Below are positions 1-64,000 of a stretch of DNA of 64,000 nucleotides, one piece after another. Source of the stretch: Amyloporia xantha (Eukaryota; Basidiomycota; Agaricomycetes; Polyporales; Adustoporiaceae); the NCBI GenBank assembly GCA_036971615.1, contig JAYKKR010000053.1, positions 62,001-126,000 on the forward strand, read 5' to 3'. The first letter of the stretch is position 1. Each line of letters opens with the position of its first letter. The translations under genes and the position numbers were made by a program. A model generated the notes under the pieces. That model did not search any database, was not told where the DNA came from, and saw nothing but the letters and a program-made list of their open reading frames with translations.

Positions 1-335
1 TCTTGTGCCCCTTAAGTTCAATGGCCCACGTCGTCACGGTTGTGGTTTTCACTCCCTCTACATCTTGCCTTAGCGTCTCGAGTCAGTCTGATACACGCTG
101 GAAAAGACACCTTCAGGCTGTCCAATAAGTCTTGCAGCCTCCCTGCTGATGCCGGGATACTTATAATTCAAGATGTCCCTGCCAGAGACTCAGGACTTCT
201 CACAGACGAATCTTTGGATGGAGTGCGATGTGTGTCCCCGTGAGCAGAGAAATTCCAGCTGTGGGTCATTGATCTTATTGTCTCTGTTGTGCTGTTCATC
301 TTGACCGTAGTCAATAGTGGCGTGCTCAAAACATC

Positions 336-564
336 ATGAAGAGCGCCGTCAGCAAGCTCTATGCGATCATTGGTGCCAAAGACCAGGAGCTGGTGCAGGT
401 ACGCCGAAATATTCCTCTTTAAGTGTGATCGGAGGCGCTGAATCGCCGCATGTCGATGCAAGGACATTCCCGAGACCCACGACGTGGACTTGTTCCTCCA
501 GAACCTCACTCGGAAGGCTGCTGCCTTGCGCGACGACCCTACGACGGCTCTCGGAGACACATGA
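336..564 (+). CDS. Small two-exon hypothetical protein
   Basis: I do not recognise this protein. A reading frame starts at ATG 336 (MKSAVSKLYAIIGAKD), meets a GTACGC donor at 399 and an AG acceptor ending at 462, and continues in phase to TGA at 562-564, giving 54 residues. The second exon is rich in charged residues (RKAAALRDDPTTALG) and could form helices. The 64-base intron and the preserved phase support a real gene. It may instead be the 5' remnant of a longer gene, because the protein stops abruptly and nothing convincing follows. Confidence 0.35.
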
Positions 565-1142
565 GGCTGCTGACAGCATGGCATTGACACTGCCACGAGG
601 CCATCCGGTAGGTGCTCGATGCTGTCGACTGTGATCTCGCTCGCTGACGGCCGTAGCTAAGGTGAAGCTCGATGCAGCAATGGGTGGAGATTGCCCCATG
701 GACCTTCAAGTTTAGGCATGCAGGCAGGCATGTAGGCGCAACGTTTATAGGCCATCAATGTATAGTACTACTACCAGTAGCACGGGCCACCGTTGAATGC
801 ATTTGATTCTAGTCATTACAAATTAGTGATTACGGAAGGAACCAATATCCCAACAACTCGCTCTGTAGTGACAGAATAGTGGCTAAGGAGTAAATATCGC
901 GGAGGTGCTACTACTTCTTCTAGTAGAAGCAACATGACAGTCGCTGTGTGGCATAGTGCATGTCGCGGTAGGGCTGCTGTGACGGATCGTGCCCGAGACA
1001 CTATCTAGCAACTAGGTACCGCATCTGATCTCTAGCCGCATGGCGCTGTCCGATGTAGCGGCGACGGCCACGACCTCCACGATATTGGCCAGTGTCCTAC
1101 CTAGTGCCCAGGAAACTAATTTGGCAAAAACGCAGTGCATTA
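565..1142. other. Intergenic, nothing recognised
   Basis: Only short overlapping frames in several phases, with no splice-consistent gene. It includes an AT-rich patch with short imperfect repeats near 760-920. Confidence 0.4.
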
Positions 1143-1836
1143 ATGGAAAGCGAACTCGACAGTCAGCAAAATCCTTCGAGCGACGCCACCACCTTAGCCC
1201 CGCCGGCCGAGCCTGTGCAGCGGGAATATTCTCCCGAAAGTAAGCCTGTCAGAACTCAGAGCTTTCTATGCGGAGCTTATTGCTGATCCTGCGACAGTCG
1301 ACCATCCACCGAGCGTAGAAGAGTGTGCAAGGCGGGGATGGAATCCTTTCGTTCCATGGTTTATTTGGCCTGAAGGAACGTATCCCGGTTTTGGAGGTCC
1401 CCCCATTATTGATTGGGACCTATACACCTTCTATCACCCTCCTGATCCTGCGGCTGCATCATCCGAACCGCTGGACGAGGTGGAGGCCGAACGGCGAAAC
1501 CGCATGGAGGCCGAATGGCGACGCCGCGTGGAGGCTGAATTGCGAGACCGCGTGGAGACCGAACGGCGATCCCGCATGGAGGCTGCCCTGCCTCCTCCCC
1601 TTGAGGCGGAGAGTCTGCGCGAAGAACAACACCCAGAAGGCGACGCGTTCTTAAGATCCGATGGGCCGGGCAGTCCGTCAGTCACCCATCTGGAGCCACA
1701 TTCTTTCTCTCGGGGTCCTTCGCCTCCTCATCTGATGGGACAAGAGCAACAGGCTGTGTTTCGAACGCGCGACGTAGAGCTAGAGATGACGCCGCGCAAA
1801 GTGGTATTGGGGCCTTTTGAACCATCATCCGATTGA
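1143..1836 (+). pseudogene. Orphan relative of the C-terminal part of the HTH proteins (family B copy 1), frameshifted
   Basis: The frame from ATG 1143 (MESELDSQQNPSSDATT) shifts near 1240-1260 into the frame that carries the conserved part and runs to TGA at 1834-1836. The conserved part has WPEGTYPGFGGPPIIDW followed by LYTFYHPPDP, then four tandem eight-residue repeats of the form (M/V)E(A/T)E(R/W/L)R(N/R/D/S)R at about 1480-1580, then LPPPLEAES and VVLGPFEPSSD. The same blocks occur in the same order in the gene at 61591-62181. The only candidate intron at the frame change would be about 20 bases, too short to splice, so I call a frameshift. The PPIID motif also occurs as repeats in the HTH gene at 12948-14326. 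Confidence 0.55.
1480..1590 (+). repeat. Four tandem 24-base coding repeats
   Basis: Imperfect 24-base units coding for eight-residue repeats rich in Glu, Arg and Met. The charge pattern suggests a short alpha-helix. The paralogue at 61591-62181 lacks these repeats, so they expanded in this copy. Confidence 0.7.
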
Positions 1837-2448
1837 AGCAGATCTACACTCTGTCGAAACGCCCCGAACGTACAATAATTCCGCTTCGAAATTTTCACAT
1901 ATGCTCACTCAACTCTAGCAGTAGCGATTAACCAAAGATCTGTATGACCATATTATTTTCCCTTGTTGTCCGTAGCGATGTTCGAAATATGATCTGATTT
2001 CAATTCTCTCACTTTCTCACATGGGAAGAGCTTACATGGCTGCTATATTACTATCGTGAATTTGCATTCCTTGTCGGCTGTTTGTTCAAACCCACCGTCT
2101 TAGTGGCTGAGTGCGCTTTCAAAATCAAATCTATGTCTCGCCTTGCGCATATGTGGCCGCCACTTCCTTCGGTAAATCGCTCGTTGTTCTATCCTTCCTT
2201 GCTTTCAAATCAGGCGATTCACGTCGGCGTCCATTTTTACACCAATGACTAGCTCATATTTTCATTTACCTTGCGGATTGCAACTAGAAATGTACATGTT
2301 GTTGAAGAAGATGCGCACTCATAAATGTACAGGATTATGCAACACGATGAAGTAGTGCACAGGGGTTGAAAATCCCAGTAATTGATTCGCATTGACGAGA
2401 AACGACACTACATAGGCGCAACGTGCATGTGTACATATTGAATATGAA
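1837..2448. other. Intergenic, nothing recognised
   Basis: AT-rich sequence without a supported gene. It separates the family B copy from the cassette read on the minus strand. Confidence 0.4.
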
Positions 2449-3561
2449 TATGGAGATGTGGTACAGGTCGTCATAGGTCCGTGAGACAATACACTCCTGC
2501 ATATCTGCTGTGAATATGTGAGAGCAGTGCTTCGAAGATGACCATTGCAATTTACAACTGTAGGTCAGTTGGTGCTCTTAATGACGGTCTCGGTACTGTA
2601 TAGTACTCATCGACTTGCACCCATGGCCCACGTTGGACCATAGTCAGTAAGGAGCGGCGGCCATCCCTCGAAGCAGCTCGCCTTTTTATTCCATAGCGGC
2701 TGTAGCTCATGTTTGCGCGATAAAAAAAGCAGTCGCACGACGCAAGCAGCACCAGGTATGGGGAGACAGTGTGTCCCGAATATAGTTCCTTCCTCTACAG
2801 AAGGGTTAGACCTCTGTCTCGCAGATGAGTTAGTAAGACAAGTCTTAGTTTAGTTGACAGTTCACCGACCTCCACAGCGCCTGAAACAGCTCGTGCGGCC
2901 TCCATTGCCGATCGGGACTTCGGGCGATTCCACGCCGTGATTGCCCTGTTGACGTAGGCACACTCAAGTACACCTGGCCATTGTAGAGGAAGGTAGTCAG
3001 CTGCTGCGGGATATTCGACGTTGGTAATATGAACGACGCACTTGGATCGTTGATGAAAGGTAGCGCGAACATCAATTGCAGTGCGAGATAATGATGACTT
3101 CATGTTTCCTTGCAGTGAGGACTTCTGGGATGGAACCGCCATTGTCCTCGACGCTTTTAACCATAAGCACTGGCCAGACCCAGTCACTGGAACACAAGGC
3201 AGTCAGCCACTGCGTCAGGCTCCATGTATAGTGGGACGTACTTGTACATTGATGGTGATTGTCTCCCAATCCCAATCATGTCAAAAGGTTTGTCTTCGGC
3301 GGCATGAGCGCCCATGCCTCTGTGGTTCCATTGCGGTCCTTTGGCGGTTGCCGTTACGGAAGTGCGGAGGCAGTGGTTGACGATTGAATCAGGGAGTTCG
3401 AGGTGAAGTTGTGCATGCATATGTATCATCTGTGCGACAGATAGTACTGGAAGGCAACACCACCAGTATCCGAGAATGTGGATTCTGCGTGAACCGTACG
3501 GTCTATGAAGGGGGAGGGGGGGCGAATGCTCCTCGTTACTGGGTGGGATGGGGTCTTTATA
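2449..3561 (-). other. Cassette gene U1 (small variable gene family), probable coding unit
   Basis: Read on the minus strand, a TATAAAG box at 3561-3555 is followed about 165 bases later by the conserved element TCCCTGATTCAATCGTCA (3395-3378) and, 0.95 kb downstream, by the end element (2466-2449). An open frame starts at about 3423 (MHAQLHLELPDSIV). A later segment, near 2850-2990, contains WPGVLECAYVNRAITAW and AARAVSGAVE before a GT donor, matching exon 2 of the intact family members at 7801-8445 and 14809-15502. A final segment (about 2560-2700) contains RGPWVQVDEYY. I could not trace one continuous spliced frame, so it may be decayed or have unusual splicing. Confidence 0.45.
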
Positions 3562-3999
3562 TCCTACTCGGCTAGTAGCATCTGTCGTCAAAGCATACGT
3601 CAATATGTCAGGAGGCCCAGCCAACGCTTTGACCGACGTCTTCCCCTAACTGTCGTGCCATGACTAACGTATGGCTTCGTTTGCTCGAACTTTCGTTAGT
3701 GGACCGACCGCGCAGGAGTGTATCCAAAAAACTAGAATTGACAATCTCTATCTCGAAAAAATGGGAAGAACAAAGCATACATGTGTGAGTCTAGAGAAAC
3801 GGAATAAGAATATGGTTTACACTGACGTGTAATAAGAGGAAATGTGTGTGATGTTTCAAGAGCTTACTACATGCACGATGAACGAAGAGCGTGCACCAGT
3901 GGATACGACGAATGCGACCTGTCGACAAACTGATATGGAGACATGCATAAATGAATGGAATGATGCCGATTTCATGATGATCTCTGAGACACTTGAATC
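3562..3999. other. Intergenic between cassette U1 and the first HTH gene
   Basis: Upstream region of cassette U1; no gene recognised. Confidence 0.4.
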
Positions 4000-5289
4000 T
4001 CAGTATGCCCCCGCTAGCCTCTCGCCTTGTTCAGCTTGAACAAGAGGACTGATTGTTCGCTGGAGAGACTGGTTATGTATTGTTTCATTTGCTTGCGCCA
4101 GGGTATCACGGATAGTGATTAGCTGGTTATATCGAAGCGCCGGGATCAAGTCAGCGTTTCCGTCGAAAAAGGCTACGAGCTTGTCGGCGGCGTGTTTCAT
4201 CTCGGACAATGATGGCATGTGCTTCGAGCGTCGATCATCTTCCCTAGAAACAGTGGGTAAGGGTGGAGAGCTCGACGTAGCATGTAGTTCCACGACCGGT
4301 AGATCTTCAAAGCGCGGAGGTTCATCGCCCATAGGTATATCGTAGGTAGCCCTCCCATCGCCGAGAACGTGCCCTTGACTATCGACCGCAATCATGATCC
4401 ATCTACGCGGTGGAGAAGAAGGGGCATTCGGGTCTACCATAGGAAGGTCTCGCAAGTCCGGATACTCCTCTATCTCGGGGATGTCGTACCTCGTATTCCC
4501 ATCCTTATCGAGGTTCTCCGGGAACGCTGCTATGGCCCGATCGTACGCATCGGGAGCCATGTCTTTTGTGCGATTTGGGTCTCCAGTCCAATTGAACGCC
4601 ATCCTCTTCTCAAGGAAGGATCCTGTGCCAACAAATTGGCCATTTACGATCCCTTCTCGCTTCTTGAAATCTCTGAGCCACGTTCGACTGAGTTTGCATT
4701 GGGAAAACAGAGATTCCCTCTCTTTGATAATCCTTTTAGCCTCGCTCCTTAATAGTGCGTTCGTGAGTTCTGCGCCTTCAGCAGCACGGTCTCGTACACG
4801 ACTTGAAAGCAGTGTCTCAAGACCCGGATATCTCTGTGTGCTACAATTTTCAATGAGGACTAGTTACCGAACTGTCGAGCGAAGTACTAACCTCTTTTTG
4901 AAATATTTGTCAGTCACGAATTTCTTTGGATCTGCCCAAAAGGACTGCCTCTTCAGCGTCTTACTGACAGTACTGCGACTGACACCGAAGACAAGAGCGA
5001 TCGCCTCCTGAGTCATTTTTGGATTGTCCTTTCGATACAGGCAGATCTTTTGGCGATCTAAAGTCGAGACGCGTGCTTTGCGATGCGTCGCGCGTGTGAT
5101 GACACCCGTACGCTGTGGCGAAACAAAAGGGCCCCGGCGTGACGCGGGAACATGGTTGTATATGATTATAGGAGAGCTGCCGCGTGAAGTCCACATGGGC
5201 GAATGGTTCACACTGGAGGCATCAGTGGACCATTGTGGAGGCAAGAGATGGTTTCTGGGATTATGGTGCGCTCGCGAATCTTGTGTCAC
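4000..5289 (-). CDS. HTH protein 1: CENP-B/transposase-type helix-turn-helix domains
   Basis: A likely nuclear DNA-binding protein. The first domain contains TLDRQKICLYRKDNPKMTQE followed by IALVFGVSRSTVSK, the pattern of the psq/CENP-B N-terminal HTH. After a 51-base intron (4891-4841, phase 2) comes a second CENP-B-like HTH with AKRIIKERESLFSQCKLSRT and WLRDFKKREGI. The C-terminal half has DAYDRAIAAFPENLDKDG and acidic-proline stretches (DLPMVDP, DLPVVEL). There is no DDE catalytic domain, so it is not an autonomous transposase. The two mapped exons give 412 codons without an ATG: the 5' end is open and an upstream exon within about 5350-5536 is likely. Its paralogue lies at 12948-14326. 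Function as a regulator is inferred. Confidence 0.75.
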
Positions 5290-5652
5290 AAAAACAGGCT
5301 CTCGATGCGCGTGCGCGATGGAATTTGTCGCAAACGCTAGAGAGCGGTGGACGCCCTATTATTAAATCAGCAACGACCTTCGGAATATACAAGTGACCGA
5401 CAAGTACAGAGTGAATCAAGGACGCTCCCGGATTATCAGAGCCGGAGACGGGACTGTATTGAGAATTGAAAGACATGAACTGGTGTGACTTGTGTGTGTG
5501 CCACTCCGTCCCGTATATCAGGCAGTCAGGAATCACCGGCGAGGTCCGATTACATAAATGGAGCCTCTATGGGGACAACTAGACGCCGCTAACCCTAAGA
5601 TAACGCGCTGCAAATTAATTCAGAAAATAGACCATTTCTGCTGTGATTTATT

Positions 5653-6254
5653 GCCGTTTGCAGTAAAGATGGCGGTGGCGCGTTTCCCGCGCGTTTCGCG
5701 CATATTCCTACCTGAAACTTCCGACCCCATTATCTCGACAACCGCGGTGCGGATTCCTAGACATAGGGGGTGTTTCGGGATCTACTCTTTGAGGGCTTTA
5801 CAGCCCCATAGTTTTTATGCCGAAATGTTCACTTGGTAGCACGCACCTCTAGGGGCCCTTGTAGCTACTTGTTGCCCCTGTATCTCGACAACTACAATGT
5901 ATTTTAACATAATTCTTGAATCAATACATTCTGTGAGAGGCCCAAAAGTGAGCGCCGTTTGCAGTAAAGATGGCGGTGGCGCGTTTCCCGCGCGTTTCGC
6001 GCATATTCCTACCTGAAACTTCCGACCCCATTATCTCGACAACCGCGGTGCGGATTCCTAGACATAGGGGGTGTTTCGGGATCTACTCTTTGAGGGCTTT
6101 ACAGCCCCATAGTTTTTATGCCGAAATGTTCACTTGGTAGCACGCACCTCTAGGGGCCCTTGTAGCTACTTGTTGCCCCTGTATCTCGACAACTACAATG
6201 TATTTTAACATAATTCTTGAATCAATACATTCTGTGAGAGGCCCAAAAGTGAGC
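5653..6254 (+). repeat. Two tandem 301-base copies of the inverted-repeat arm
   Basis: Units 5653-5953 and 5954-6254 appear identical by eye, and the third copy (6993 down to about 6693) is inverted. The near-identity implies recent duplication or gene conversion. Confidence 0.9.
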
Positions 6255-6398
6255 CCCAGCAAAAGAAACCACCGCTGTGTGTGTGTGCATGCATGCAAAA
6301 GATGATCGCCGCGCCGCCACCTTCTGCGTGCGACTTCTTCGCTTATACCGCTATCATAAATCTGCCCTACTATATCTCATAATTCCATGACTCAGCAC

Positions 6399-6568
6399 CG
6401 TACTGGATGCACCAGAGTCCAAGTCACAGTACCAAAGCACTTGTAATCTGCCAGCAGCCATTCAATTGTCTGTCTCTTGCAGCCAGTGTAGCGAGAAATG
6501 GACGAGATATCGGTTGAGTGAGCCATGTTGATCAAGACCTCACAGAGGTCATCTGACAAAGGCTTGCC
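6399..6568 (-). pseudogene. Tc1-like transposase N-terminal fragment
   Basis: Minus-strand translation gives GKPLSDDLCEVLINMAHS, then ISRYTGCKRQTIEWLLADYK, the helix-turn-helix start of fungal Tc1/mariner-type transposases (compare the family pattern IS.YTGVS.R...RIL). The catalytic DDE part is absent, so the element cannot move on its own. Confidence 0.6.
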
Positions 6569-7039
6569 TCAGGCCATCCATAGAAAGACGTCGTGAGTGT
6601 GTCGAGACAAGAGTTGCGGGCAGAAGGTGGCAGCGGGGCAATCATCTTTCGCATACATGCACACACACACAGCGGTGGTTTCTTTTGCTGGGGCTCACTT
6701 TTGGGCCTCTCACAGAATGTATTGATTCAAGAATTATGTTAAAATACATTGTAGTTGTCGAGATACAGGGGCAACAAGTAGCTACAAGGGCCCCTAGAGG
6801 TGCGTGCTACCAAGTGAACATTTCGGCATAAAAACTATGGGGCTGTAAAGCCCTCAAAGAGTAGATCCCGAAACACCCCCTATGTCTAGGAATCCGCACC
6901 GCGGTTGTCGAGATAATGGGGTCGGAAGTTTCAGGTAGGAATATGCGCGAAACGCGCGGGAAACGCGCCACCGCCATCTTTACTGCAAACGGCAATAAAT
7001 TAGCGTTTTTCTGTATTAAGAAATCGTGAGAATTGCATT

Positions 7040-7294
7040 CACTGGGTGCATAGCCCATTTTAGTGCTTGAAAAATCGAGAAACTTATCTTAGAAAGAATC
7101 ATTCTTTTATCTTGGTTTTTCTTATGTCAATATGTGATTCAAAACTTGAGCAAAACATGGAAATATGATGAATTCATGAATAAACTAAGAAAAATTTCAC
7201 ATTTTTCTATGAGAAAAAGGTGTAGAAAAGAATGATTTTGCTCAGGAAATTATTCATGATTTGCTCGGGTATAAAACAGGCTATGCACCCTGTG
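7040..7294. mobile_element. MITE-like AT-rich element
   Basis: The ends are imperfect inverted repeats: CACTGGGTGCATAGCC at the left and, on the opposite strand at the right, CACAGGGTGCATAGCC. The interior of about 210 bases is very AT-rich and non-coding. ATT flanks both ends and could be a 3-base target duplication. Confidence 0.5.
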
Positions 7295-7800
7295 ATTAGA
7301 GGAGCTGGCGCCCCACAGCCTCCAAAATCATGTGCAGGGTGTGCTGGTTTACGACGGGCAATAGAGACACCAGAATTGCTTCATGTTTACCATGGGTGCT
7401 AGCAATTGAGATGGTAGGAGTATTACATAGAGTCGACTAGCAGTACTACGAGTTACTTCAAGTTTTAATACACCAGATCTCATCTTCATTCAAGTTGAGA
7501 AATTTCGTCATACCTGTTCAAAAAACATTAAGTGGAGCTTGAAATAACATTATCATTAGTCTGATTTAAATCCTAGCAGAAATGCTCTAATATGGCGCGC
7601 TTATAACGCGAGAAAAAAGTGGCAGGAGAAACAATTTTGGAAATTTAGCATCGGAATATATGATACATTATGCGGCGTATATTAAGGGAAGTAAAATGGA
7701 GATACAATACGAAGACCGATAAACGCAACTTGAAGGCGAGACAGGTGCAGATGACGATACAAGAATGTTAGAGGATACAGAGAAGCAGACACCACAGCTA
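7295..7800. other. Intergenic, nothing recognised
   Basis: AT-rich sequence downstream of the gene at 7801-8445; no supported coding region. Confidence 0.4.
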
Positions 7801-8445
7801 TTACAAGTCAAGCTCTATGTCTGCTCTGAATACGTTGGAGCCAACCCAATGTATTGAGACAATGTAAATGTCGCCAATTTCGACTTGTCTCGACCCTGCG
7901 ATGTAGTGTGGACACTTTGAGTGTCCATCGTAATAAGCCTGTCTACATGTCTGTGTACGGCTCGGTTTAGTGTCAATAGATGGCTCACGAACTCATAGAA
8001 AACTGACCCGTATCGCCTCGTTTACTGCCCTCCCTGTCTCCACGGCCAACAATGTTCGTGTTAAGTACTGCGTACTTACCTCCCAGTCTATAAACGAGCA
8101 GGGAGAGGCCCCCGGCCACTGCAAATCAGTCAGGATACGCGATGTCTAAAATGTATTACACTGAATAGAGCACACCTGGATGTTTATGACGAGGCTATCC
8201 AACCCCCGAAAAGGTATCGAAGTATCCGTAAGCTGCAAGCCCGTGCCATAAGTAATGAGATGGAGGACTGATATGCCAGATTTCGCAGGTCGTCCACGCA
8301 TGTCGAAGTCAACAGTGAGACCTCTAGGTAGGAACATCAACGGAGCCGCCAGGAATGCCATCGGGATGTCAAGCTGAGGAAGAGGGTACCGAGCCCGAGC
8401 ACGTCGACTGTTCGTCACAGTCAATACTCGTGTTGTCACAGACAT
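7801..8445 (-). CDS. Small variable family member A4 (three exons, 172 aa)
   Basis: Function unknown. Exons 8445-8176, 8118-8008 and 7938-7801 encode 90, 37 and 45 residues plus stop; both introns are phase 0. Exon 1 contains LTVDFDMRGRPAKSGIS and ends SLVINIQ. Exon 2 is WPG...FIDWEVSTQYLTRTLL then AVETGRAVNEAIR. Exon 3 ends with IGDIYIVSIHWVGSNVFRAD and IELDL. The same exon layout and motifs appear in the genes at 11756, 14809 and 16892. No signal peptide or membrane segment is evident. A TATAAA box lies 84 bases upstream of the ATG. Conserved phase with heavily diverged sequence argues for an expressed protein family under fast evolution. Confidence 0.75.
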
Positions 8446-8528
8446 CGCAGCAGATATTCGGATGTTGCAGACACAGGAGGCCTTTGTGAGGACTAGTATT
8501 CTGAAGGCAAGACATCGTCGTTCAGGGG

Positions 8529-8534
8529 TTTATA
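8529..8534 (-). promoter_or_regulatory. TATA box of family member A4
   Basis: TATAAA on the minus strand, 84-89 bases before the ATG at 8445, the spacing seen for the other family members. Confidence 0.55.
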
Positions 8535-8539
8535 AATTC

Positions 8540-10210
8540 CAATACAAAGGGCTTGAGCTGCCTCGTAGAACAGACAAAGCTCGACTGTGCCATGCTTGGA
8601 TGAAGATAGCTTGCGAACCAAAGAGCAAAGCACAGAGAGCGTCTCAAGTTGTTAAGCGAGCGTATGCTCAAAGCAGTCTATCGCTTCGAAAGCTCTTGGG
8701 CTTGACAAGCTTGTTCAAGTCCATCCATTCGGTCCAATTTGTCTGGGAGAATTGCAATGTTACAGCACCAGCGATAGTCTAGGTCCAACAGGAGCGAGCG
8801 CGATACCTAGCGTAACCCAGCCCAAAAGTTAAGCAGCAGCTGAAGCAAGTAATTGCTCCACGGAGGAAGGCGGTTATGATTTGCACAGCAGGGCCCAAAC
8901 CCATAGTGGCCCTTTCCGGTCGGTATTCTTTTCGATTCTTCCCCCAGAGTGCTTAACTTTTGTAGAAAGCGCGTCTTATCGTCCAAGCCGTCCAGAGCAG
9001 AAGGGTATGATGATTGCAGAATCTTGTAGAAAGTACCCCAGATCATGCATGCTCGATCAAGTCTGTGCGGTCAGTCAAAGCAGAATTTTGGAAAGCAGAG
9101 CGTACGTGTTCTAAGAATTTGAGCCATGTCGCATCACCAGATCAGTTGTGCCTCTCCCTCAGGGTAGGATGTTGGCACATAATCGTCCTATGACAGGTCA
9201 GAGATGTAAGCAGATGCTCTCGCCACGAACAAGAGTACAGGTTGTCAGCGCTTCAGCGACAGCGGAGGCTGGTCGTACGTTGGCAAAGCGAGTACGCACG
9301 TGCCCACTGCCCACTGGCAGCGATGCCTCGTTGGCCGTCTCATCCAAACTCCCAGGATCCTACCTATAATGCTCTTATACTTATAAATTCACCTATTCAC
9401 GGCCCCCAATTTACACACAATTGGTGTCCTTCATTCACTATATACGCTGGGTGAAGGGTCTTTCAACTGCAGTCTCACTTCACAATTAGCAGCGCCCCGA
9501 AACAGTCAACGACTATGTTTCCATCAGCCTTTGTGAGCAGAGTGCTATATATTTCCCTCAACTTTCACTGGCTCCTGAGAATGTCTGTAGCCTTTACGAT
9601 GTATTCGGCCAGCAAGCGATCGGTCTTGAGAAGATTTCGTGTTCATCTCACACATAAGGATGACTTCATGTCACAAACGACCTGCTGCAGCAAGCAGGCA
9701 CACAGTTGTGCGTATCTCGTTCATTCATAATACAAGTGAGAGGTAGAGGAGAGACAGATTTTACCCTTCTGCGCCCTATTTGATAGTCATTTGGCTGCAC
9801 TTCGTGCAAATGCTATAATCCCGACAACGATTCTTCTTGCGTGTCGCACACCAGCGCGTTCGATGAACATGCCTCGAGATCCAAGAATGCCGCTCAACAT
9901 TTGATCTGACTAGGCAATGTCCGGCAGAATCTTGTGAATACCCTTGCTCACCCCTGATAACTTCGCCAGACAGTCTATCTGTTCTTCACTTTACAGTGTT
10001 CCGAAGGTCCTTGGACTGTTGTGACACGAGATTGTTGTCTGCTCATGTCTCACGCATTTCTTTCATACATTATAACACTTAGGCTCAGAGGTGCAATATA
10101 CCGGGGCGATTCCTGTGTGTCCAACCGTACGCCGCCTACGTAATCGCGCATGCCGGGAACAACCGTCACTCGGTGTCATCGGTACATCATTGAATAGAAA
10201 CAAGAAACAA
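8540..10210. other. Intergenic, no supported gene
   Basis: Several short open frames in different phases (for example 8462-8782 and 9515-9730) show no family motifs or splice continuity. A decayed cassette cannot be excluded. Confidence 0.35.
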
Positions 10211-11167
10211 GGAGATGTGGTACAAGGCACTCGATTCGCGTGGAAACCTTTTAGACTGGTATGCAATGGCGTGTTAGTCTGACATGCTCAGTGGAACTAA
10301 TATACACGTCTTCTATACTTGTACTGCTTCCAGAGTTCTGTATCACTGTTGGATCAGAAATGCATTCATCGGGTACAAGGAGATAAACCAACCTCAAGGG
10401 CCTTCGGTGCGACCAGCGCAAATTTCTTTCGCGGGTGCATTTGAACTACGCTTCATGCCCCGTAGGACCGGGATCCTACATACTCATGCGCGTGCCGTTG
10501 ATCCAGGGCGCTCCTGGTTAAAAGGTCGTCAGACATGGGATATATCAAGACTTCGACGTGAAATGCGAAGCTGTATCTTGACCAGGATGGTCATAGAGCA
10601 CCAGCGATGATTGAACTGATTACCCACTTCAATGCGTTGCAGTGCCCTGCCCATGGTCCACGATGAAATGCGGCTGGAAGTCCTTGCAAAAAGGATACAT
10701 ATTTCCCACTCGATTGGCATGGGGATTTAGAAGGGAGGTCTGCTTCCGTCTTTGGTCCATTTAATCGCCTATGTCATGGCCCACGTCGAAAGTGCGCTCA
10801 AGCAAATATAGGTTTGGGTGGCTTGAGCGGTAATTCGAACATGCCTCGGTGGTGACAAGTTGGGAACCTTCCTTCACCACACCAAACATGCATTTTTCTA
10901 GTCACCCATGCTCCTGGTGTAGGGCTAGACTACAGCATTCCAACAGTGTCAACAAAGGAATGTGATGAGGGCGGCATAAAACCCTAGCGATTCCTCAGGC
11001 GCTGCACGAAAGCTTTGTTTTGCGACGCTTGATGATTGAATCAGAAAGTCGGGTTCGATGAGTTGATAACACATCGTGTGAATAAAAAGAAAAGGTAAGG
11101 TGCGTGCAGGTATGAAACAGAATTCCGCACTGACATCTGATTGGAAGGAACACCCATCTTCGCCCAA
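10211..11167 (-). other. Cassette U2, probably degenerate
   Basis: On the minus strand the conserved element TTTCTGATTCAATCATCA lies at 11047-11030 and a diverged end element at 10228-10211, in the same order and orientation as in the other cassettes. The element falls in an open frame from about 11080 (MCYQLIEPDFLIQSSS), a different frame from the one used in U1, U4, U6 and U7. No clear TATA box and no complete family exon 2 were found. Confidence 0.4.
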
Positions 11168-11689
11168 TGGGATCCGGCTTCATACCTGGGCGAGGGCTGT
11201 GACCCTGTGGCCGCGGCCGTGTGCCGTCAGGAGTACGCTTTGTCTATACTTTTGATTGAGTCAAATTCTGCCCCGCGGTATATCGCTTACCACTCCAAGC
11301 AGGCGCATGAACTCACAATCAGCTATACTTTGTCTTGCTGATTGAAAACCACGCGTTCGACATGAGTAGGGAAAAATTTACTTACCATCATCTCCGAATG
11401 TGGCCACGCCCTAGTCAAAAGACACGACGATAAAGGAACAAGTCAGCGTGCTCTGATAAGTAATGGGTCGCGATTATAATTCCTGTGCCATATAAAAGGC
11501 TATGGAGACGCTAATGGCATGGAGACGCTAATGGCATGGCGACCTCGGACTGTGGTCAGATAGGAGCCGCGCCACTGGCCCACAGGATGAGAGAGAAGGA
11601 CAATCTCGATCGTGCCACAAGTGTGGACCAACGCTCAGGCCCTTCTGAAACGCGCTTGAGCCAGGTAGAAATAAGCATGGCCCCTACAC
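11168..11689 (+). other. Upstream region of A1 with extra TATA box and short tandem repeat
   Basis: A second TATAAAAGG lies at about 11491. A 17-base unit, ATGGAGACGCTAATGGC, is repeated in tandem at 11502-11535. A 68-residue open frame (11536-11742) precedes A1 and has no family motif; it is probably 5' leader. Confidence 0.4.
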
Positions 11690-11694
11690 CGTAC

Positions 11695-11700
11695 TATAAA
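11695..11700 (+). promoter_or_regulatory. TATA box of family member A1
   Basis: TATAAAGG, 56-61 bases before the ATG at 11756. Confidence 0.55.
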
Positions 11701-11755
11701 GGCACGGGTAGTCTGCAACAGCTCCCTTCATTCCTCTCCTAGCTCTTCCCTCCAA

Positions 11756-12446
11756 ATGGCCAATCCACTGGCAATTCCTGACGACTTTGACCCCCTTCTT
11801 GGTCGCCGTGTTCGCCTCCCTCAGACCCCGTACGAGTTTCCTACAGTGGTCAGACGATCAAAAAGACCACCGCCAGTTGTAGACACCGTGTCCTTCAACC
11901 TCATCGATAAACACAACGTAGCCGGTGTTCCTCTACTTGATGTTGCCGGTTGGGCAGTGGGCGGGCAAGTCGACGAAGGCGTGACGGAGACCATGGTCGG
12001 CGGCAGTGACGAGATATTCGACGGGTCGAATCTCAAGCTCATCACACTAAATGTCCAAGTTCGTCTTTGTCACCGATATCACAGGAGTAAATTCTGATCT
12101 GCGATGCAGTGGCCCTCGTATGGATATAACCTCAACAAGGATCTCCCTGTATATCGCAAGGGAAAATACATCACTCGCGCGCATTTGGCGGCGGACATCT
12201 GCACCAATGTCCTTTTCCTAATGATGGTTGGTCGAGTGCTTTATCTTAGACGAACTTTATCCTTACATCACTGCCCCGCAGAACTTTCAGGACGTTTCTC
12301 GGGACGGCGAGAAGACCGAGTGGACAATTGACCGGGACAACATCCGTCCTGAGCATATGGTTTTGGTCTCTATAACTCCATTACATGGCAAAGTATTCCG
12401 CGTCGACTTGGACGTGAGCTTTCCCATTTCGGATTCCACTTCATGA
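11756..12446 (+). CDS. Small variable family member A1 (three exons, 194 aa)
   Basis: Function unknown. Exons 11756-12058, 12110-12226 and 12282-12446 encode 101, 39 and 54 residues; introns are 51 and 55 bases, both phase 0. Exon 1 contains VDTVSFNLIDKHNVAGV and ends LKLITLNVQ. Exon 2 starts WPSYGYNLNKDLPVYRKG and continues KYITRAHLAADI. Exon 3 contains TEWTIDRDNIRPEHMVLVSI then TPLHGKVFRVDLDV. These blocks match the genes at 7801, 14809 and 16892. The region is short of hydrophobic stretches, so a soluble protein is likely. The start is the first ATG after the TATA box that opens the conserved frame. Confidence 0.78.
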
Positions 12447-12947
12447 ATCATGTTCCACTTTTACATAATGAATCTCTTCGAAATAGACGTTCGAAAATAG
12501 CTAAGTAATGCAAAGCGAATACATGAAGTAGTACCGAAGGAGTAATCACGATTCAGGCAGGAAAGGGAAATTAGGGCGCACTTCGAAAAAGCATAGAAGA
12601 CAAAGTGAATAGGCAAACCACAACCGGAACAAGACGTGTACAATCGTGAAGTTGAGTGAAGTGTCGAGCAATCCGAAAAGGAAAATATCAAGAAAACCAG
12701 GATGACCACAAGGGACACTGCCTCCAAAGAAAGGCCTACTGGCATATATAGGTACATGCAACTACTCGATGTTCGGACACGGTAACCAACCAGCTAGGCG
12801 TCTTTGGGCCAAGATTTCACGAAAATCAGGGGAATAGCACGAGGTCTCGGAGAACCAGCGTCGTTATCTCCGCCGACAAGTAAAGAGTACTGACTGTCGT
12901 GGGTACCCGCAATGGGAGTCAGGCGATGGGAAGCGATATATAGGCCT
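12447..12947. other. Intergenic, with an eroded continuation of the HTH2 repeat
   Basis: Immediately beyond the HTH2 stop, minus-strand translation at about 12890-12947 resembles one more copy of its C-terminal repeat with the stop inside it. The rest shows no gene. Confidence 0.45.
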
Positions 12948-14326
12948 CTATGCATCAACGTCAATGATGGGAGGACCTTCGATACGTCTCGGCTCTCTAG
13001 TAGATGTGTCGGATGCAGGCGAGAGAGAATGATGCCTCGCCCAGTATGCCTCCACATCAATAACAGGAGGATTTTCGACGCTCATAGGCTCGTCAGTGGA
13101 CGTATCGGACTCTGGGGTTGGGGAGCGATACATTTCTCGGAGTGCGTCCAAGTCAGGGGGTAGGAGATCTTCTTGGCATAATGGCTCGTTAGCCTCCTCA
13201 GGTATGTCGATAATTCCATCCGCGTCCAGGTTCTCTGGCAATGCATTCAATACTCGGTCGTACGCATCCAGAGTGTGGACGGAGTCGCCGTGAACTTTGA
13301 AAGCCTCAACTCTCTCTGCACGCTCACCCATCACACAAAATGCTCCTCCATAAATCCCGTATCGCCTTTTGAAGTTGGTGCACCAAGTCGGACTAGCTTT
13401 GAAATCAGGTAATATACCAAGATCTTTCGCAACCTCCTTGGCTTTTGACCTAACCGTAGCGTCCGTAATGCGTCGTTTTGGGAAGGCGTCCTTCCGTAAT
13501 CGCTTGGCAAGTGTTTCCTCGACGGACCAATATCGACTATAACTAAAATACAGGTGAACGATGGCCTACATACTGAGCGGATATGTTCATACCTTCGCTT
13601 GCAATACTTCTCCGATACGATTTTTCTGGGATGGGTCCAGACCTCATATTCTTGCAAGATTTTGCACACAGTAGACCGACTGACACCAAAAACAGCAGCG
13701 ATCTGCTCCTGCGTCAGAGTAGGATGATCGTTTTTGTAGAGACATATATTCTGACGATCCAGGGTTGTCACGGTAGCCTTGTTATGAGCTGCTCGTTTGA
13801 TTCCTGAAGCGCCATCGAGGGAACTAACATATCGATTTCGGCGGCGCGGCTTCCTGGCTTTTGAGCGAGTCAAGGGTGGAGACGGGGCATGCAACACCAA
13901 CGACTGAGACGGTTCAGATACATTGTTTGTATCAAATTCATTAGATTGGTCTTCACTGGAGTCAGCCGTCTCCGAATCTTGTTGGACTGCTTTGTGAACG
14001 TGTAAATGAGAGGTCTCATGATTCTGGAAGGGTCACGGTGCGACGCATGGAGCTGCAATTAGTGTCTCCCTGACCACAACGTAGACGAAAATACACACTT
14101 CGACAGTTTCACTGGACGAAGATGTATCTAATGTGACTCGCTGGCGGTTCAAAGTCCTGGAATCAGTGCCAACTTGCAATCGCATCGAATCGATCATCCT
14201 CACTTCAAGGATGTCGCAATCAAGTCCTGATTCCCTCACAGGAAGAATAGATGGCAGATTATGGATGGAGAAATCCCGCTGAGTGTTCGGGATATCTGAG
14301 GAGGCGTCGCATACGTCTAAAGGCAT
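12948..14326 (-). CDS. HTH protein 2: CENP-B-type helix-turn-helix domains with C-terminal tandem repeats
   Basis: A likely DNA-binding nuclear protein. Exons 14326-14099, 14023-13593 and 13536-12948 splice in frame to 415 residues (introns 75 and 56 bases). A basic segment (RSKARKPRRRNR) precedes the first HTH, with TLDRQNICLYKNDHPTLTQE and IAAVFGVSRSTVCKILQE. The second HTH has AKEVAKDLGILPDFKASPT and WCTNFKRRYGI. Then comes DAYDRVLNALPENLDADG, shared with HTH1. The C-terminus has repeats of the form PP(V/I)ID(V)(E/D)AY...H..SP.SDTST. No DDE catalytic domain follows. The size nearly equals that of HTH1, which suggests a duplicated domesticated family. The start at 14326 (MPLDVCDASS) is the best ATG in the frame; an earlier one is possible. 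Confidence 0.78.
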
Positions 14327-14808
14327 GCCCGAGTAGGTCGTATGCGATACTGATAAACAGATCAGATTTCCCTCCTGTGTTTGAGCCAAGCTGAAGGAAA
14401 TGAAACTGATCAGATGACTCTGTTCAACGAGAAATGCTAACATGCCTTTGATCAAATTTGCAACGCAAGCAGTGACAATTTAATTACACAGGATCTCGCT
14501 TCTAAGTTCAAAGTTCAAAGGCTGTCGATTGAGTGCCACTCGCAGACTCGTGTTAGTCACGTGGGTAACGCGATCACGTGAGGCACGTCGCTATCAAATC
14601 AAACCCGTAGTACAAGCCAAGTAGACATTCGTACCAAAGGCTATGTATATGGAACGAACAGTGACATAACATTTCATAGATATCAAGCGAGACAGGACGT
14701 CGGAGACATGATTCCTAGGGATACAGAATGTTTAACGATACAGAATGCCTAATGATACACGGAACACCGCCTATGCCACATAAGTTATGAGATCTCAGGA
14801 TCCAAATC
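14327..14808. other. Intergenic between HTH2 and A2
   Basis: Shared region with HTH2 reading away to the left and the end of A2 to the right. It contains direct short repeats (GATACAGAATG at about 14718 and 14738). No gene recognised. Confidence 0.4.
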
Positions 14809-15502
14809 TTATGGGCGTATGTATAATTTTGGCCGCCAGATGTCCTGACCGTAGTAATCAATCGCATAGAGATAGACATCTGCTATACTGGGGGGGTTCT
14901 CGGAAACCTGCACTCTTCAATGTTCAGAGACTTAGTTACTAGTGGACAAGGAGATGAACGAACCTCGATAGCATCCTGTATCGCCCGTGCCACATCCTTC
15001 GCCAGGGCCCCCTTAGAAATGTATTGTTCACCACTAAAAACGCGGATGTTCCTATTCACAGATGCACCCAACAGAGAGCCCGGCAACTATGGAGCAAAAT
15101 GATCTACAAGATGAGCGGAGCGCAAGGATGGGGGAGCACAATACAGACCTGAACCTGAACCTGAATGGTACAAGAGTTCCATTTGCGCTTGACAGGTTTG
15201 AAGCCGTCCTTGATGCGTTGCTCAGCCAAGGCCAACGGCCACGATGAAAGTTCATGCAAAGGTATCGCACTCGTCACAGAGCTTTCGGCGAGTTCAAAAA
15301 ACACTCCATTGATGCGTTGAGGTGTCAATCCAGATTTCGCCTTTGAGTCCGCCTGCAGAAATGTGGGTTCCAGGGACTGCTCTTTTATAGAGCGGGCCAC
15401 CAGGCCAGGGTCCGCCTTCAAGTCCGTTTCCAGAGGTGCTTGTTCCAGGGGCTTCTGAACGCATTTAGGAGTAGAGGAGGCTTTGAGACCAGTATTCGAC
15501 AT
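14809..15502 (-). CDS. Small variable family member A2 (three exons, 191 aa)
   Basis: Function unknown. Exons 15502-15149, 15086-14964 and 14907-14809 encode 118, 41 and 32 residues with phase-0 introns of 62 and 56 bases. Exon 1 ends TIQVQVQ, where hexamers repeat just before the donor. Exon 2 reads LPGSLLGASVNRNIRVFSGE then QYISKGALAKDVARAIQDAI. Exon 3 contains SIADVYLYAIDYYGQDIW and ends KLYIRP. Exon 2 aligns with those of A1, A3 and A4, and the exon 3 motif is shorter than in the others. A TATAAAT box lies 87-93 bases upstream. Confidence 0.75.
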
Positions 15503-15588
15503 AAGCAGCAATTATGTGTGAGGAAACGAGTGTTGAAACAGGAGAAGTTCGACGAGATGAGTTGTTCTGTGTGGTTCATAGCTGCGCG

Positions 15589-15595
15589 ATTTATA
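15589..15595 (-). promoter_or_regulatory. TATA box of family member A2
   Basis: TATAAAT on the minus strand, 87-93 bases before the ATG at 15502. Confidence 0.5.
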
Positions 15596-15993
15596 CCCCT
15601 GTAAGTAGCGGTAGTGTGGCCGTATTCAAGCAAGACAAAGCTGAAGCCTTGCGGAGACGCGTTCCGAACGGTCATAGCCCAGTGAGCGAAGCTAAAGCAG
15701 CCACTATCAGGGGCGGAGTGATCGTCAAAGCAAGTTGAATCTGTTCCCAAGCCCTCGGAAACGCGCTTTAATGGACGCGTTCCGTTCATCCAATCTTCCT
15801 GAAATCAACTTTCTGTCGCAGCACCAGCAAAAGTACACCATCCAATACGCGTCCCGAGCAAAATGACGCGTAAAAACACGCTCTTGAAGTATCTCAGAGT
15901 GCGAGAAAACATCCTCCACACGACCAAATCGAGCAACAGAAGGGCACAGATCTATAGAGCTGAATTCTGAAGGCCCATGGGTCTGATCCCCGG

Positions 15994-16560
15994 TTGGCGT
16001 TCTTCAAGGTTCTTTTCCATAAGCGCGTGGCCTGTGGTTATTGAGCGCCCAGAAAGGAAGATAGGGGTTTGTGTATAATACGCGGAGTTCGGCTGCCGAG
16101 ATGTGCCAGCCGTGGGCCACCTCAAAGCAATGGTAAGCGCGTATCTAGGGAACAAGTAGCATCCGCCATTGTGCTTCTCGCCGGGGGCCACCGGCGAGTT
16201 CTGGGCGTCCAGTTCTAGTCCAGTCGCAATTTCCAGCGTATAGGTAGCTTTCCATGAGTGAATGAGAGTATAGAGAGACTGAGAAACGCGTTCTTGCGAG
16301 AGCTGCAGCAGACGGACGGAAGGCTGAGGAGAGACGTCACGGGCGCTTACGGCCAGAAGTTAGCGATGGGACTGATCTCGATCGACGCTTGACTGGACGA
16401 CGGCGAAAACCGAAAGGCCACGGTCTCCTTTTGGTCATTCTTGTACTTTAACCTTCAAGATCTACATCGCTCAAAGTAGTCTGGCAACATGGCACCGCGT
16501 CTAGCCACGACTTCTTGAGACTGGAAGTTCCAGGTCGCAGATTTATTCTGTTTGTTTTTT
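15994..16560 (+). repeat. Diverged direct repeat, left copy, ending in a decayed tRNA
   Basis: The order of blocks (AAGCGCGTGGC, GTGGGCCAC, CATTGTGCTT, GGGGCCACCGG, GAGTTCTGGGCGTC, GAGACTGAGAAACGCGTTC, GAGCTGCAGC) is repeated in the right copy at 18120-18665. The match extends through the tRNA-like sequence at the end. Confidence 0.75.
16481..16545 (+). pseudogene. Decayed tRNA-Arg copy
   Basis: It occupies the same place in the left repeat as the intact tRNA-Arg in the right repeat. It keeps ATGGCACCGCGTCT of the D arm region and CCAGGTCGCAG near the T arm, but the acceptor and T stems no longer pair. Confidence 0.55.
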
Positions 16561-16820
16561 TCAACGCCACACCACACTGACGTTCAATCTACCAGACGAG
16601 TTCGGTCTTACAACAGTAACAAATTATACACCAACATACAAAGGGGAGCGTGGTGGAGTAGGCACTGTTGAATGATCACGCTCATGAAGCTCACAACGCA
16701 TAACCCCTATATTCTCAATCTCGATAGAATGTGCCTAGGGCTGCGCATAACCGCTTGCCTCAAGAAATGCTTTGATTTACGATCAACTGGCCACGTCCGT
16801 CGTGTGGCCATGCCCAACAG

Positions 16821-16827
16821 TATAAAG
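16821..16827 (+). promoter_or_regulatory. TATA box of family member A3
   Basis: TATAAAGG, 65-71 bases before the ATG at 16892. Confidence 0.55.
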
Positions 16828-16891
16828 GGACACCATGATAATGGCACTCATCCTCCACTACTCTTCCTGGTCAACATCTTGATTCTGCTCA

Positions 16892-17658
16892 ATGTCTTCT
16901 GTCAACTCCCCGCCTGTCGCAGACTCTCCCAGGATGGCACGTGCTGCTGCGATGAGACGTTCGCGCCTCGCGGCCGCCGCCAGTCGGGCGACAAATCCTC
17001 CGCCGCGATGTCCAACACCACCTCCCACCCGCCACACGCCAAGATACCTGATGGACGCGAGCGCCAAACGCGTCCCAATCCCACAAACGCGCCTCATCCA
17101 CCCGCTCAACCTTGGCCGGACCGCGATTCGCGCACAGTTTGCCTACGCCGCGAAGCCTGACGAGATTGGAGTGAATTTGCACGATCTGTTCAGGGATGTA
17201 CCGTCCGTCACTCGTACAGTCCTCCACGGCGATCTCACCGTCGACGAAATCGGCCTGGGTGAGTTCAGGGCCATCATCGTCAATGTGCAAGTCAGTCCGC
17301 TTCTCTGATACGTCGATGGAAGCGTACTGATATCGCTCCGCAGTGGCCCACATATACTGAGGTCCTTAACGAGGAGATTGTCGTGAAACGCCTAGGCAAG
17401 TTCATCACGGTGGGGCGCTTCGTGTATGATCTCGTTTACAAGCTCTTCCTACATGTTGAGGTCGGTGCATTGGACCCTTCTTCGCTGTGTCTTGCTTATT
17501 CTTACGGTTTGCAGCATCTGGGGTACACAGCAAACTCGCCCATGACGAACGAGTGGGCCGTGAGCGTTGAGAGGATACAGGCCCCAGATATCGCGCTCGT
17601 GGGCATAACACAGCTCCATGGGAGGGTGTTCCGAGTCGGGTTGGATGTATGGCAATAG
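16892..17658 (+). CDS. Small variable family member A3 (three exons, 219 aa)
   Basis: Function unknown. Exons 16892-17290, 17344-17460 and 17515-17658 encode 133, 39 and 47 residues with phase-0 introns of 53 and 54 bases. Exon 1 has a proline- and arginine-rich start and ends FRAIIVNVQ. Exon 2 is WPTYTEVLNEEIVVKRLGKF followed by ITVGRFVYDLVYKL. Exon 3 contains NEWAVSVERIQAPDIALVGI then TQLHGRVFRVGLDVWQ. Exon 2 has exactly the codon count of A1. The gene lies between the two direct repeat copies. Confidence 0.78.
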
Positions 17659-18119
17659 TGGAAAGCGTGATGCACGATACCCATCGTCGTTTCGCTTATC
17701 CCTCTTGTCGTCGTGCCGGTTTTATGATTCTTCTTGCCCTCCATGTTATGTCAATATCAATCTTGTGTATTCGGTGGCCGGATTCACCAAACGGTGGCCC
17801 CATGAGAGGAAGGCATCCTGTCAGCACCATATCAATGTTTACATTGATCTTGTCACGTAGGCTTCTAGCATCTCACAGAATCAACCGAACCGATGGCACT
17901 TCTGAGGATGCAGAAACTGAACACGCACTGCTCCTCCATTAAAGCATTCGCCGTTGCAGCGTGCGCTTCTCTCGCGCTACCAGTGAGTTCTAGGCACCCA
18001 GGGGCCAGTTCTAGTCCAACGGCGCGTTCCGTCGCGTAAACAGCTTTCCATGAATGAATACAAGCACAAAGAGGCCCAGTAACGCGTCAGTGCGACAGCG
18101 GCCCAAAAGATTGATCGCT
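17659..18119. other. Intergenic with a partial third copy of the direct repeat
   Basis: At about 17985-18060 the block GAGTTCTAGGCACCCAGG through AGCTTTCCATGAATGAAT repeats the central part of both direct repeats. No gene seen. Confidence 0.5.
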
Positions 18120-18665
18120 GGTGGGCGTTCTCTTCCAGAAGCGCGTGGCTGTGCCTAAAGAGTGTCATCGAGCCCTGAAACAAAGAGTAGAGGTTTGGGT
18201 AAAATACTGCGGAGTGCGGAAGCCGGAAAACGACAGCAGTGGGCCACAGAGCAATGGCAAAGTCGTATCCAGGGGACAGGTGAGAGCCGTCCATTGTGCT
18301 TGCGGCCAGGGGCCACCGGGGAGTTCTGGGCGTCTGGTTCTAGCCCAATCGCGCGTTATATCGCGTAAACAGATTTATAAGAGTGAATGAGAATATGAAG
18401 AGACTGAGAAACGCGTTCGTGCAAGAGCTGCAGCGGGCGAAGGGAAGGATGAAGAGACACGACATGGGCGCTTACATTTGGACGTAGCGTTGAAAGCCAA
18501 TCTCGATCGCTCAGCGCTGCAGGTTCTGAGTGGTATCTCACTTTGGTGGCAGCTATATATGACAGAATTCATGGAAGTGCGAGGCCGACTGGCGAAATGG
18601 CATCGCGTCTGACTACGATTTCGTCAATCAGGAGATTGCAGGTTCGACCCCTGCGTCGGTCATAC
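18120..18665 (+). repeat. Diverged direct repeat, right copy, ending in an intact tRNA-Arg
   Basis: Collinear with 15994-16560 over about 550 bases with many substitutions and small indels. The 3' end carries the tRNA gene. Confidence 0.75.
18583..18662 (+). tRNA. tRNA-Arg (anticodon ACG) with an 8-base intron
   Basis: Acceptor stem GGCCGAC (18583-18589) pairs with GTCGGTC (18655-18661) with one G-U. The D stem is GCGA/TCGC, the anticodon stem TCTGA/TCAGG, and the T stem GCAGG/CCTGC with loop TTCGACC; A18662 is the discriminator. The anticodon loop CTACGA is followed by an 8-base insert (TTTCGTCA) before the last loop base, the normal position for tRNA introns after base 37. The TTTT at 18685 could end Pol III transcription. 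Confidence 0.85.
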
Positions 18666-19191
18666 TACCGAAGTACCATAACACTTTTATCATTTTGAAT
18701 TTGATTTTTCTACCCACGGCACTGACTCATGTAAATGTTCAATCTGCCCGATGATTTTGGTACTTAGCCTTGTAAGAGGAACAGATTGGATGCCGATGTC
18801 TACAACGAGGGCCGGGTGGCATACACTTGATGCATTGGGTATTAACGTTCATGAACCGAACAAAGACATGCTACTTAGTGCCTGATCTCTGCGTAGAATT
18901 TGATATCTGAAGCCTCGGAGCCGCAATACACGATGACATACGGAGAAGTTGGCAGATAGACTACATTAATGCGGGATGGATTGGTTTATTCATGAAGTCG
19001 TCACGTCACTGCGGGGATGGATGGATGGGTGGATAGAAGGAAAACGTAAAGGGAACACAGCTTCGCTACATTACAACATCGAGTCCTCTCTCCCGACCTG
19101 CTTGCCCAGACGGCCGCACCCCTCCTGCCGAGTGGTGCTCCGCCACACACGAACGCAAAGACCGACCGATGGCTCGGGCTCGGGCTCGGGC
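18663..19191. other. Intergenic; boundary of the conserved block
   Basis: Nothing coding recognised. It separates the variable left zone from the conserved gene block. A GGGCTC tandem repeat lies at about 19172-19192, next to the stop of the following gene. Confidence 0.4.
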
Positions 19192-20272
19192 TCATCGCCG
19201 CGCGACACGCTTGCGCTCCCGCCCGTTCTCCTCCTCGACGTCCATCGCATCCGCGCTGTGGTTCTGATCTTGTACCGCGCCAGACGCAGCTGCACCGCGC
19301 GCGCTGCGGGTTCTCCGCCGCGTTGCTGGGGTCGAGGGGCCACCGGTGCCCGTGGAGGCCACCTCCGCCGTCGCGGGCGGTGCGAACGAGTCGAGCATCA
19401 TCACATTGTGCCGGCGCTTTGAGCCCACTGCCGTCTCTACCGTGCTGGATGGCGGGTCGAGGTTGACGCTCGGGTGGGTGAGGATGGCAGTGCTGGGCGC
19501 ATCGAAGGTGAACGGGACGCTGGCGGCAGGGTCTTTGGCGGCGAGGAGGCGACTCTTCGATGTGCGTTGGAGGGGCAGGGGTAGGGAAGGGTGATGTGCG
19601 GCGGATCGGTGCAGCGTCGACGGGAGGGGCGAAGGCGAAGGCGAAGGCGGGGCGTTTGTCGAGATCGTGGGCTGGGTGGGCGCTAGCGAGGGCGGCGTGT
19701 ACGGCGTCGGGGGCGCTACTGCGTTCTGCTGGGACGGGTAAACACTGAAAGAAACAACCAAAAAAACGATGTTACGCACCTGTTCTTTATTCTTCGCGGG
19801 GACCGCGGGAGCCGGCGCAGGCCTAGTGGACGGGCCCGCAGCAGGGGCGGGCTTCCCGCGCTCCCGCTCCCTCTCCTTCTCCTCGTCCTCGTCTTCCTCC
19901 TCCTCCCGCGACTTGATCGCCTCGAGCCGGGCCTCGATGTAGTCCATGATGCGCCCGATGACCGCCATGCCCTGTCCGTCGGTATCGCTCGACTCGCCGG
20001 TGGAGACGCCCTGCTGGATCATGAGCAGCAGGTCCTGGCATGCCGCACCGTACCCCGCATTGTACGCCCGCTTGGATGTGCGGCGGGAGGAGCGGTAGAG
20101 CGTGGTGAGGCTCAGAGCGGCAGCTGGGGAGCAGAGTCAGATGTGGGCGGTGATCGGAGGGGCAGCGACGCAGCGACGCACCTTTAAAATTGTTGGTAAG
20201 CTCCTTCTCTGCGTTTGCGAGATTGGACGTCGGGAGAGAGCTTGCGAGGTTGTTGAGGTTGAGGGACTCCAT
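19192..20272 (-). CDS. Conserved fungal protein, possible HAPSTR1/DUF4588-like regulator
   Basis: Exons 20272-20182, 20123-19780 and 19728-19192 splice to 323 residues; introns are 58 and 51 bases. The N-terminus MESLNLNNLASSLPTSN is followed by a helix with LTTLYRSSRRTSKRAYNAGY and ACQDLLLMIQQ, then MAVIGRIMDYIEARLEAIKS, an acidic run, and a low-complexity Pro/Ala/Ser tail with KRRRHN-like basic patches. The arrangement of a TTLY..S...S..AY..GY..G.QD helix resembles animal HAPSTR1 (C16orf72), a small nuclear stress-response factor. That assignment is from memory of the family pattern and is tentative. It is divergently placed from the ABC transporter with a shared 385-base promoter region. 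Confidence 0.8.
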
Positions 20273-20657
20273 GGCTGCTATCCGTTCTAACGTTGTTGGG
20301 GAGGACAAGGAGAGCGGAATAGGTGGCGCCTGTTTAGGATAGGAGCGGCTTAGGTAAGCATTCGCCCGTCCGGACTCCGCTCGCTCAGCGACCGTGCACA
20401 CTTGAATTTCGTGAAGATTTCAGTCAGTTGCGAATGACGATATTTGTTTGCTGTCTGTGCGTGAGCTTTTGCGAAAGTTGAGAATTGTTGTCGAGGCCGT
20501 GGAGGGATTTGATAATAATCGACTCTAGTCTCTGTGCAATGGCGCGACGCGACGCGACTGGACGCGATTTTGATGGCCTGGCTCGGCGTCTCATCTGTTC
20601 CCGGGATACGGACTCTGTGCGTGCGCTGGCTCCCGCTCGTCTGACTCTGTACCACCC
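20273..20657. promoter_or_regulatory. Divergent intergenic promoter region
   Basis: The 385 bases between the starts of the HAPSTR1-like gene and the ABC transporter. GC-rich, with no TATA box near either start, unlike the small family genes. Confidence 0.4.
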
Positions 20658-23600
20658 ATGGCCGTCGACGTGTGCAGCGGGCACGACCTGCTCTCCTTCT
20701 CCAGCCCCTGCAGCCGCAACTTCTGGAGCGCCGTCGTCCCCGCCGTCTTTGTCCTCGCCGTCCTCCTCACCTCCGTCCCTGCCCCATCTTTCGCACAAAA
20801 ACCCCTCAACGTCGTTAAGCAGCCGTTCCGCAACTTCCTCACCCTTCCTGAAGCGGAAGCCCTCGATGCAGGCGAGGAGCCCGTGGACGGCGAAGTGACC
20901 GCGGACGTTGCGCCCGTGCCACTCTGGCGCAGTCTCCTCCTGTCCTGGCTAGCCCTCGTCGAGGCGCTGCTGTGGCTCGGCGTCGGCTGCTACAACTTTG
21001 TCGTGCGCACAGAAGACACTTCGAGCGCGCTCCCACCGTTTCTCCTCGCTTTTTCATGGCTGTATGCTGCCGTCCGACCCGTCGCCGCTCCTGCCGCCAC
21101 GCCCCCCTTCGATCTCTGTGGCTTATACACTCTGCAGCTCATCTCGAGCGTGCTCACGTTCGGCGGGGTGCTCTTCGACCACAGCGTGCGTGGCCTGCCT
21201 CTGCCTGCGCCGCTGGCGCTCGCTGCCGACATAGCGAACCTGGTCGCCATCGTCGTCGTGCTGACGGTGATGCTGAACATGCCCGTGGGCACACCCGGCA
21301 AGAGTGTCAACAAGGATGACATTGTAAGTGGCTCGTCTATCCTCGATGCGTGAATACAGAGGAGAGTTTCCCCGATCCTCTCGAATCGCAAGTCTGAGAC
21401 GTGTGGATCAGGGATGCTGTCTCACATTGGGGGTGATGAATGATGCTCGTGCTCCCAAAGGCATACAAGCATGGGCAGAGCAGGTTAAATGTCTGGCCAC
21501 AATTTGCATCTCCGGCGCTCAGGATATTCAACCAGTTCGGACTATATGCGACCGACATGTAGAGTCCGAACATCCATCCTTGCCCCCAGCGATCGGGATC
21601 TTCTCTTTGTTTCCTGGCATATCACTCACACCACGTCAGGGACACTCGATCTCTCCCGAAGATTACACAACGCTCTGGGGCTGGATGTCCTTCCAGTGGA
21701 TTCTGCCTTTGGTAGAACGTGTATGTCCGCTCATATTTCTTCTGTGCACACTCCGTCGCTTACAACTACGTTTACAGGGCACGTACACGATGCTCAGCGA
21801 ATCCGACGTGTGGAAGCTCAGCCCGACGATGCAAGCGCGGCCGCTGTACATCAAATTCAGCCAGACCGCGCGCGCGACGCTGCTCCGCCGGCTGTGGGCG
21901 GCCAACTCGCTCGACCTCCTGCTCGACTTTGTGCTGACGTACGTGAGCGTCGTGTTCAACTACGCGAGCCCGTTCTTCCTCAAGCGCATCCTCGACTCGC
22001 TCGACGCGCGCGAGGCGACGGAGGAGAAGCATGCGCTAGCGTATATATATGCCGTGCTGGCGTTCGTGTCTACGCTGTGCAAGGTGCGTCGGAGTGGCGC
22101 TGGATGGGCGGGGCGTGGCTGATGTGGAGATATGTGCAGGCGCAGGCTGATGTGCAGCATCTGTGGTTTGGCCGGCGTGCGGCGACGCGCATCCGGTCAG
22201 AGCTGATGGCGGCGATCTATGACAAGGCGCTGAAGCGGAAGGACTTCTCTGGGATCGTTGACAAGGACGCAGGGAAGAGTGCGAAGGGGCCCGATGCGAA
22301 GGGTGAGTTATATATGTGGTGGAGACGTGGTGGACCGCGTCGCTCATGAATGACTTTTTTACGCAGGCAAAGCGGACCCCAAGGCGGACGACCCTAAGGC
22401 CGGTGCGGACATTGGGAAGATTGTCAACCTTATGGCGGGTGACGCGAATAGGGTATGCCCGTGCTGGGTTTATGTCGAAGAGTCTGAACTGACGGCTTTG
22501 CCTGCTGTAGATCTCGCAGGTGGTCTCTGGATCGTACTTTATCTATGGAGGTGAGCATCGCTGCTGCACTGCTTTTGAACAGTATCCCTAAATTTTCGTT
22601 AGCTCCCTTCGAAATTCTCATTGCCACTGTATTCCTGTACCAGTGAGTCCTAGATTGAGTGATCCTGAGGCCGATTCTCACACTGTCTGCAGACTTCTCG
22701 GGATCTCTGCCTTTGCCGGGTTTTTCGTCCTCGTCGTAAGCTGGCCCGTCAACAGCTTCGTTTCCAAACGGGCGGTGCGCATCCAGAAGGGTGTCTCCAA
22801 CGCTCGAGACAAGCGCATGGGCGTACTGAACGAGCTTATTGGCGCTGTGAGTTTTTCTACGCGTATTTTTATGAGGAATCGTGATTGAACGTAGTCCTCG
22901 TGGTTTAGGTCAAATTCATCAAATTCTTCGCTTGGGAGGATCGTTGGATCGAGCGTGCGATGGAGGCGCGTGAGGTTGAGATGCAGTGGATGATCAAGTG
23001 TAGGTCGACCCCGACTTGTTGGCTGCGTGCGGTTCTCATATTTTGGAACAGCGCGCGTGAACTCGGTCTGTTTCTCGCTCATCTGGATCTGTGCGCCCAT
23101 CATGGTGTCAGTCACGTCGTTCTTTGTCTATATCCTGCAGGGGAACGAGTTGACTGTCGGGACGGCGTTCACTGTGAGTTTCGTGTCTGTGCATGAGGAC
23201 GTCTGATTTACTTTTTGTGTGTGCAGGCTATCGCTTTGTTTGGCATGGTCAGGTAGGATAAGCGTTTCGCTTGGATACCGACGGAGTCTCACAAGGATTT
23301 CACAGGGCTCCTCTCAATGTCATTCCTGCGTGGATCGTCCAGATTCTTCAGGTATGTCTGTCGACGTGAAGTTGTACGGTCGATCTGATACTACTCTATG
23401 TCCAGGCCGGTGTCGCTATGGACCGAATTGCGACCTACCTGGATGAGGATGAAGTGGACGAGCAGGTGTCCACCCTCAAACGCGGTCGCGCACCGCCGAG
23501 CACCGAAGAGGAACAGGGGCTCGGTATCAGCAATGGGACGTTCAAATGGAACGAGGTTGAAGAGGCCAAGGATAAGGACAAGCAGAAGCCGGCCAGCCAG

Positions 23601-26600
23601 CCTGCGAGCCCGTCGGACGAAACTGACACTGCTGTTGATACGCAGTCTACGCTGGGAGACCACCGGTTCGAGCTGCGGGATATTAACGTTGTGTTCCCCG
23701 AGGGAGAGCTAACCGTCGTCACTGGCCCGACTGCCAGCGGGAAGACGGCTCTGCTGGTCAGTATGGTTCGCGATATGGCTATTTTAACGTGCCGCTAACG
23801 AGTGCCGTAGATGGCGCTGCTCGGAGAGATGACGAAGTTGGAGGGGCGCATCATCATGTCGAAGAACCGGTCCAAGGTGGACGAGCATAGCTTGATGCAC
23901 TCCATCTCGTATGCGGCGCAGACGCCGTGGCTGCGGCATCAGTCGATCAAGGACAATGTTCTTTTTGGGTTCCCGTACGACGAGGACAGGTATAACGCGG
24001 TCGTTGAGTGCTGTGCGTTGCGACCGGACTTGGAAATGTTGGAGGATGGGGATGGTACGGAGATAGGTGCCCGGTGAGGTTTACAATTAGCCTGTGAGAA
24101 GCGACTTGGTGCTGATGTCGGATTTAGGGGAGTGAGTCTGTCGGGTGGACAAAAAGCCAGGTGAGTTGTCTTTCTTGGTGTGTCTGACTCTGACGACTAA
24201 GAATCCGTGCTCAGAGTGGCCCTCGCTCGTGCTGTCTATGCGGTTGGTATTCTTTCGTTGTATCAGATCTTGAGAAAGCTGAAGTTCAATCTCTGGCATA
24301 GCCTACGAAATACGTTCTGTTAGATGATCCGTTGAGTGCCGTTGTAAGTATAGTCTTGGTATCCATGGTCACAGATGCTGATTTTTTGTCAATAGGATAG
24401 TCACACTGCCCGGTTCTTGTTTGAGCGATTATTCCGTGGACCGTTGATGGCTCATCGCACTGTGGTCAGTCGACTCCCGCGCACGTCATGTCTGCCATCC
24501 ACCTCATTATTGTTGTTAGGTCCTTGTCACCCACCACGTTGAACTCGTACTTCCTGGAGCACACTATGTGGTGCGCATGCTTGATGGCCGGATTGATACC
24601 CAAGGCACAGTGAAGGATCTCCGCGCTCGCGGAGTGCTGGATGACATCACGCACGAAGAAAATGCCGAAGCTGCGAAAGAAGAACAAGCGGTCGCGGCCG
24701 TAGAAAAGGGTGTGAATGCCGAAGTGGATGCAGATGCGGAACCTGAGGATGCCAAGCCTGTCGAGAGTGCGAAAAAGCCGAGGAAACTCATCGAGGATGA
24801 GAAGAGGGAGGAGGGGAGCGTGAAGTGGTCTATTTACAATACCTATTTGAAGGCCTCGTTCGTAATCCCATCTCATCATGTTCTGTTGACTGCTCACTGC
24901 GATGTATAGATCATATTGGACGTGGGCGATCTTGCTCTTCTTGATCGTGTTGACTCAGGTGCGTCTCCTTGTCTGCGTCTCCTTTTCATGAACCCTTAGA
25001 TTTCTGTCAGGTCCTCGGAGTTTCAGAAAAGATCTGGATTAAGGTATTGCATTTCGCTGCCCAAACGATATTGCCGACTGTTGACTATGTGTCCGTGTTA
25101 ATAGATCTGGGGTGATGCCTACGGCACTGCGAACTCCTCGTTCTCTTTGTATGCCTTCAACTCGTTCGCCACTCCTGAACACGAAAGCATCATGGATGAC
25201 ACTCTTTCGAACCTCCGTTTGACGCACAAAATGCACGCACCCGCACCTTATGTTAGTTCTGCTATCGAGTGGCCTCCTGCGCAGGAGCGTCCGTTCTTCT
25301 ATATTGGCATTTACACTGCAATTGCCTTATCCGCTGGACTGGTCAATATTTGTGGCGTCATCACGCAATACACCGGAGCTCTGAGAGCATCCCGTATCTT
25401 GTTCCGTCGTTTGTTAGTCACTGTGGTCAGGGCGACTATGCGTTGGCATGATGTGACCCCTCAGGGTGGGTTGTTTGTGCATATTTCTTTTTCTCGTACT
25501 TAATTTTGACGGTTAACAGGTCGCATGTTGAATCGTTTCAGCAAGGTAAGCGGTATCGAGCTCATAGTTGGCGTAAGCCTTAATGTGTGAGTCCAGGATG
25601 TCGAAACTGTTGATTCTTCGCTCGCAAGCTCTTTGCAAGCTGTCAACACCGCATTAGCCAATTTTGCCGCTTCTGTTATCACTGTTGTGTACGTCACTCA
25701 GTGGTGTGACAACGTCGTCGAATGCTCACCGCAAATTATGGACCCTGCAGTGTCGTCTTCCCTCTGTTCGTCGTGCCGGCTACCATTCTTGGCTTCTTCT
25801 ACCGTCGCGCGGCCGTCGGATATCTCAACACTGGGCGTGACATCCGGCGCATGGAGTCAAATTCGAGAAGTCCGATTTTCGCCAACTTCAACGAGCTATT
25901 GGAGGGCATCGTCACCGTTCGCGCTTTCTCCTCCGAGCAGAACTTCCTTGACGATCTCTATGCCAAAGTTGACCTCACCACTCAGGTATAGTATAGTCTC
26001 GCGACATTTGACGGGAAGCACGCTCAACCCATTCCTTCATTAGATGTGGTACACTTTCTGGATGACGAACAGATGGCTATTGCTCTACTTCGACACGCTA
26101 GGTGCCACGGGTGTCCTTATAACCACTCTGTTTGCTCTGTCAGGTTATGTCGAAGCCGGTACTGCTGGTATTTGCATCACTTCTGCGATGGCTTTCACGA
26201 CTAGCGTCTATTGGGCATGTCGATTCTGGACTGCGTTGGAGTTGGATCTCAAGTGCGTCTTTCGAAGTGTTCTAGGAAATTTCACTCATGGCATCGGCCC
26301 TGCTGCAGCTCTGTTGAGCGTCTAGTTGAGTATCTGGACCTTCCTCAGGAGCCTCCAGCCATTATAGAATCGAACCGTACGCCCGCGTACTGGCCGTCTT
26401 CCACCGGTCCTAACAAGGATGCCATGATCCGCGTCGAGAATCTCGTGATCAAGTATGCGCCGGAGCTTCCTGCCGTGTTGCATGACGTCTCCTTCACGAT
26501 CAAGGCTAAGGAGCGCGTTGGGCTGCTTGGACGGACTGGGAGTGGAAAATCGACCTTGGCCATGAGCATCCTCCGCTTTGTAGGTCATCCTCTGGTGTGG

Positions 26601-27602
26601 AGTGTAACATTCCGGGCACTGACAGCAACATCATCAAAGGTTGATCCGACTAGTGGTCGCATTCTCATTGACGGCATCGACATTTCGACGATTGGGCTTC
26701 ATGATCTGCGCTCCAGAATAGTACGTCCCGTGTAATGATGATGTCATACCAACGCCTTACGTTTTGAATCTGCAGACGTTCATTCCACAAGTGAGTGGTA
26801 TTGGATAGAAAGACCGGACGATTCTGAACTATATCCCTTCTGGCAGGATGCGACGCTGTTTTCAGGTACCTTGCGTGATAATCTGGATCCCTTCGGTGAG
26901 TGGGATATCCGGGATATCCGTTTTCGGACTATCTCCTTCGTTCTATGTGAACTAACGCCTTTCCAATCGCAGGTGAACATGAAGATAGCGAATGTCTTGA
27001 CGTCTTGTATCGTGTGCAGATGCTTACGGACAGCCAGCTTGCGTCCCAGAGGACGTCTCGCGAGCCGTCACGACCAGCGTCGATGCATGATGGTCGGGAG
27101 AGCTCTATTTCGACGACCGTCACAGAGACCGACGCGAAGACCACCGTCACGTTAGACACCCAGGTCTCGCCTGGTGGTTCGAACTTCTCCCAGGGTCAAA
27201 GGCAGCTCATTGCCATGGCCCGGGCTCTGCTTCGGCGCAGCTCGATCATCGTGCTGGATGAGGCGACCAGCAGCATCGATTTCGCGACCGATGCAAAAAT
27301 CCAGGCAACGATCCGAGAAGAGTTCAACGACTCAATGTTACTTACCGGTACGTGTCGCTCACACTCGCATCACTGTAGGGGAGCAGCTGACCTGAGATCC
27401 TGCAGTGGCTCACCGATTGCGCACGGTCATCGATTACGACCGTCTGATCGTGCTCGACAAGGGCGAGCTGGCTGAATTCGACACGCCCCTGAACCTGATC
27501 CAAAAGGAGGATGGCATCTTCCGTAGTATGTGCCTGAAGAGCGGGACATTCGCAGAGTTGGAGGCGGCGGCAAAGGCCAAGGCCGAAAAGGATTTACAGT
27601 AG
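20658..27602 (+). CDS. ABCC-type (multidrug-resistance/bile-pigment) full ABC transporter, 32 exons
   Basis: An ATP-driven exporter of the ABCC family, probably in the vacuolar or plasma membrane; substrates of this class are often glutathione conjugates. I traced 32 exons totalling 4938 bases, exactly 1645 residues plus stop, with every junction in phase. An N-terminal multi-span region (exon 1, 222 residues) precedes the first membrane core. NBD1 has Walker A GPTASGKT (about residue 714), signature LSGGQ (about 816) and Walker [13 protein letters not shown], with Asp in place of the catalytic Glu as is normal in ABCC. A charged linker follows, then the second membrane core. NBD2 has GRTGSGKS (about 1390), FSQGQ (about 1525) and [12 protein letters not shown] (about 1547). 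Intron 1 (21324-21639, 316 bases) is several times longer than the rest. Confidence 0.96.
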
Positions 27603-28281
27603 GAGTGGGTTTAAATTAGATTTGTGTGTTTGCGTCCTGGAATATGATGATAAGATTGACTGCCCCCTCACACTTCAGCCTGGGCTGCTAGGCACTGCGA
27701 GGATCAAGAGTGAGATGCAGCTGATCTAACGGCAGGGTTTCCAGGTGCCCTTGCAGGTGCCTGACGGCAATTGCACGGATTGATGCGGCCTAGAAGGTGC
27801 TCAGGCGGCGTAATGCTGCATATATATTGAGTGCAACGAGCCGACTGGGAATGCCACCGTCTCCCTCGTGAAGCCATGGAATGTCGATTTGTGCGCTATA
27901 GCTACGCTAGAAGTATGGTGGGGGGTTGTGTAAGCCCGTCATGGGAGCGCTATCACTCGGACCAGCAGCCTGTTATGGTGCGTGGATTCTGCCGGGTTCG
28001 CAGCAGCCTCTCTCAGGCTGTTCGCACCAAGTTCGCACCCACTCCTACCCGCACTCACGTTTAAACCCGCTGTAGGCTATAGCGTACGCAAGCTCTGTCG
28101 CTGGCCTAGTCGACGGAAATCGCAGCTCATCGTTACTGCAAACTCGGCGCATCTCGACCAGTGATTGCCAGTGACAGTGACGTCCTGGGCGAGGTACTGT
28201 AGCCAGCTGCTTGCCTCACGGTGTCCAGGCTCGGGGCCTCCGCTTCTCTAGCCTTCTACTAGGCATTCTTATGTTCTGACG
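27603..28281. other. Intergenic between ABC transporter and membrane protein gene
   Basis: 3' region of the transporter and promoter of the next gene. Short open frames show no conserved pattern. Confidence 0.4.
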
Positions 28282-29194
28282 ATGTCGACGACCATGGACA
28301 CGACCGCTTCCTTCACGGCGTCGGCCACTTCCACCGCCACCACCGCGTCTCCCACCTCGGGCGGATCCACGCTAACGTCCTCTGCCTCCTTGTACTGTAC
28401 GCCCATCGTCTCCGTTTGTGACTGTATTGCTAACGTCCTCTACTACTCAGTGTATACATTCCTCGGTAAGTTGGTTCTTCGACCTGTTCGCACCCGCGGT
28501 CGCATGGCCATGGCTGACACCCGCTGCAGCGACCCTTGTCCTCCTGCTGTCCGTCTCTGCCGCGATCGTCGTCCGATCCTACATCCTGCGCAGACGCCAG
28601 CGCCGCCTCGTCGAAGAGGCCATCCAGAACGGCACCTTCCAGCCCGCGCCCCGGCGCCCCCGCACGTTCGGCGAGAAGCCGACTTTGTACGATACGTATC
28701 TGCTGTCGTTCTACCATCGGTATTGGCAGCCCAGTTATGAGAGGGTGGTAGGGGGGAGCGGGGCGGATAGTTGGCGGCAGTTGATGGTGCGTCTTGGTGC
28801 CCCCGCTGAGAGGTGCTTTAGCTGATGGCTTGCGGTGCAGCCTGTAGCTGCCACCCTTGTCACTACCGAGGACCCTGGGCGTGAACTCAGCGCTCCTCCC
28901 GAGGAGACGCAGCGCCCGCGGCTGCACAGAGTGTGGCGGCGGATCTGGCCAGCTTCATCAGTTTCCCAAACACGAAGCATGAACGCCGCTGCTGGCCAGC
29001 CTGATATCCCGCTGACGCCATTGTTACTGTCGCCCAGCCAGTCGACAGGATCCGGTTCGACGGGCAAGCAGCAGGTCACGCTCGCGTTCTTGGTCGCCAT
29101 GCCGGGGTACCACAAGAGCGAGGACGGCCAGTTGCCGAATGTAGAGTTTGGCATTACGCAGGTCCCTGTCCGCCCAGGTGCGGAGAGCCATTGA
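28282..29194 (+). CDS. Single-pass membrane protein of unknown function (246 aa, four exons)
   Basis: Exons 28282-28396, 28451-28465, 28530-28786 and 28841-29194 join in frame; introns are 54, 64 and 54 bases. The N-terminal 38 residues are almost all Ser/Thr/Ala, suited to heavy O-glycosylation outside the cell. One hydrophobic segment follows (TFLATLVLLLSVSAAIVV), then a stop-transfer basic patch (RSYILRRRQRRL) and a proline-rich cytosolic tail containing TFGEKPTLYDTYL. The second exon is only 15 bases. I do not recognise a named family; Ser/Thr-rich single-pass proteins of this layout are common in agaricomycetes. Confidence 0.8.
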
Positions 29195-29570
29195 GGGTAG
29201 GAGGCGAGGTATGTACGATTGGTGTGTGTGTATGACTTGTACTAGCTTTGCCAAAATTGCATATACGCTGATTGCATGTGTCGTTGGCCTCTGTTTTCTG
29301 GAGTTCATTGGACTATGTATCGTACACTCTGCTAATTAGCTTCAATGCGATGTAGTCATTTGGTTTTTGTAACCCCCAGACTGACGAGGAGAATGATAAA
29401 CGGACATATGTTCTCAGCAAGCTGAGGTTGATTTGCATAAAAATACAAATGCTCGACTGTTGGCCGACGATGAAATGCGGAGTCGGCGACCTTCCTTTTC
29501 GGGAAAAGTACGGCCTGCTCTTTGCCACCAACCTCCTGCACGGCTCCGAGCTCAATTTCTCTACAAAACG
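29195..29570. other. Intergenic, nothing recognised
   Basis: 3' region of the membrane protein gene and promoter of the bL31m gene. Confidence 0.4.
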
Positions 29571-30062
29571 ATGATGAGCCTTGCCTCCGCACTGGCCAGC
29601 TGCTCCCGCGCGGCCTCCAAAAGCCCTCTCTCGCCATGCAGCATCGTGCTCACCCACACCCGCAGCGTGTCCTCCTCGCCGTACGGGCGCACGCACGTCT
29701 GGAAGCACCGGCAGCGGACACTGCCCAAGCCGTTCGTGCCGCAGTTCCCGCAGCGCGTCGTGCGCGCGGACGGGTCGACGTTCACGCACTACACCACGTC
29801 GCCGCGGTCGGTCATCCGGCTCACGCGCGACACGACGAACAACCCGCTGTGGAACGCGACGAAGTGGATGGCGGAGAGCGAGGAGGAGGACGTGGTGACG
29901 GGCAGGCTCGGGAGGTTCAATAGGCGGTTCGACGGGCTGGGGGGACATGGGCAGGGTATTGACTGGATGAGCGAGGCGGCGGGTGAGGGGTTACAGGCGG
30001 AAGCGGAGGCGGGTGAAGGGGCTGGGGCAAAGGCAGAGGCGGGGAAAGGATCGAAAGCGTGA
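29571..30062 (+). CDS. MRPL36: Mitochondrial large-subunit ribosomal protein bL31m
   Basis: A 163-residue intronless gene. The N-terminus is rich in Ala, Ser and Arg without acidic residues (MMSLASALASCSRAASKS), as expected for a mitochondrial targeting peptide. The core has VWKHRQRTLPKPFVPQFPQ, DGSTFTHYTTSPRSVIRLT and RDTTNNPLWN; the IRL..D..NNPLWN pattern is characteristic of fungal bL31m. A repetitive Glu/Ala/Gly tail follows. The start is one of two adjacent ATGs at 29571 and 29574. The gene converges with the MICOS gene; the two stops are 55 bases apart. Confidence 0.82.
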   Translation: MMSLASALASCSRAASKSPLSPCSIVLTHTRSVSSSPYGRTHVWKHRQRTLPKPFVPQFPQRVVRADGSTFTHYTTSPRSVIRLTRDTTNNPLWNATKWMAESEEEDVVTGRLGRFNRRFDGLGGHGQGIDWMSEAAGEGLQAEAEAGEGAGAKAEAGKGSKA

Positions 30063-30116
30063 AAATTAATGGCGGTCTGCGTTCGCAATGAGTCCGATAC
30101 GGCTATGTTTATTATA

Positions 30117-31124
30117 TCATACTAGTCGTCTAGGCTGCTCGTCTACTTTTTCCTCCACCGCCGCGGTCGCAGAAGCCGTCTTTTGCTCTGCGGCGGCCTT
30201 CACCTCCTCTACCTTGTGCGAAACAGCGTCCGTCGCAGACTCCACCTGCTGCTGCACACTCTTCACCGCGGCTGTCGTCTGACCCTCCACAGCCTTTACC
30301 ACCTTCTCTCCCCAGCCCAACGTTTCCTTGAGCTTCAATCCCGTCGCCTCCTCCACACGCACCACCGCGCCCTCCACGCCGCTCGCGAGCGTATCCCGCC
30401 CGCTCTGCGTCGCCTCCTTGATGCGCGCCCACGTCATCGCCGTGTGCTGGTTGGCGATCTCGTGCTTCTCCGCGAACGTCGGGAAGTACGTCTCCTCGAG
30501 AGCGCCGAAGTACGCGGAGACGTTGTGCGTCGTCTTGGGGAGGAAGTGGTTCAGCGAGAGCAGGAGGAGCGTGGGCGGGAGGAAGAGCCGGGCGGCGATG
30601 CTGCGGTTGCGGGCGAGCACGGAGCCGGTGAGGGTCGCGACGCCGACGTAGAGCAGGCCGGGGGTGAGCGGCTCGTCGGGAGCGATGAGCGACTTGACCC
30701 GGTCTGAGCGTGAGGCGGGGGCGTCAAGTCGGCGGACTCGGTACAGAAAATAGTCGGGACGTACTCTCTACGGCGTGCTCGACGCCGATCCACTTCGAAA
30801 CGACACCCTGCACCTGCGCACGCGCATCCAAGTAGCTCGCGGTGACCGCCCTCCGCGCGACGCCGATCTGCTTCTCAAGCTCGGAGGGCGTCTCGAGGAG
30901 GAGGATGTCGGGCTCCCGGGTGGGATATATGGGCAGCTGGGCGTCGAGGCCCGTGGTGTGAGCTCGCTCGGGCTAGCCTGGTGGTGGACGTACCTTTTCC
31001 CTGGAGACTTCGTGGACCGCGACCGCCGCGGCGGTGAGCAGGGCGGACCTGCGTTGCTGCGATATCGTTAGAAGATATGTTTCGCTCGAGGACAGGGAGA
31101 ACATACCGCGAGTAATCGTAGCAT
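30117..31124 (-). CDS. MICOS complex subunit, MIC26/MIC27 (apolipoprotein O-like)
   Basis: A mitochondrial inner-membrane protein that helps form cristae junctions. Exons 31124-31107, 31056-30994, 30936-30765 and 30703-30117 join in frame to 279 residues; introns are 50, 57 and 61 bases. The core has ELEKQIGVARRAVTASYLDA, VQGVVSKWIGVEHAVENRVK, DEPLTPGLLYVGVATLTGS and a second hydrophobic stretch (LFLPPTLLLLSLNHFLP) before KTTHNVSAYFGALEETYFP. This two-segment hydrophobic hairpin with conserved flanks is the family's hallmark. The tail is an amphipathic Ala/Glu/Lys helix. Exon 1 is only 18 bases (MLRLLA), so the start rests on splice phase. Confidence 0.88.
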
Positions 31125-31758
31125 GCACGCTAGGAGTGTACGAACAGGATCTTCAGTGGGCTCTGGCAACAGACACGACCGCCACCGTGTGCAGTCGCAC
31201 GGGATTTCCCGCGCCTTGGATATTGGGCGCTTTTGCGATTTCCGACATACATACGGTATTCGCATATCTTGCCTTGTCCAGTTCTCGTGAAGTCGGTGAT
31301 AAAATGGCTGTCTCGTCAGAATCTTGCTCAGTGTTCTAGTCTCTATTTTCTCTGGCCATCCTGTCGTGCCGGTCGGGCGTTTGTGCGATATGAAAATTGC
31401 CATATATTCCAGCGGCGTATGCACGTTCTTCGCTGATATCTCCATCCTGATATTTTGCGGTGGTGCCCGTGTGGAAAATACAGGTATCGATATAGGCTGT
31501 TAGTGAGCATGTAATCCTCGTGTCGGCGTGGTCATGTAAAGAGCACCACTTTGCGCTGGTCCCTCATCTCGTGCGGATCATCTCCACGGTACGTGGCTTT
31601 CCTCATCGTTGTCGATGGCCTACAGGCTATGCCCAAGCTGACGGTCCGGCTTCGCTCTACAAAGAGAATACGCTTTGATAGCTCAACATGGCCTTGGACA
31701 TCTTCTAGTGGGCTTGTATAAACGGTGTCTTGGCCCTCTACAGATATAGAAACCTTGC
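31125..31758. other. Intergenic, nothing recognised
   Basis: Divergent region between the MICOS gene and the next plus-strand gene; no supported coding region. Confidence 0.4.
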
Positions 31759-32210
31759 ATGTGCACCGCAGAAGCTCAGTTACAGAATCTAGTCTCATCG
31801 CCCTCTCACCCTGTCGAGCACTCCCCTATATATCGCACATTCAGCAGAATGCATATGTGACTCACCCTGGGTATCTAACTGACTCGTGTTTATTCCTTGG
31901 TTTAGCCTTACCCAGCGCCGTCCTGAAGGAACTAATTCAGCTCGTGGGGTCTGTCGACGCCAACACGCCTGAACTGCTGCCACTCGGGCACAAGGGAGTG
32001 CAGGAAATCCGAACCCGCCTCGTCCAACAATTCCGGTCCGCGCGAGCGAAGGGGTTTGACGAGGCCGTCGAGCAGACGAATTCGCTTTTGACGGTTTGCC
32101 AGGCGCATTCTGATGTGTTCGCGCCGGAGATGTCGCAGGGAATCCTCGGGCTTCGTGGACAGATCGCGAACCAAATTCAGCTGATGGGTGCTTATGCTAG
32201 GGCATGGTGA
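31759..32210 (+). CDS. Conserved short helical protein of unknown function
   Basis: The 3' exon (from about 31906-31916 to TGA 32210) is clearly coding: VLKELIQLVGSVDANTPELL, GHKGVQEIRTRLVQQFRSAR, FDEAVEQTNSLLTVCQAHSD and GLRGQIANQIQLMGAYARAW form a helical protein of about 100 residues with no membrane segment. The 5' exon is uncertain. ATG 31759 with a GTGACT donor at 31857 and an AG ending at 31915 is in phase and gives 130 residues, but the donor is weak. An alternative acceptor (TTTAG at 31905) has no matching donor that I found. I do not recognise the family. Confidence 0.6.
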
Positions 32211-33160
32211 ATGTCTCGCTCTTGCTTCCAGGGCTGGGCGCTCGTGCGCCGTGGTCCGCGGTAATTCAGAGGCGTCATTGTCAAAATTGTCTGCTGGAGC
32301 GTGCACTGTCTTGTACATGATTCGCTTATATCTCAAGTGGACGCTGTTCCGTGTCTACGGCGCTTATTTCTCCGTTGTAAGTGATGGAGTACTTCCCGTC
32401 GCTGTTAATGGTATATTTTCTTTGATTTTTGATAACCCTGAAGCGCAAGATGATCAACTTCCCGCTCGTCTATCCATTGGGAGGGATAAGGCGCTCCATT
32501 TCATCTCGTCAATCATGCGTTCCTCATAGCACTGGATGCTTCCTCAGTGTAGTTGTCCATGGCATCCATCAATCTGGGACGAGAGCCGGCGAGCAACAAT
32601 CCAAAATGGATGCCCGCGCCGTGGGTCCTGCCGCATAGTCATGCTCGAGTCGCAGGTGTGAAATCGACGTGAACTTTCTACGCGGGTCTCCACCACATAA
32701 TGGGAGAAGGGATTGTACTTCGTACACGGCTTGTAGACAACAGGCGACCACATAGTCCGCCATCTTTCCCTTCACGCATTATCGGTCAAATTGAAACGAT
32801 TGAGCGTGTATGAGAGTGCCGGCGAGTACATCCTCTCGAAGTCAGCTTGGGACGTTTCCTCTTAGAGGGAACACCCTCGTCAAAAGGACTCAACTACACT
32901 ACTAGGTGCATTGTTCTCGTGAGCCAAACCGAACATAGGGTCTCTGTCTCGCATCTGACATGTGCTGGATCGCTGCTTCTCCATTTTGACATGAGGATGT
33001 GGAGGACGTGAAATAGCTCTCAGGGAATCTTCCGAGCTCCTTTTAAATTTTTAGGGGAAAACCAGCAATAAAATGCAACAATTGTAAGGGGTTTGGAGCA
33101 ACAAGACTGGGCGTGTGAAGCAGACCGCCAGATGTGCCAAGGTGGCGACCCGATCCCATC
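32211..33160. other. Intergenic, start of the second variable zone
   Basis: No supported gene. Short frames on both strands lack family motifs. Confidence 0.4.
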
Positions 33161-33190
33161 GAGATCTAAGATAGTCTTTCTCTCATCGTC
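33161..33190 (+). promoter_or_regulatory. Repeated upstream element of cassettes, copy before U3
   Basis: CGAGATCTAAGATAGTCTTT, preceded by CCCGATC. The same element occurs at about 62498 before U7 and twice before U5 (39831 and 40011), in each case some 430-670 bases ahead of the TATA box. Confidence 0.6.
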
Positions 33191-33328
33191 GCCTTTCTCT
33201 GTTATCTCTCTGACGCGCTCTGTACGAGACTTCTCTGCTTCGCCCTTTATTTATTCATGTAACGCCTGACTATAAATACACAAACAATGCGTCTTGTTTC
33301 CCTTCGAACGTCTCTGGCGTGTGACAGC

Positions 33329-33390
33329 GGCAGCCCAGTGGCAAGGCCCGTCACTTCACGGCAGCCCAGTGGCAAGGCCCGTCACTTCAC
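33329..33390 (+). repeat. Two tandem copies of a 31-base unit
   Basis: GGCAGCCCAGTGGCAAGGCC... occurs at 33329-33359 and again at 33360-33390 without mismatches, in the leader region of cassette U3. Confidence 0.9.
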
Positions 33391-33593
33391 GGCACCTACA
33401 AAGCAAGACCCGTTACGATTATCACTCCCTGAACACAGATGATCCAACTTAATCAGGAGGATTCTTCCGTCAATCTCAAGACAATAGATACTTTTCTCAA
33501 CTCACTCTCGGGATTGGATTATTCGGGCAGTGGCACAAAGCACAGTGGAATGTGGTGTAGCATTGTCATGGCGCTACCTGAATTGTCCTTCCG

Positions 33594-34760
33594 TATAAAA
33601 ACCCCTTACCACGGAGCTGAGATGGACAGCACTTGCCCCTCGTAACAGCTGTCGCTCACAGCTCGTATTTCCCCTAGAGTCACTGCAGTCTCCCCCGACG
33701 GTACCCTTGGGCCAATTATCCGCGATGATTGCCACACGTCTCATATGCTTTGAGTTTCTGATTCAATCGTCAAGCACGAAACCGCTTCTACTCAACACGT
33801 ATAGTTTTTCAAGAGGTGGCTATCACGCACCTATTTTGCGACGATGACTCCTCCATCTCCCCAGAGCGAGGAATATACACAAATGGCTATCCCGCAAATC
33901 ACGTCATGTCACTGCAGTAGGCTGCTCCCTGTCGGCTTGCATCGTATATTCTAAACTAATAGCTGTCTATATGATAGGACGTCCCGATGCGATGAACGTA
34001 TCACCTTGTGTCCCTCTTCGAACAAGGACTATGCCGGACTGGCAGATTGTCGTCGAAAACCACCTTTGACGACGAAAAACCCTTTCAACATTGCAGTAGT
34101 ACTGTCTTCACCTTTGGTCATAGGGCGCAATGGATCCTTTATCAACACCTATGCGAACAATATCATGAGAGTATCGAGGTTCTATCAGGCCAAAGCTAAA
34201 GATCCTTGCATTTTGATAGCGATATTCGTTTTGAAGGCTCGAGAAAGACAAACGTCGTTGTTCACAAGCGAACGGTACCGATCGACTATGAACGGACACG
34301 GCAATTTACCCTTAACGTTCAGGTATATATTGCAATTTCTACCTTAGTACTTGCTGACAGAATTGTATTTCAAGCAGAAGAGATCGACTGCCAGCACCCA
34401 TGCAGCAACTGTCGTAGACAAGGACCATGGGCTGTGGTGATTAGCCAGCAAGACTCACCATTCAGATCGCGACAGCATATGGAGCTACTGCGGAGGTTTG
34501 CCTTTCGTGCTCTGCATTTTGACCGCTTTGACCAATCTAGAGGTATATGCAGAAATCAAAGAGAACATCCATCAGAGAGAAAGATCTGTCGCTTAGCTAT
34601 TCGACGCGAACCTCGGGGTCTTGCAAGTCTTCTGCGCAGAAGAAGCAAGCTTGAACTCCTACCAACTCATCTCGGTCCTCAAGTCCGCCCAAATCAATGA
34701 ATAACGGCCGCATATATGTCACAGCGATGAGATATCGATGTCCTGTACCACACCTCCATA
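33594..34760 (+). other. Cassette U3 (small variable gene family), probable coding unit
   Basis: TATAAAA at 33594, the conserved element TTTCTGATTCAATCGTCA at 33755-33772 (161 bases on) and the end element at 34741-34760. The element is open in the frame MIATRLICFEFLIQSSS. A downstream frame has TNVVVHKRTVPIDYERT ending QFTLNVQ before a GTATAT donor, matching the end of exon 1 in A1-A4, and a later segment has QGPWAVVISQQD, comparable to exon 3. Exon 2 of the family is not clear here, so the copy may be damaged. Confidence 0.45.
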
Positions 34761-36432
34761 TTTTGACTCATTTAGACCCACTTTGGATGTCGCTTTCTTC
34801 GTTCGGATAGATTCACGCGCATGGTTTAATTAGTCTAATACTTACCATTCCTACAAATTGATTGGAATTGATGTCGATATACGACCAGGTTACCTCCCAT
34901 GGGCCCTTGAGATCGGCATTGCATATCAGCGTGGCCTTACTTGCAAAATGACGAGCCACGCTAAGCACGTATCTCTTCTGAATACTGGGCTGGATCGTGA
35001 CAAGTACGTAGGCTACCTCCATGGCATGGAATCAGATTCACGACTTCCGCATTTGCGGCTGCGCGATTTGAGACCTTCATTATTAATTGCTCGCACGACA
35101 ACGCCTTTTCTTTCAAGATAGATGTTGCAAGAGATCTCGTTGAGGATTGCTGTCCTCCACAATTTCTGCACTCGCACTTGCAATAGCGTTACACGACTTA
35201 TTATGAATCACCTTGGTCGGCATTTGTGCAAGAGGGAGACTACAAAACAGGTCCAAGTAAAATCTCGTCACAGTATGATGAGAGTAGAATGCTCAATATT
35301 AGATAGGTACGCAGTAGAAATACACTTGCCAGTGGTGGGAAGACACGACGTTCGCCCGCAGCCGATGGAACGGTAGACGGTAATGGCAAATCTCTCTATC
35401 AGGCCAAGGAGCAAGGGTAAGCAGGAAAGCTAAACAAATCCAGATTCAGTGTTCCAATTGCGTAATACTCGCACATGTCGAGATGACAGCATACTCCTCT
35501 TTCTGTCGACGGACTGCGTTTGAGAACCGACCGGCGTGTCTAGCTGCCAAACTATATCTTCTCGGGTTGTACTCGCCGCTGTATGACATACACCGCGTTA
35601 AAATGCGTGTAATGAATTCAAGACATACCTAAATATTCTTGATCGCCGCTGCCTACCCTCGGATCCACTGGTCGTGGATCCAGGGCATGATAATGACGTG
35701 TATTCAAGTTGCTCTGGAGAATTATTACTGCGCCCAGGATCAGAACGGCCCCTTCATCGCACTATTATGCACACCTTGAAATACAGATGGCTTCAGGTTA
35801 GCATGTTACGGGTGTTAATGCGTCGTCGGTCGAGGCAAGGAGTTCGTCTGAAAGGCGGGTGACTTACGGACATTGCCAGTGGTCACATGCCACGCGTTTG
35901 ACACGGTGATCGAGATGCACCAGTCTCATCTTGCACTTGGAGCGCGGGGGGCAACTCCAGCTCGACGGAAATATTCTGACATGACCACACTACATAGTCC
36001 TCTGCACTTTCCTACGCAAACTGACAGCGAAACAGTGCGACAAGATGCTGTCGTTTTGTCCATTATACCTGTGGCCTATTCCTGCGATTGAGCTCAGGAG
36101 TAGAACGTCCTCTGGTCACCCAGTGATCACCCACGGGCGAACTGAAAGAAAGAAATTCCACCACACTTTGACTGCTTCTACCGCCATAAAACAAACTTAG
36201 CTGTTGCTCATTGGACAGTATGTTGCATACCAGCCGACAACTCAGCGCTCTGGCTTTCAAGTTGTGTGGCCACTCCCTCCTCGAGACAAAGGGCTCTGAG
36301 ACAATGTTCCAGACAGGTGGGCCACGCATTGTACATGGCACAATGACTCATAAATGATTGTCTCAAAGGATGGGCTGGGCCTCCTGGCGTGTGCTTTGAT
36401 TACAGGTGGCCCCCGCTACAAGTCGAGCGAGG
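34761..36432. other. Intergenic with a possible minus-strand family remnant
   Basis: The minus-strand frame 35022-34813 reads MEVAYVLVTIQPSIQKRYV, resembling the family exon 3 motif (VLVSITPL). The rest of that gene could not be assembled. A second frame near 35950 (NISVELELPPALQVQDE) is also isolated. Confidence 0.35.
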
Positions 36433-37702
36433 TATAAAAACCCATCTCGCAACGCAGAAACACACACTTCACACCCCTCGCAGACTTTAGTGCCCTCCTA
36501 TCCTCTCGTAACGTGGTATCATTGCACAGCACTTGCCGCATAGTCATTCACATGTATCGTCCCCTTTGTCCTTTCCGACTTTCTGGTTCAATCGTCAACT
36601 ATCGCCACCGCAGCTTCCCAACAGCGGTGCGAAGTCTTGCGAACAACGTGCCTACTCCTCAGCGCCATCTGTCACATACAGCGGTGCAGAGTGTCGGGAA
36701 TCCTGCGCGTAGTGAGATGCCTCGCCAGGACGACCAGGAACGCAATGTGGCTTCCCTACCGCGACAGTAAGTACACCCTATCTCGTTGTCACGTATCGAG
36801 TCCTTTCCAGTGCCTTACTCTTTTGCTTAGCAGCTATCCGGGTACGACATCGGCCTAGATTATGATCAGGGCCGGGTTGTCTCCCCCGCTCATAAACGTG
36901 CAAGTGTGCACACTCTTCATCGTCCTCCTCGAACTTCAGCGAGACTTATCTGCAGGGACAGGATGCATGCGCGTGTAAGCTCATTAGCGATGACTGACAT
37001 GGGGAATGGTGAGTCATCCTTGCCGCAAGCTGTGATCAATCCCACCGACTCGGGTTTCTACAGAGCCAGGCATCAACCTGCACGTTGATGAATTAGAACT
37101 TCGAACTTCGTCTCCATCGAGGAATTCGTGGTGGCCCTAACCTGATCTCTTGCGGACGACATCACTGGGAGTTCCGATCTCTAGCCGTCTGTGTACCGTC
37201 TCTCTGGCCGATGTAGCCTTTGCTAGGCACCCGGTCATCGTGCGCCCACGCCTGCGCCGACGTCGAACAGCCACATCTGATCCAATTCATGCTGCTTACT
37301 CCGCAAATCGACGAGTGGATATTGCAAATCCTTTCTCACGCGAAACGATTTCAGGCTTGTATCTTGATGCAGACTGGCTCGGTGGCAAGACTCATACGGA
37401 TCCATGGATGACAACACGCTCCTCTCATGGTCTTGCACACTCCTCTCATGATCTTGCACAGTCGAACTCATTCTTGATGACAGTCTACATGTATCATTAC
37501 GGGCACACTTGTGACGACGACCCGCCATTGGACGATGTCCGCTTAGACAGGCTGTGCCACAGCTTCGGCATGCCAGCGTTAGTGGCCGGAACAGCTAGGT
37601 CAATTATTTCTCAGGTGGAAAGATCAACATGGCAGAAGTGGACGACCAAAGCATTGAACAGTCACCTGCTGCCGGACCGCTACCTTGTACCACATCTCCA
37701 TA
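36433..37702 (+). other. Cassette U4 (small variable gene family), probable coding unit
   Basis: TATAAAA at 36433, the element TTTCTGGTTCAATCGTCA at 36580-36597 (147 bases on) and the end element at 37683-37702. The first exon is MYRPLCPFRLSGSIVNYRH... and ends at a GTAAGT donor near 36768 with an AG acceptor near 36832. A later segment has AYSANRRVDIANPFSRETIS then GLYLDADWL, which parallels ASVNRNIRVFSGEQYISKGA of A2 exon 2. The complete splice map was not resolved. Confidence 0.45.
37419..37460 (+). repeat. Two tandem 21-base coding repeats
   Basis: CTCCTCTCATG(G/A)TCTTGCACA in two adjacent copies with one mismatch; in frame it duplicates seven residues inside cassette U4. Confidence 0.85.
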
Positions 37703-38208
37703 TCTGTACTTGTCATACATGCATGTACACATGTCGTGTCCTATAATATATGAATCGCCATTGTGTCAATAGACCACACGTCCGAGTCTGTCAATCCCCG
37801 GGCCTACCATCAACCCACGATGCTGCGTGATCTGGTCCAGTAAAAGACATTCAGGAATCATGCATACCGCCGAGGTGCACGGGGCGGAGGACAATGTAGA
37901 GACCAACACAGACAAAGGCTCAGATAGGGGACTCGTCGATCTCGTCATACCGTCCATGCGCGCGGTTCGTATATCCACCCTCAGTCGGAATCCGAGCAGC
38001 CAGCCTCTCTTGCATGCAGCAGGGGGCCTTGCCTTGCAGCACGTACCCATTCCGCTTCAGGGCGAAGGGGATTCTCAATGATGGGCACACTTCAAACGTA
38101 CACGATTTCTCAGACAGACCGGATATACTTCAGCTAAATGTCTTATTTCATGCTTTACAGATGGCAGGGTACCTCGGCCAGAAAACAATCCGCAGAGATA
38201 GGGTTAAA

Positions 38209-39120
38209 TATGGAGATGTGGTACAAGACTGCTGAGACCTGTGGGTGTGTGTGATCCATCAACAGCCGCCGCCTTAAGCTGCAGGATGGGTTGATAGGTA
38301 TCCTCGCTTACTTGTTTCGGGCCGACGATGTAGAAGTCCGCAAAGTTCGCTTTCGCCTTGTATCGCGGTTCCACGTTCGTGCCCTCCATTCCTGCGCCAA
38401 TGTCTGAATCAGCATGGTTGGTCGGCACATAAGCCGGGATATGCAAACCTTCCCCAGCACCATAGCTGATGTGTTGCTTCACGAGGCCATCTGCCTCCAT
38501 CCATAGACCTGCTGTTAATAGTGCGGCGCCGATGTATACCATGGAGGCATGCCTGTCACTTCAAACCCGGTCAACTTCCAGGAAATGCCGAAGCGAAGAT
38601 AGAAAGACATACCTGAAGAACAACGCCGATAGCCTTCTGTGGCCAGCCGTGGTCGATCGGTATAGTGCATTTGTAGATGATGGCATTCATCCCCACCAGC
38701 CCGTGCGTCGTTCAGCACTGTTTTGAAAGAATCCCAAAGTCTTCATGGGGTTTTGTGAGCGTATACCCTTGAAAGGCTCGCACAGGATGGTGACCGCGGA
38801 GGCGGAGGGGACAGCGCCGCATCCTCCTGGATAGTCTGGCCATTATCAAGGGAGACCGTTTACGCATAAACAAGATTTGTGAGAGTGATGCATGATGCCG
38901 CGAGAGGGGGATGCTTTTGGCGGAATGAGGCTTTGAATATGTGCACGAATGGATGTTTTCTGGCTCGACGACTGGATCAGAAGGTCGAAAGAGATGAGAC
39001 GATACGTATGTCCCGCCACATCCGCGGGGAAAAGTAGCGCAGATTTTCATGAGGACTAACGGGGACGTGTATGGGTTGTGTACGGCAAATACTAGTACGC
39101 GCATGGGAGACTTTATACTC
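38209..39120 (-). other. Cassette U8, probable coding unit without the 5' element
   Basis: The minus-strand end element lies at 38227-38209, where it reads LVPHLHI followed by a stop. About 0.9 kb upstream, TATAAAG lies near 39118-39112, followed by MRVLVFAVHNPYTSPLV. A 3' frame (38542-38204) reads ADGLVKQHISYGAGEGLHIP. I did not find the 18-base 5' element, so this copy is either older or truncated. Confidence 0.35.
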
Positions 39121-39830
39121 AGAAGGTGGCGGCCAATGCAAGGATCTGGGAGCCAGTGATACTGCGCTTTGACCAAAGTGGCGACTTAGCCCAATTCCAA
39201 AAACAGGGGCATGGTGTGAGAGCAAAGCGCGATGGATACATTGTCACAGCATAAGGGACGTACCAATTAACTCGACAGAATTGGGTGAGGAAGCGTTTTC
39301 TCATGTGAGTAACGCTATTAAGACGCGCCACACCAAGCTGTGAGCAAGTCAATCGAGTCTCATACGGTGCAGGTACAAGCAGGGAATGAATCTTCCTAGA
39401 TTAACTAGAGCGTTTACATAGGCTGATGCGCACTGACCATGCTTGAAGGCAGAATACGACGACGCATTGATCACCGCCTCTCTGAGAACAAGGAAGTCAA
39501 CACCATATACAGCGGCCAGCTTGACATCTTTCTCGACAATATATACGAGCCATGTTTCCAGGTATAAAGTACACGTCTGACCGCACTGTGTTGCTCGACG
39601 GTGACATGCGATGAAGACGACTCGAGCCCATTAAGATAGAAATAGTGGTTTAATCACGTTTACTCCAAGATGCCTGTAATTAATAGCAAGTTCATATGAG
39701 ATTAGAGCGTTGAGCCTCTCTTCAGACTGGTAGGTGGACACTAGAGGAAGAAAGTCTTGCTCCCGTCAATGGCGAGTCGGCGACGGCGTGGCGTAGCGAG
39801 CAGGGTCACGTGCTACGTGTCTATGCGGTT
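39121..39830. other. Intergenic, nothing recognised
   Basis: No supported gene between cassettes U8 and U5. Confidence 0.4.
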
Positions 39831-40110
39831 GAGATCTGAGATTGTCTTTCCCTCTCATCTTTGTGGCGCGCTACTGGCGAACGCTCTTGCTGCACTCTGT
39901 CGTGGGCTTTCTGAAGCGGAAATTCACATCTGAATCTATTTATATATCTATTTACGCCATCCGCTGGCTGGTGTGGCAAGTAGCACGTGCCTACGAGCTT
40001 CGGGGCGATCAAGATCTGAGATTGTCTTTCTCTCTCATCCTGTGGCGCGCTGCCGGAGAACGCTTTCCTGGCCATACTCTGTTACGGGCCTGTTTGGAGC
40101 TCAAATCATA
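39831..40110 (+). repeat. Duplicated upstream promoter segment of cassette U5
   Basis: Two diverged copies of a segment starting GATCTGAGATTGTCTTTC, followed by GTGGCGCGCTNC and GAACGCT, begin at 39832 and 40013. The core is the upstream element also present before U3 and U7. Confidence 0.65.
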
Positions 40111-40499
40111 ACCAATATTCTGTCTCGAATTCTTCAATTTATCTGCAACGCCCATCGAAGATATGACTGTCTCATGCTGTTTTGTCTTATTCGTCTGCCA
40201 GCCCATCGAGCAAGTTCTGAGTAACAAGTGTCCTGAGTCGCGGCACTTGTCGGCGCGATCTTTGTATTTTCAGAATGAACATGCTCTCTAAAAATGCTGC
40301 ACCTGACCTACAAGCGTTCTGAAATATCAGCCGGAAAACCGGCATTCTAACCGCTTTGACTGAACTAATGCAGCCGACGACGTGGCTTCAGCTCACTGCT
40401 CGCCCCGTTTCAGCTATTTTAGGCAGGCATTGTTCGTGCGGTGACCCTGTTGATGACACGTGCCCAAGCAACCACAGCTCAAGCGGGGCCTCTCAGAAG

Positions 40500-41184
40500 T
40501 ATAAAAGGCTTGTCTCATGCAGCTGAGACGATCATCCCGCTTCGCGTTCCCCCTCCTACTGATTACGAAGGCTCAACTACCTCTATGCTTTTGATATTTC
40601 ATACCAATTGGCAACATGAAGCCCTCGCCAGCTTCAGCTTTCTGATTCAATCGTCAAACCTCCCGCAAGGTGTACTCATCGTCAGACTTATAGCCGTTGC
40701 TCGCGACTATAGCGTGACGGTTGACATGGACCGAGCCACAGAATGGCCAGGTACCTCCTTCCACGTTTCTGTGTTCGCATTTTCTGAATTGCGCTGTGCC
40801 AGTCTCTCCACTTGCACCCACCAATATCGCTGTGCGAGATGGCCGCAACGGGAGTGCCACACTCCCGTTCCTATCCGATGTGGTGATGGCGATGATAGCG
40901 GTACGGGGGGCTCACAGGGCCTTGAGGTGGGTATCTCCTTCTATCCACTACTAAATACCAAATACTGATGGATTATGCATACATCTAGGACCCCTGTCTA
41001 TACGCGGGATGTCCATGCGCCGGGGCGACCAAATCCGGCGGTAACTCGGCATATGCACGATCTCTCAGTGGAAGGAATCCTGTGGTCTAGACTGACCGAC
41101 AATGTCGTCCAGAATTGTTAGACATCCTGTATCATTAGCCATTCGCCTCATGGTAGTTAGTATGTCCTGTACCACATCTCCATA
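40500..41184 (+). other. Cassette U5, probably shortened
   Basis: TATAAAAG at 40500, the element TTTCTGATTCAATCGTCA at 40639-40656 (139 bases on) and the end element at 41165-41184. The distance between the two elements (about 545 bases) is the shortest of the set. In the SDSIV frame the segment reads QLQLSDSIVKPPA, but no ATG opens it directly. No full family exon 2 was found, so this is likely a deletion derivative. Confidence 0.4.
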
Positions 41185-43404
41185 CTTCTCATTGACAGTC
41201 TCATAATACAAATTAATTGTTTGCCTGGTCTCAATCTCGACTGATTGTCATCTTGTCTAACCTCCACGACGATTCAATCTGTCTGCTTATGATTCTATTC
41301 TGATTTGAAAAACGGATGTCTTGCCGTCAAACATTGCGGCTATATCACTATCTCGGACTAACGAGAACATATTCCAGAGATATTCTAGACGGCGTCATAC
41401 GGCACGAGGGTTTCATATCAAATTACCGTATAAATTGTATTCATCTCGCGCCTTATTATATGAACTGAAGACTGAACACAAGCGCTCGAGGTGCATGTCG
41501 CGGCATCAGTGCAGACGTTGCGATTAGAACGCTAGCTGTAGACTGGTTACAGCTCGGAATAAAAGATAAATGAAATTATGAGCGAGCTCGATATGTCTCT
41601 TGTATACCCTCAATTCATACACGAGCGTACGAGAGGTTACAAGGTACGTTCAATGTTCGCAAGTCCAGGGATTCGAGTCGCGTCTTTCATATGCCGAAAC
41701 GGGCCACGACATATGGCCGAGGCACTCGGCTGAAAAGAACGTCTACGCGTGTTGACTATGTGACAGAACTGGCCCAGCGACCAGACGCGGAGTACTTCCA
41801 GCTCAGTTTCTTGACAGGAAATGTAGGCCCTATGCTGAAGACTGAGCATGTCAGTGGACGAAGACATGAAGGATCTATGTGACGAGAACTTCTCATGGGT
41901 GGGCAGAGACATTTCAGGCTGAGGATGGTCGTAAGGACATATGGCTGTGTTGGAAGATATATTACGGCTGAATCCCGCATTTTACGAAGGATTAAAGGAA
42001 AGGCAATCCATAAGATGAAATGAGCGATGGGTTTGAGCGGCAGCCCTATGCTGTATGGGCTTACTGGGATGATGATTTACCCAAGCTATAGACTTCAGTT
42101 TGTCCAACGAGGATGAGAAATATGCTGAGGAACGGCCCTTTTAGTACCAGCTGATCATGTATTCTCGTACCTCGGTCAGCTACATTTCAGCGCTGCCCAC
42201 AGCAGGATATCTACTGGTAAAGTTCCGTAAGATCTTTTTGCTACCGCACAGTGCTTGTTTTTCTCCAGCACAAACCCTATTCTATATTCGACGTCGCAAA
42301 GATATCCAAGGGATTTTGCGACTGCGAAGCGTCTGAGCCCACACGAGATACACGAAGGTAAAGGAGTCAGAGCGGATAGGCTGTGTTGGCAAAGGGAGAT
42401 CCTGTTAGTCCGAGCATTAGAGAGTACACAACATTGTCTGTCGGCCGCCTAGCATGAACGTGCAGTTTGTGTCAACAAGAGACTATGCGTGCCAAAAAGT
42501 ATTATGAGAACCAAGGATTACAGGAGCAGAGAAAGAACAGGAGTGGATATCGTAGAGCACGCAGCAGCAAGAAGGAGAGGTATCTGTCGAATGAAAACCG
42601 TAGAGTCCGACTAACCGAGACTATTCTTAGTGTCATGTATACCGCTGATAGTGGTAGTTGTGGGCCTTTGGACGAGTGACGATGCAGAAAACGTAAGTCC
42701 ACAGCCTGTTACCGGGAGATTGCTTGAGACTTAGCGTGTAGAATTTATGACGGGTATAGAGTCTTGGCTTGTAAGCACAGACAACTCGAGTAGAATGTGT
42801 CTTGGGTTAATTGCAGCTTGTGCATCGCACAACAAGAGAGGCCAAGCGTCGAAGCCTGTCAAAGCGGTGACCTGGCACGTGGCCTGTGGCCCGATGCAAG
42901 ATCGGGATCTTCTTCCGTTTGGTGGCGCTTGCCCAATTTCAAAATGCTACCTGTGCTGCGACCATTGTTGTAGTCTGCTTGGTCTTTGTTCGTCTCACTC
43001 GCCATAGACGAATCAGGCGGTCATTAATCTCACGTTTAATGCTGTTGCTTTGTCTTGTCTGGCTTCGTAATCTGGCGCCCTTTGTTTAAGTGCTCAATTG
43101 CAGTTCTCAGTGCGCTCCATAAGCCCTCAGAAAGACATTCGTCTTGATGGAAACTTACGAAATAAATGGATTTAATTCTTTGTGAGCAGTAATTGATCTC
43201 GGCACTGACAGCAGTTTCCTCGTGGCAACTTGCACTAAGACCTCCTGTGGTGCGAACAATGGTAGTGCTTGAGCCGATACCATCCGTGCTTGAACGATTG
43301 GTTAAAGCTCTCAGTGGCCCATCTTAATCAGTGCTTTGATCGGACGTGGCCCTCGCTTTGATGGCAAGCGACGAGGGCCACCATAGAACTACACTCTCGC
43401 GAGG
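41185..43404. other. Intergenic, no supported gene
   Basis: Short frames only. The segment near 42890-42960 (GTGGCGCTTGCCC) weakly resembles the promoter repeat of U5 and precedes U6 at similar distance. Confidence 0.35.
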
Positions 43405-44295
43405 TATAAAGCCTCGTCTTGCGCAGCGAATATGAGCATCCCCCACCCCTCACACATTCTGTGGCGTAAACCAGCCCAAGCTCTCCTCTCAATAAAATCA
43501 ACTCCACTTCATACTTGCATAGTCATTTCCTATGCTCGAAGCCCCTCGCAAACTTCGACTTTCTGATTCAATCGTCACCAGACCGGGATATGCTTCGTGA
43601 AGTATGTATTTATCTTTCACTTGCATCTTATTTTTTATTTGTTGACTTTTACATCTTAAGTGTCGCATCTTGCCTCATCGCCGTGGCGAATTCCTGGAGG
43701 CGGCGTAGCTGCATGCAGGCGGAGAGCTTACCCACCGCCGGCGGAGAGCTTACCCATCGCCGGCGGAGAGCTTACCCATGGACATTTTCGCCCCAACCAT
43801 GCGGTGTTCATCCCAGCCACCTCCAGCTCTTCCTCTGCATACTCGCCGGAATGCTTTCACCGGGGATTGTGTAGTGTAGTAGGGCTAGCGATTTTTTCTT
43901 CCGGAATCAGATTCAAGTGGCATGTTCGGCGAACAATGGGTCAAACTGTTCCACCCTCAAGAACGCATCAGACGTACGAGGACCTCGTTCATCCGAATTT
44001 ATAAGGCACTTTGCCTTCCACTTGCAATACATGAACCTGTGCAGGTATGGCTTCATTTACGTGTAACCTGATCATGTGTATTCAATCTCTTTCTGCCTGA
44101 CAGACCACTTTGCGAGCAGAGCGGGAACCTGTCCAGTACAGAAGTCGATGCATGCATAACGGAGAACCTGTGACAGCATATCGGTCATTATTGCTGATCT
44201 CGCTTCATTGCTCATCGTGCTCGCGTTACATGTGTCGATAGCTTGTCTTCCTTCCATGTAGCCTATTCTCCCAGTGTCTTGTACCACATCTCCAT
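43405..44295 (+). other. Cassette U6 (small variable gene family), probable coding unit
   Basis: TATAAAG at 43405, the element TTTCTGATTCAATCGTCA at 43560-43577 (155 bases on) and the end element at 44276-44295. The first exon frame is MLEAPRKLRLSDSIVTRPGY. A later frame has WVKLFHPQERIRRTRTSFI and ends IHEPVQ before a GTATGG donor, in the style of family exon 2. Three 22-base tandem repeats lie inside. A full splice map was not obtained. Confidence 0.42.
43719..43784 (+). repeat. Three tandem 22-base repeats
   Basis: GCGGAGAGCTTACCCA(C/T)CGCCG starts at 43719, 43741 and 43763. Because 22 is not a multiple of three, each copy is read in a different frame, and any change in copy number would shift the frame. 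Confidence 0.9.
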
Positions 44296-44792
44296 ATTAG
44301 GCACATCGTGCTTCCGACTGCCAACTTCCATCGTTTCAATGATGTTCTTTTGCGGCATGATACATGAAATAATATCTTTCTCACACCCCTTCACGTCGGT
44401 GGCGTATGGTAAGCGTAACGGTCGTGCTCACGTGTTTTGCAAGACCGATTGTCGGCCAGCCTCAACGGCATGAGGGGTGGTCAGGACCCCAGAAAGCCCA
44501 ACCTCATAATATCACCGCGCGAAGTAACAATAGGCGCCAAGGAGTCAAGTCACATACATGGACTTGTGCGCACTGGGGCTTTAATGTCTAAGTGAAACTA
44601 ACGTTAAAAATCCATTTTGAGGCATATTAGCTTATTGTAACTCAAATATCAGGCGCCGTGTTCGTGCACTTCATGTACTTCATGTCATGCACCACATTCC
44701 ACATCGTTCTAGCGTTCCAGTGTTCTAGCGGCGGCGCGATGTCTAGTATAGTAGTATAAATATAAAGCAACAAATACTACTTTTCCTCGCTA
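44296..44792. other. Intergenic, nothing recognised
   Basis: AT-rich 3' region shared by cassette U6 and the convergent integrase-core gene. Confidence 0.4.
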
Positions 44793-46800
44793 TCACCAGA
44801 GCTCATCCAAATGCTCGTCGTCACTGAAGTCAACTTCATACTCAGCAATGTCAATCTCGTCAATCTCCTCCATTTCATCGTCTCCCCCTGGCCTGTTTTG
44901 TATATCGCCGTTTGCATTCGTGATTCCAGCATGATCTACGTTGTGAAACTGGTTAGTACAAGCAGCACTTTATTATACAATGGCATACCATTGGCTTGAA
45001 CTTGAACGAAGTCATGCACAATATCTTCTCTAATAATAAGAGGTGGGATTCCATTGACACCGAACGCGCAAGGCGCTTGATTGACTAGGAGGGGCATGCC
45101 TTGGTTCTCGCCCGCTTCTGGGGCTTCTGCTAATGCAGCTAAAACCACAGGTACTTGGGCGTCTTCTCCGTGATTGATCCCCTGTTGACAAGATGCAAGC
45201 AGCGTATTATACACATCCCAGAATGTCGTGAAGGTAATCATAGGCTGCCCGAGCATTGTGTAGTGGCCAACGACAAATTGCTCAAAAACCGGATTCACCA
45301 GCTGAAATACTGGATGGTCAGAGGGCGCCCAGTCCGCCTCTGCAGCGGTCAAGACCTCAGGTGGTACTTCGATCTATGCAACATTTTGTGAGTATTTACA
45401 CGCATGTACATCACTCTTGCTACCCTGCTCACCTTGAAATCCTGAGCATTAAATCGTTCGGGCTTTTCAAAAATTAAATCTGGAATCCCGTGAGGCAAAA
45501 TCTTGTGTCGGTCAGCGCGCCGAGCATTACTGTTGTGACGATACACATATCGGTCCACTTCAGCCTGAATAAACGGTATTGCTATCCATAAAAACACCAT
45601 TCTGAAGGTACATACGATATCAATGAGTTATTTTGAAACACTAAGTATTCACTGACCTTTGTAATGTATTCACTGGGTCGTACCAACCCATGGTCAGACC
45701 TTGTTCCAATAGATCTTCGAATCCGGGTGCCCATCGTGCTCGAAATTGTGACCATGCAATCTCAGGCTTGATATTGCTGTGACCGCGCATCCAGTGATGT
45801 TGAAGCGTCCCTTCCAGTGTAGCATCGAGCCTCTGACGAATACAGGTCTGTGCGTTCGCTATACCAAAGTTTTCTGATCCAAGATCACTCTGGGTAAGCA
45901 GGGGGATGCCTATTAACCAATTAGCGAGTGTTAATTAGGAGTCAATATACCAATGGAGTCTCATACCACCAACACGGCGTATGGTGTTAAAATATTCGCG
46001 GGACACCATGCGAGGATTGGAGTTTGTCCACCATACTTTCAGCCATAACACTTTGCCGCTAAACACCTCTATACCGATGTGGAAGTACAGGCCGAATCGT
46101 TTCCACTTGTCGTGTTGGTCCACCGCCCAGATATGATTGACACCTGCTGCATAAAAGCGTTTGCGCTTAAAGCGTCTGCCTGTGCGAGCAATAACTGCCT
46201 CTCGTTCAGTCAAATTTAGGTAATCCAATATCAATTTCCTGGATATACGTTAGCGTGGACGACAGGGGGTCTCTGATGCACTCATACCTGGGAACTTTCA
46301 TGTCATACTCATGCCTTAACAGATTTCGTAGCTCTGGTGCACCAATATTGGGAAACCTTTGTCGCAGCGTCATTATCGGCTCTTCAATGCTGTCGAAGCT
46401 ATGGCCTTGTTGGCGAGTTCCTAACAATCCCCACATATTGCAGTATGCTTTGAATTTGGTGAGCCTGAGTCCGTGTTATGTGAGCTAGGATTATTTCGTA
46501 TCTACTATGGCGCACGGCAAACGTACCCAAGACCATATTGCTCTGTATCATAATGATCCTTTAGATTCTCTAGAATGTCCTTCCGAGCCATGCCCATTTG
46601 ATAATACTTCCGTGCATGCTCCTCTAACATCTCTGGAGGAGCTGTCTCCGAGAGGCGAGGTGAGTACACAAATCATGAATGGCCCTAAGTGAAGGCTTAC
46701 GATTTGGCTTCCACTGATTCGGCATTGCAAAGACCACAGGAAAGCATAGGAGAATAGCGACAATGCAAACAATTGCGGTCAGCACATAGCTGAAAGCCAT
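44793..46800 (-). CDS. Integrase-core (DDE, retroviral-integrase-fold) protein of basidiomycete type
   Basis: About 580 residues in eight exons with short introns, read from ATG 46800 (or ATG 46725, MPNQWKPNPPPEMLEEHARK). The N-terminal part has FDSIEEPIMTLRQRFPNIGA and LRNLLRHEYDMKVPRK. The catalytic core has VNHIWAVDQHDKWKRFGLY, TQSDLGSENFGIANAQT and MRGHSNIKPEIAWSQFRARW, offering Asp, Asp and Glu at the expected places. The C-terminal half (HKILPHGIPDLIFEKPERF, acidic end MEEIDEIDIAEYEVDF) belongs to the same widespread basidiomycete family. If the first ATG is used, a hydrophobic leader (FSYVLTAIVCIVAILL) precedes the domain, which is odd for an integrase and suggests the second ATG. No flanking terminal repeats were seen. 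Confidence 0.82.
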
Positions 46801-47084
46801 GATTCGGAAACAGTTCTCTTGGTGTACGTCGCGTTGCAGTTGAATATGTTCAGGGTCACATAATCTCGTCTATAATCAAGGCCATGTGTTCAAGCACAAT
46901 GCTTGGTCAGCTATGTCTCGTTCACTTTCACTCAGTTCTTGTTCAACAACACGCTCAACCGAATTGAATAAAACTGTAGTACGGTAAGTCATATGTATAT
47001 AGTGCTTGCTATCGCTATCGTAGTAGTACTATTGTATCTGATCTGTATTGTACGTCTCGATCGCCCATCCCTATCATCACCATT

Positions 47085-50000
47085 CATCCATTGACTTGCG
47101 AAAATGCAGGGAGATTGAAATATCTACAAAATTCATTGCATTCATGATTTGCGGTGAAACCATGAAACCCATCTGACACGTTTCCTGCTGCGAATAGGTT
47201 TCCAAGACGCCTAGCACTTTGTCAGTCATGCGAACGGCAACGAGATGAATATCAACGTACGGGTCGGTGATGAGTTGAGGGTCTGTCAATAACACACCAG
47301 CACCTTCGTACCAATTTAAGTCAGTGAGCAATGACTCCGTCTATATTAGACAATGATTAGTACCTTGGAAGTCAGATGTGAACGCATTCATTCCTGTTTT
47401 GAGCAGCTGAACATGTTGGGCAAATGCGAGAAAGCGTGCACGCTCGAAGGCAGGCGTTGGCAAAAAATGATTTGGTTCTGGTGAGGAATTATGAATGTAT
47501 TTGACGAATGGGCCTTCTGTCTCTGCATCAATCATCTCCTCGATAAGAAATACCTTGTCTTTTGCTTCGCCCTTGCAAATGGCCATCATGAAGCGTACAA
47601 AGCGCAGCTCAGGAATGGATGGATGAGGAACAGGTTTGGCTCGATGATTCTTCATTCCACGTTCTTCGATTAAGGCCGTCTCTCGATCCATAAAATGATA
47701 GACCATATCGAGGAGAGAAGTGGCCCACTGGAGACATAAGCATTCCGGCCAGATATCCTCGGCCTCACTTATTCCTCCTGACCGCAATAGAGCTCCGGTG
47801 TTCTTGTTTCTGCGAAAGACCTGCTTCACACAAACTTCTTCCATAGTGAACGGACGAAGCGTCTTATCTCCATCGAGATGAATGGTGCCTCGATGAGCGG
47901 TCTTGAATGAGCCCGGAGCTCCAATGAACTCGTTGAGAACTAGAGTTAAGGCCCCAGTGTAGCGAGGGAGGTTGGTGATCACTGTGTGAGGGTTGTCAAG
48001 GAGTTGGTGAATATCTTGTGCGGGAAAATCATAGAATTCGGTGTTTGGGAAGACTTTGGTGTTAACTGAAAACCATTGAAGGTGTCAGCAGTCGGTAGCA
48101 GAGCTAATAGCGGAAGGCAGTGAGAATCATACATAGAGTTCGGAATTCGGTCTGTCTGGGTTGCCTCTGGGCCTCCAACGCTTCAGCAAATCGAGAACGA
48201 GTCGGTGATACAAAGGTACCCTGCGGGATAGCACGTTTGGTGGTCATCGGTGGTGTGGCGGGTAGAGGGCCTGCCGATTGAATCTCTGAGGCAGACGTCT
48301 GGAACATGTAATACACAAGTATATATGTTTGAGTGTGTCGTATATAATCACTTATGTGGGTTTCAATCTGACTGACCTCGCTAACGGACGATGACTTGGC
48401 CCTTGGGCGTTTACTGCCACGAGGGCCTTCGCTGTTGGTGCAGTCTATTTGGCTGCTACCGCTTGCATGAAACAAGTGATTCTGTGAAATTGAAATGATT
48501 GAGATTGATACCCCCGAGGCTGCTGGATGGCTCAGACACACCTCGTGCGCGTTCATATGACTGCCCCACACTGATGTCTGCGGCTCACTGTCACTCGGCT
48601 CGAAGAGGTTATATGACGCCTGCCGTTCCATCAGTGTCAGGATTTCGAATAGTGCTGAAGTCAAACTGAGAGCGATGAACTTACCTTCTTCGAATGCTGA
48701 TGATCCGCATGTGACACTTTCACTGCCATCACCGCTACAGCCTTCGCCTTCGCTTTTGGTCCACTAACCAATTCAATGGAGTCGCTGTCATGGTCACCGA
48801 GCGGCTCATTGCCATTGCCGGCCTGAGTACTGTCGCCGTCGTCGAGTGTGGACTGGAAAGTCGAAGTCTGAGCGTTCTGAATCAGCATCCGCATCCAACG
48901 AGTGTAAGTAGCAATGCCAGTCAATGCGGCAAGCTCAGAATTGGGGCATACCTGACGGCCTTTGCCTTTGTCTTTGTATGCCACACGCTCGGCTGTGACA
49001 GTGTTGTTATCTTCAGCACTGTAGTCCAAGTCATCGTAAGAACCCCCATTTTGATGACGCCCAAGTCCCTCTTCATAATCATCATCTTGTAAGAGAATGG
49101 CCAAAGTGATCTCCTGAGGTACAAAGCGGGACACTGCGCTACGCCCAGCCTTCCTCAGGCAGAGATCGTAGATCGCATTGATATCCGGACCGCCTACACG
49201 AGGCATAATGGCTGCAAACGCTTTCGGCTGGCGAAGGGTGGTCCGGGCTATCGGAACGTGATAGTTGAATGACCATGCAGCCCATTTCACCTGTAGCAGG
49301 TCGTAACAAAGCTTGTGAAGATCTGCCGCACCAATGTGCGCATCAACGTCCGACCGCCCTTCGATGATTGTCTAACAATTATTGTTAAATATGATTCACA
49401 GCGGCGAACGATTATAACAACAACGAACCCCAATCATCTTGATTGTTGTCTTTCCAGGCTGAAGATGTCCCATGAAGCATTTGATGGACAAAAGCTCCAT
49501 CGGAATAGCACTCCCAGAAGCTCCTCGAGGCTTCGGAATCATCATATGGGGAGCACTTCTGTGCGGGACAGGATGATTCGGAAAGCTAGATGGCTGACGC
49601 CCAGGTGGAAACGGGGGCGGTGGCATATATGCATTAGGGAGGTGTGGAATGGCGTAGCCAGGCATTTGTGGTGTTCTTGACCCATATGATGGTCCCGGCA
49701 CATGAACCAATGGGCCCGTACTTGGTCCCGAGAATGGAGTAGCGTTAGCATACCATCCATGACTTGGAGTACTATCGCCACTGCTTCCTACCGCTTGAAC
49801 GCGGGCTAGTCCTGACCATAAAGGTAAAGACGATCTCATTAGATCGAATCGTCCGACACCAGGACGCAAGTCATACCTTGTCCTCGTTGGGCAGCAGAAA
49901 CATTCTGGTGAACAGCCGCGCTGAAGATAGAGCTTGGCCCGTGTGATGACTGCCCATTGGACAGCGGGATATGTTCAGATCTGCTGTGGAGCTCTGGAAT

Positions 50001-50267
50001 AAAGGAAATCATGAGTCTTCAACCGCTCCCAGCGCCCAGTGAGGTCAATCAAGAAGCACCTTGAGTGATCCTAACGGTTGTGGGCTTATTCCTCAATATG
50101 TCGGTACACATTGCACAGAAATATGCAAACTCCGCTTGCCCCTTAGCTTGCGCTCCCCGTCGTTTTATGCAGTGCCATTTTGTTTCATTCTTGTGATATG
50201 CATGATTACAGCGTGGGCAAACCTGTCGACCATGGTGATCGGTCACGGATGCCTCTATAGCATCCAT
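47085..50267 (-). CDS. Alpha-type protein kinase with N-terminal zinc-binding segment
   Basis: An atypical Ser/Thr kinase of the alpha-kinase (MHCK/eEF2K) class. About eleven exons give roughly 800 residues. The N-terminus has CPRCNHAYH, WHC and FCAMC, a likely zinc-binding module. A proline-rich low-complexity region follows (YMPPPPFPPGRQPSSFPNHP), then a linker with PKAKAKAVAVMAVKV. The kinase domain includes GSFKTAHRGTIHLDGD, MEEVCVKQVF, FLIEEMID, FLAFAQHVQLLKTGMNAFTS and, across two introns, DFQGAGVLLTDPQLITDP, GN.FAAGN and H.CN.FC near the end, the zinc-binding close of alpha-kinases. The C-terminal zinc motif only appears if introns after DFQ and after TDP are removed. It lies head to tail with the integrase-core gene, with 285 bases between the starts and stops. 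Confidence 0.85.
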
Positions 50268-50906
50268 TGACCAGAAACCTGTCTAGGGCAGCCCGACGCG
50301 TAAGAATTGGAGCAAATTAAGCAGATTAAGCAATAGAAGACGAGAGGATGGGAAGGGGGGCGCATGACAGCATGACACAACACGTCGGCACTATCTTCTG
50401 GTACTGTATAGGATTACAAATAATTTGGGTGAATTTAATCCAACTTGATCGACATGATTACTGTGAAATACCTTAGGTGCCACATCGGACAGGACAGGAC
50501 TCTATACAAAATGCAAACAAATAAGTGACCAATTACGATTTACTATGAATTATAAAAACTGACCTTCAGTAACATCAGAAATGTAGTTCCTGTATTTCGG
50601 ACTTCTACTGCTACATCTTTCTGCGTACCGAGCATGGCGTTCAGTATGACACTTACCAATTCTGGAAATGGACAACTCAATTGTCACATGTCCGCCCACC
50701 TGCCCCCCTGCTGCCTCAAGTGTGGCTGAGATATTCCATTAATTTGACATAGTGGTAGTTGTTTCTATGATTGATGCAGTAGGTCCAGATCCTTGAGTGG
50801 GCGATGTATTAGACACAGAGGCGGTAAATGGCTCGGAGAGATTATTTCCCAAATAACTAAATCTAAATGTAAGCCGCAACAGACAAGATGATATGCGACC
50901 GATCAT
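50268..50906. other. Intergenic, nothing recognised
   Basis: AT-rich 3' region of the large unknown gene and promoter of the alpha-kinase gene. Confidence 0.4.
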
Positions 50907-53397
50907 TCAAACTAATTGAGCTACAATATATCCAGAAATCAAAATGAAACAGATATTTTGAGAATGATAACCTCAAGCCAATAAGAGACACGTACCGGCC
51001 TGTAGGGCTATTCTTTCATCTGCGCTCAACCGCCGCTTCTTCTTCGGCCGCTGACATTCAATGTCTTCCTCGTTCTCCTTTCTTGCAGTAATCTCACTTT
51101 TCCGCTTCCAGCCTCCTGCACACCACGCCTTTTTACCCTTGTTTTCTGTCTTGCGTTTGCCCAGTTTCTGTCGCCCTTCAGTGATACGTAGTATACTCGC
51201 GCTTTCCCGTTTTCTGTAAGTCTCAGGAATCTGAGGACTCGCACGACACACAGAGACACTGGGAAAATTGAAAACATCATGAGTATGTCAAGTACTTAAA
51301 TAAACCAATAGAACAACGAGCTTACATTGGGTCACGTCGGCCAGCACCCTGACGATAAATCAACCGGCCGACGGCACAATACTCTGTGGGCCCAATCGCT
51401 ACTTGATTAGTGTTGAATACAATGTGCATAAATGTCTCAGCCTTTTTCTCCGCCGCTGGGACGGCATAGAGCAATCTGCTGTTGACAGTCACTGGATCTA
51501 TATTCCGCTTGCTAAAGGCACATCGATTGTCACCGACTAGGCGGGTGCACATAAGCGCCAAACTCACTTGGATCTGATTAATGTGGGAGGCACGAGTCGA
51601 GCAGGAAATAAGGGCAGAATCGACCATATGGGCTTCTGACCTTTACCATCGCAGGCACGATACAGGTATGTCTCGACTGAAGACGCTCTGAGATTGTCCA
51701 CCCATAGGTCGACGTAAATGTGAGGGTTGAGAAATGTGGGAGCGTCATCCAAATGTCCTGCAGAGGGAATATCATGTAAGGGTAGTGGTACATGTGTCGC
51801 TTTTCCGAAATTCACCTAGGGCTCGCATGCATTCAGTTAACGGATCCTCCTTTCTCTCTTTTCTTGCTTCATGCTCCCCACTGTGGCCACACAACTTCGA
51901 CCAGCCCGCTTCTCCAAAAATTAGATGGCCCAAATTTTCCTCCTTCTCAAGCGCAGCACGTAGATATGTAGGCTCAAAGACATCATATAAGCCTCCGACT
52001 CTGTCACGAATCACAGCCTGCCCATCGTCCGACTCAAATGACTTGACAATAGCCTAAAGATCGTCTGCACTGAGACCACCGATATTCAAAAACAAAGAGA
52101 TGTCATACCCAGTAGTCATCATACAGCTGCCGCATGCGTGCTGAGACATTGGTCTTGTGCTTCGCCCACACATGGAGCCAATAGGAATAGCGGACTCGTT
52201 GTTCGTGGGTGGCTGCCAGAATAAAGCCATGGTAGCACGGCTTGAGAAGATCGCTAACCAACATATCAGTTGATAGATAGAAATAGTAAAGATATAATCA
52301 TGCGAACGTACTTGAGCTCACGATGCCCGCGTTCTGCAAAAGCCCAGTAGGCCTCACAGAGTCGAGCCACTCGTGAAGGAGTAGCAAAGACCTCATACTC
52401 CGTCAAAAACGGTGATAGTCCTGTTGTACCACGATGGTCCAATGATCAGACGTCTTCAAAATAAGTGATGAAGCATAGAGATTACCAGCTAAATAAAAGA
52501 CTTCGACTACTGAGTAAACCCCCATTCCACCCCAAACAGTGCTCGCAGTCCGTATCACATTGACGGCAAGACCTGATTGGTCACTCTTGCCATTAACACG
52601 ACGTTCCTTGATCCATTCAGCTACACCGCTCAAAAAGCCGTGAAAGTCGGAGTAGACGTCTTTGTGATGCACTGGCAGCTGCTCAGGACAAAGCGCCCAA
52701 TGAGGCTATTTGCACAGGTCAGAAACCCATTGACTGAATTCATTATGTAACCAGTACTCACCGTAAATAAGTTGTCAAGCGTAAGGAAGGCCAGGACGTA
52801 TGGTCCAAAGTCAAAAGCCATGCCAACGCGAAAGCCTCGGGTCTACAGATGTGATGTTCAGCCTCTAGCCACATAGCACAGGAGAATACTCACATCTGAA
52901 GGTACTTGTGCGATCTCCTTGTCCCACTGCTCGCGTGTGTACGGCTGAGCCATTACATGGGTATGCAATTGGATCTTGAAGCATACATATGGGATTCGAC
53001 GCCAAATGAGTGATCGTAGAATGACACCGAAATACATATGACTTACTTGAAAGAACAACTGTGTGAGGTCAAGTAGTACTGTCCTAGGCGTCGCCTTGAC
53101 CTGTCTCAGAACCAGGGTTGAAAGAGCCTGCAATGGTAGCTGCCTCCCAGACCATGGCGCGGGAGGATAGACTTGCTGCTGGGCACATCGGGAGCCGCGG
53201 AAGCACGGTGCATTGGCCTCAAGCTTAAATACTAGGCCAGACTTCGCGCGGGACTGCGCACGGGCTGCCTTCTGTTCGGGCTTGGTGGCATCTACCCAGA
53301 TAGCTTGCAGTGTAAGAACAGAACCAAGCTGTTGGACGGCCGAGAACCATCTCAGGATGACGAGCGTGCAGGCCAGAACTTCGCGATATTCGGGCAT
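50907..53397 (-). CDS. Large multi-exon protein of unknown function
   Basis: I do not recognise it. From ATG 53397 (MPEYREVLACTLVILRWF) the coding segments continue through IQLHTHVMAQPYTREQWDKE, FRVGMAFDFGPYVLAFLTL, VYSDFHGFLSGVAEWIKERR, SPFLTEYEVFATPSRVARLC, EAYWAFAERGHRE, RYSYWLHVWAKHKTNVSARM, ATHVPLPLHDIPSAGHLDD and LALMCTRLVGDNRCAFSKRN, to a basic Lys/Arg-rich C-terminus (KRKTENKGKK, RPKKKRRLSADERIAL) that could be a nuclear signal. The stop is taken at 50907 after a last short exon. At least nine introns are needed; some junctions are inferred. It is the first of three same-strand genes with the alpha-kinase and integrase. Confidence 0.6.
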
Positions 53398-53849
53398 TGC
53401 TTCTCTTAAGTCACCAGAAGTCAGCCTGGGAGATAATGAGCGACGCGACGCGACGCGCGAAATGAACCAATTTGCTCACATGACCAAGCAGGACATAAAT
53501 TGGATTTCTTTAAGTTGGTGTTGCGCGAGGGTCCTGAATTTTGGTACATAACCCTAACGAGTATTATACATGCCATATATGTAGTAAACTAGGCTTAGAC
53601 ATTAACGCCCCAGTGAGCAGCCGACAAGCCTATAATAGGAAGGAACGGCGCCTAAATTGGGCCATCGGCGCCTCTACACAACTTCGCGCGCGCAGCGAAA
53701 CTGGTCGACTCTCGAACTCAGTGGCTGGTCTAAGGTCTTCGCTGCTCATTATGGTCTTCTACACATTTTTCCTATAGTGACTCCCGCAAACTAGATATGC
53801 GCCTCTCGCGCTCTCTTGGCTCTCTTGTATCAGCTCTATAGCAGTCGTG
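53398..53849. other. Intergenic, upstream of the unknown gene
   Basis: Promoter region with a short GACGC tandem (GCGACGCGACGCGACGCG near 53430). No gene recognised. Confidence 0.4.
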
Positions 53850-55050
53850 CCGCTGGTTGGATGTCTGCTCGGGCACGCTGTGCGGGATTGGACTACATGC
53901 ATCCACCGCTTCTCGCAGCAGCAGCAGCTCCTTCCCGTTGCGACTATCGTTGGGTACGCTCCCGAAATCCTTCACCTCGCCGGAGCATCGACATGCAGCC
54001 GCTGTTCAGAGTCTCGGAATGCAGATGTCAGACGCCCCGCCAGCCTCTGCTGCTCCCACATCGTTTCCGCCGTGAGCAACAACCCGGGCACTCTCCCGCT
54101 GCCTCTGCGCCCTGCACCTCGCAAAGCCCCCATACGCACTCCTCATGGGCGTGCCCGCCGCGTACACGCTGTCTAGCCGTCCGGGCATGAGCGTCTCAAG
54201 CGCTATATGCCCTCCACGCTTCAACTCCATCAAGGCAGCGCGAGGATCGTACAGTAAGTGGCACGGTCTTTTTGTACATGCACGCTGATGGTTGCAGGTT
54301 GCAGCAACACCCGTCCTGCCGTCCACAAGCAGCGAGTCTTGTCCGACTTAACTAACCGCGGACCGACAGCAGCATCCGCTCGACGCTTCTCGCACTGCCC
54401 GCTTTGGAAGGAGCGGAGAGACTCTGAGAGCGTCCGTCTGACAATGCGTGCAGGCCCTGCGCGGTGGTTACGGCGTTCGCGCTGCCTGGCAATGGTCGAG
54501 GCGTATGTGCCCTTCCCTCCAGCGGATACGGATACAGATACTTGCCCTGCCATCCGGACTCCGCGGGCAGCGCATCTCGTCTCGTCGGGCAGCAGCAGTG
54601 GGAGAGGAAGCGGGGGGGTTCGCCAAGCGAGGGGCATCGTCTTGCTCGCCGTACACGATCAAGCGTCGTGTCGAGCGTCCGGGAGATGTACGCACTCTTG
54701 TCCGGCAGAGGAACCGCTGATGGGGCTACTTTGCACGGAACGTGCGCAGTGTAGTCACGACGCGCTCGAGTGGTCTACTGGACATTTCGGACAGCCAGTG
54801 CGGGTCCGGTCGAGATGGTATGTACTATCTACTTCATTATTTCGACTCACTCCTCACGATTCGGACGGGCAGGGTGCCATCTCGCAGCGGATCGTCGAAT
54901 CCATTCACACCGTCGTCTACTTACACGGTGCACGAGTGGATGGCAAACGGCACACCCGGGACGCGCAGAGGCGCTGCAGCCTGACGTCTCCCGTGCTGGG
55001 CGCGACGTTCGTCGCTCGACGATCGCTATAGCGGGGCGGGGGATGCTTGG
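53850..55050 (+). pseudogene. Decayed GC-rich gene of unknown family
   Basis: The segment is much more GC-rich than its surroundings and has coding-like stretches that change frame: MSDAPPASAAPTSFPP, then SNNPGTLPLPLRPAPRKAPI and TPHGRARRVHAV, then GHERLKRYMPSTLQLHQGSA before a GTAAGT. Later pieces on the same strand include LDASRTARFGRSGETLRASV and YTIKRRVERPGDVRTLV. No set of introns restores one frame, so frameshifts or stops are likely. Confidence 0.4.
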
Positions 55051-56764
55051 GACGTCTCGCGCAGACGTCCGGTGCATTGTGATGTACCTATCATGTAATC
55101 TACACGAATGGACTAAGAATATATCTATTGGTCAAAATCAGCCGTGAATATTAGTAGTGTGACGCGCAAGCAGAATTCGAATCGCCCTCACTCAACGGAT
55201 GAGCTGACGATCCATCATCCGGCATTCTCGTTGGATCTCGAGCGAAACGATGTGCCGGACTCAATGGTGCAACTTCTATATCCACGCAAATAGATGCACG
55301 AACGACAGGCTGCATGCCGCGCGGGTCGATTTCAAGCACGCGCCACTGTTTGCGCACACCAGGGCAGCGCAGGATCGCAGACCGCCACTGTCATCCTTCA
55401 GTCTGAAGTTCAAGAAGGGGAAGCCGCCCCCTATAATAAACTGGGTATGGAGGTACCATAGGGAGTCTTCAGGGTCCTGCACTCCATATATGGTATAGTA
55501 GCTGATGACAACAGCGGAGGAGAGCTCTGAGTTTCAAAACAGAGCACGACCGTTACGCTTGCCATAGTGGCGTGCCACAAACATACATCGGCTTTCTACA
55601 ATATTGTATGTTGGTGAAAGACGAGAAAAATTCATGAAGCTCCTTTGTGCTTCCAACTTATAAATACAACCCATCCCTAAGTAAAAGCCTTACCACGAGT
55701 AATCTTCAACGAATATACAAATATACAAAAACCTTCTCATTATATACGCAGACCCGCAACAAGTGGTATCTGTATCCCATTTTACTTCACGAAAAATAAT
55801 CCCACACTTATGTCATTACGAAATCCTTCGATTGCAAATCATGTATTTTTCGACCTGTCTCGGGACGCCAAATGGTACTGAATAACTCGGAGGTGCCTAA
55901 GGTATTCTGAACGACTACGTATGGCCACCAGAATATACGGGCGTCATTTTAACATCGACCATATGGGCTTGACAGGCTCGTCTGCGGCTGCAGTTTGAGT
56001 CGACAAATTGATATTCCGTGACCCATAAAGATGACGTCCTGAGCGCGTACGGATGGTTGTCATAATTCTCAGGGCATCGGTATCCTTGTATTAAGAGGAC
56101 ATCTTGGAATGAGTCCGCAAATAAACCGTGGAATGCAACCACGAAGTGATGCCTGCCGTGAAATTACTTTTGAGAGTACACGTCTGACATGCTAGACTCG
56201 TAGGGATTGCCGTGGTCAAAATATCGTCCCGTGAGACGATACGAGATACGAAACTGTCATAGCGTGGGTACTCATAGTCATCCGACCGAGCACAATTTCG
56301 AAGTCGATAGGGTTGGAAGCGCATCGTGGCTTCTGGAGATGCTGAAGACAGCCGGTGCACCCACAAAAACCCTGTATGCAGTTAACACAGCCAACGTAAT
56401 TCGCTCGGGAAGTGCGATAATAGTATACTGTTGCCTGCAGACCTCAGAATGCAGTCAGAGGGCACACAGTAAGGATTCCGTGTACAGAGCGACTAAAGAC
56501 ATACAGCTTCCAGAATGATGGGCAGTTTTATCGAAATAAATCCAGCGGGCAGATAGACTTGTCGAAATGGTCTGCGTCTAATCGTGGTCGCTTGCTGCGC
56601 CATGAGCCACACTGGGCCGACGCCAGTTCACGATCACGTGCCCTGTTCATGTCTACGCGCTTACGACGCGGCCAGCTCTTCATTAGCCACACTTCATCAG
56701 CCACAGCAGGCCACACTCTCGCTAAACCGGCGCGTGATACCGTAGGCCACAGATTGTCCACAGA
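55051..56764. other. Intergenic, no supported gene
   Basis: Short frames only. The upstream part of the FunK1 promoter lies at its end. Confidence 0.4.
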
Positions 56765-56774
56765 TATATAAAAG
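56765..56774 (+). promoter_or_regulatory. TATA box of the FunK1 gene
   Basis: TATATAAAAG, 82-91 bases before the ATG at 56856; the same promoter style as the small family genes. Confidence 0.55.
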
Positions 56775-56855
56775 GCTACAAACATGGGTCTCTTCTACTT
56801 CCCCTGTTGGACTAAAAATCCACTACGCCACTCCCACCCTAGAATATTCGCCGTG

Positions 56856-59500
56856 ATGGCTACAAACACTGAGGCTTACCATGATGAAGCCCGTGAAGTC
56901 GCTCGTTCTCTACCAGAACCTCCTCGCACTCCAAAAAGGAAAGCGAGACGTCTGTTCAGTTTTCGTGAGTGTAGTTCCGCATGCTGGTGATGCTAGACTA
57001 ATAGTATCCTTCTTTCGCGCTGGCCCCAGACATTACTCCACTACAGAATAATGCCTCACACGAAGTCGAATCCACGAAGGGATTTGAGGACAAAAACATT
57101 AAGCAGTATGTGGAAGTGGCATTTACGGACAAAATTCACTGGGATTTCGACGTCGATGAATTCGTCTCGGCCGTCTGGCACTTCAACCGCGAAGATATTC
57201 CTCCACCAACCGCTCAACATGACGCGGAGACAGAGTCGTCTGGTGGATACATGCTGTCCCGCTACGATGTTCATCTCTACCATGCTGCCCATGAGCGAGC
57301 TTCGTATGAACACCTCGGCAACATGATCAATAGCCTCATCCAACAAGCGTATGATGGTGCTGGACCCAGTCTCGACGTTACCGCTGCCGAGGAGTCTATG
57401 ACAGGGACGAGTTGGAAATTCTGAAGTGGGGCCACACTCACGTCTTTGAAAGAAAAGATCGTCAAAGGGGACTATGCTGCGTACAAACCAGACCTGGAAT
57501 GGAGTATAGTGGATGAAATCGAGCAGGAGCCACGGTGGGAGTTTCAAATGACACATATTGAAGTGAAGAAACGGACAAATATCAAGCACAACATTGACCA
57601 AGACGACCTACCGATTGACCTGGATAAACCCGTGGTAAGGTCACATCTCAACGAAACCAGTTCATTTTCTCATTTGTTACTATCTAGATCATCGATTCGA
57701 AGCGGCGAAGACGATCGGCTCAGGATGAGGGCAGCAAAAGCGATCGTCCTCGCAAGCGACCACGGATCAACAATGATACACCGTTAAAATTGTACATGAC
57801 ACATGATGAAGTACAATCCGCGAAATACATCAACGAGCTGATGTCACACGGGATCCGTTCATACGGGTCTGGGATCCTGATCCAGGAGGACAGGATGCGG
57901 CTTTGGTACGTGGACCGTATGGGGATCGTCATGACTCGGTCATTCGATTTCCTCGATACTCATCGGGACAGGTTCCTCCTCGCCATCGCCGGCGCCGACA
58001 TGTATACGATGGGCATACTACCGAACCTGCGTCTCCCTCCGACCTCGACATCCTTCGGCTCCTATGACGGGGCTACTCTGGTCCTGGACAAGACGCTCTG
58101 TAATTTCCCTGAGGACTCCACAGCCACCCCTAATCAACTTGAAACCCCTGGAACAACGCGTGGTGAATCTGAGGACGGACCTGGATCAGAGCTGGTCTTC
58201 AATCTTGATGTCAACGACCGTCGCCGCATCTATACAGAATTTGGGACGATTGGACGGGGGACGACCGTCGTTCCGCTCAAAGCCACAGGTCTCGCAGAAA
58301 CACTGTGCGGGTCGGAAGATCTAGTGGCCAAGATTGCGTGGCGATCGCGCCATCGTGAAGGGGAAGACACGATCGTTAAGGCTGTCCGTGTTCAACTGGC
58401 GAAGAAGAAGCCTCGATATCTGAAGCACGTTGTCGACCTCAAGTGTGCTCTGACACGCACTCCAGAACAAATGAACCTGCCTCGTGTTGCTATGGGTGTT
58501 CCGGGGTATGAAGAGCGTGTTTGCCGGACCCTGGTCTTGAAGCGGTACGAGGCACTCGAAGGGGTTGAGAGCGTGGAGGAGTTCAAGAGTGTCTTCGTTG
58601 ACGTCGTGCGAGGTGAGTCTTGTCTCGATTACACCTTTTCCGAGTCTCATATCTTCACGCACAGCACACCATTGGGTATGGAAGACATCGCAAATTCTCC
58701 ACCGGGATATCAGCACAAACAACATCATGTTCTATCGGGAAGACGGGCGCATCCTTGGTGTACTCTGCGACTGGGATCTTGCCAAGGCCGTTGATTCACT
58801 AGACGGTCTCTATGATGCTCAGGGTGACAAAGCGCAGTCAGATTTGCCTATGCTCCCAGTCGACGCAGAAGGGAATGACGCCCGGAACGATGAAGAACAA
58901 GCGAGCTCAATGAAGAATAATAGCGATAACGACACACTCGTTGGTGCATCCCAACTCGATCCCAACAGCGCTCAGAAAGAGGAGCGGCGGCCAAGATACC
59001 GGACAGGTACCGGACCGTTCATGGCTATCGAACTGCTTGTTGAAAGCAAGCCTCCAGTCCATCTGTACCGCCATGATCTCGAGTCATTCTTCTTTGTTCT
59101 CGTATACACTTGCGCAGTCTTCAGACCCAAGGAGCATAAATTCGGACATCTCGCGGCGTGGGCAGGCCCCAATTTGGCAGCCATTGGCAGCAGGAAACAA
59201 ACATTTCTCACCGAGCGTGAAAATGTCCGTGCGACTTTCAAGAACACCCACACTGAGTATCGGCCTTTGATCAGTTCTTGGATTCGTAGTCTATCTGTGA
59301 TCTTCGGTGATATCAACGACCTAACGTGTCACATCAAGTCTCGTCGCTATAATCGCGGAGCGGCTGCAGAGGATGGCGACGAAAAGGCTGTAGCCGAGCT
59401 CGACGAGCGAATTTCAACCTTACTACGTGAAAGGGATGAAAAAATCTCGTATGAGAGGTTTATGCAGATCCTTGGCGTGGATACAGACATCGCGGACTGA
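56856..59500 (+). CDS. FunK1-type fungal protein kinase
   Basis: A member of the Agaricomycete-expanded FunK1 kinases, probably active as a protein kinase of unknown target. Exons 56856-56964, 57030-57410, 57453-57634, 57688-58612 and 58665-59500 join to 2433 bases, 810 residues. The C-terminal half is the kinase: LVAKIAWRSRHR with a lysine in the ATP site, ILHRDISTNNIMF (about residue 545), CDWDLAKAV in place of DFG (about 569, usual for this family), and TGTGPFMAIELL in the activation loop, then YRHDLESFFFVLVYTC. It ends with YERFMQILGVDTDIAD. A basic cluster (SKRRRRS, RPRKRPR) may be a nuclear signal. The 42-base second intron is short but required by frame. Confidence 0.88.
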
Positions 59501-59919
59501 TTTCTTTTCCATTTTAAGTACGACAAATGTAGACTAACATACTTAATTTTTGCGTCATCTAGTGTGCATACTGTAGCTTTTACATCTAGTCTGTTTCCTT
59601 TAAAAGTTCGAATTCACTTATGCTTGTATCTAGCGAATAACAGACAGATTCCTTCATGCTGCAGTTAGCGGCACATTCTCACCGCCGGTCGGTTGTTTTC
59701 GGTGGAAACGTAAGAAAGCCAGTGCTTGGCGGAAGGAATGTCTTTCGATTGCTTCGTCAGTCATCTCCCCAGCCGTATCAACTGACATTTATTCCCGACA
59801 GGAAACAGCTACAGTGTCGCGCGCCACTACGAAAAGAAGATAGGGTGGGTTCATATTCTGTATCTGGCACCACGGCGAGTCTTGTCCACGCCCTGCTCAA
59901 TCCCTCATATACTCACGCG
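59501..59919. other. 3' region of FunK1 and leader of the pseudogene
   Basis: The first 60 bases after the stop match the sequence after the truncated FunK1 tail at 60968, showing the duplicated unit included the 3' flank. Confidence 0.5.
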
Positions 59920-60456
59920 ATCACTACGCAGAGCTCGTCTGCATCTGTCAGTGCTGCAGTGACTGCTTCCGCGGCAGCTGCGAGCCCGACAGCGTCTGCC
60001 TCCCAGATCGGTAATTTTGGGTCGTGCTCAGTCCCCGAGATCATGTTCGCCCTTAGTTTCGACGGACGAAGGAGACCTCATTTGAGCCCACAGACCTGGT
60101 GTCGTACAATCACGGTGCGTCCTCCTCAATCTCATCTCGCACGTTATCCATCTTACACCGGCTGATCGCAGGCTCTGCGGACAACATCAACATCATCACT
60201 CAGTTCGTGTGCGACCAGCTCGTCAACAGCTGCGGTGCGGACGCGCTGGCGCAGAGCACCTGTGCGAAAGCCGCGGCTGCGGCCGACACGGTCACGGCAC
60301 CGATGGGTGGGCCAGGCGGACGCTTTCAACGCCGTGTTCGGGATCAAGACCGACTTTGCCGCTGTGCCCGTCGTGAACGACCAGGGCGTGACGCAGACCA
60401 TAGCCGTGAGCACCGTCGCTGCGACTGCTGCAGCTAGTGCTAGCGTTAGCGCATAG
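59920..60456 (+). pseudogene. Secreted-type protein pseudogene with two indels
   Basis: An Ala/Ser-rich linker leads to GNFGSCSVPEIMFALSFDGR, then the frame breaks. The continuation (SYNHG, a 57-base intron, then SADNINIITQFVCDQLVNSC, GADALAQSTCAKAAAAADTV) is in another frame and breaks again before GQADAFNAVFGIKTDFAAVP. Relative to the family pattern FGSCSVP.I.F..GFD.RKE, one base seems lost near 60073 and one gained near 60310. The family is a common basidiomycete extracellular protein of unknown role. Confidence 0.65.
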
Positions 60457-60599
60457 ATGAATTGAAGTGGGCGATTTTTGGATTCGACACGAAATGAAGG
60501 TATTTATGATTGGATTCCGGGAATTCCTCTGGGTGGCCTGTGTGTGCTGTTCATCACTGTATCGATATGGAGTACTGATACCCATGTCGGGTTGTTCAT

Positions 60600-60967
60600 T
60601 ACCATTGACACAATTTTTTGCAGCATGGGCTGGTTCCGACTTGGCAGCCATTGGAGCCAAGAAGCGAACGTTCTTCACTGACATGACGACTTGGCGTTCA
60701 AATTTTCACAACACGCACCCCAGCTACCGTCCTCTTCTCGGTTCCTGGATTGCACGTCTCTGGACGCACTTTTATAAGATCCAGAATCTGACAGATAAAA
60801 TCCAAGGAGCTCGCTATGCACGTGGAATGTTTTTGCTACAAATGGAGGACGAGCTGGTAGCTGAGCAGGACCAGAAGATTGAAACATGCCTGCGCGAAAG
60901 GGAGCAGGCAATCACCTATGAGAAGTTCATGCAGATTCTTGGTGCGGACGCAGATATCACGGACTGA
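60600..60967 (+). pseudogene. Truncated FunK1 kinase tail (duplicate of the 3' end)
   Basis: From about 60622 the translation AAWAGSDLAAIGAKKRTFFT, SNFHNTHPSYRPLLGSWIAR and YEKFMQILGADADITD matches the last 110 residues of FunK1 at 59150-59500. The kinase core is missing. A CAG before the match looks like the original acceptor site, so the duplication may have started at an intron. The 3' flank is also similar. Confidence 0.8.
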
Positions 60968-61590
60968 TTTCTTTTCCGGCTTGAGTACGATAGATGTAGA
61001 CTATTAGCATAAGTTTTCGTGATCTAATGTAGATATTGTAACGTTTGCTCTGGTCTTAATTCGTTTCTCGTCCGGTGCCCCGGGCCACCGTCGACGGTGA
61101 TGAGTGCTTCTATGCGTACCGAATTTGAGAGGAATTATCTACCTGGGTGGACCTTGTGACAGCGATATGAAGGATTGACCGCTCATGAGCACAGAGGTGT
61201 GTAAGGCCCTCAATCATAGCAGTCGTAGCTCATAGAAGAATTCCCATGCGCGAAGGGAGGAATGTTATGAAGCTGTCAAGCAGGGAGGCTCATTTTTGCT
61301 GTTTTCCATGAGCTTCCTGAGATGATATCGCTCGTGAATTGGAGACGACGAGAATAAACTGAATCCTGCCTGCATCTGGATCGAACGGACCCCAAACAAT
61401 TGCTCATAAAATGAGTAGCACTGTAAGGGGACATAGGCGCTCGCTACGAGAAAGAGAAAGACATTATATTTCCAAAATGGGCTACAGAAAACAACGACGA
61501 AAAATCATTCTCTATGTCTTCGTTCAATTGTTACTGCAAAAGTAGAATGAGTGAGTTTATCGAGAATGCAGAAATGAGCTCACTATACGT
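60968..61590. other. Intergenic, nothing recognised
   Basis: 3' flank of the FunK1 tail duplicate and 3' region of the convergent gene. Confidence 0.4.
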
Positions 61591-62181
61591 TCAGGACAAT
61601 CTAACAGGATGTTGATCCAGGCCGGGTCCGGTAGACCCTGGTTGAAAGGGACCCAACACCACTCCGCGCGGTGCCGTGCCAGGTTCTACATCGCGCGTTC
61701 GAGATGTATTGTACTGCTCTTGTGCCATCAGATGAGGAGGCAAAGGACGCTGAGAGACGAAATACGACTCCGGATAGATGATGAACCGACCGCCCGGGCT
61801 GAAGCTTGTAGAATCCATGTGTTCTGGGTATCGCTCTTCAAGCCGACTCTCTCCCTCGAGGGGAGGAGGCAGCTCAGCCTCCTGCGGTTCGGGTGATGCA
61901 TGGTAGGCGCGGTATAATTCTGGGTCAACAATCGGCCAGTCTTCGACTCTCGTAATAGGGCCTGGTCCGGGATAGCGTCCTGTAGGCCAAATCAGCCACG
62001 GAGCGTTAAGGCTCCCGTCGTGCCAGACAGTCTGTTCAGCAGCAAGTGAAGTGGCGGCTGGCCTCGTGGTATATTCAGGCCGGCTTTCTGGAGGGCGTCT
62101 CTGCTGAACAGGGTCAATCGGCGGGGGCCAGATTGCGGCATCCCTAGAAGACGCTTGCTGGCTCCACAGTGGCATTCCCAT
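61591..62181 (-). CDS. Orphan relative of the HTH protein C-terminal region (family B copy 2, 196 aa)
   Basis: An intact intronless frame with no stop. It contains AAIWPPPIDPVQQRRPP, APWLIWPTGRYPGPGP, VEDWPIVDPELYRAYHASPE, LPPPLEGESRLEERYPEHMD and ends with APRGVVLGPFQPGSTGPG. The same blocks in the same order occur in the broken copy at 1143-1836. The WPIVDPELYRAYHASPEP block parallels the PPVIDVEAYWARHHSLSP repeat of HTH protein 2. No HTH domain is present. Low complexity and proline-rich, probably disordered; function unknown. A TATATAACC box lies 62 bases upstream. Confidence 0.65.
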   Translation of the reverse strand: MGMPLWSQQASSRDAAIWPPPIDPVQQRRPPESRPEYTTRPAATSLAAEQTVWHDGSLNAPWLIWPTGRYPGPGPITRVEDWPIVDPELYRAYHASPEPQEAELPPPLEGESRLEERYPEHMDSTSFSPGGRFIIYPESYFVSQRPLPPHLMAQEQYNTSRTRDVEPGTAPRGVVLGPFQPGSTGPGLDQHPVRLS

Positions 62182-62242
62182 TGGAAGTAAACAACAAAGG
62201 GGTAGAGAGGGAGTTGTTGGGAGGCATTCACTGTGGATTACA

Positions 62243-62252
62243 GGTTATATAG
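62243..62252 (-). promoter_or_regulatory. TATA box of family B copy 2
   Basis: CTATATAACC on the minus strand, 62-71 bases upstream of the ATG at 62181. Confidence 0.5.
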
Positions 62253-62490
62253 CCGTCGTCGCAAGGACCAGAAGGTGGCCAAAGCAAAGCCCCCACAACA
62301 AAATGGTTTCCATAACGCCGTCAAAGCGACGCTGAGGTACGCATCTCATAAGCATCATACGGCTGAGATGAGCTTATCTCAGCGTCTTATCTGCTAATGA
62401 AACAGGAGTGCAGATGCACTGCTTAGGCGATGATTGTTTTGGAGCCGCAGGACGCGAGGTCTGAACAGACGCCGGGGTTCGTGGCTGCCC

Positions 62491-62525
62491 GATCTCATCG
62501 AGATCTGAGATAGTCCTTCTCTTTG
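62491..62525 (+). promoter_or_regulatory. Repeated upstream element of cassettes, copy before U7
   Basis: CCCGATCTCATCGAGATCTG then AGATAGTCCTTCTCT, nearly identical to the copy at 33151-33185 before U3 and about 440 bases ahead of the TATA box in both. Confidence 0.65.
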
Positions 62526-62940
62526 TCCATCAATCGTCGATGTTTCATTTCTCTTCTCCCTTGCAGACATACCCAGGCTCAGCTAGGTCTGGACAAGACT
62601 ACCGATTTTAACTTTTTCACTTCTGCAATGTCTAACGCTCATCGATAAAAGTAAAAAACCACTTCGTCTAGTTCACCTCCGACTTTGACTGTGACTCTAG
62701 TGTGGCATGTCAGTAGGGTTCGTCTTCAAAATACTCACAAGGCGAGTTCTGAGTTCTGTAACCAATAACGCCGTCAAACTGGATTAGACTTATCCATCAC
62801 GCGCTATTGGACACTGGGCACACAGCCTTAGGCGTACCGGAACTGCGGCATGCGGGCAAAGCGTCAGGGGGGCCAAAGCGCGATGGAAACTACTGACCCA
62901 TTATTACGGCGCTCCATTGATCACAGAGGGACAAGCTCTG

Positions 62941-62947
62941 TATAAAA
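62941..62947 (+). promoter_or_regulatory. TATA box of cassette U7
   Basis: TATAAAAACC, 145 bases before the conserved 18-base element at 63086-63103. Confidence 0.55.
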
Positions 62948-63045
62948 ACCGTCATACCATGCCGTAAAGATGGACATAGCCCGCCCGTTTCTACAGCTCG
63001 AACCTCTCTTAAGCACCACTGCAATCCTCTCGACATCATTATCAA

Positions 63046-63671
63046 ATGATACTCGATTATTTCTTCACGTTTTACAATCTGTGGGTTTCTGATTCAATCG
63101 TCAAGCCGGGAAGCACCCACTTCGAAACTAGTATGGTGTGGACATATGAAGACGCATTCCAAGGTGAGTGGCGCTCTGGACTCGTACAAGCAGAAATGGA
63201 TAAACCGAACGACAGTTGTCGCGTATATATTGTCCAGTTGCACGATCTTGACAGACAAGCACACTATTGACGATAACCATGTATTGGCTGTAAGCTGATT
63301 CTTGTCGGCTATCTACATACGTTTTCAACTTACAGCTACTTCCATCGTAGGTCCGATTCCTGATGTGGCGGACAGTAGTCCCAGGACTCCGTCTCAAATC
63401 TGCGCTAATGATCCCTCTTGATATGGAGCAGACTCTCCAAGCGATCGTGGAAATGCCGCATTCACCTTTGGCATTCATTGTTTGTGAATGCTTGTGGGAC
63501 AGCTCTTCACGGAATATCATGGAGATGTTGGGAGACGTGAAGCTCTACATGGGCAAGGCTAAAAGTCCTGGTATTCTGATGAAGGCTATTCGCTTTCAAG
63601 GGTCGGTGGAGGGGATTACTATTACTTGCAAGATACGGTATCAACCGGCCACGAATGACCACACGAGATGA
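63046..63671 (+). CDS. Cassette gene U7 (small variable family, 170 aa)
   Basis: The best assembled cassette. Exons 63046-63163, 63216-63289 and 63351-63671 join in frame to 170 residues. Exon 1, MILDYFFTFYNLWVSDSIVK, contains the conserved element (63086-63103) coding SDSIV. Exon 2 ends DDNHVLA, in the position of the LNVQ/INIQ exon end of A1-A4. Exon 3 holds LKSALMIPLDMEQTLQAIVE, comparable to family exon 2, and later KSPGILMKAIRFQGSVEGIT, comparable to PDIALVGITQLHGRVFRVG of A3. The intron between the last two blocks seen in A1-A4 is absent here. A TATA box lies 105 bases before the ATG; the end element, if any, lies outside the window. Confidence 0.65.
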
Positions 63672-64000
63672 TTAGTATTGTTGTCCAGGTCCGTCCTTGC
63701 TCTTTTTTCTTTTACATATTGCGCTTTGAGTCTCACAATCACATCTCTAGTTTATACAACGGCGACAGCTGTCGTTCAATTTGCCGAACCACCTGCAACG
63801 ACAACAGAGGTCAGTGAGTCCGAGTCTGTGTCTGGATCAAGTTTTCTGATCTAGTCGCATGTACAGAAATGCGAGCTGACGGTCCCACAATACTCACTCG
63901 TCTTTCTCCCCAAGGCGAAGCACTATTTACAACGCTATGGGTCACAAAGCGCTGAGAGGGCGACATTCACCTGATCTTCCGATCTTCCGATTGAGCTGCG
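63672..64000. other. 3' region of U7, window edge
   Basis: No supported gene before the window ends. Confidence 0.4.

Follow-up and report, generated by a model that had tools for sequence, protein, structure and literature searches.

Mushroom mating-type loci (HD1/HD2 and STE3/pheromone) are idiomorphic blocks of multiple gene pairs; their alleles differ greatly, and one component binds DNA. Outside mating, the genetics of self/non-self recognition in basidiomycetes 'remains unclear' and its mechanisms 'remain completely unknown', according to Auxier et al. 2021 (PMC8229728). At the het-B locus of Podospora anserina (PMC10890737), the genes are Bh, with HET and lectin-fold domains, and Bp, which is PII-like; incompatibility and trans-species polymorphism have been shown there, whereas the block that we describe here is known from the sequence of one genome. 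This block lies in a window of 64,000 nucleotides from Amyloporia xantha, the whole stretch of DNA that was analysed, on a contig that we call C49; positions without a contig name are those of the window. In and beside the block are four genes, A to D:

7801..8445, minus strand: gene A, exons 8176-8445, 8008-8118 and 7801-7938 (90/37/46 codons)
11756..12446, plus strand: gene B, exons 11756-12058, 12110-12226 and 12282-12446 (101/39/55 codons)
14809..15502, minus strand: gene C, exons 15149-15502, 14964-15086 and 14809-14907 (118/41/33 codons)
16892..17658, plus strand: gene D, exons 16892-17290, 17344-17460 and 17515-17658 (133/39/48 codons)

An earlier sequence-only reading had proposed that these are four intact three-exon genes, and as predicted they are open, spliceable gene models: each runs from an ATG to a stop codon at the ends given, with two GT-AG introns in phase 0 (51-69 nt), and the exon 2 lengths that had been counted (37, 39, 41 and 39 codons in A, B, C and D) are correct. 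The TATA boxes that it had placed upstream were also found, with TATAAA starting 89 (A), 61 (B), 93 (C) and 71 bp (D) before the ATG; at a randomly chosen position of the window's contig, TATAAA would be met 50-110 bp upstream with a probability of 1.1%. Its sequence motifs were less general, as the N(V/I)Q end of exon 1 holds for A, B and D (NIQ or NVQ) but reads QVQ in C, and the pattern given for exon 2 suits A less well than the other three genes. The coding model of D is supported by comparison with its allele D', from which it differs by 9 synonymous and only 2 non-synonymous changes (dN/dS 0.073, dS 0.056; 217 of 219 amino acids identical).

The predicted proteins of A to D belong to one family. 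In shuffle tests, five of the six pairs scored above chance, namely B-D (31.8 SD over shuffles), A-C (9.4), B-C (9.0), A-D (6.3, with 1 of 300 shuffles as high) and A-B (6.2), but the proposal of a single family did not hold for C-D taken directly (-0.7 SD); C and D are connected via B. At least three more intact members, F, G and H, were found along with decayed copies. F is the positional allele of C, H is the positional counterpart of A (shuffle z = 8.1 for A-H), and D and G each have near-identical alleles (D' and G'). A profile of C, F and G matched a profile of B and D with a P of 1.1e-5, and exon 2 spans 37-41 codons in all seven distinct intact members, in agreement with the earlier claim that a fixed architecture goes with strong divergence within one family. 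Gene trees, which came with long-branch warnings, resolved the grouping of B with D (93/98) and no other.

The same reading knew of no named family with this layout, a claim that gives way to similarity with DUF6741 (PF20526) and to common intron positions. In a Pfam scan with a cut-off of 27 bits, DUF6741 was matched by C (13.6 bits, E 0.078) and F (16.9 bits, E 0.0076), and had no match at E ≤ 10 in A, B, D or G and none at E ≤ 0.05 in H. Because the scores lie below the Pfam cut-off, we treat the family as a distant relative and do not file it as a member of DUF6741. In an hhalign comparison with 36 DUF6741 proteins, the C/F/G profile gave a P of 1.8e-5, with a similarity that covers exons 2 and 3 as well as the end of exon 1; against DUF6741, the P value was 7.3e-6 for the six-member family profile and 0.025 for B/D alone. 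DUF6741 proper is found in at least one place in this genome, at C2:324.6-325.1k, and this gene, the one DUF6741 gene read, has an exon 2 of 38 codons and both phase-0 introns in the same alignment column as those of C and F. A to D are thus probably distant relatives of DUF6741, judging from these sequence comparisons. True DUF6741 proteins are conserved (the 31 best of 76 hits are 62-89% identical to the copy in this genome), whereas A to D are highly diverged, multicopy and clustered.

Other searches with family members were negative. In a protein database search, which depends on shared 5-residue words, none of the 7,998 candidates scored with the six-member alignment reached E ≤ 0.001, and none of the 18 obtained with residues 100-219 of D reached E ≤ 10. 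Polypore DUF6741 proteins are numerous in that database (76 hits), so proteins like A to D are either very diverged or not annotated. Of the family, A and B were compared with NCBIfam, where neither found a match, and the PDB gave no convincing match to D by sequence (best E 0.45) and none at E ≤ 1 with a DUF6741 profile. DUF6699, a look-alike, was absent from the Pfam matches. The word DUF6741 was not found in any paper of the literature searched.

The window's contig is collinear, in reverse order, with another contig, C3, over about 60 kb, and we infer that the two represent two nuclear haplotypes of one strain. DNA identity between them is 87-99% in the flanks compared: 94-97% in four pieces of C49:30-40k and C3:319-334k, 93.6% between C49:77.6-83.4k and C3:106.9-112.7k, 90-95% between C49:82.0-84.2k and C3, and 87% between window positions 1142-3693 and C3:270.9-273.4k. 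Between flanks of 87% (left) and about 95% (right) identity lies a divergent block, listed here with the remaining features of the region:

2795..3202, minus strand: E, a decayed family member in which a 37-codon exon-2-like stretch survives and the AG acceptor is lost (by eye)
~3694..~15590, no strand: idiomorph-like block, collinear with C3:112.7-134.4k, aligning as DNA only in pieces (67-77% identity)
4000..5355, minus strand: HTH2, second predicted CENP-B-like gene, after A in the same orientation and separated from it by MITEs
5954..6993, no strand: MITE-like element with 382-nt inverted arms and many genome copies, inserted between A and HTH2
7040-7591: further repeat copies
10571..10714, minus strand: decayed C-type exon 1, with a similar remnant at the corresponding position of C3 (126577-126876)
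12948..14032, minus strand: HTH1, predicted CENP-B-like DNA-binding gene, after C on the same strand, its N-terminal end not fixed

D, C/F, HTH1, B, the remnant, A/H and HTH2 occur in the same order and relative strand on both contigs, but the proteins of the two block versions are only 30-61% identical. C and F (C3:112806-113513) share 66 of 181 amino acids, and A and H (C3:132043-132718) share 45 of 150. B is intact in the window, but its positional counterpart at C3:115839-116089 has decayed, as have paralogous copies at C49:52.6k and C3:280k. The right edge of the block is sharp: identity is lost at the TATA box of C/F, and positions 15,600-17,700, which include D, are 92-100% identical per 100 bp except in two bins (91% and 86%). 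On the left, the region of E falls in the stretch of 87% identity (C3:270930-273419). Collinearity, the edge on the right and the contrast of block with flanks can all be read directly from the two contigs as assembled; the block comprises adjacent genes present as highly divergent variants inside conserved flanks, their allelism being deduced from collinearity.

A and C are each followed, in the same orientation, by a gene for a predicted CENP-B-like protein, and this cassette is found in all four block positions (C-HTH1, A-HTH2, F-HTH1' and H-HTH2'), with alleles that differ on C3. HTH1 has a bipartite arrangement of a Psq-like helix-turn-helix and HTH_Tnp_Tc5, with one 50-nt intron in the part modelled; its allele HTH1' is at C3:114265-115347, and HTH2', at C3:133735-134361, has a shorter C terminus than HTH2. 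HTH_Tnp_Tc5 (PF03221) exceeded its cut-off of 22.2 bits in all four proteins (HTH1 39.2, HTH2 32.9, HTH1' 33.1 and HTH2' 57.1), and positions 8-126 of HTH1 align to the DNA-binding domain of human CENP-B (1hlv, E 2.6e-4). No DDE transposase domain was found among the matches of HTH1 and HTH2 at E ≤ 1 or of HTH1' and HTH2' at E ≤ 0.05, and the transposon-type matches of these proteins are to helix-turn-helix families of such elements only.

Strong divergence under a fixed architecture had been read as a sign of diversifying selection, which the measurements do not support. The dN/dS values of D/D' (above), G/G' (0.31, dS 0.045) and HTH1/HTH1' (0.25, dS 1.07, about 19 times the dS of D) show constraint. 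HTH1 and HTH1' are 61% identical, as against 39-44% to HTH2 or HTH2', and because of this mutual nearness, the constraint and the high dS, at least these two look like old alleles of one gene. For C/F and A/H, saturation of synonymous sites precludes an estimate of dN/dS, and the members of each pair are no nearer to each other than paralogues are. The divergence seems to reflect the great age of two versions of one block, not a measured positive selection. An unlikely alternative is that a tandem family in a repeat-rich region underwent birth-and-death, with paralogue exchange and reciprocal loss, and that positional alleles are different paralogues under no selection for difference. This would suit the distances of C/F and A/H and the many decayed copies on C49 (22k, 51k, 52.6k, 64.9k and 72.6k) and C3 (115.8k, 126.6k, 280k, 342k and 373k), but it does not sit well with the values for HTH1/HTH1' or with the flanking members D and G, which have not been exchanged. 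It is similarly improbable that the block was introgressed from another species, or is one old structural haplotype, and has no recognition role. The sharp right edge, block genes far more diverged than the flanks and a further stretch of about 137 kb on C3, which adjoins the block and contains a retroelement in the part read, are all compatible with such an origin, but divergence within the block is uneven, from the saturated C/F and A/H to the HTH1 pair and the DNA pieces that still align, and order, strand and pairing have been kept, with A, C, F and H all intact.

The earlier suggestion of a role in recognition or conflict fits the setting of the genes. Because its cassettes occur in two collinear, extremely diverged versions, the block would likely act in self/non-self recognition, and both versions may have been kept by balancing selection. 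In the mechanism that we propose, each DUF6741-like protein would interact with the DNA-binding protein whose gene follows its own; DUF6741 itself has a beta-grasp-like core in a weakly supported prediction. Partners from two nuclei would bind differently according to whether they match, and through the CENP-B-like protein this difference would alter gene expression or chromatin. Taken whole, the reading of one DUF6741-related family in which A and C head CENP-B-like cassettes of a two-version block, itself a self/non-self recognition locus, is a serious possibility that we place just short of probable. A selfish killer/antidote locus (meiotic or nuclear drive), with killer and resistance genes in each version, would suit the linkage and strong divergence of the pairs, the content specific to each version and the repeats close by, but is very unlikely, as drive loci are more often present or absent than found as two collinear intact versions, and no toxin-type Pfam domain was seen among the proteins scanned. 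The idea of a mating-type locus was dropped because neither homeodomain nor STE3 matches fall in the block: the two genome matches to the PF05920 homeodomain are on C58 and C1, and of 24 STE3 matches 21 are at C3:786-838k and three on C58. It is a bolder and somewhat doubtful proposal that the tandem DUF6741-like/CENP-B-like pairs constitute a new multi-allelic polypore self/non-self locus outside both mating-type loci, and hence a molecular candidate in somatic incompatibility or the pairing of nuclei in a basidiomycete.

We did not find the locus described in the titles and abstract openings of literature on fungal incompatibility, trans-species polymorphism, basidiomycete CENP-B, dikaryon haplotypes and DUF6699/DUF6535. 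With its sharp boundary, its two versions that look very old and its repeated pairs of small genes, the block is a concrete recognition candidate, amenable to population typing and laboratory deletion. If the recognition reading is true, it would give DUF6741-like proteins their first biological context.

In its anatomy, the block is that of a putative idiomorphic recognition locus, and its layout is most like that of Podospora het-B, likewise described (PMC10890737) as two adjacent genes in highly divergent allelic variants. It is unlike het-B in its proteins, which are DUF6741-like and CENP-B-like instead. Unlike CENP-B/pogo-type proteins of the Abp1/Cbh1/Cbh2 type, those predicted here are encoded beside DUF6741-like genes and show allelic divergence, with no DDE domain reported. 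The block also resembles mushroom mating-type loci in its multiple pairs, idiomorphic character, diverged alleles and DNA-binding component, but its cassettes are arranged in tandem, whereas HD pairs are divergently transcribed.

Four three-exon genes, A to D, had been taken from the sequence alone to form one family. This held up: the predicted introns are phase 0, GT-AG and 51-69 nt long, the frames stop at the claimed ends, exon 2 has the claimed 37 (A), 39 (B), 41 (C) and 39 (D) codons, and five of the six pairs scored above shuffled controls. The pair that failed, C and D, is bridged by B. Searches of the whole genome (46.8 Mb, 60 contigs) with A-D and F, whose member counts are lower bounds, found relatives solely on contigs C49 (154,098 bp; the window is bases 62001-126000) and C3 among the matches listed. 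Members F, G and H are intact by sequence, D' and G' are near-identical alleles of D and G, and decayed copies are interspersed with the intact ones.

Family members, neighbouring genes and repeats
Window 7801-8445, minus: A
Window 11756-12446, plus: B
Window 14809-15502, minus: C
Window 16892-17658, plus: D
Window 2795-3202, minus: E, decayed member
C3:112806-113513: F, positional allele of C, exon 2 of 41 codons
C49:53394-54077: G, exon 2 of 41 codons
C3:132043-132718: H, counterpart of A, exon 2 of 39 codons
Window 12948-14032, minus: HTH1, CENP-B-like gene
Window 4000-5355, minus: HTH2, CENP-B-like gene
C15:299876-300351 and C15:625199-625674, opposite orientation: another two HTH genes of this type, each as similar to HTH1 as the other, with 325 kb between them
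C2:324.6-325.1k: true DUF6741 gene, 227.7 bits as spliced protein
Window 1-1137, 5954-6998, 7040-7591: repeats with many genome copies, most of those listed at 91-100%, some of the first at 75-77%

H stood out from shuffles when paired with A (8.1 SD), C (9.4 SD) and G (4.9 SD) and not when paired with B (2.1 SD), D (1.3 SD) and F (1.8 SD); a profile of C/F/G matched one of B/D at P 1.1e-5. TATAAA lies 89, 61, 93 and 71 bp before the ATG of A, B, C and D, 94 bp before that of F and 91 bp before that of H, and is absent before G (6/7 distinct intact genes, versus 1.1% at random places).

Pfam gave no match for A, B, D or G at E<=10 and none for H at E<=0.05; C and F matched DUF6741 (PF20526) below the cut-off, each chiefly across exons 2 and 3. 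The genome's DUF6741 gene has three exons to match, and its 38-codon middle exon starts with W. Its nearest named proteins belong to polypores, Taiwanofungus camphoratus among them (79%), which makes a polypore the probable source of this genome. Profile comparison linked the family to DUF6741 at P 7.3e-6 (six members) and 1.8e-5 (C/F/G); B/D alone was not significant (P 0.025). The comparison is blind to introns, and both phase-0 introns share their alignment columns between family and DUF6741. In single comparisons with the DUF6741 protein, the scores over shuffles were 4.6 SD for C, 4.9 for F, 2.2 for A, 2.5 for B, 1.2 for D, 0.4 for G and -0.3 for H.

C49 and C3 match in reverse order, and we infer that they are two haplotypes of one strain.

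Matching stretches
C49:30-40k, C3:319-334k, 94-97%, four pieces
G region, C49:53-54k, C3:279.5k
Window 1142-3693, C3:270.9-273.4k, 87%
C49:77.6-83.4k, C3:106.9-112.7k, 93.6%
C49:82.0-84.2k, C3:95.6-97.9k (95650-97868) and C3:106.2-108.3k (106250-108283), 90-95%
C49:91.9-94k, C3:53-55k (53158-55287), 99%; its first 1.3 kb (window 29878-31183) has two extra C3 copies, 61840-63153 and 69704-71017

The stretch adjoining D is thus in two copies on C3, and C49:84.2-91.9k (window 22215-29877) has no long C3 match among those listed. C49 also carries a tRNA-Arg (ACG) gene (window 18583-18662; Rfam and ARAGORN), ORFs with matches to Pkinase_fungal, a family of fungal protein kinases (PF17667; window 57688-59497), and a DUF6535 ORF (C49:44049-45233; PF20153, 112.9 bits), which an ORF at C49:24769-25719 resembles by eye only.

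Both contigs share order and relative strand: D/D', C/F, HTH1/HTH1', B/decayed B, a C-type remnant each, A/H and HTH2/HTH2', followed past HTH2 on C49 by the E stretch and G, both matched on C3. In the flanks, D/D' have 217/219 residues in common (dS 0.056, dN/dS 0.073) and G/G' 182/188 (dS 0.045, dN/dS 0.31). Within the block the figures are 66/181 for C/F, 45/150 for A/H, 80/187 for HTH2/HTH2' and 206/340 for HTH1/HTH1' (dS 1.07, dN/dS 0.25), so that HTH1 has diverged ~19 times as far at synonymous sites as D, which lies within a few kilobases of it. On the right, identity of 86-100% per 100 bp (window 15,600-17,700) breaks up at the C/F TATA box; on the left, the 87% match stops at window 3,693, ~300 bp beyond the HTH2 stop. 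There C3 has ~137 kb extra (134.4-270.9k, HTH2' to the E stretch), against ~0.3 kb on C49, which may reflect an insertion, a deletion or a misjoin. Its portion up to 190k, which was read, contains a gypsy-type element (~161-167k) and an ORF that encodes a myosin motor domain. A LINE-type element (C3:116.9-122.4k) lies within the C3 version of the block.

In 4/4 cases in the block (C, A, F and H), the DUF6741-like gene lies upstream of a gene with a CENP-B-like DNA-binding region on the same strand. PF03221 scores above its cut-off in each of the four partner proteins, HTH1 residues 8-126 match the human CENP-B DNA-binding domain (E 2.6e-4), and no transposase DDE domain was reported in them. 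Among the matches listed, no such HTH gene lies beside G, D or the DUF6741 gene, and no family relative lies on C15, whose HTH pair may be a duplication or an inverted haplotype join. Repeats separate A from HTH2, among them a MITE whose inverted arms are 382 nt long.

In a collinear map, this contrast between HTH1 and D would be expected of an idiomorphic locus under balancing selection, and the anatomy of the block suggests a recognition locus. With two haplotypes compared, exchange between paralogues could also have produced the divergence; C is equally close to G and F, and A to F and H. Introgression could be another source of divergence between the two haplotypes compared. The earlier proposal of positive selection was not supported, as measurable allele dN/dS is 0.07-0.31. 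By content the block is not a mating-type locus: homeodomain matches lie elsewhere, on C58 and C1, and STE3 matches on C58 and at C3:786-838k, ~650 kb from the block. The latter cluster of pheromone-receptor matches (C3:786011-838927) is on the contig of the block's other version, and this linkage might matter for inheritance of the block. As a putative recognition locus, the block resembles in layout het-B of Podospora, which is built from other proteins (PMC10890737).
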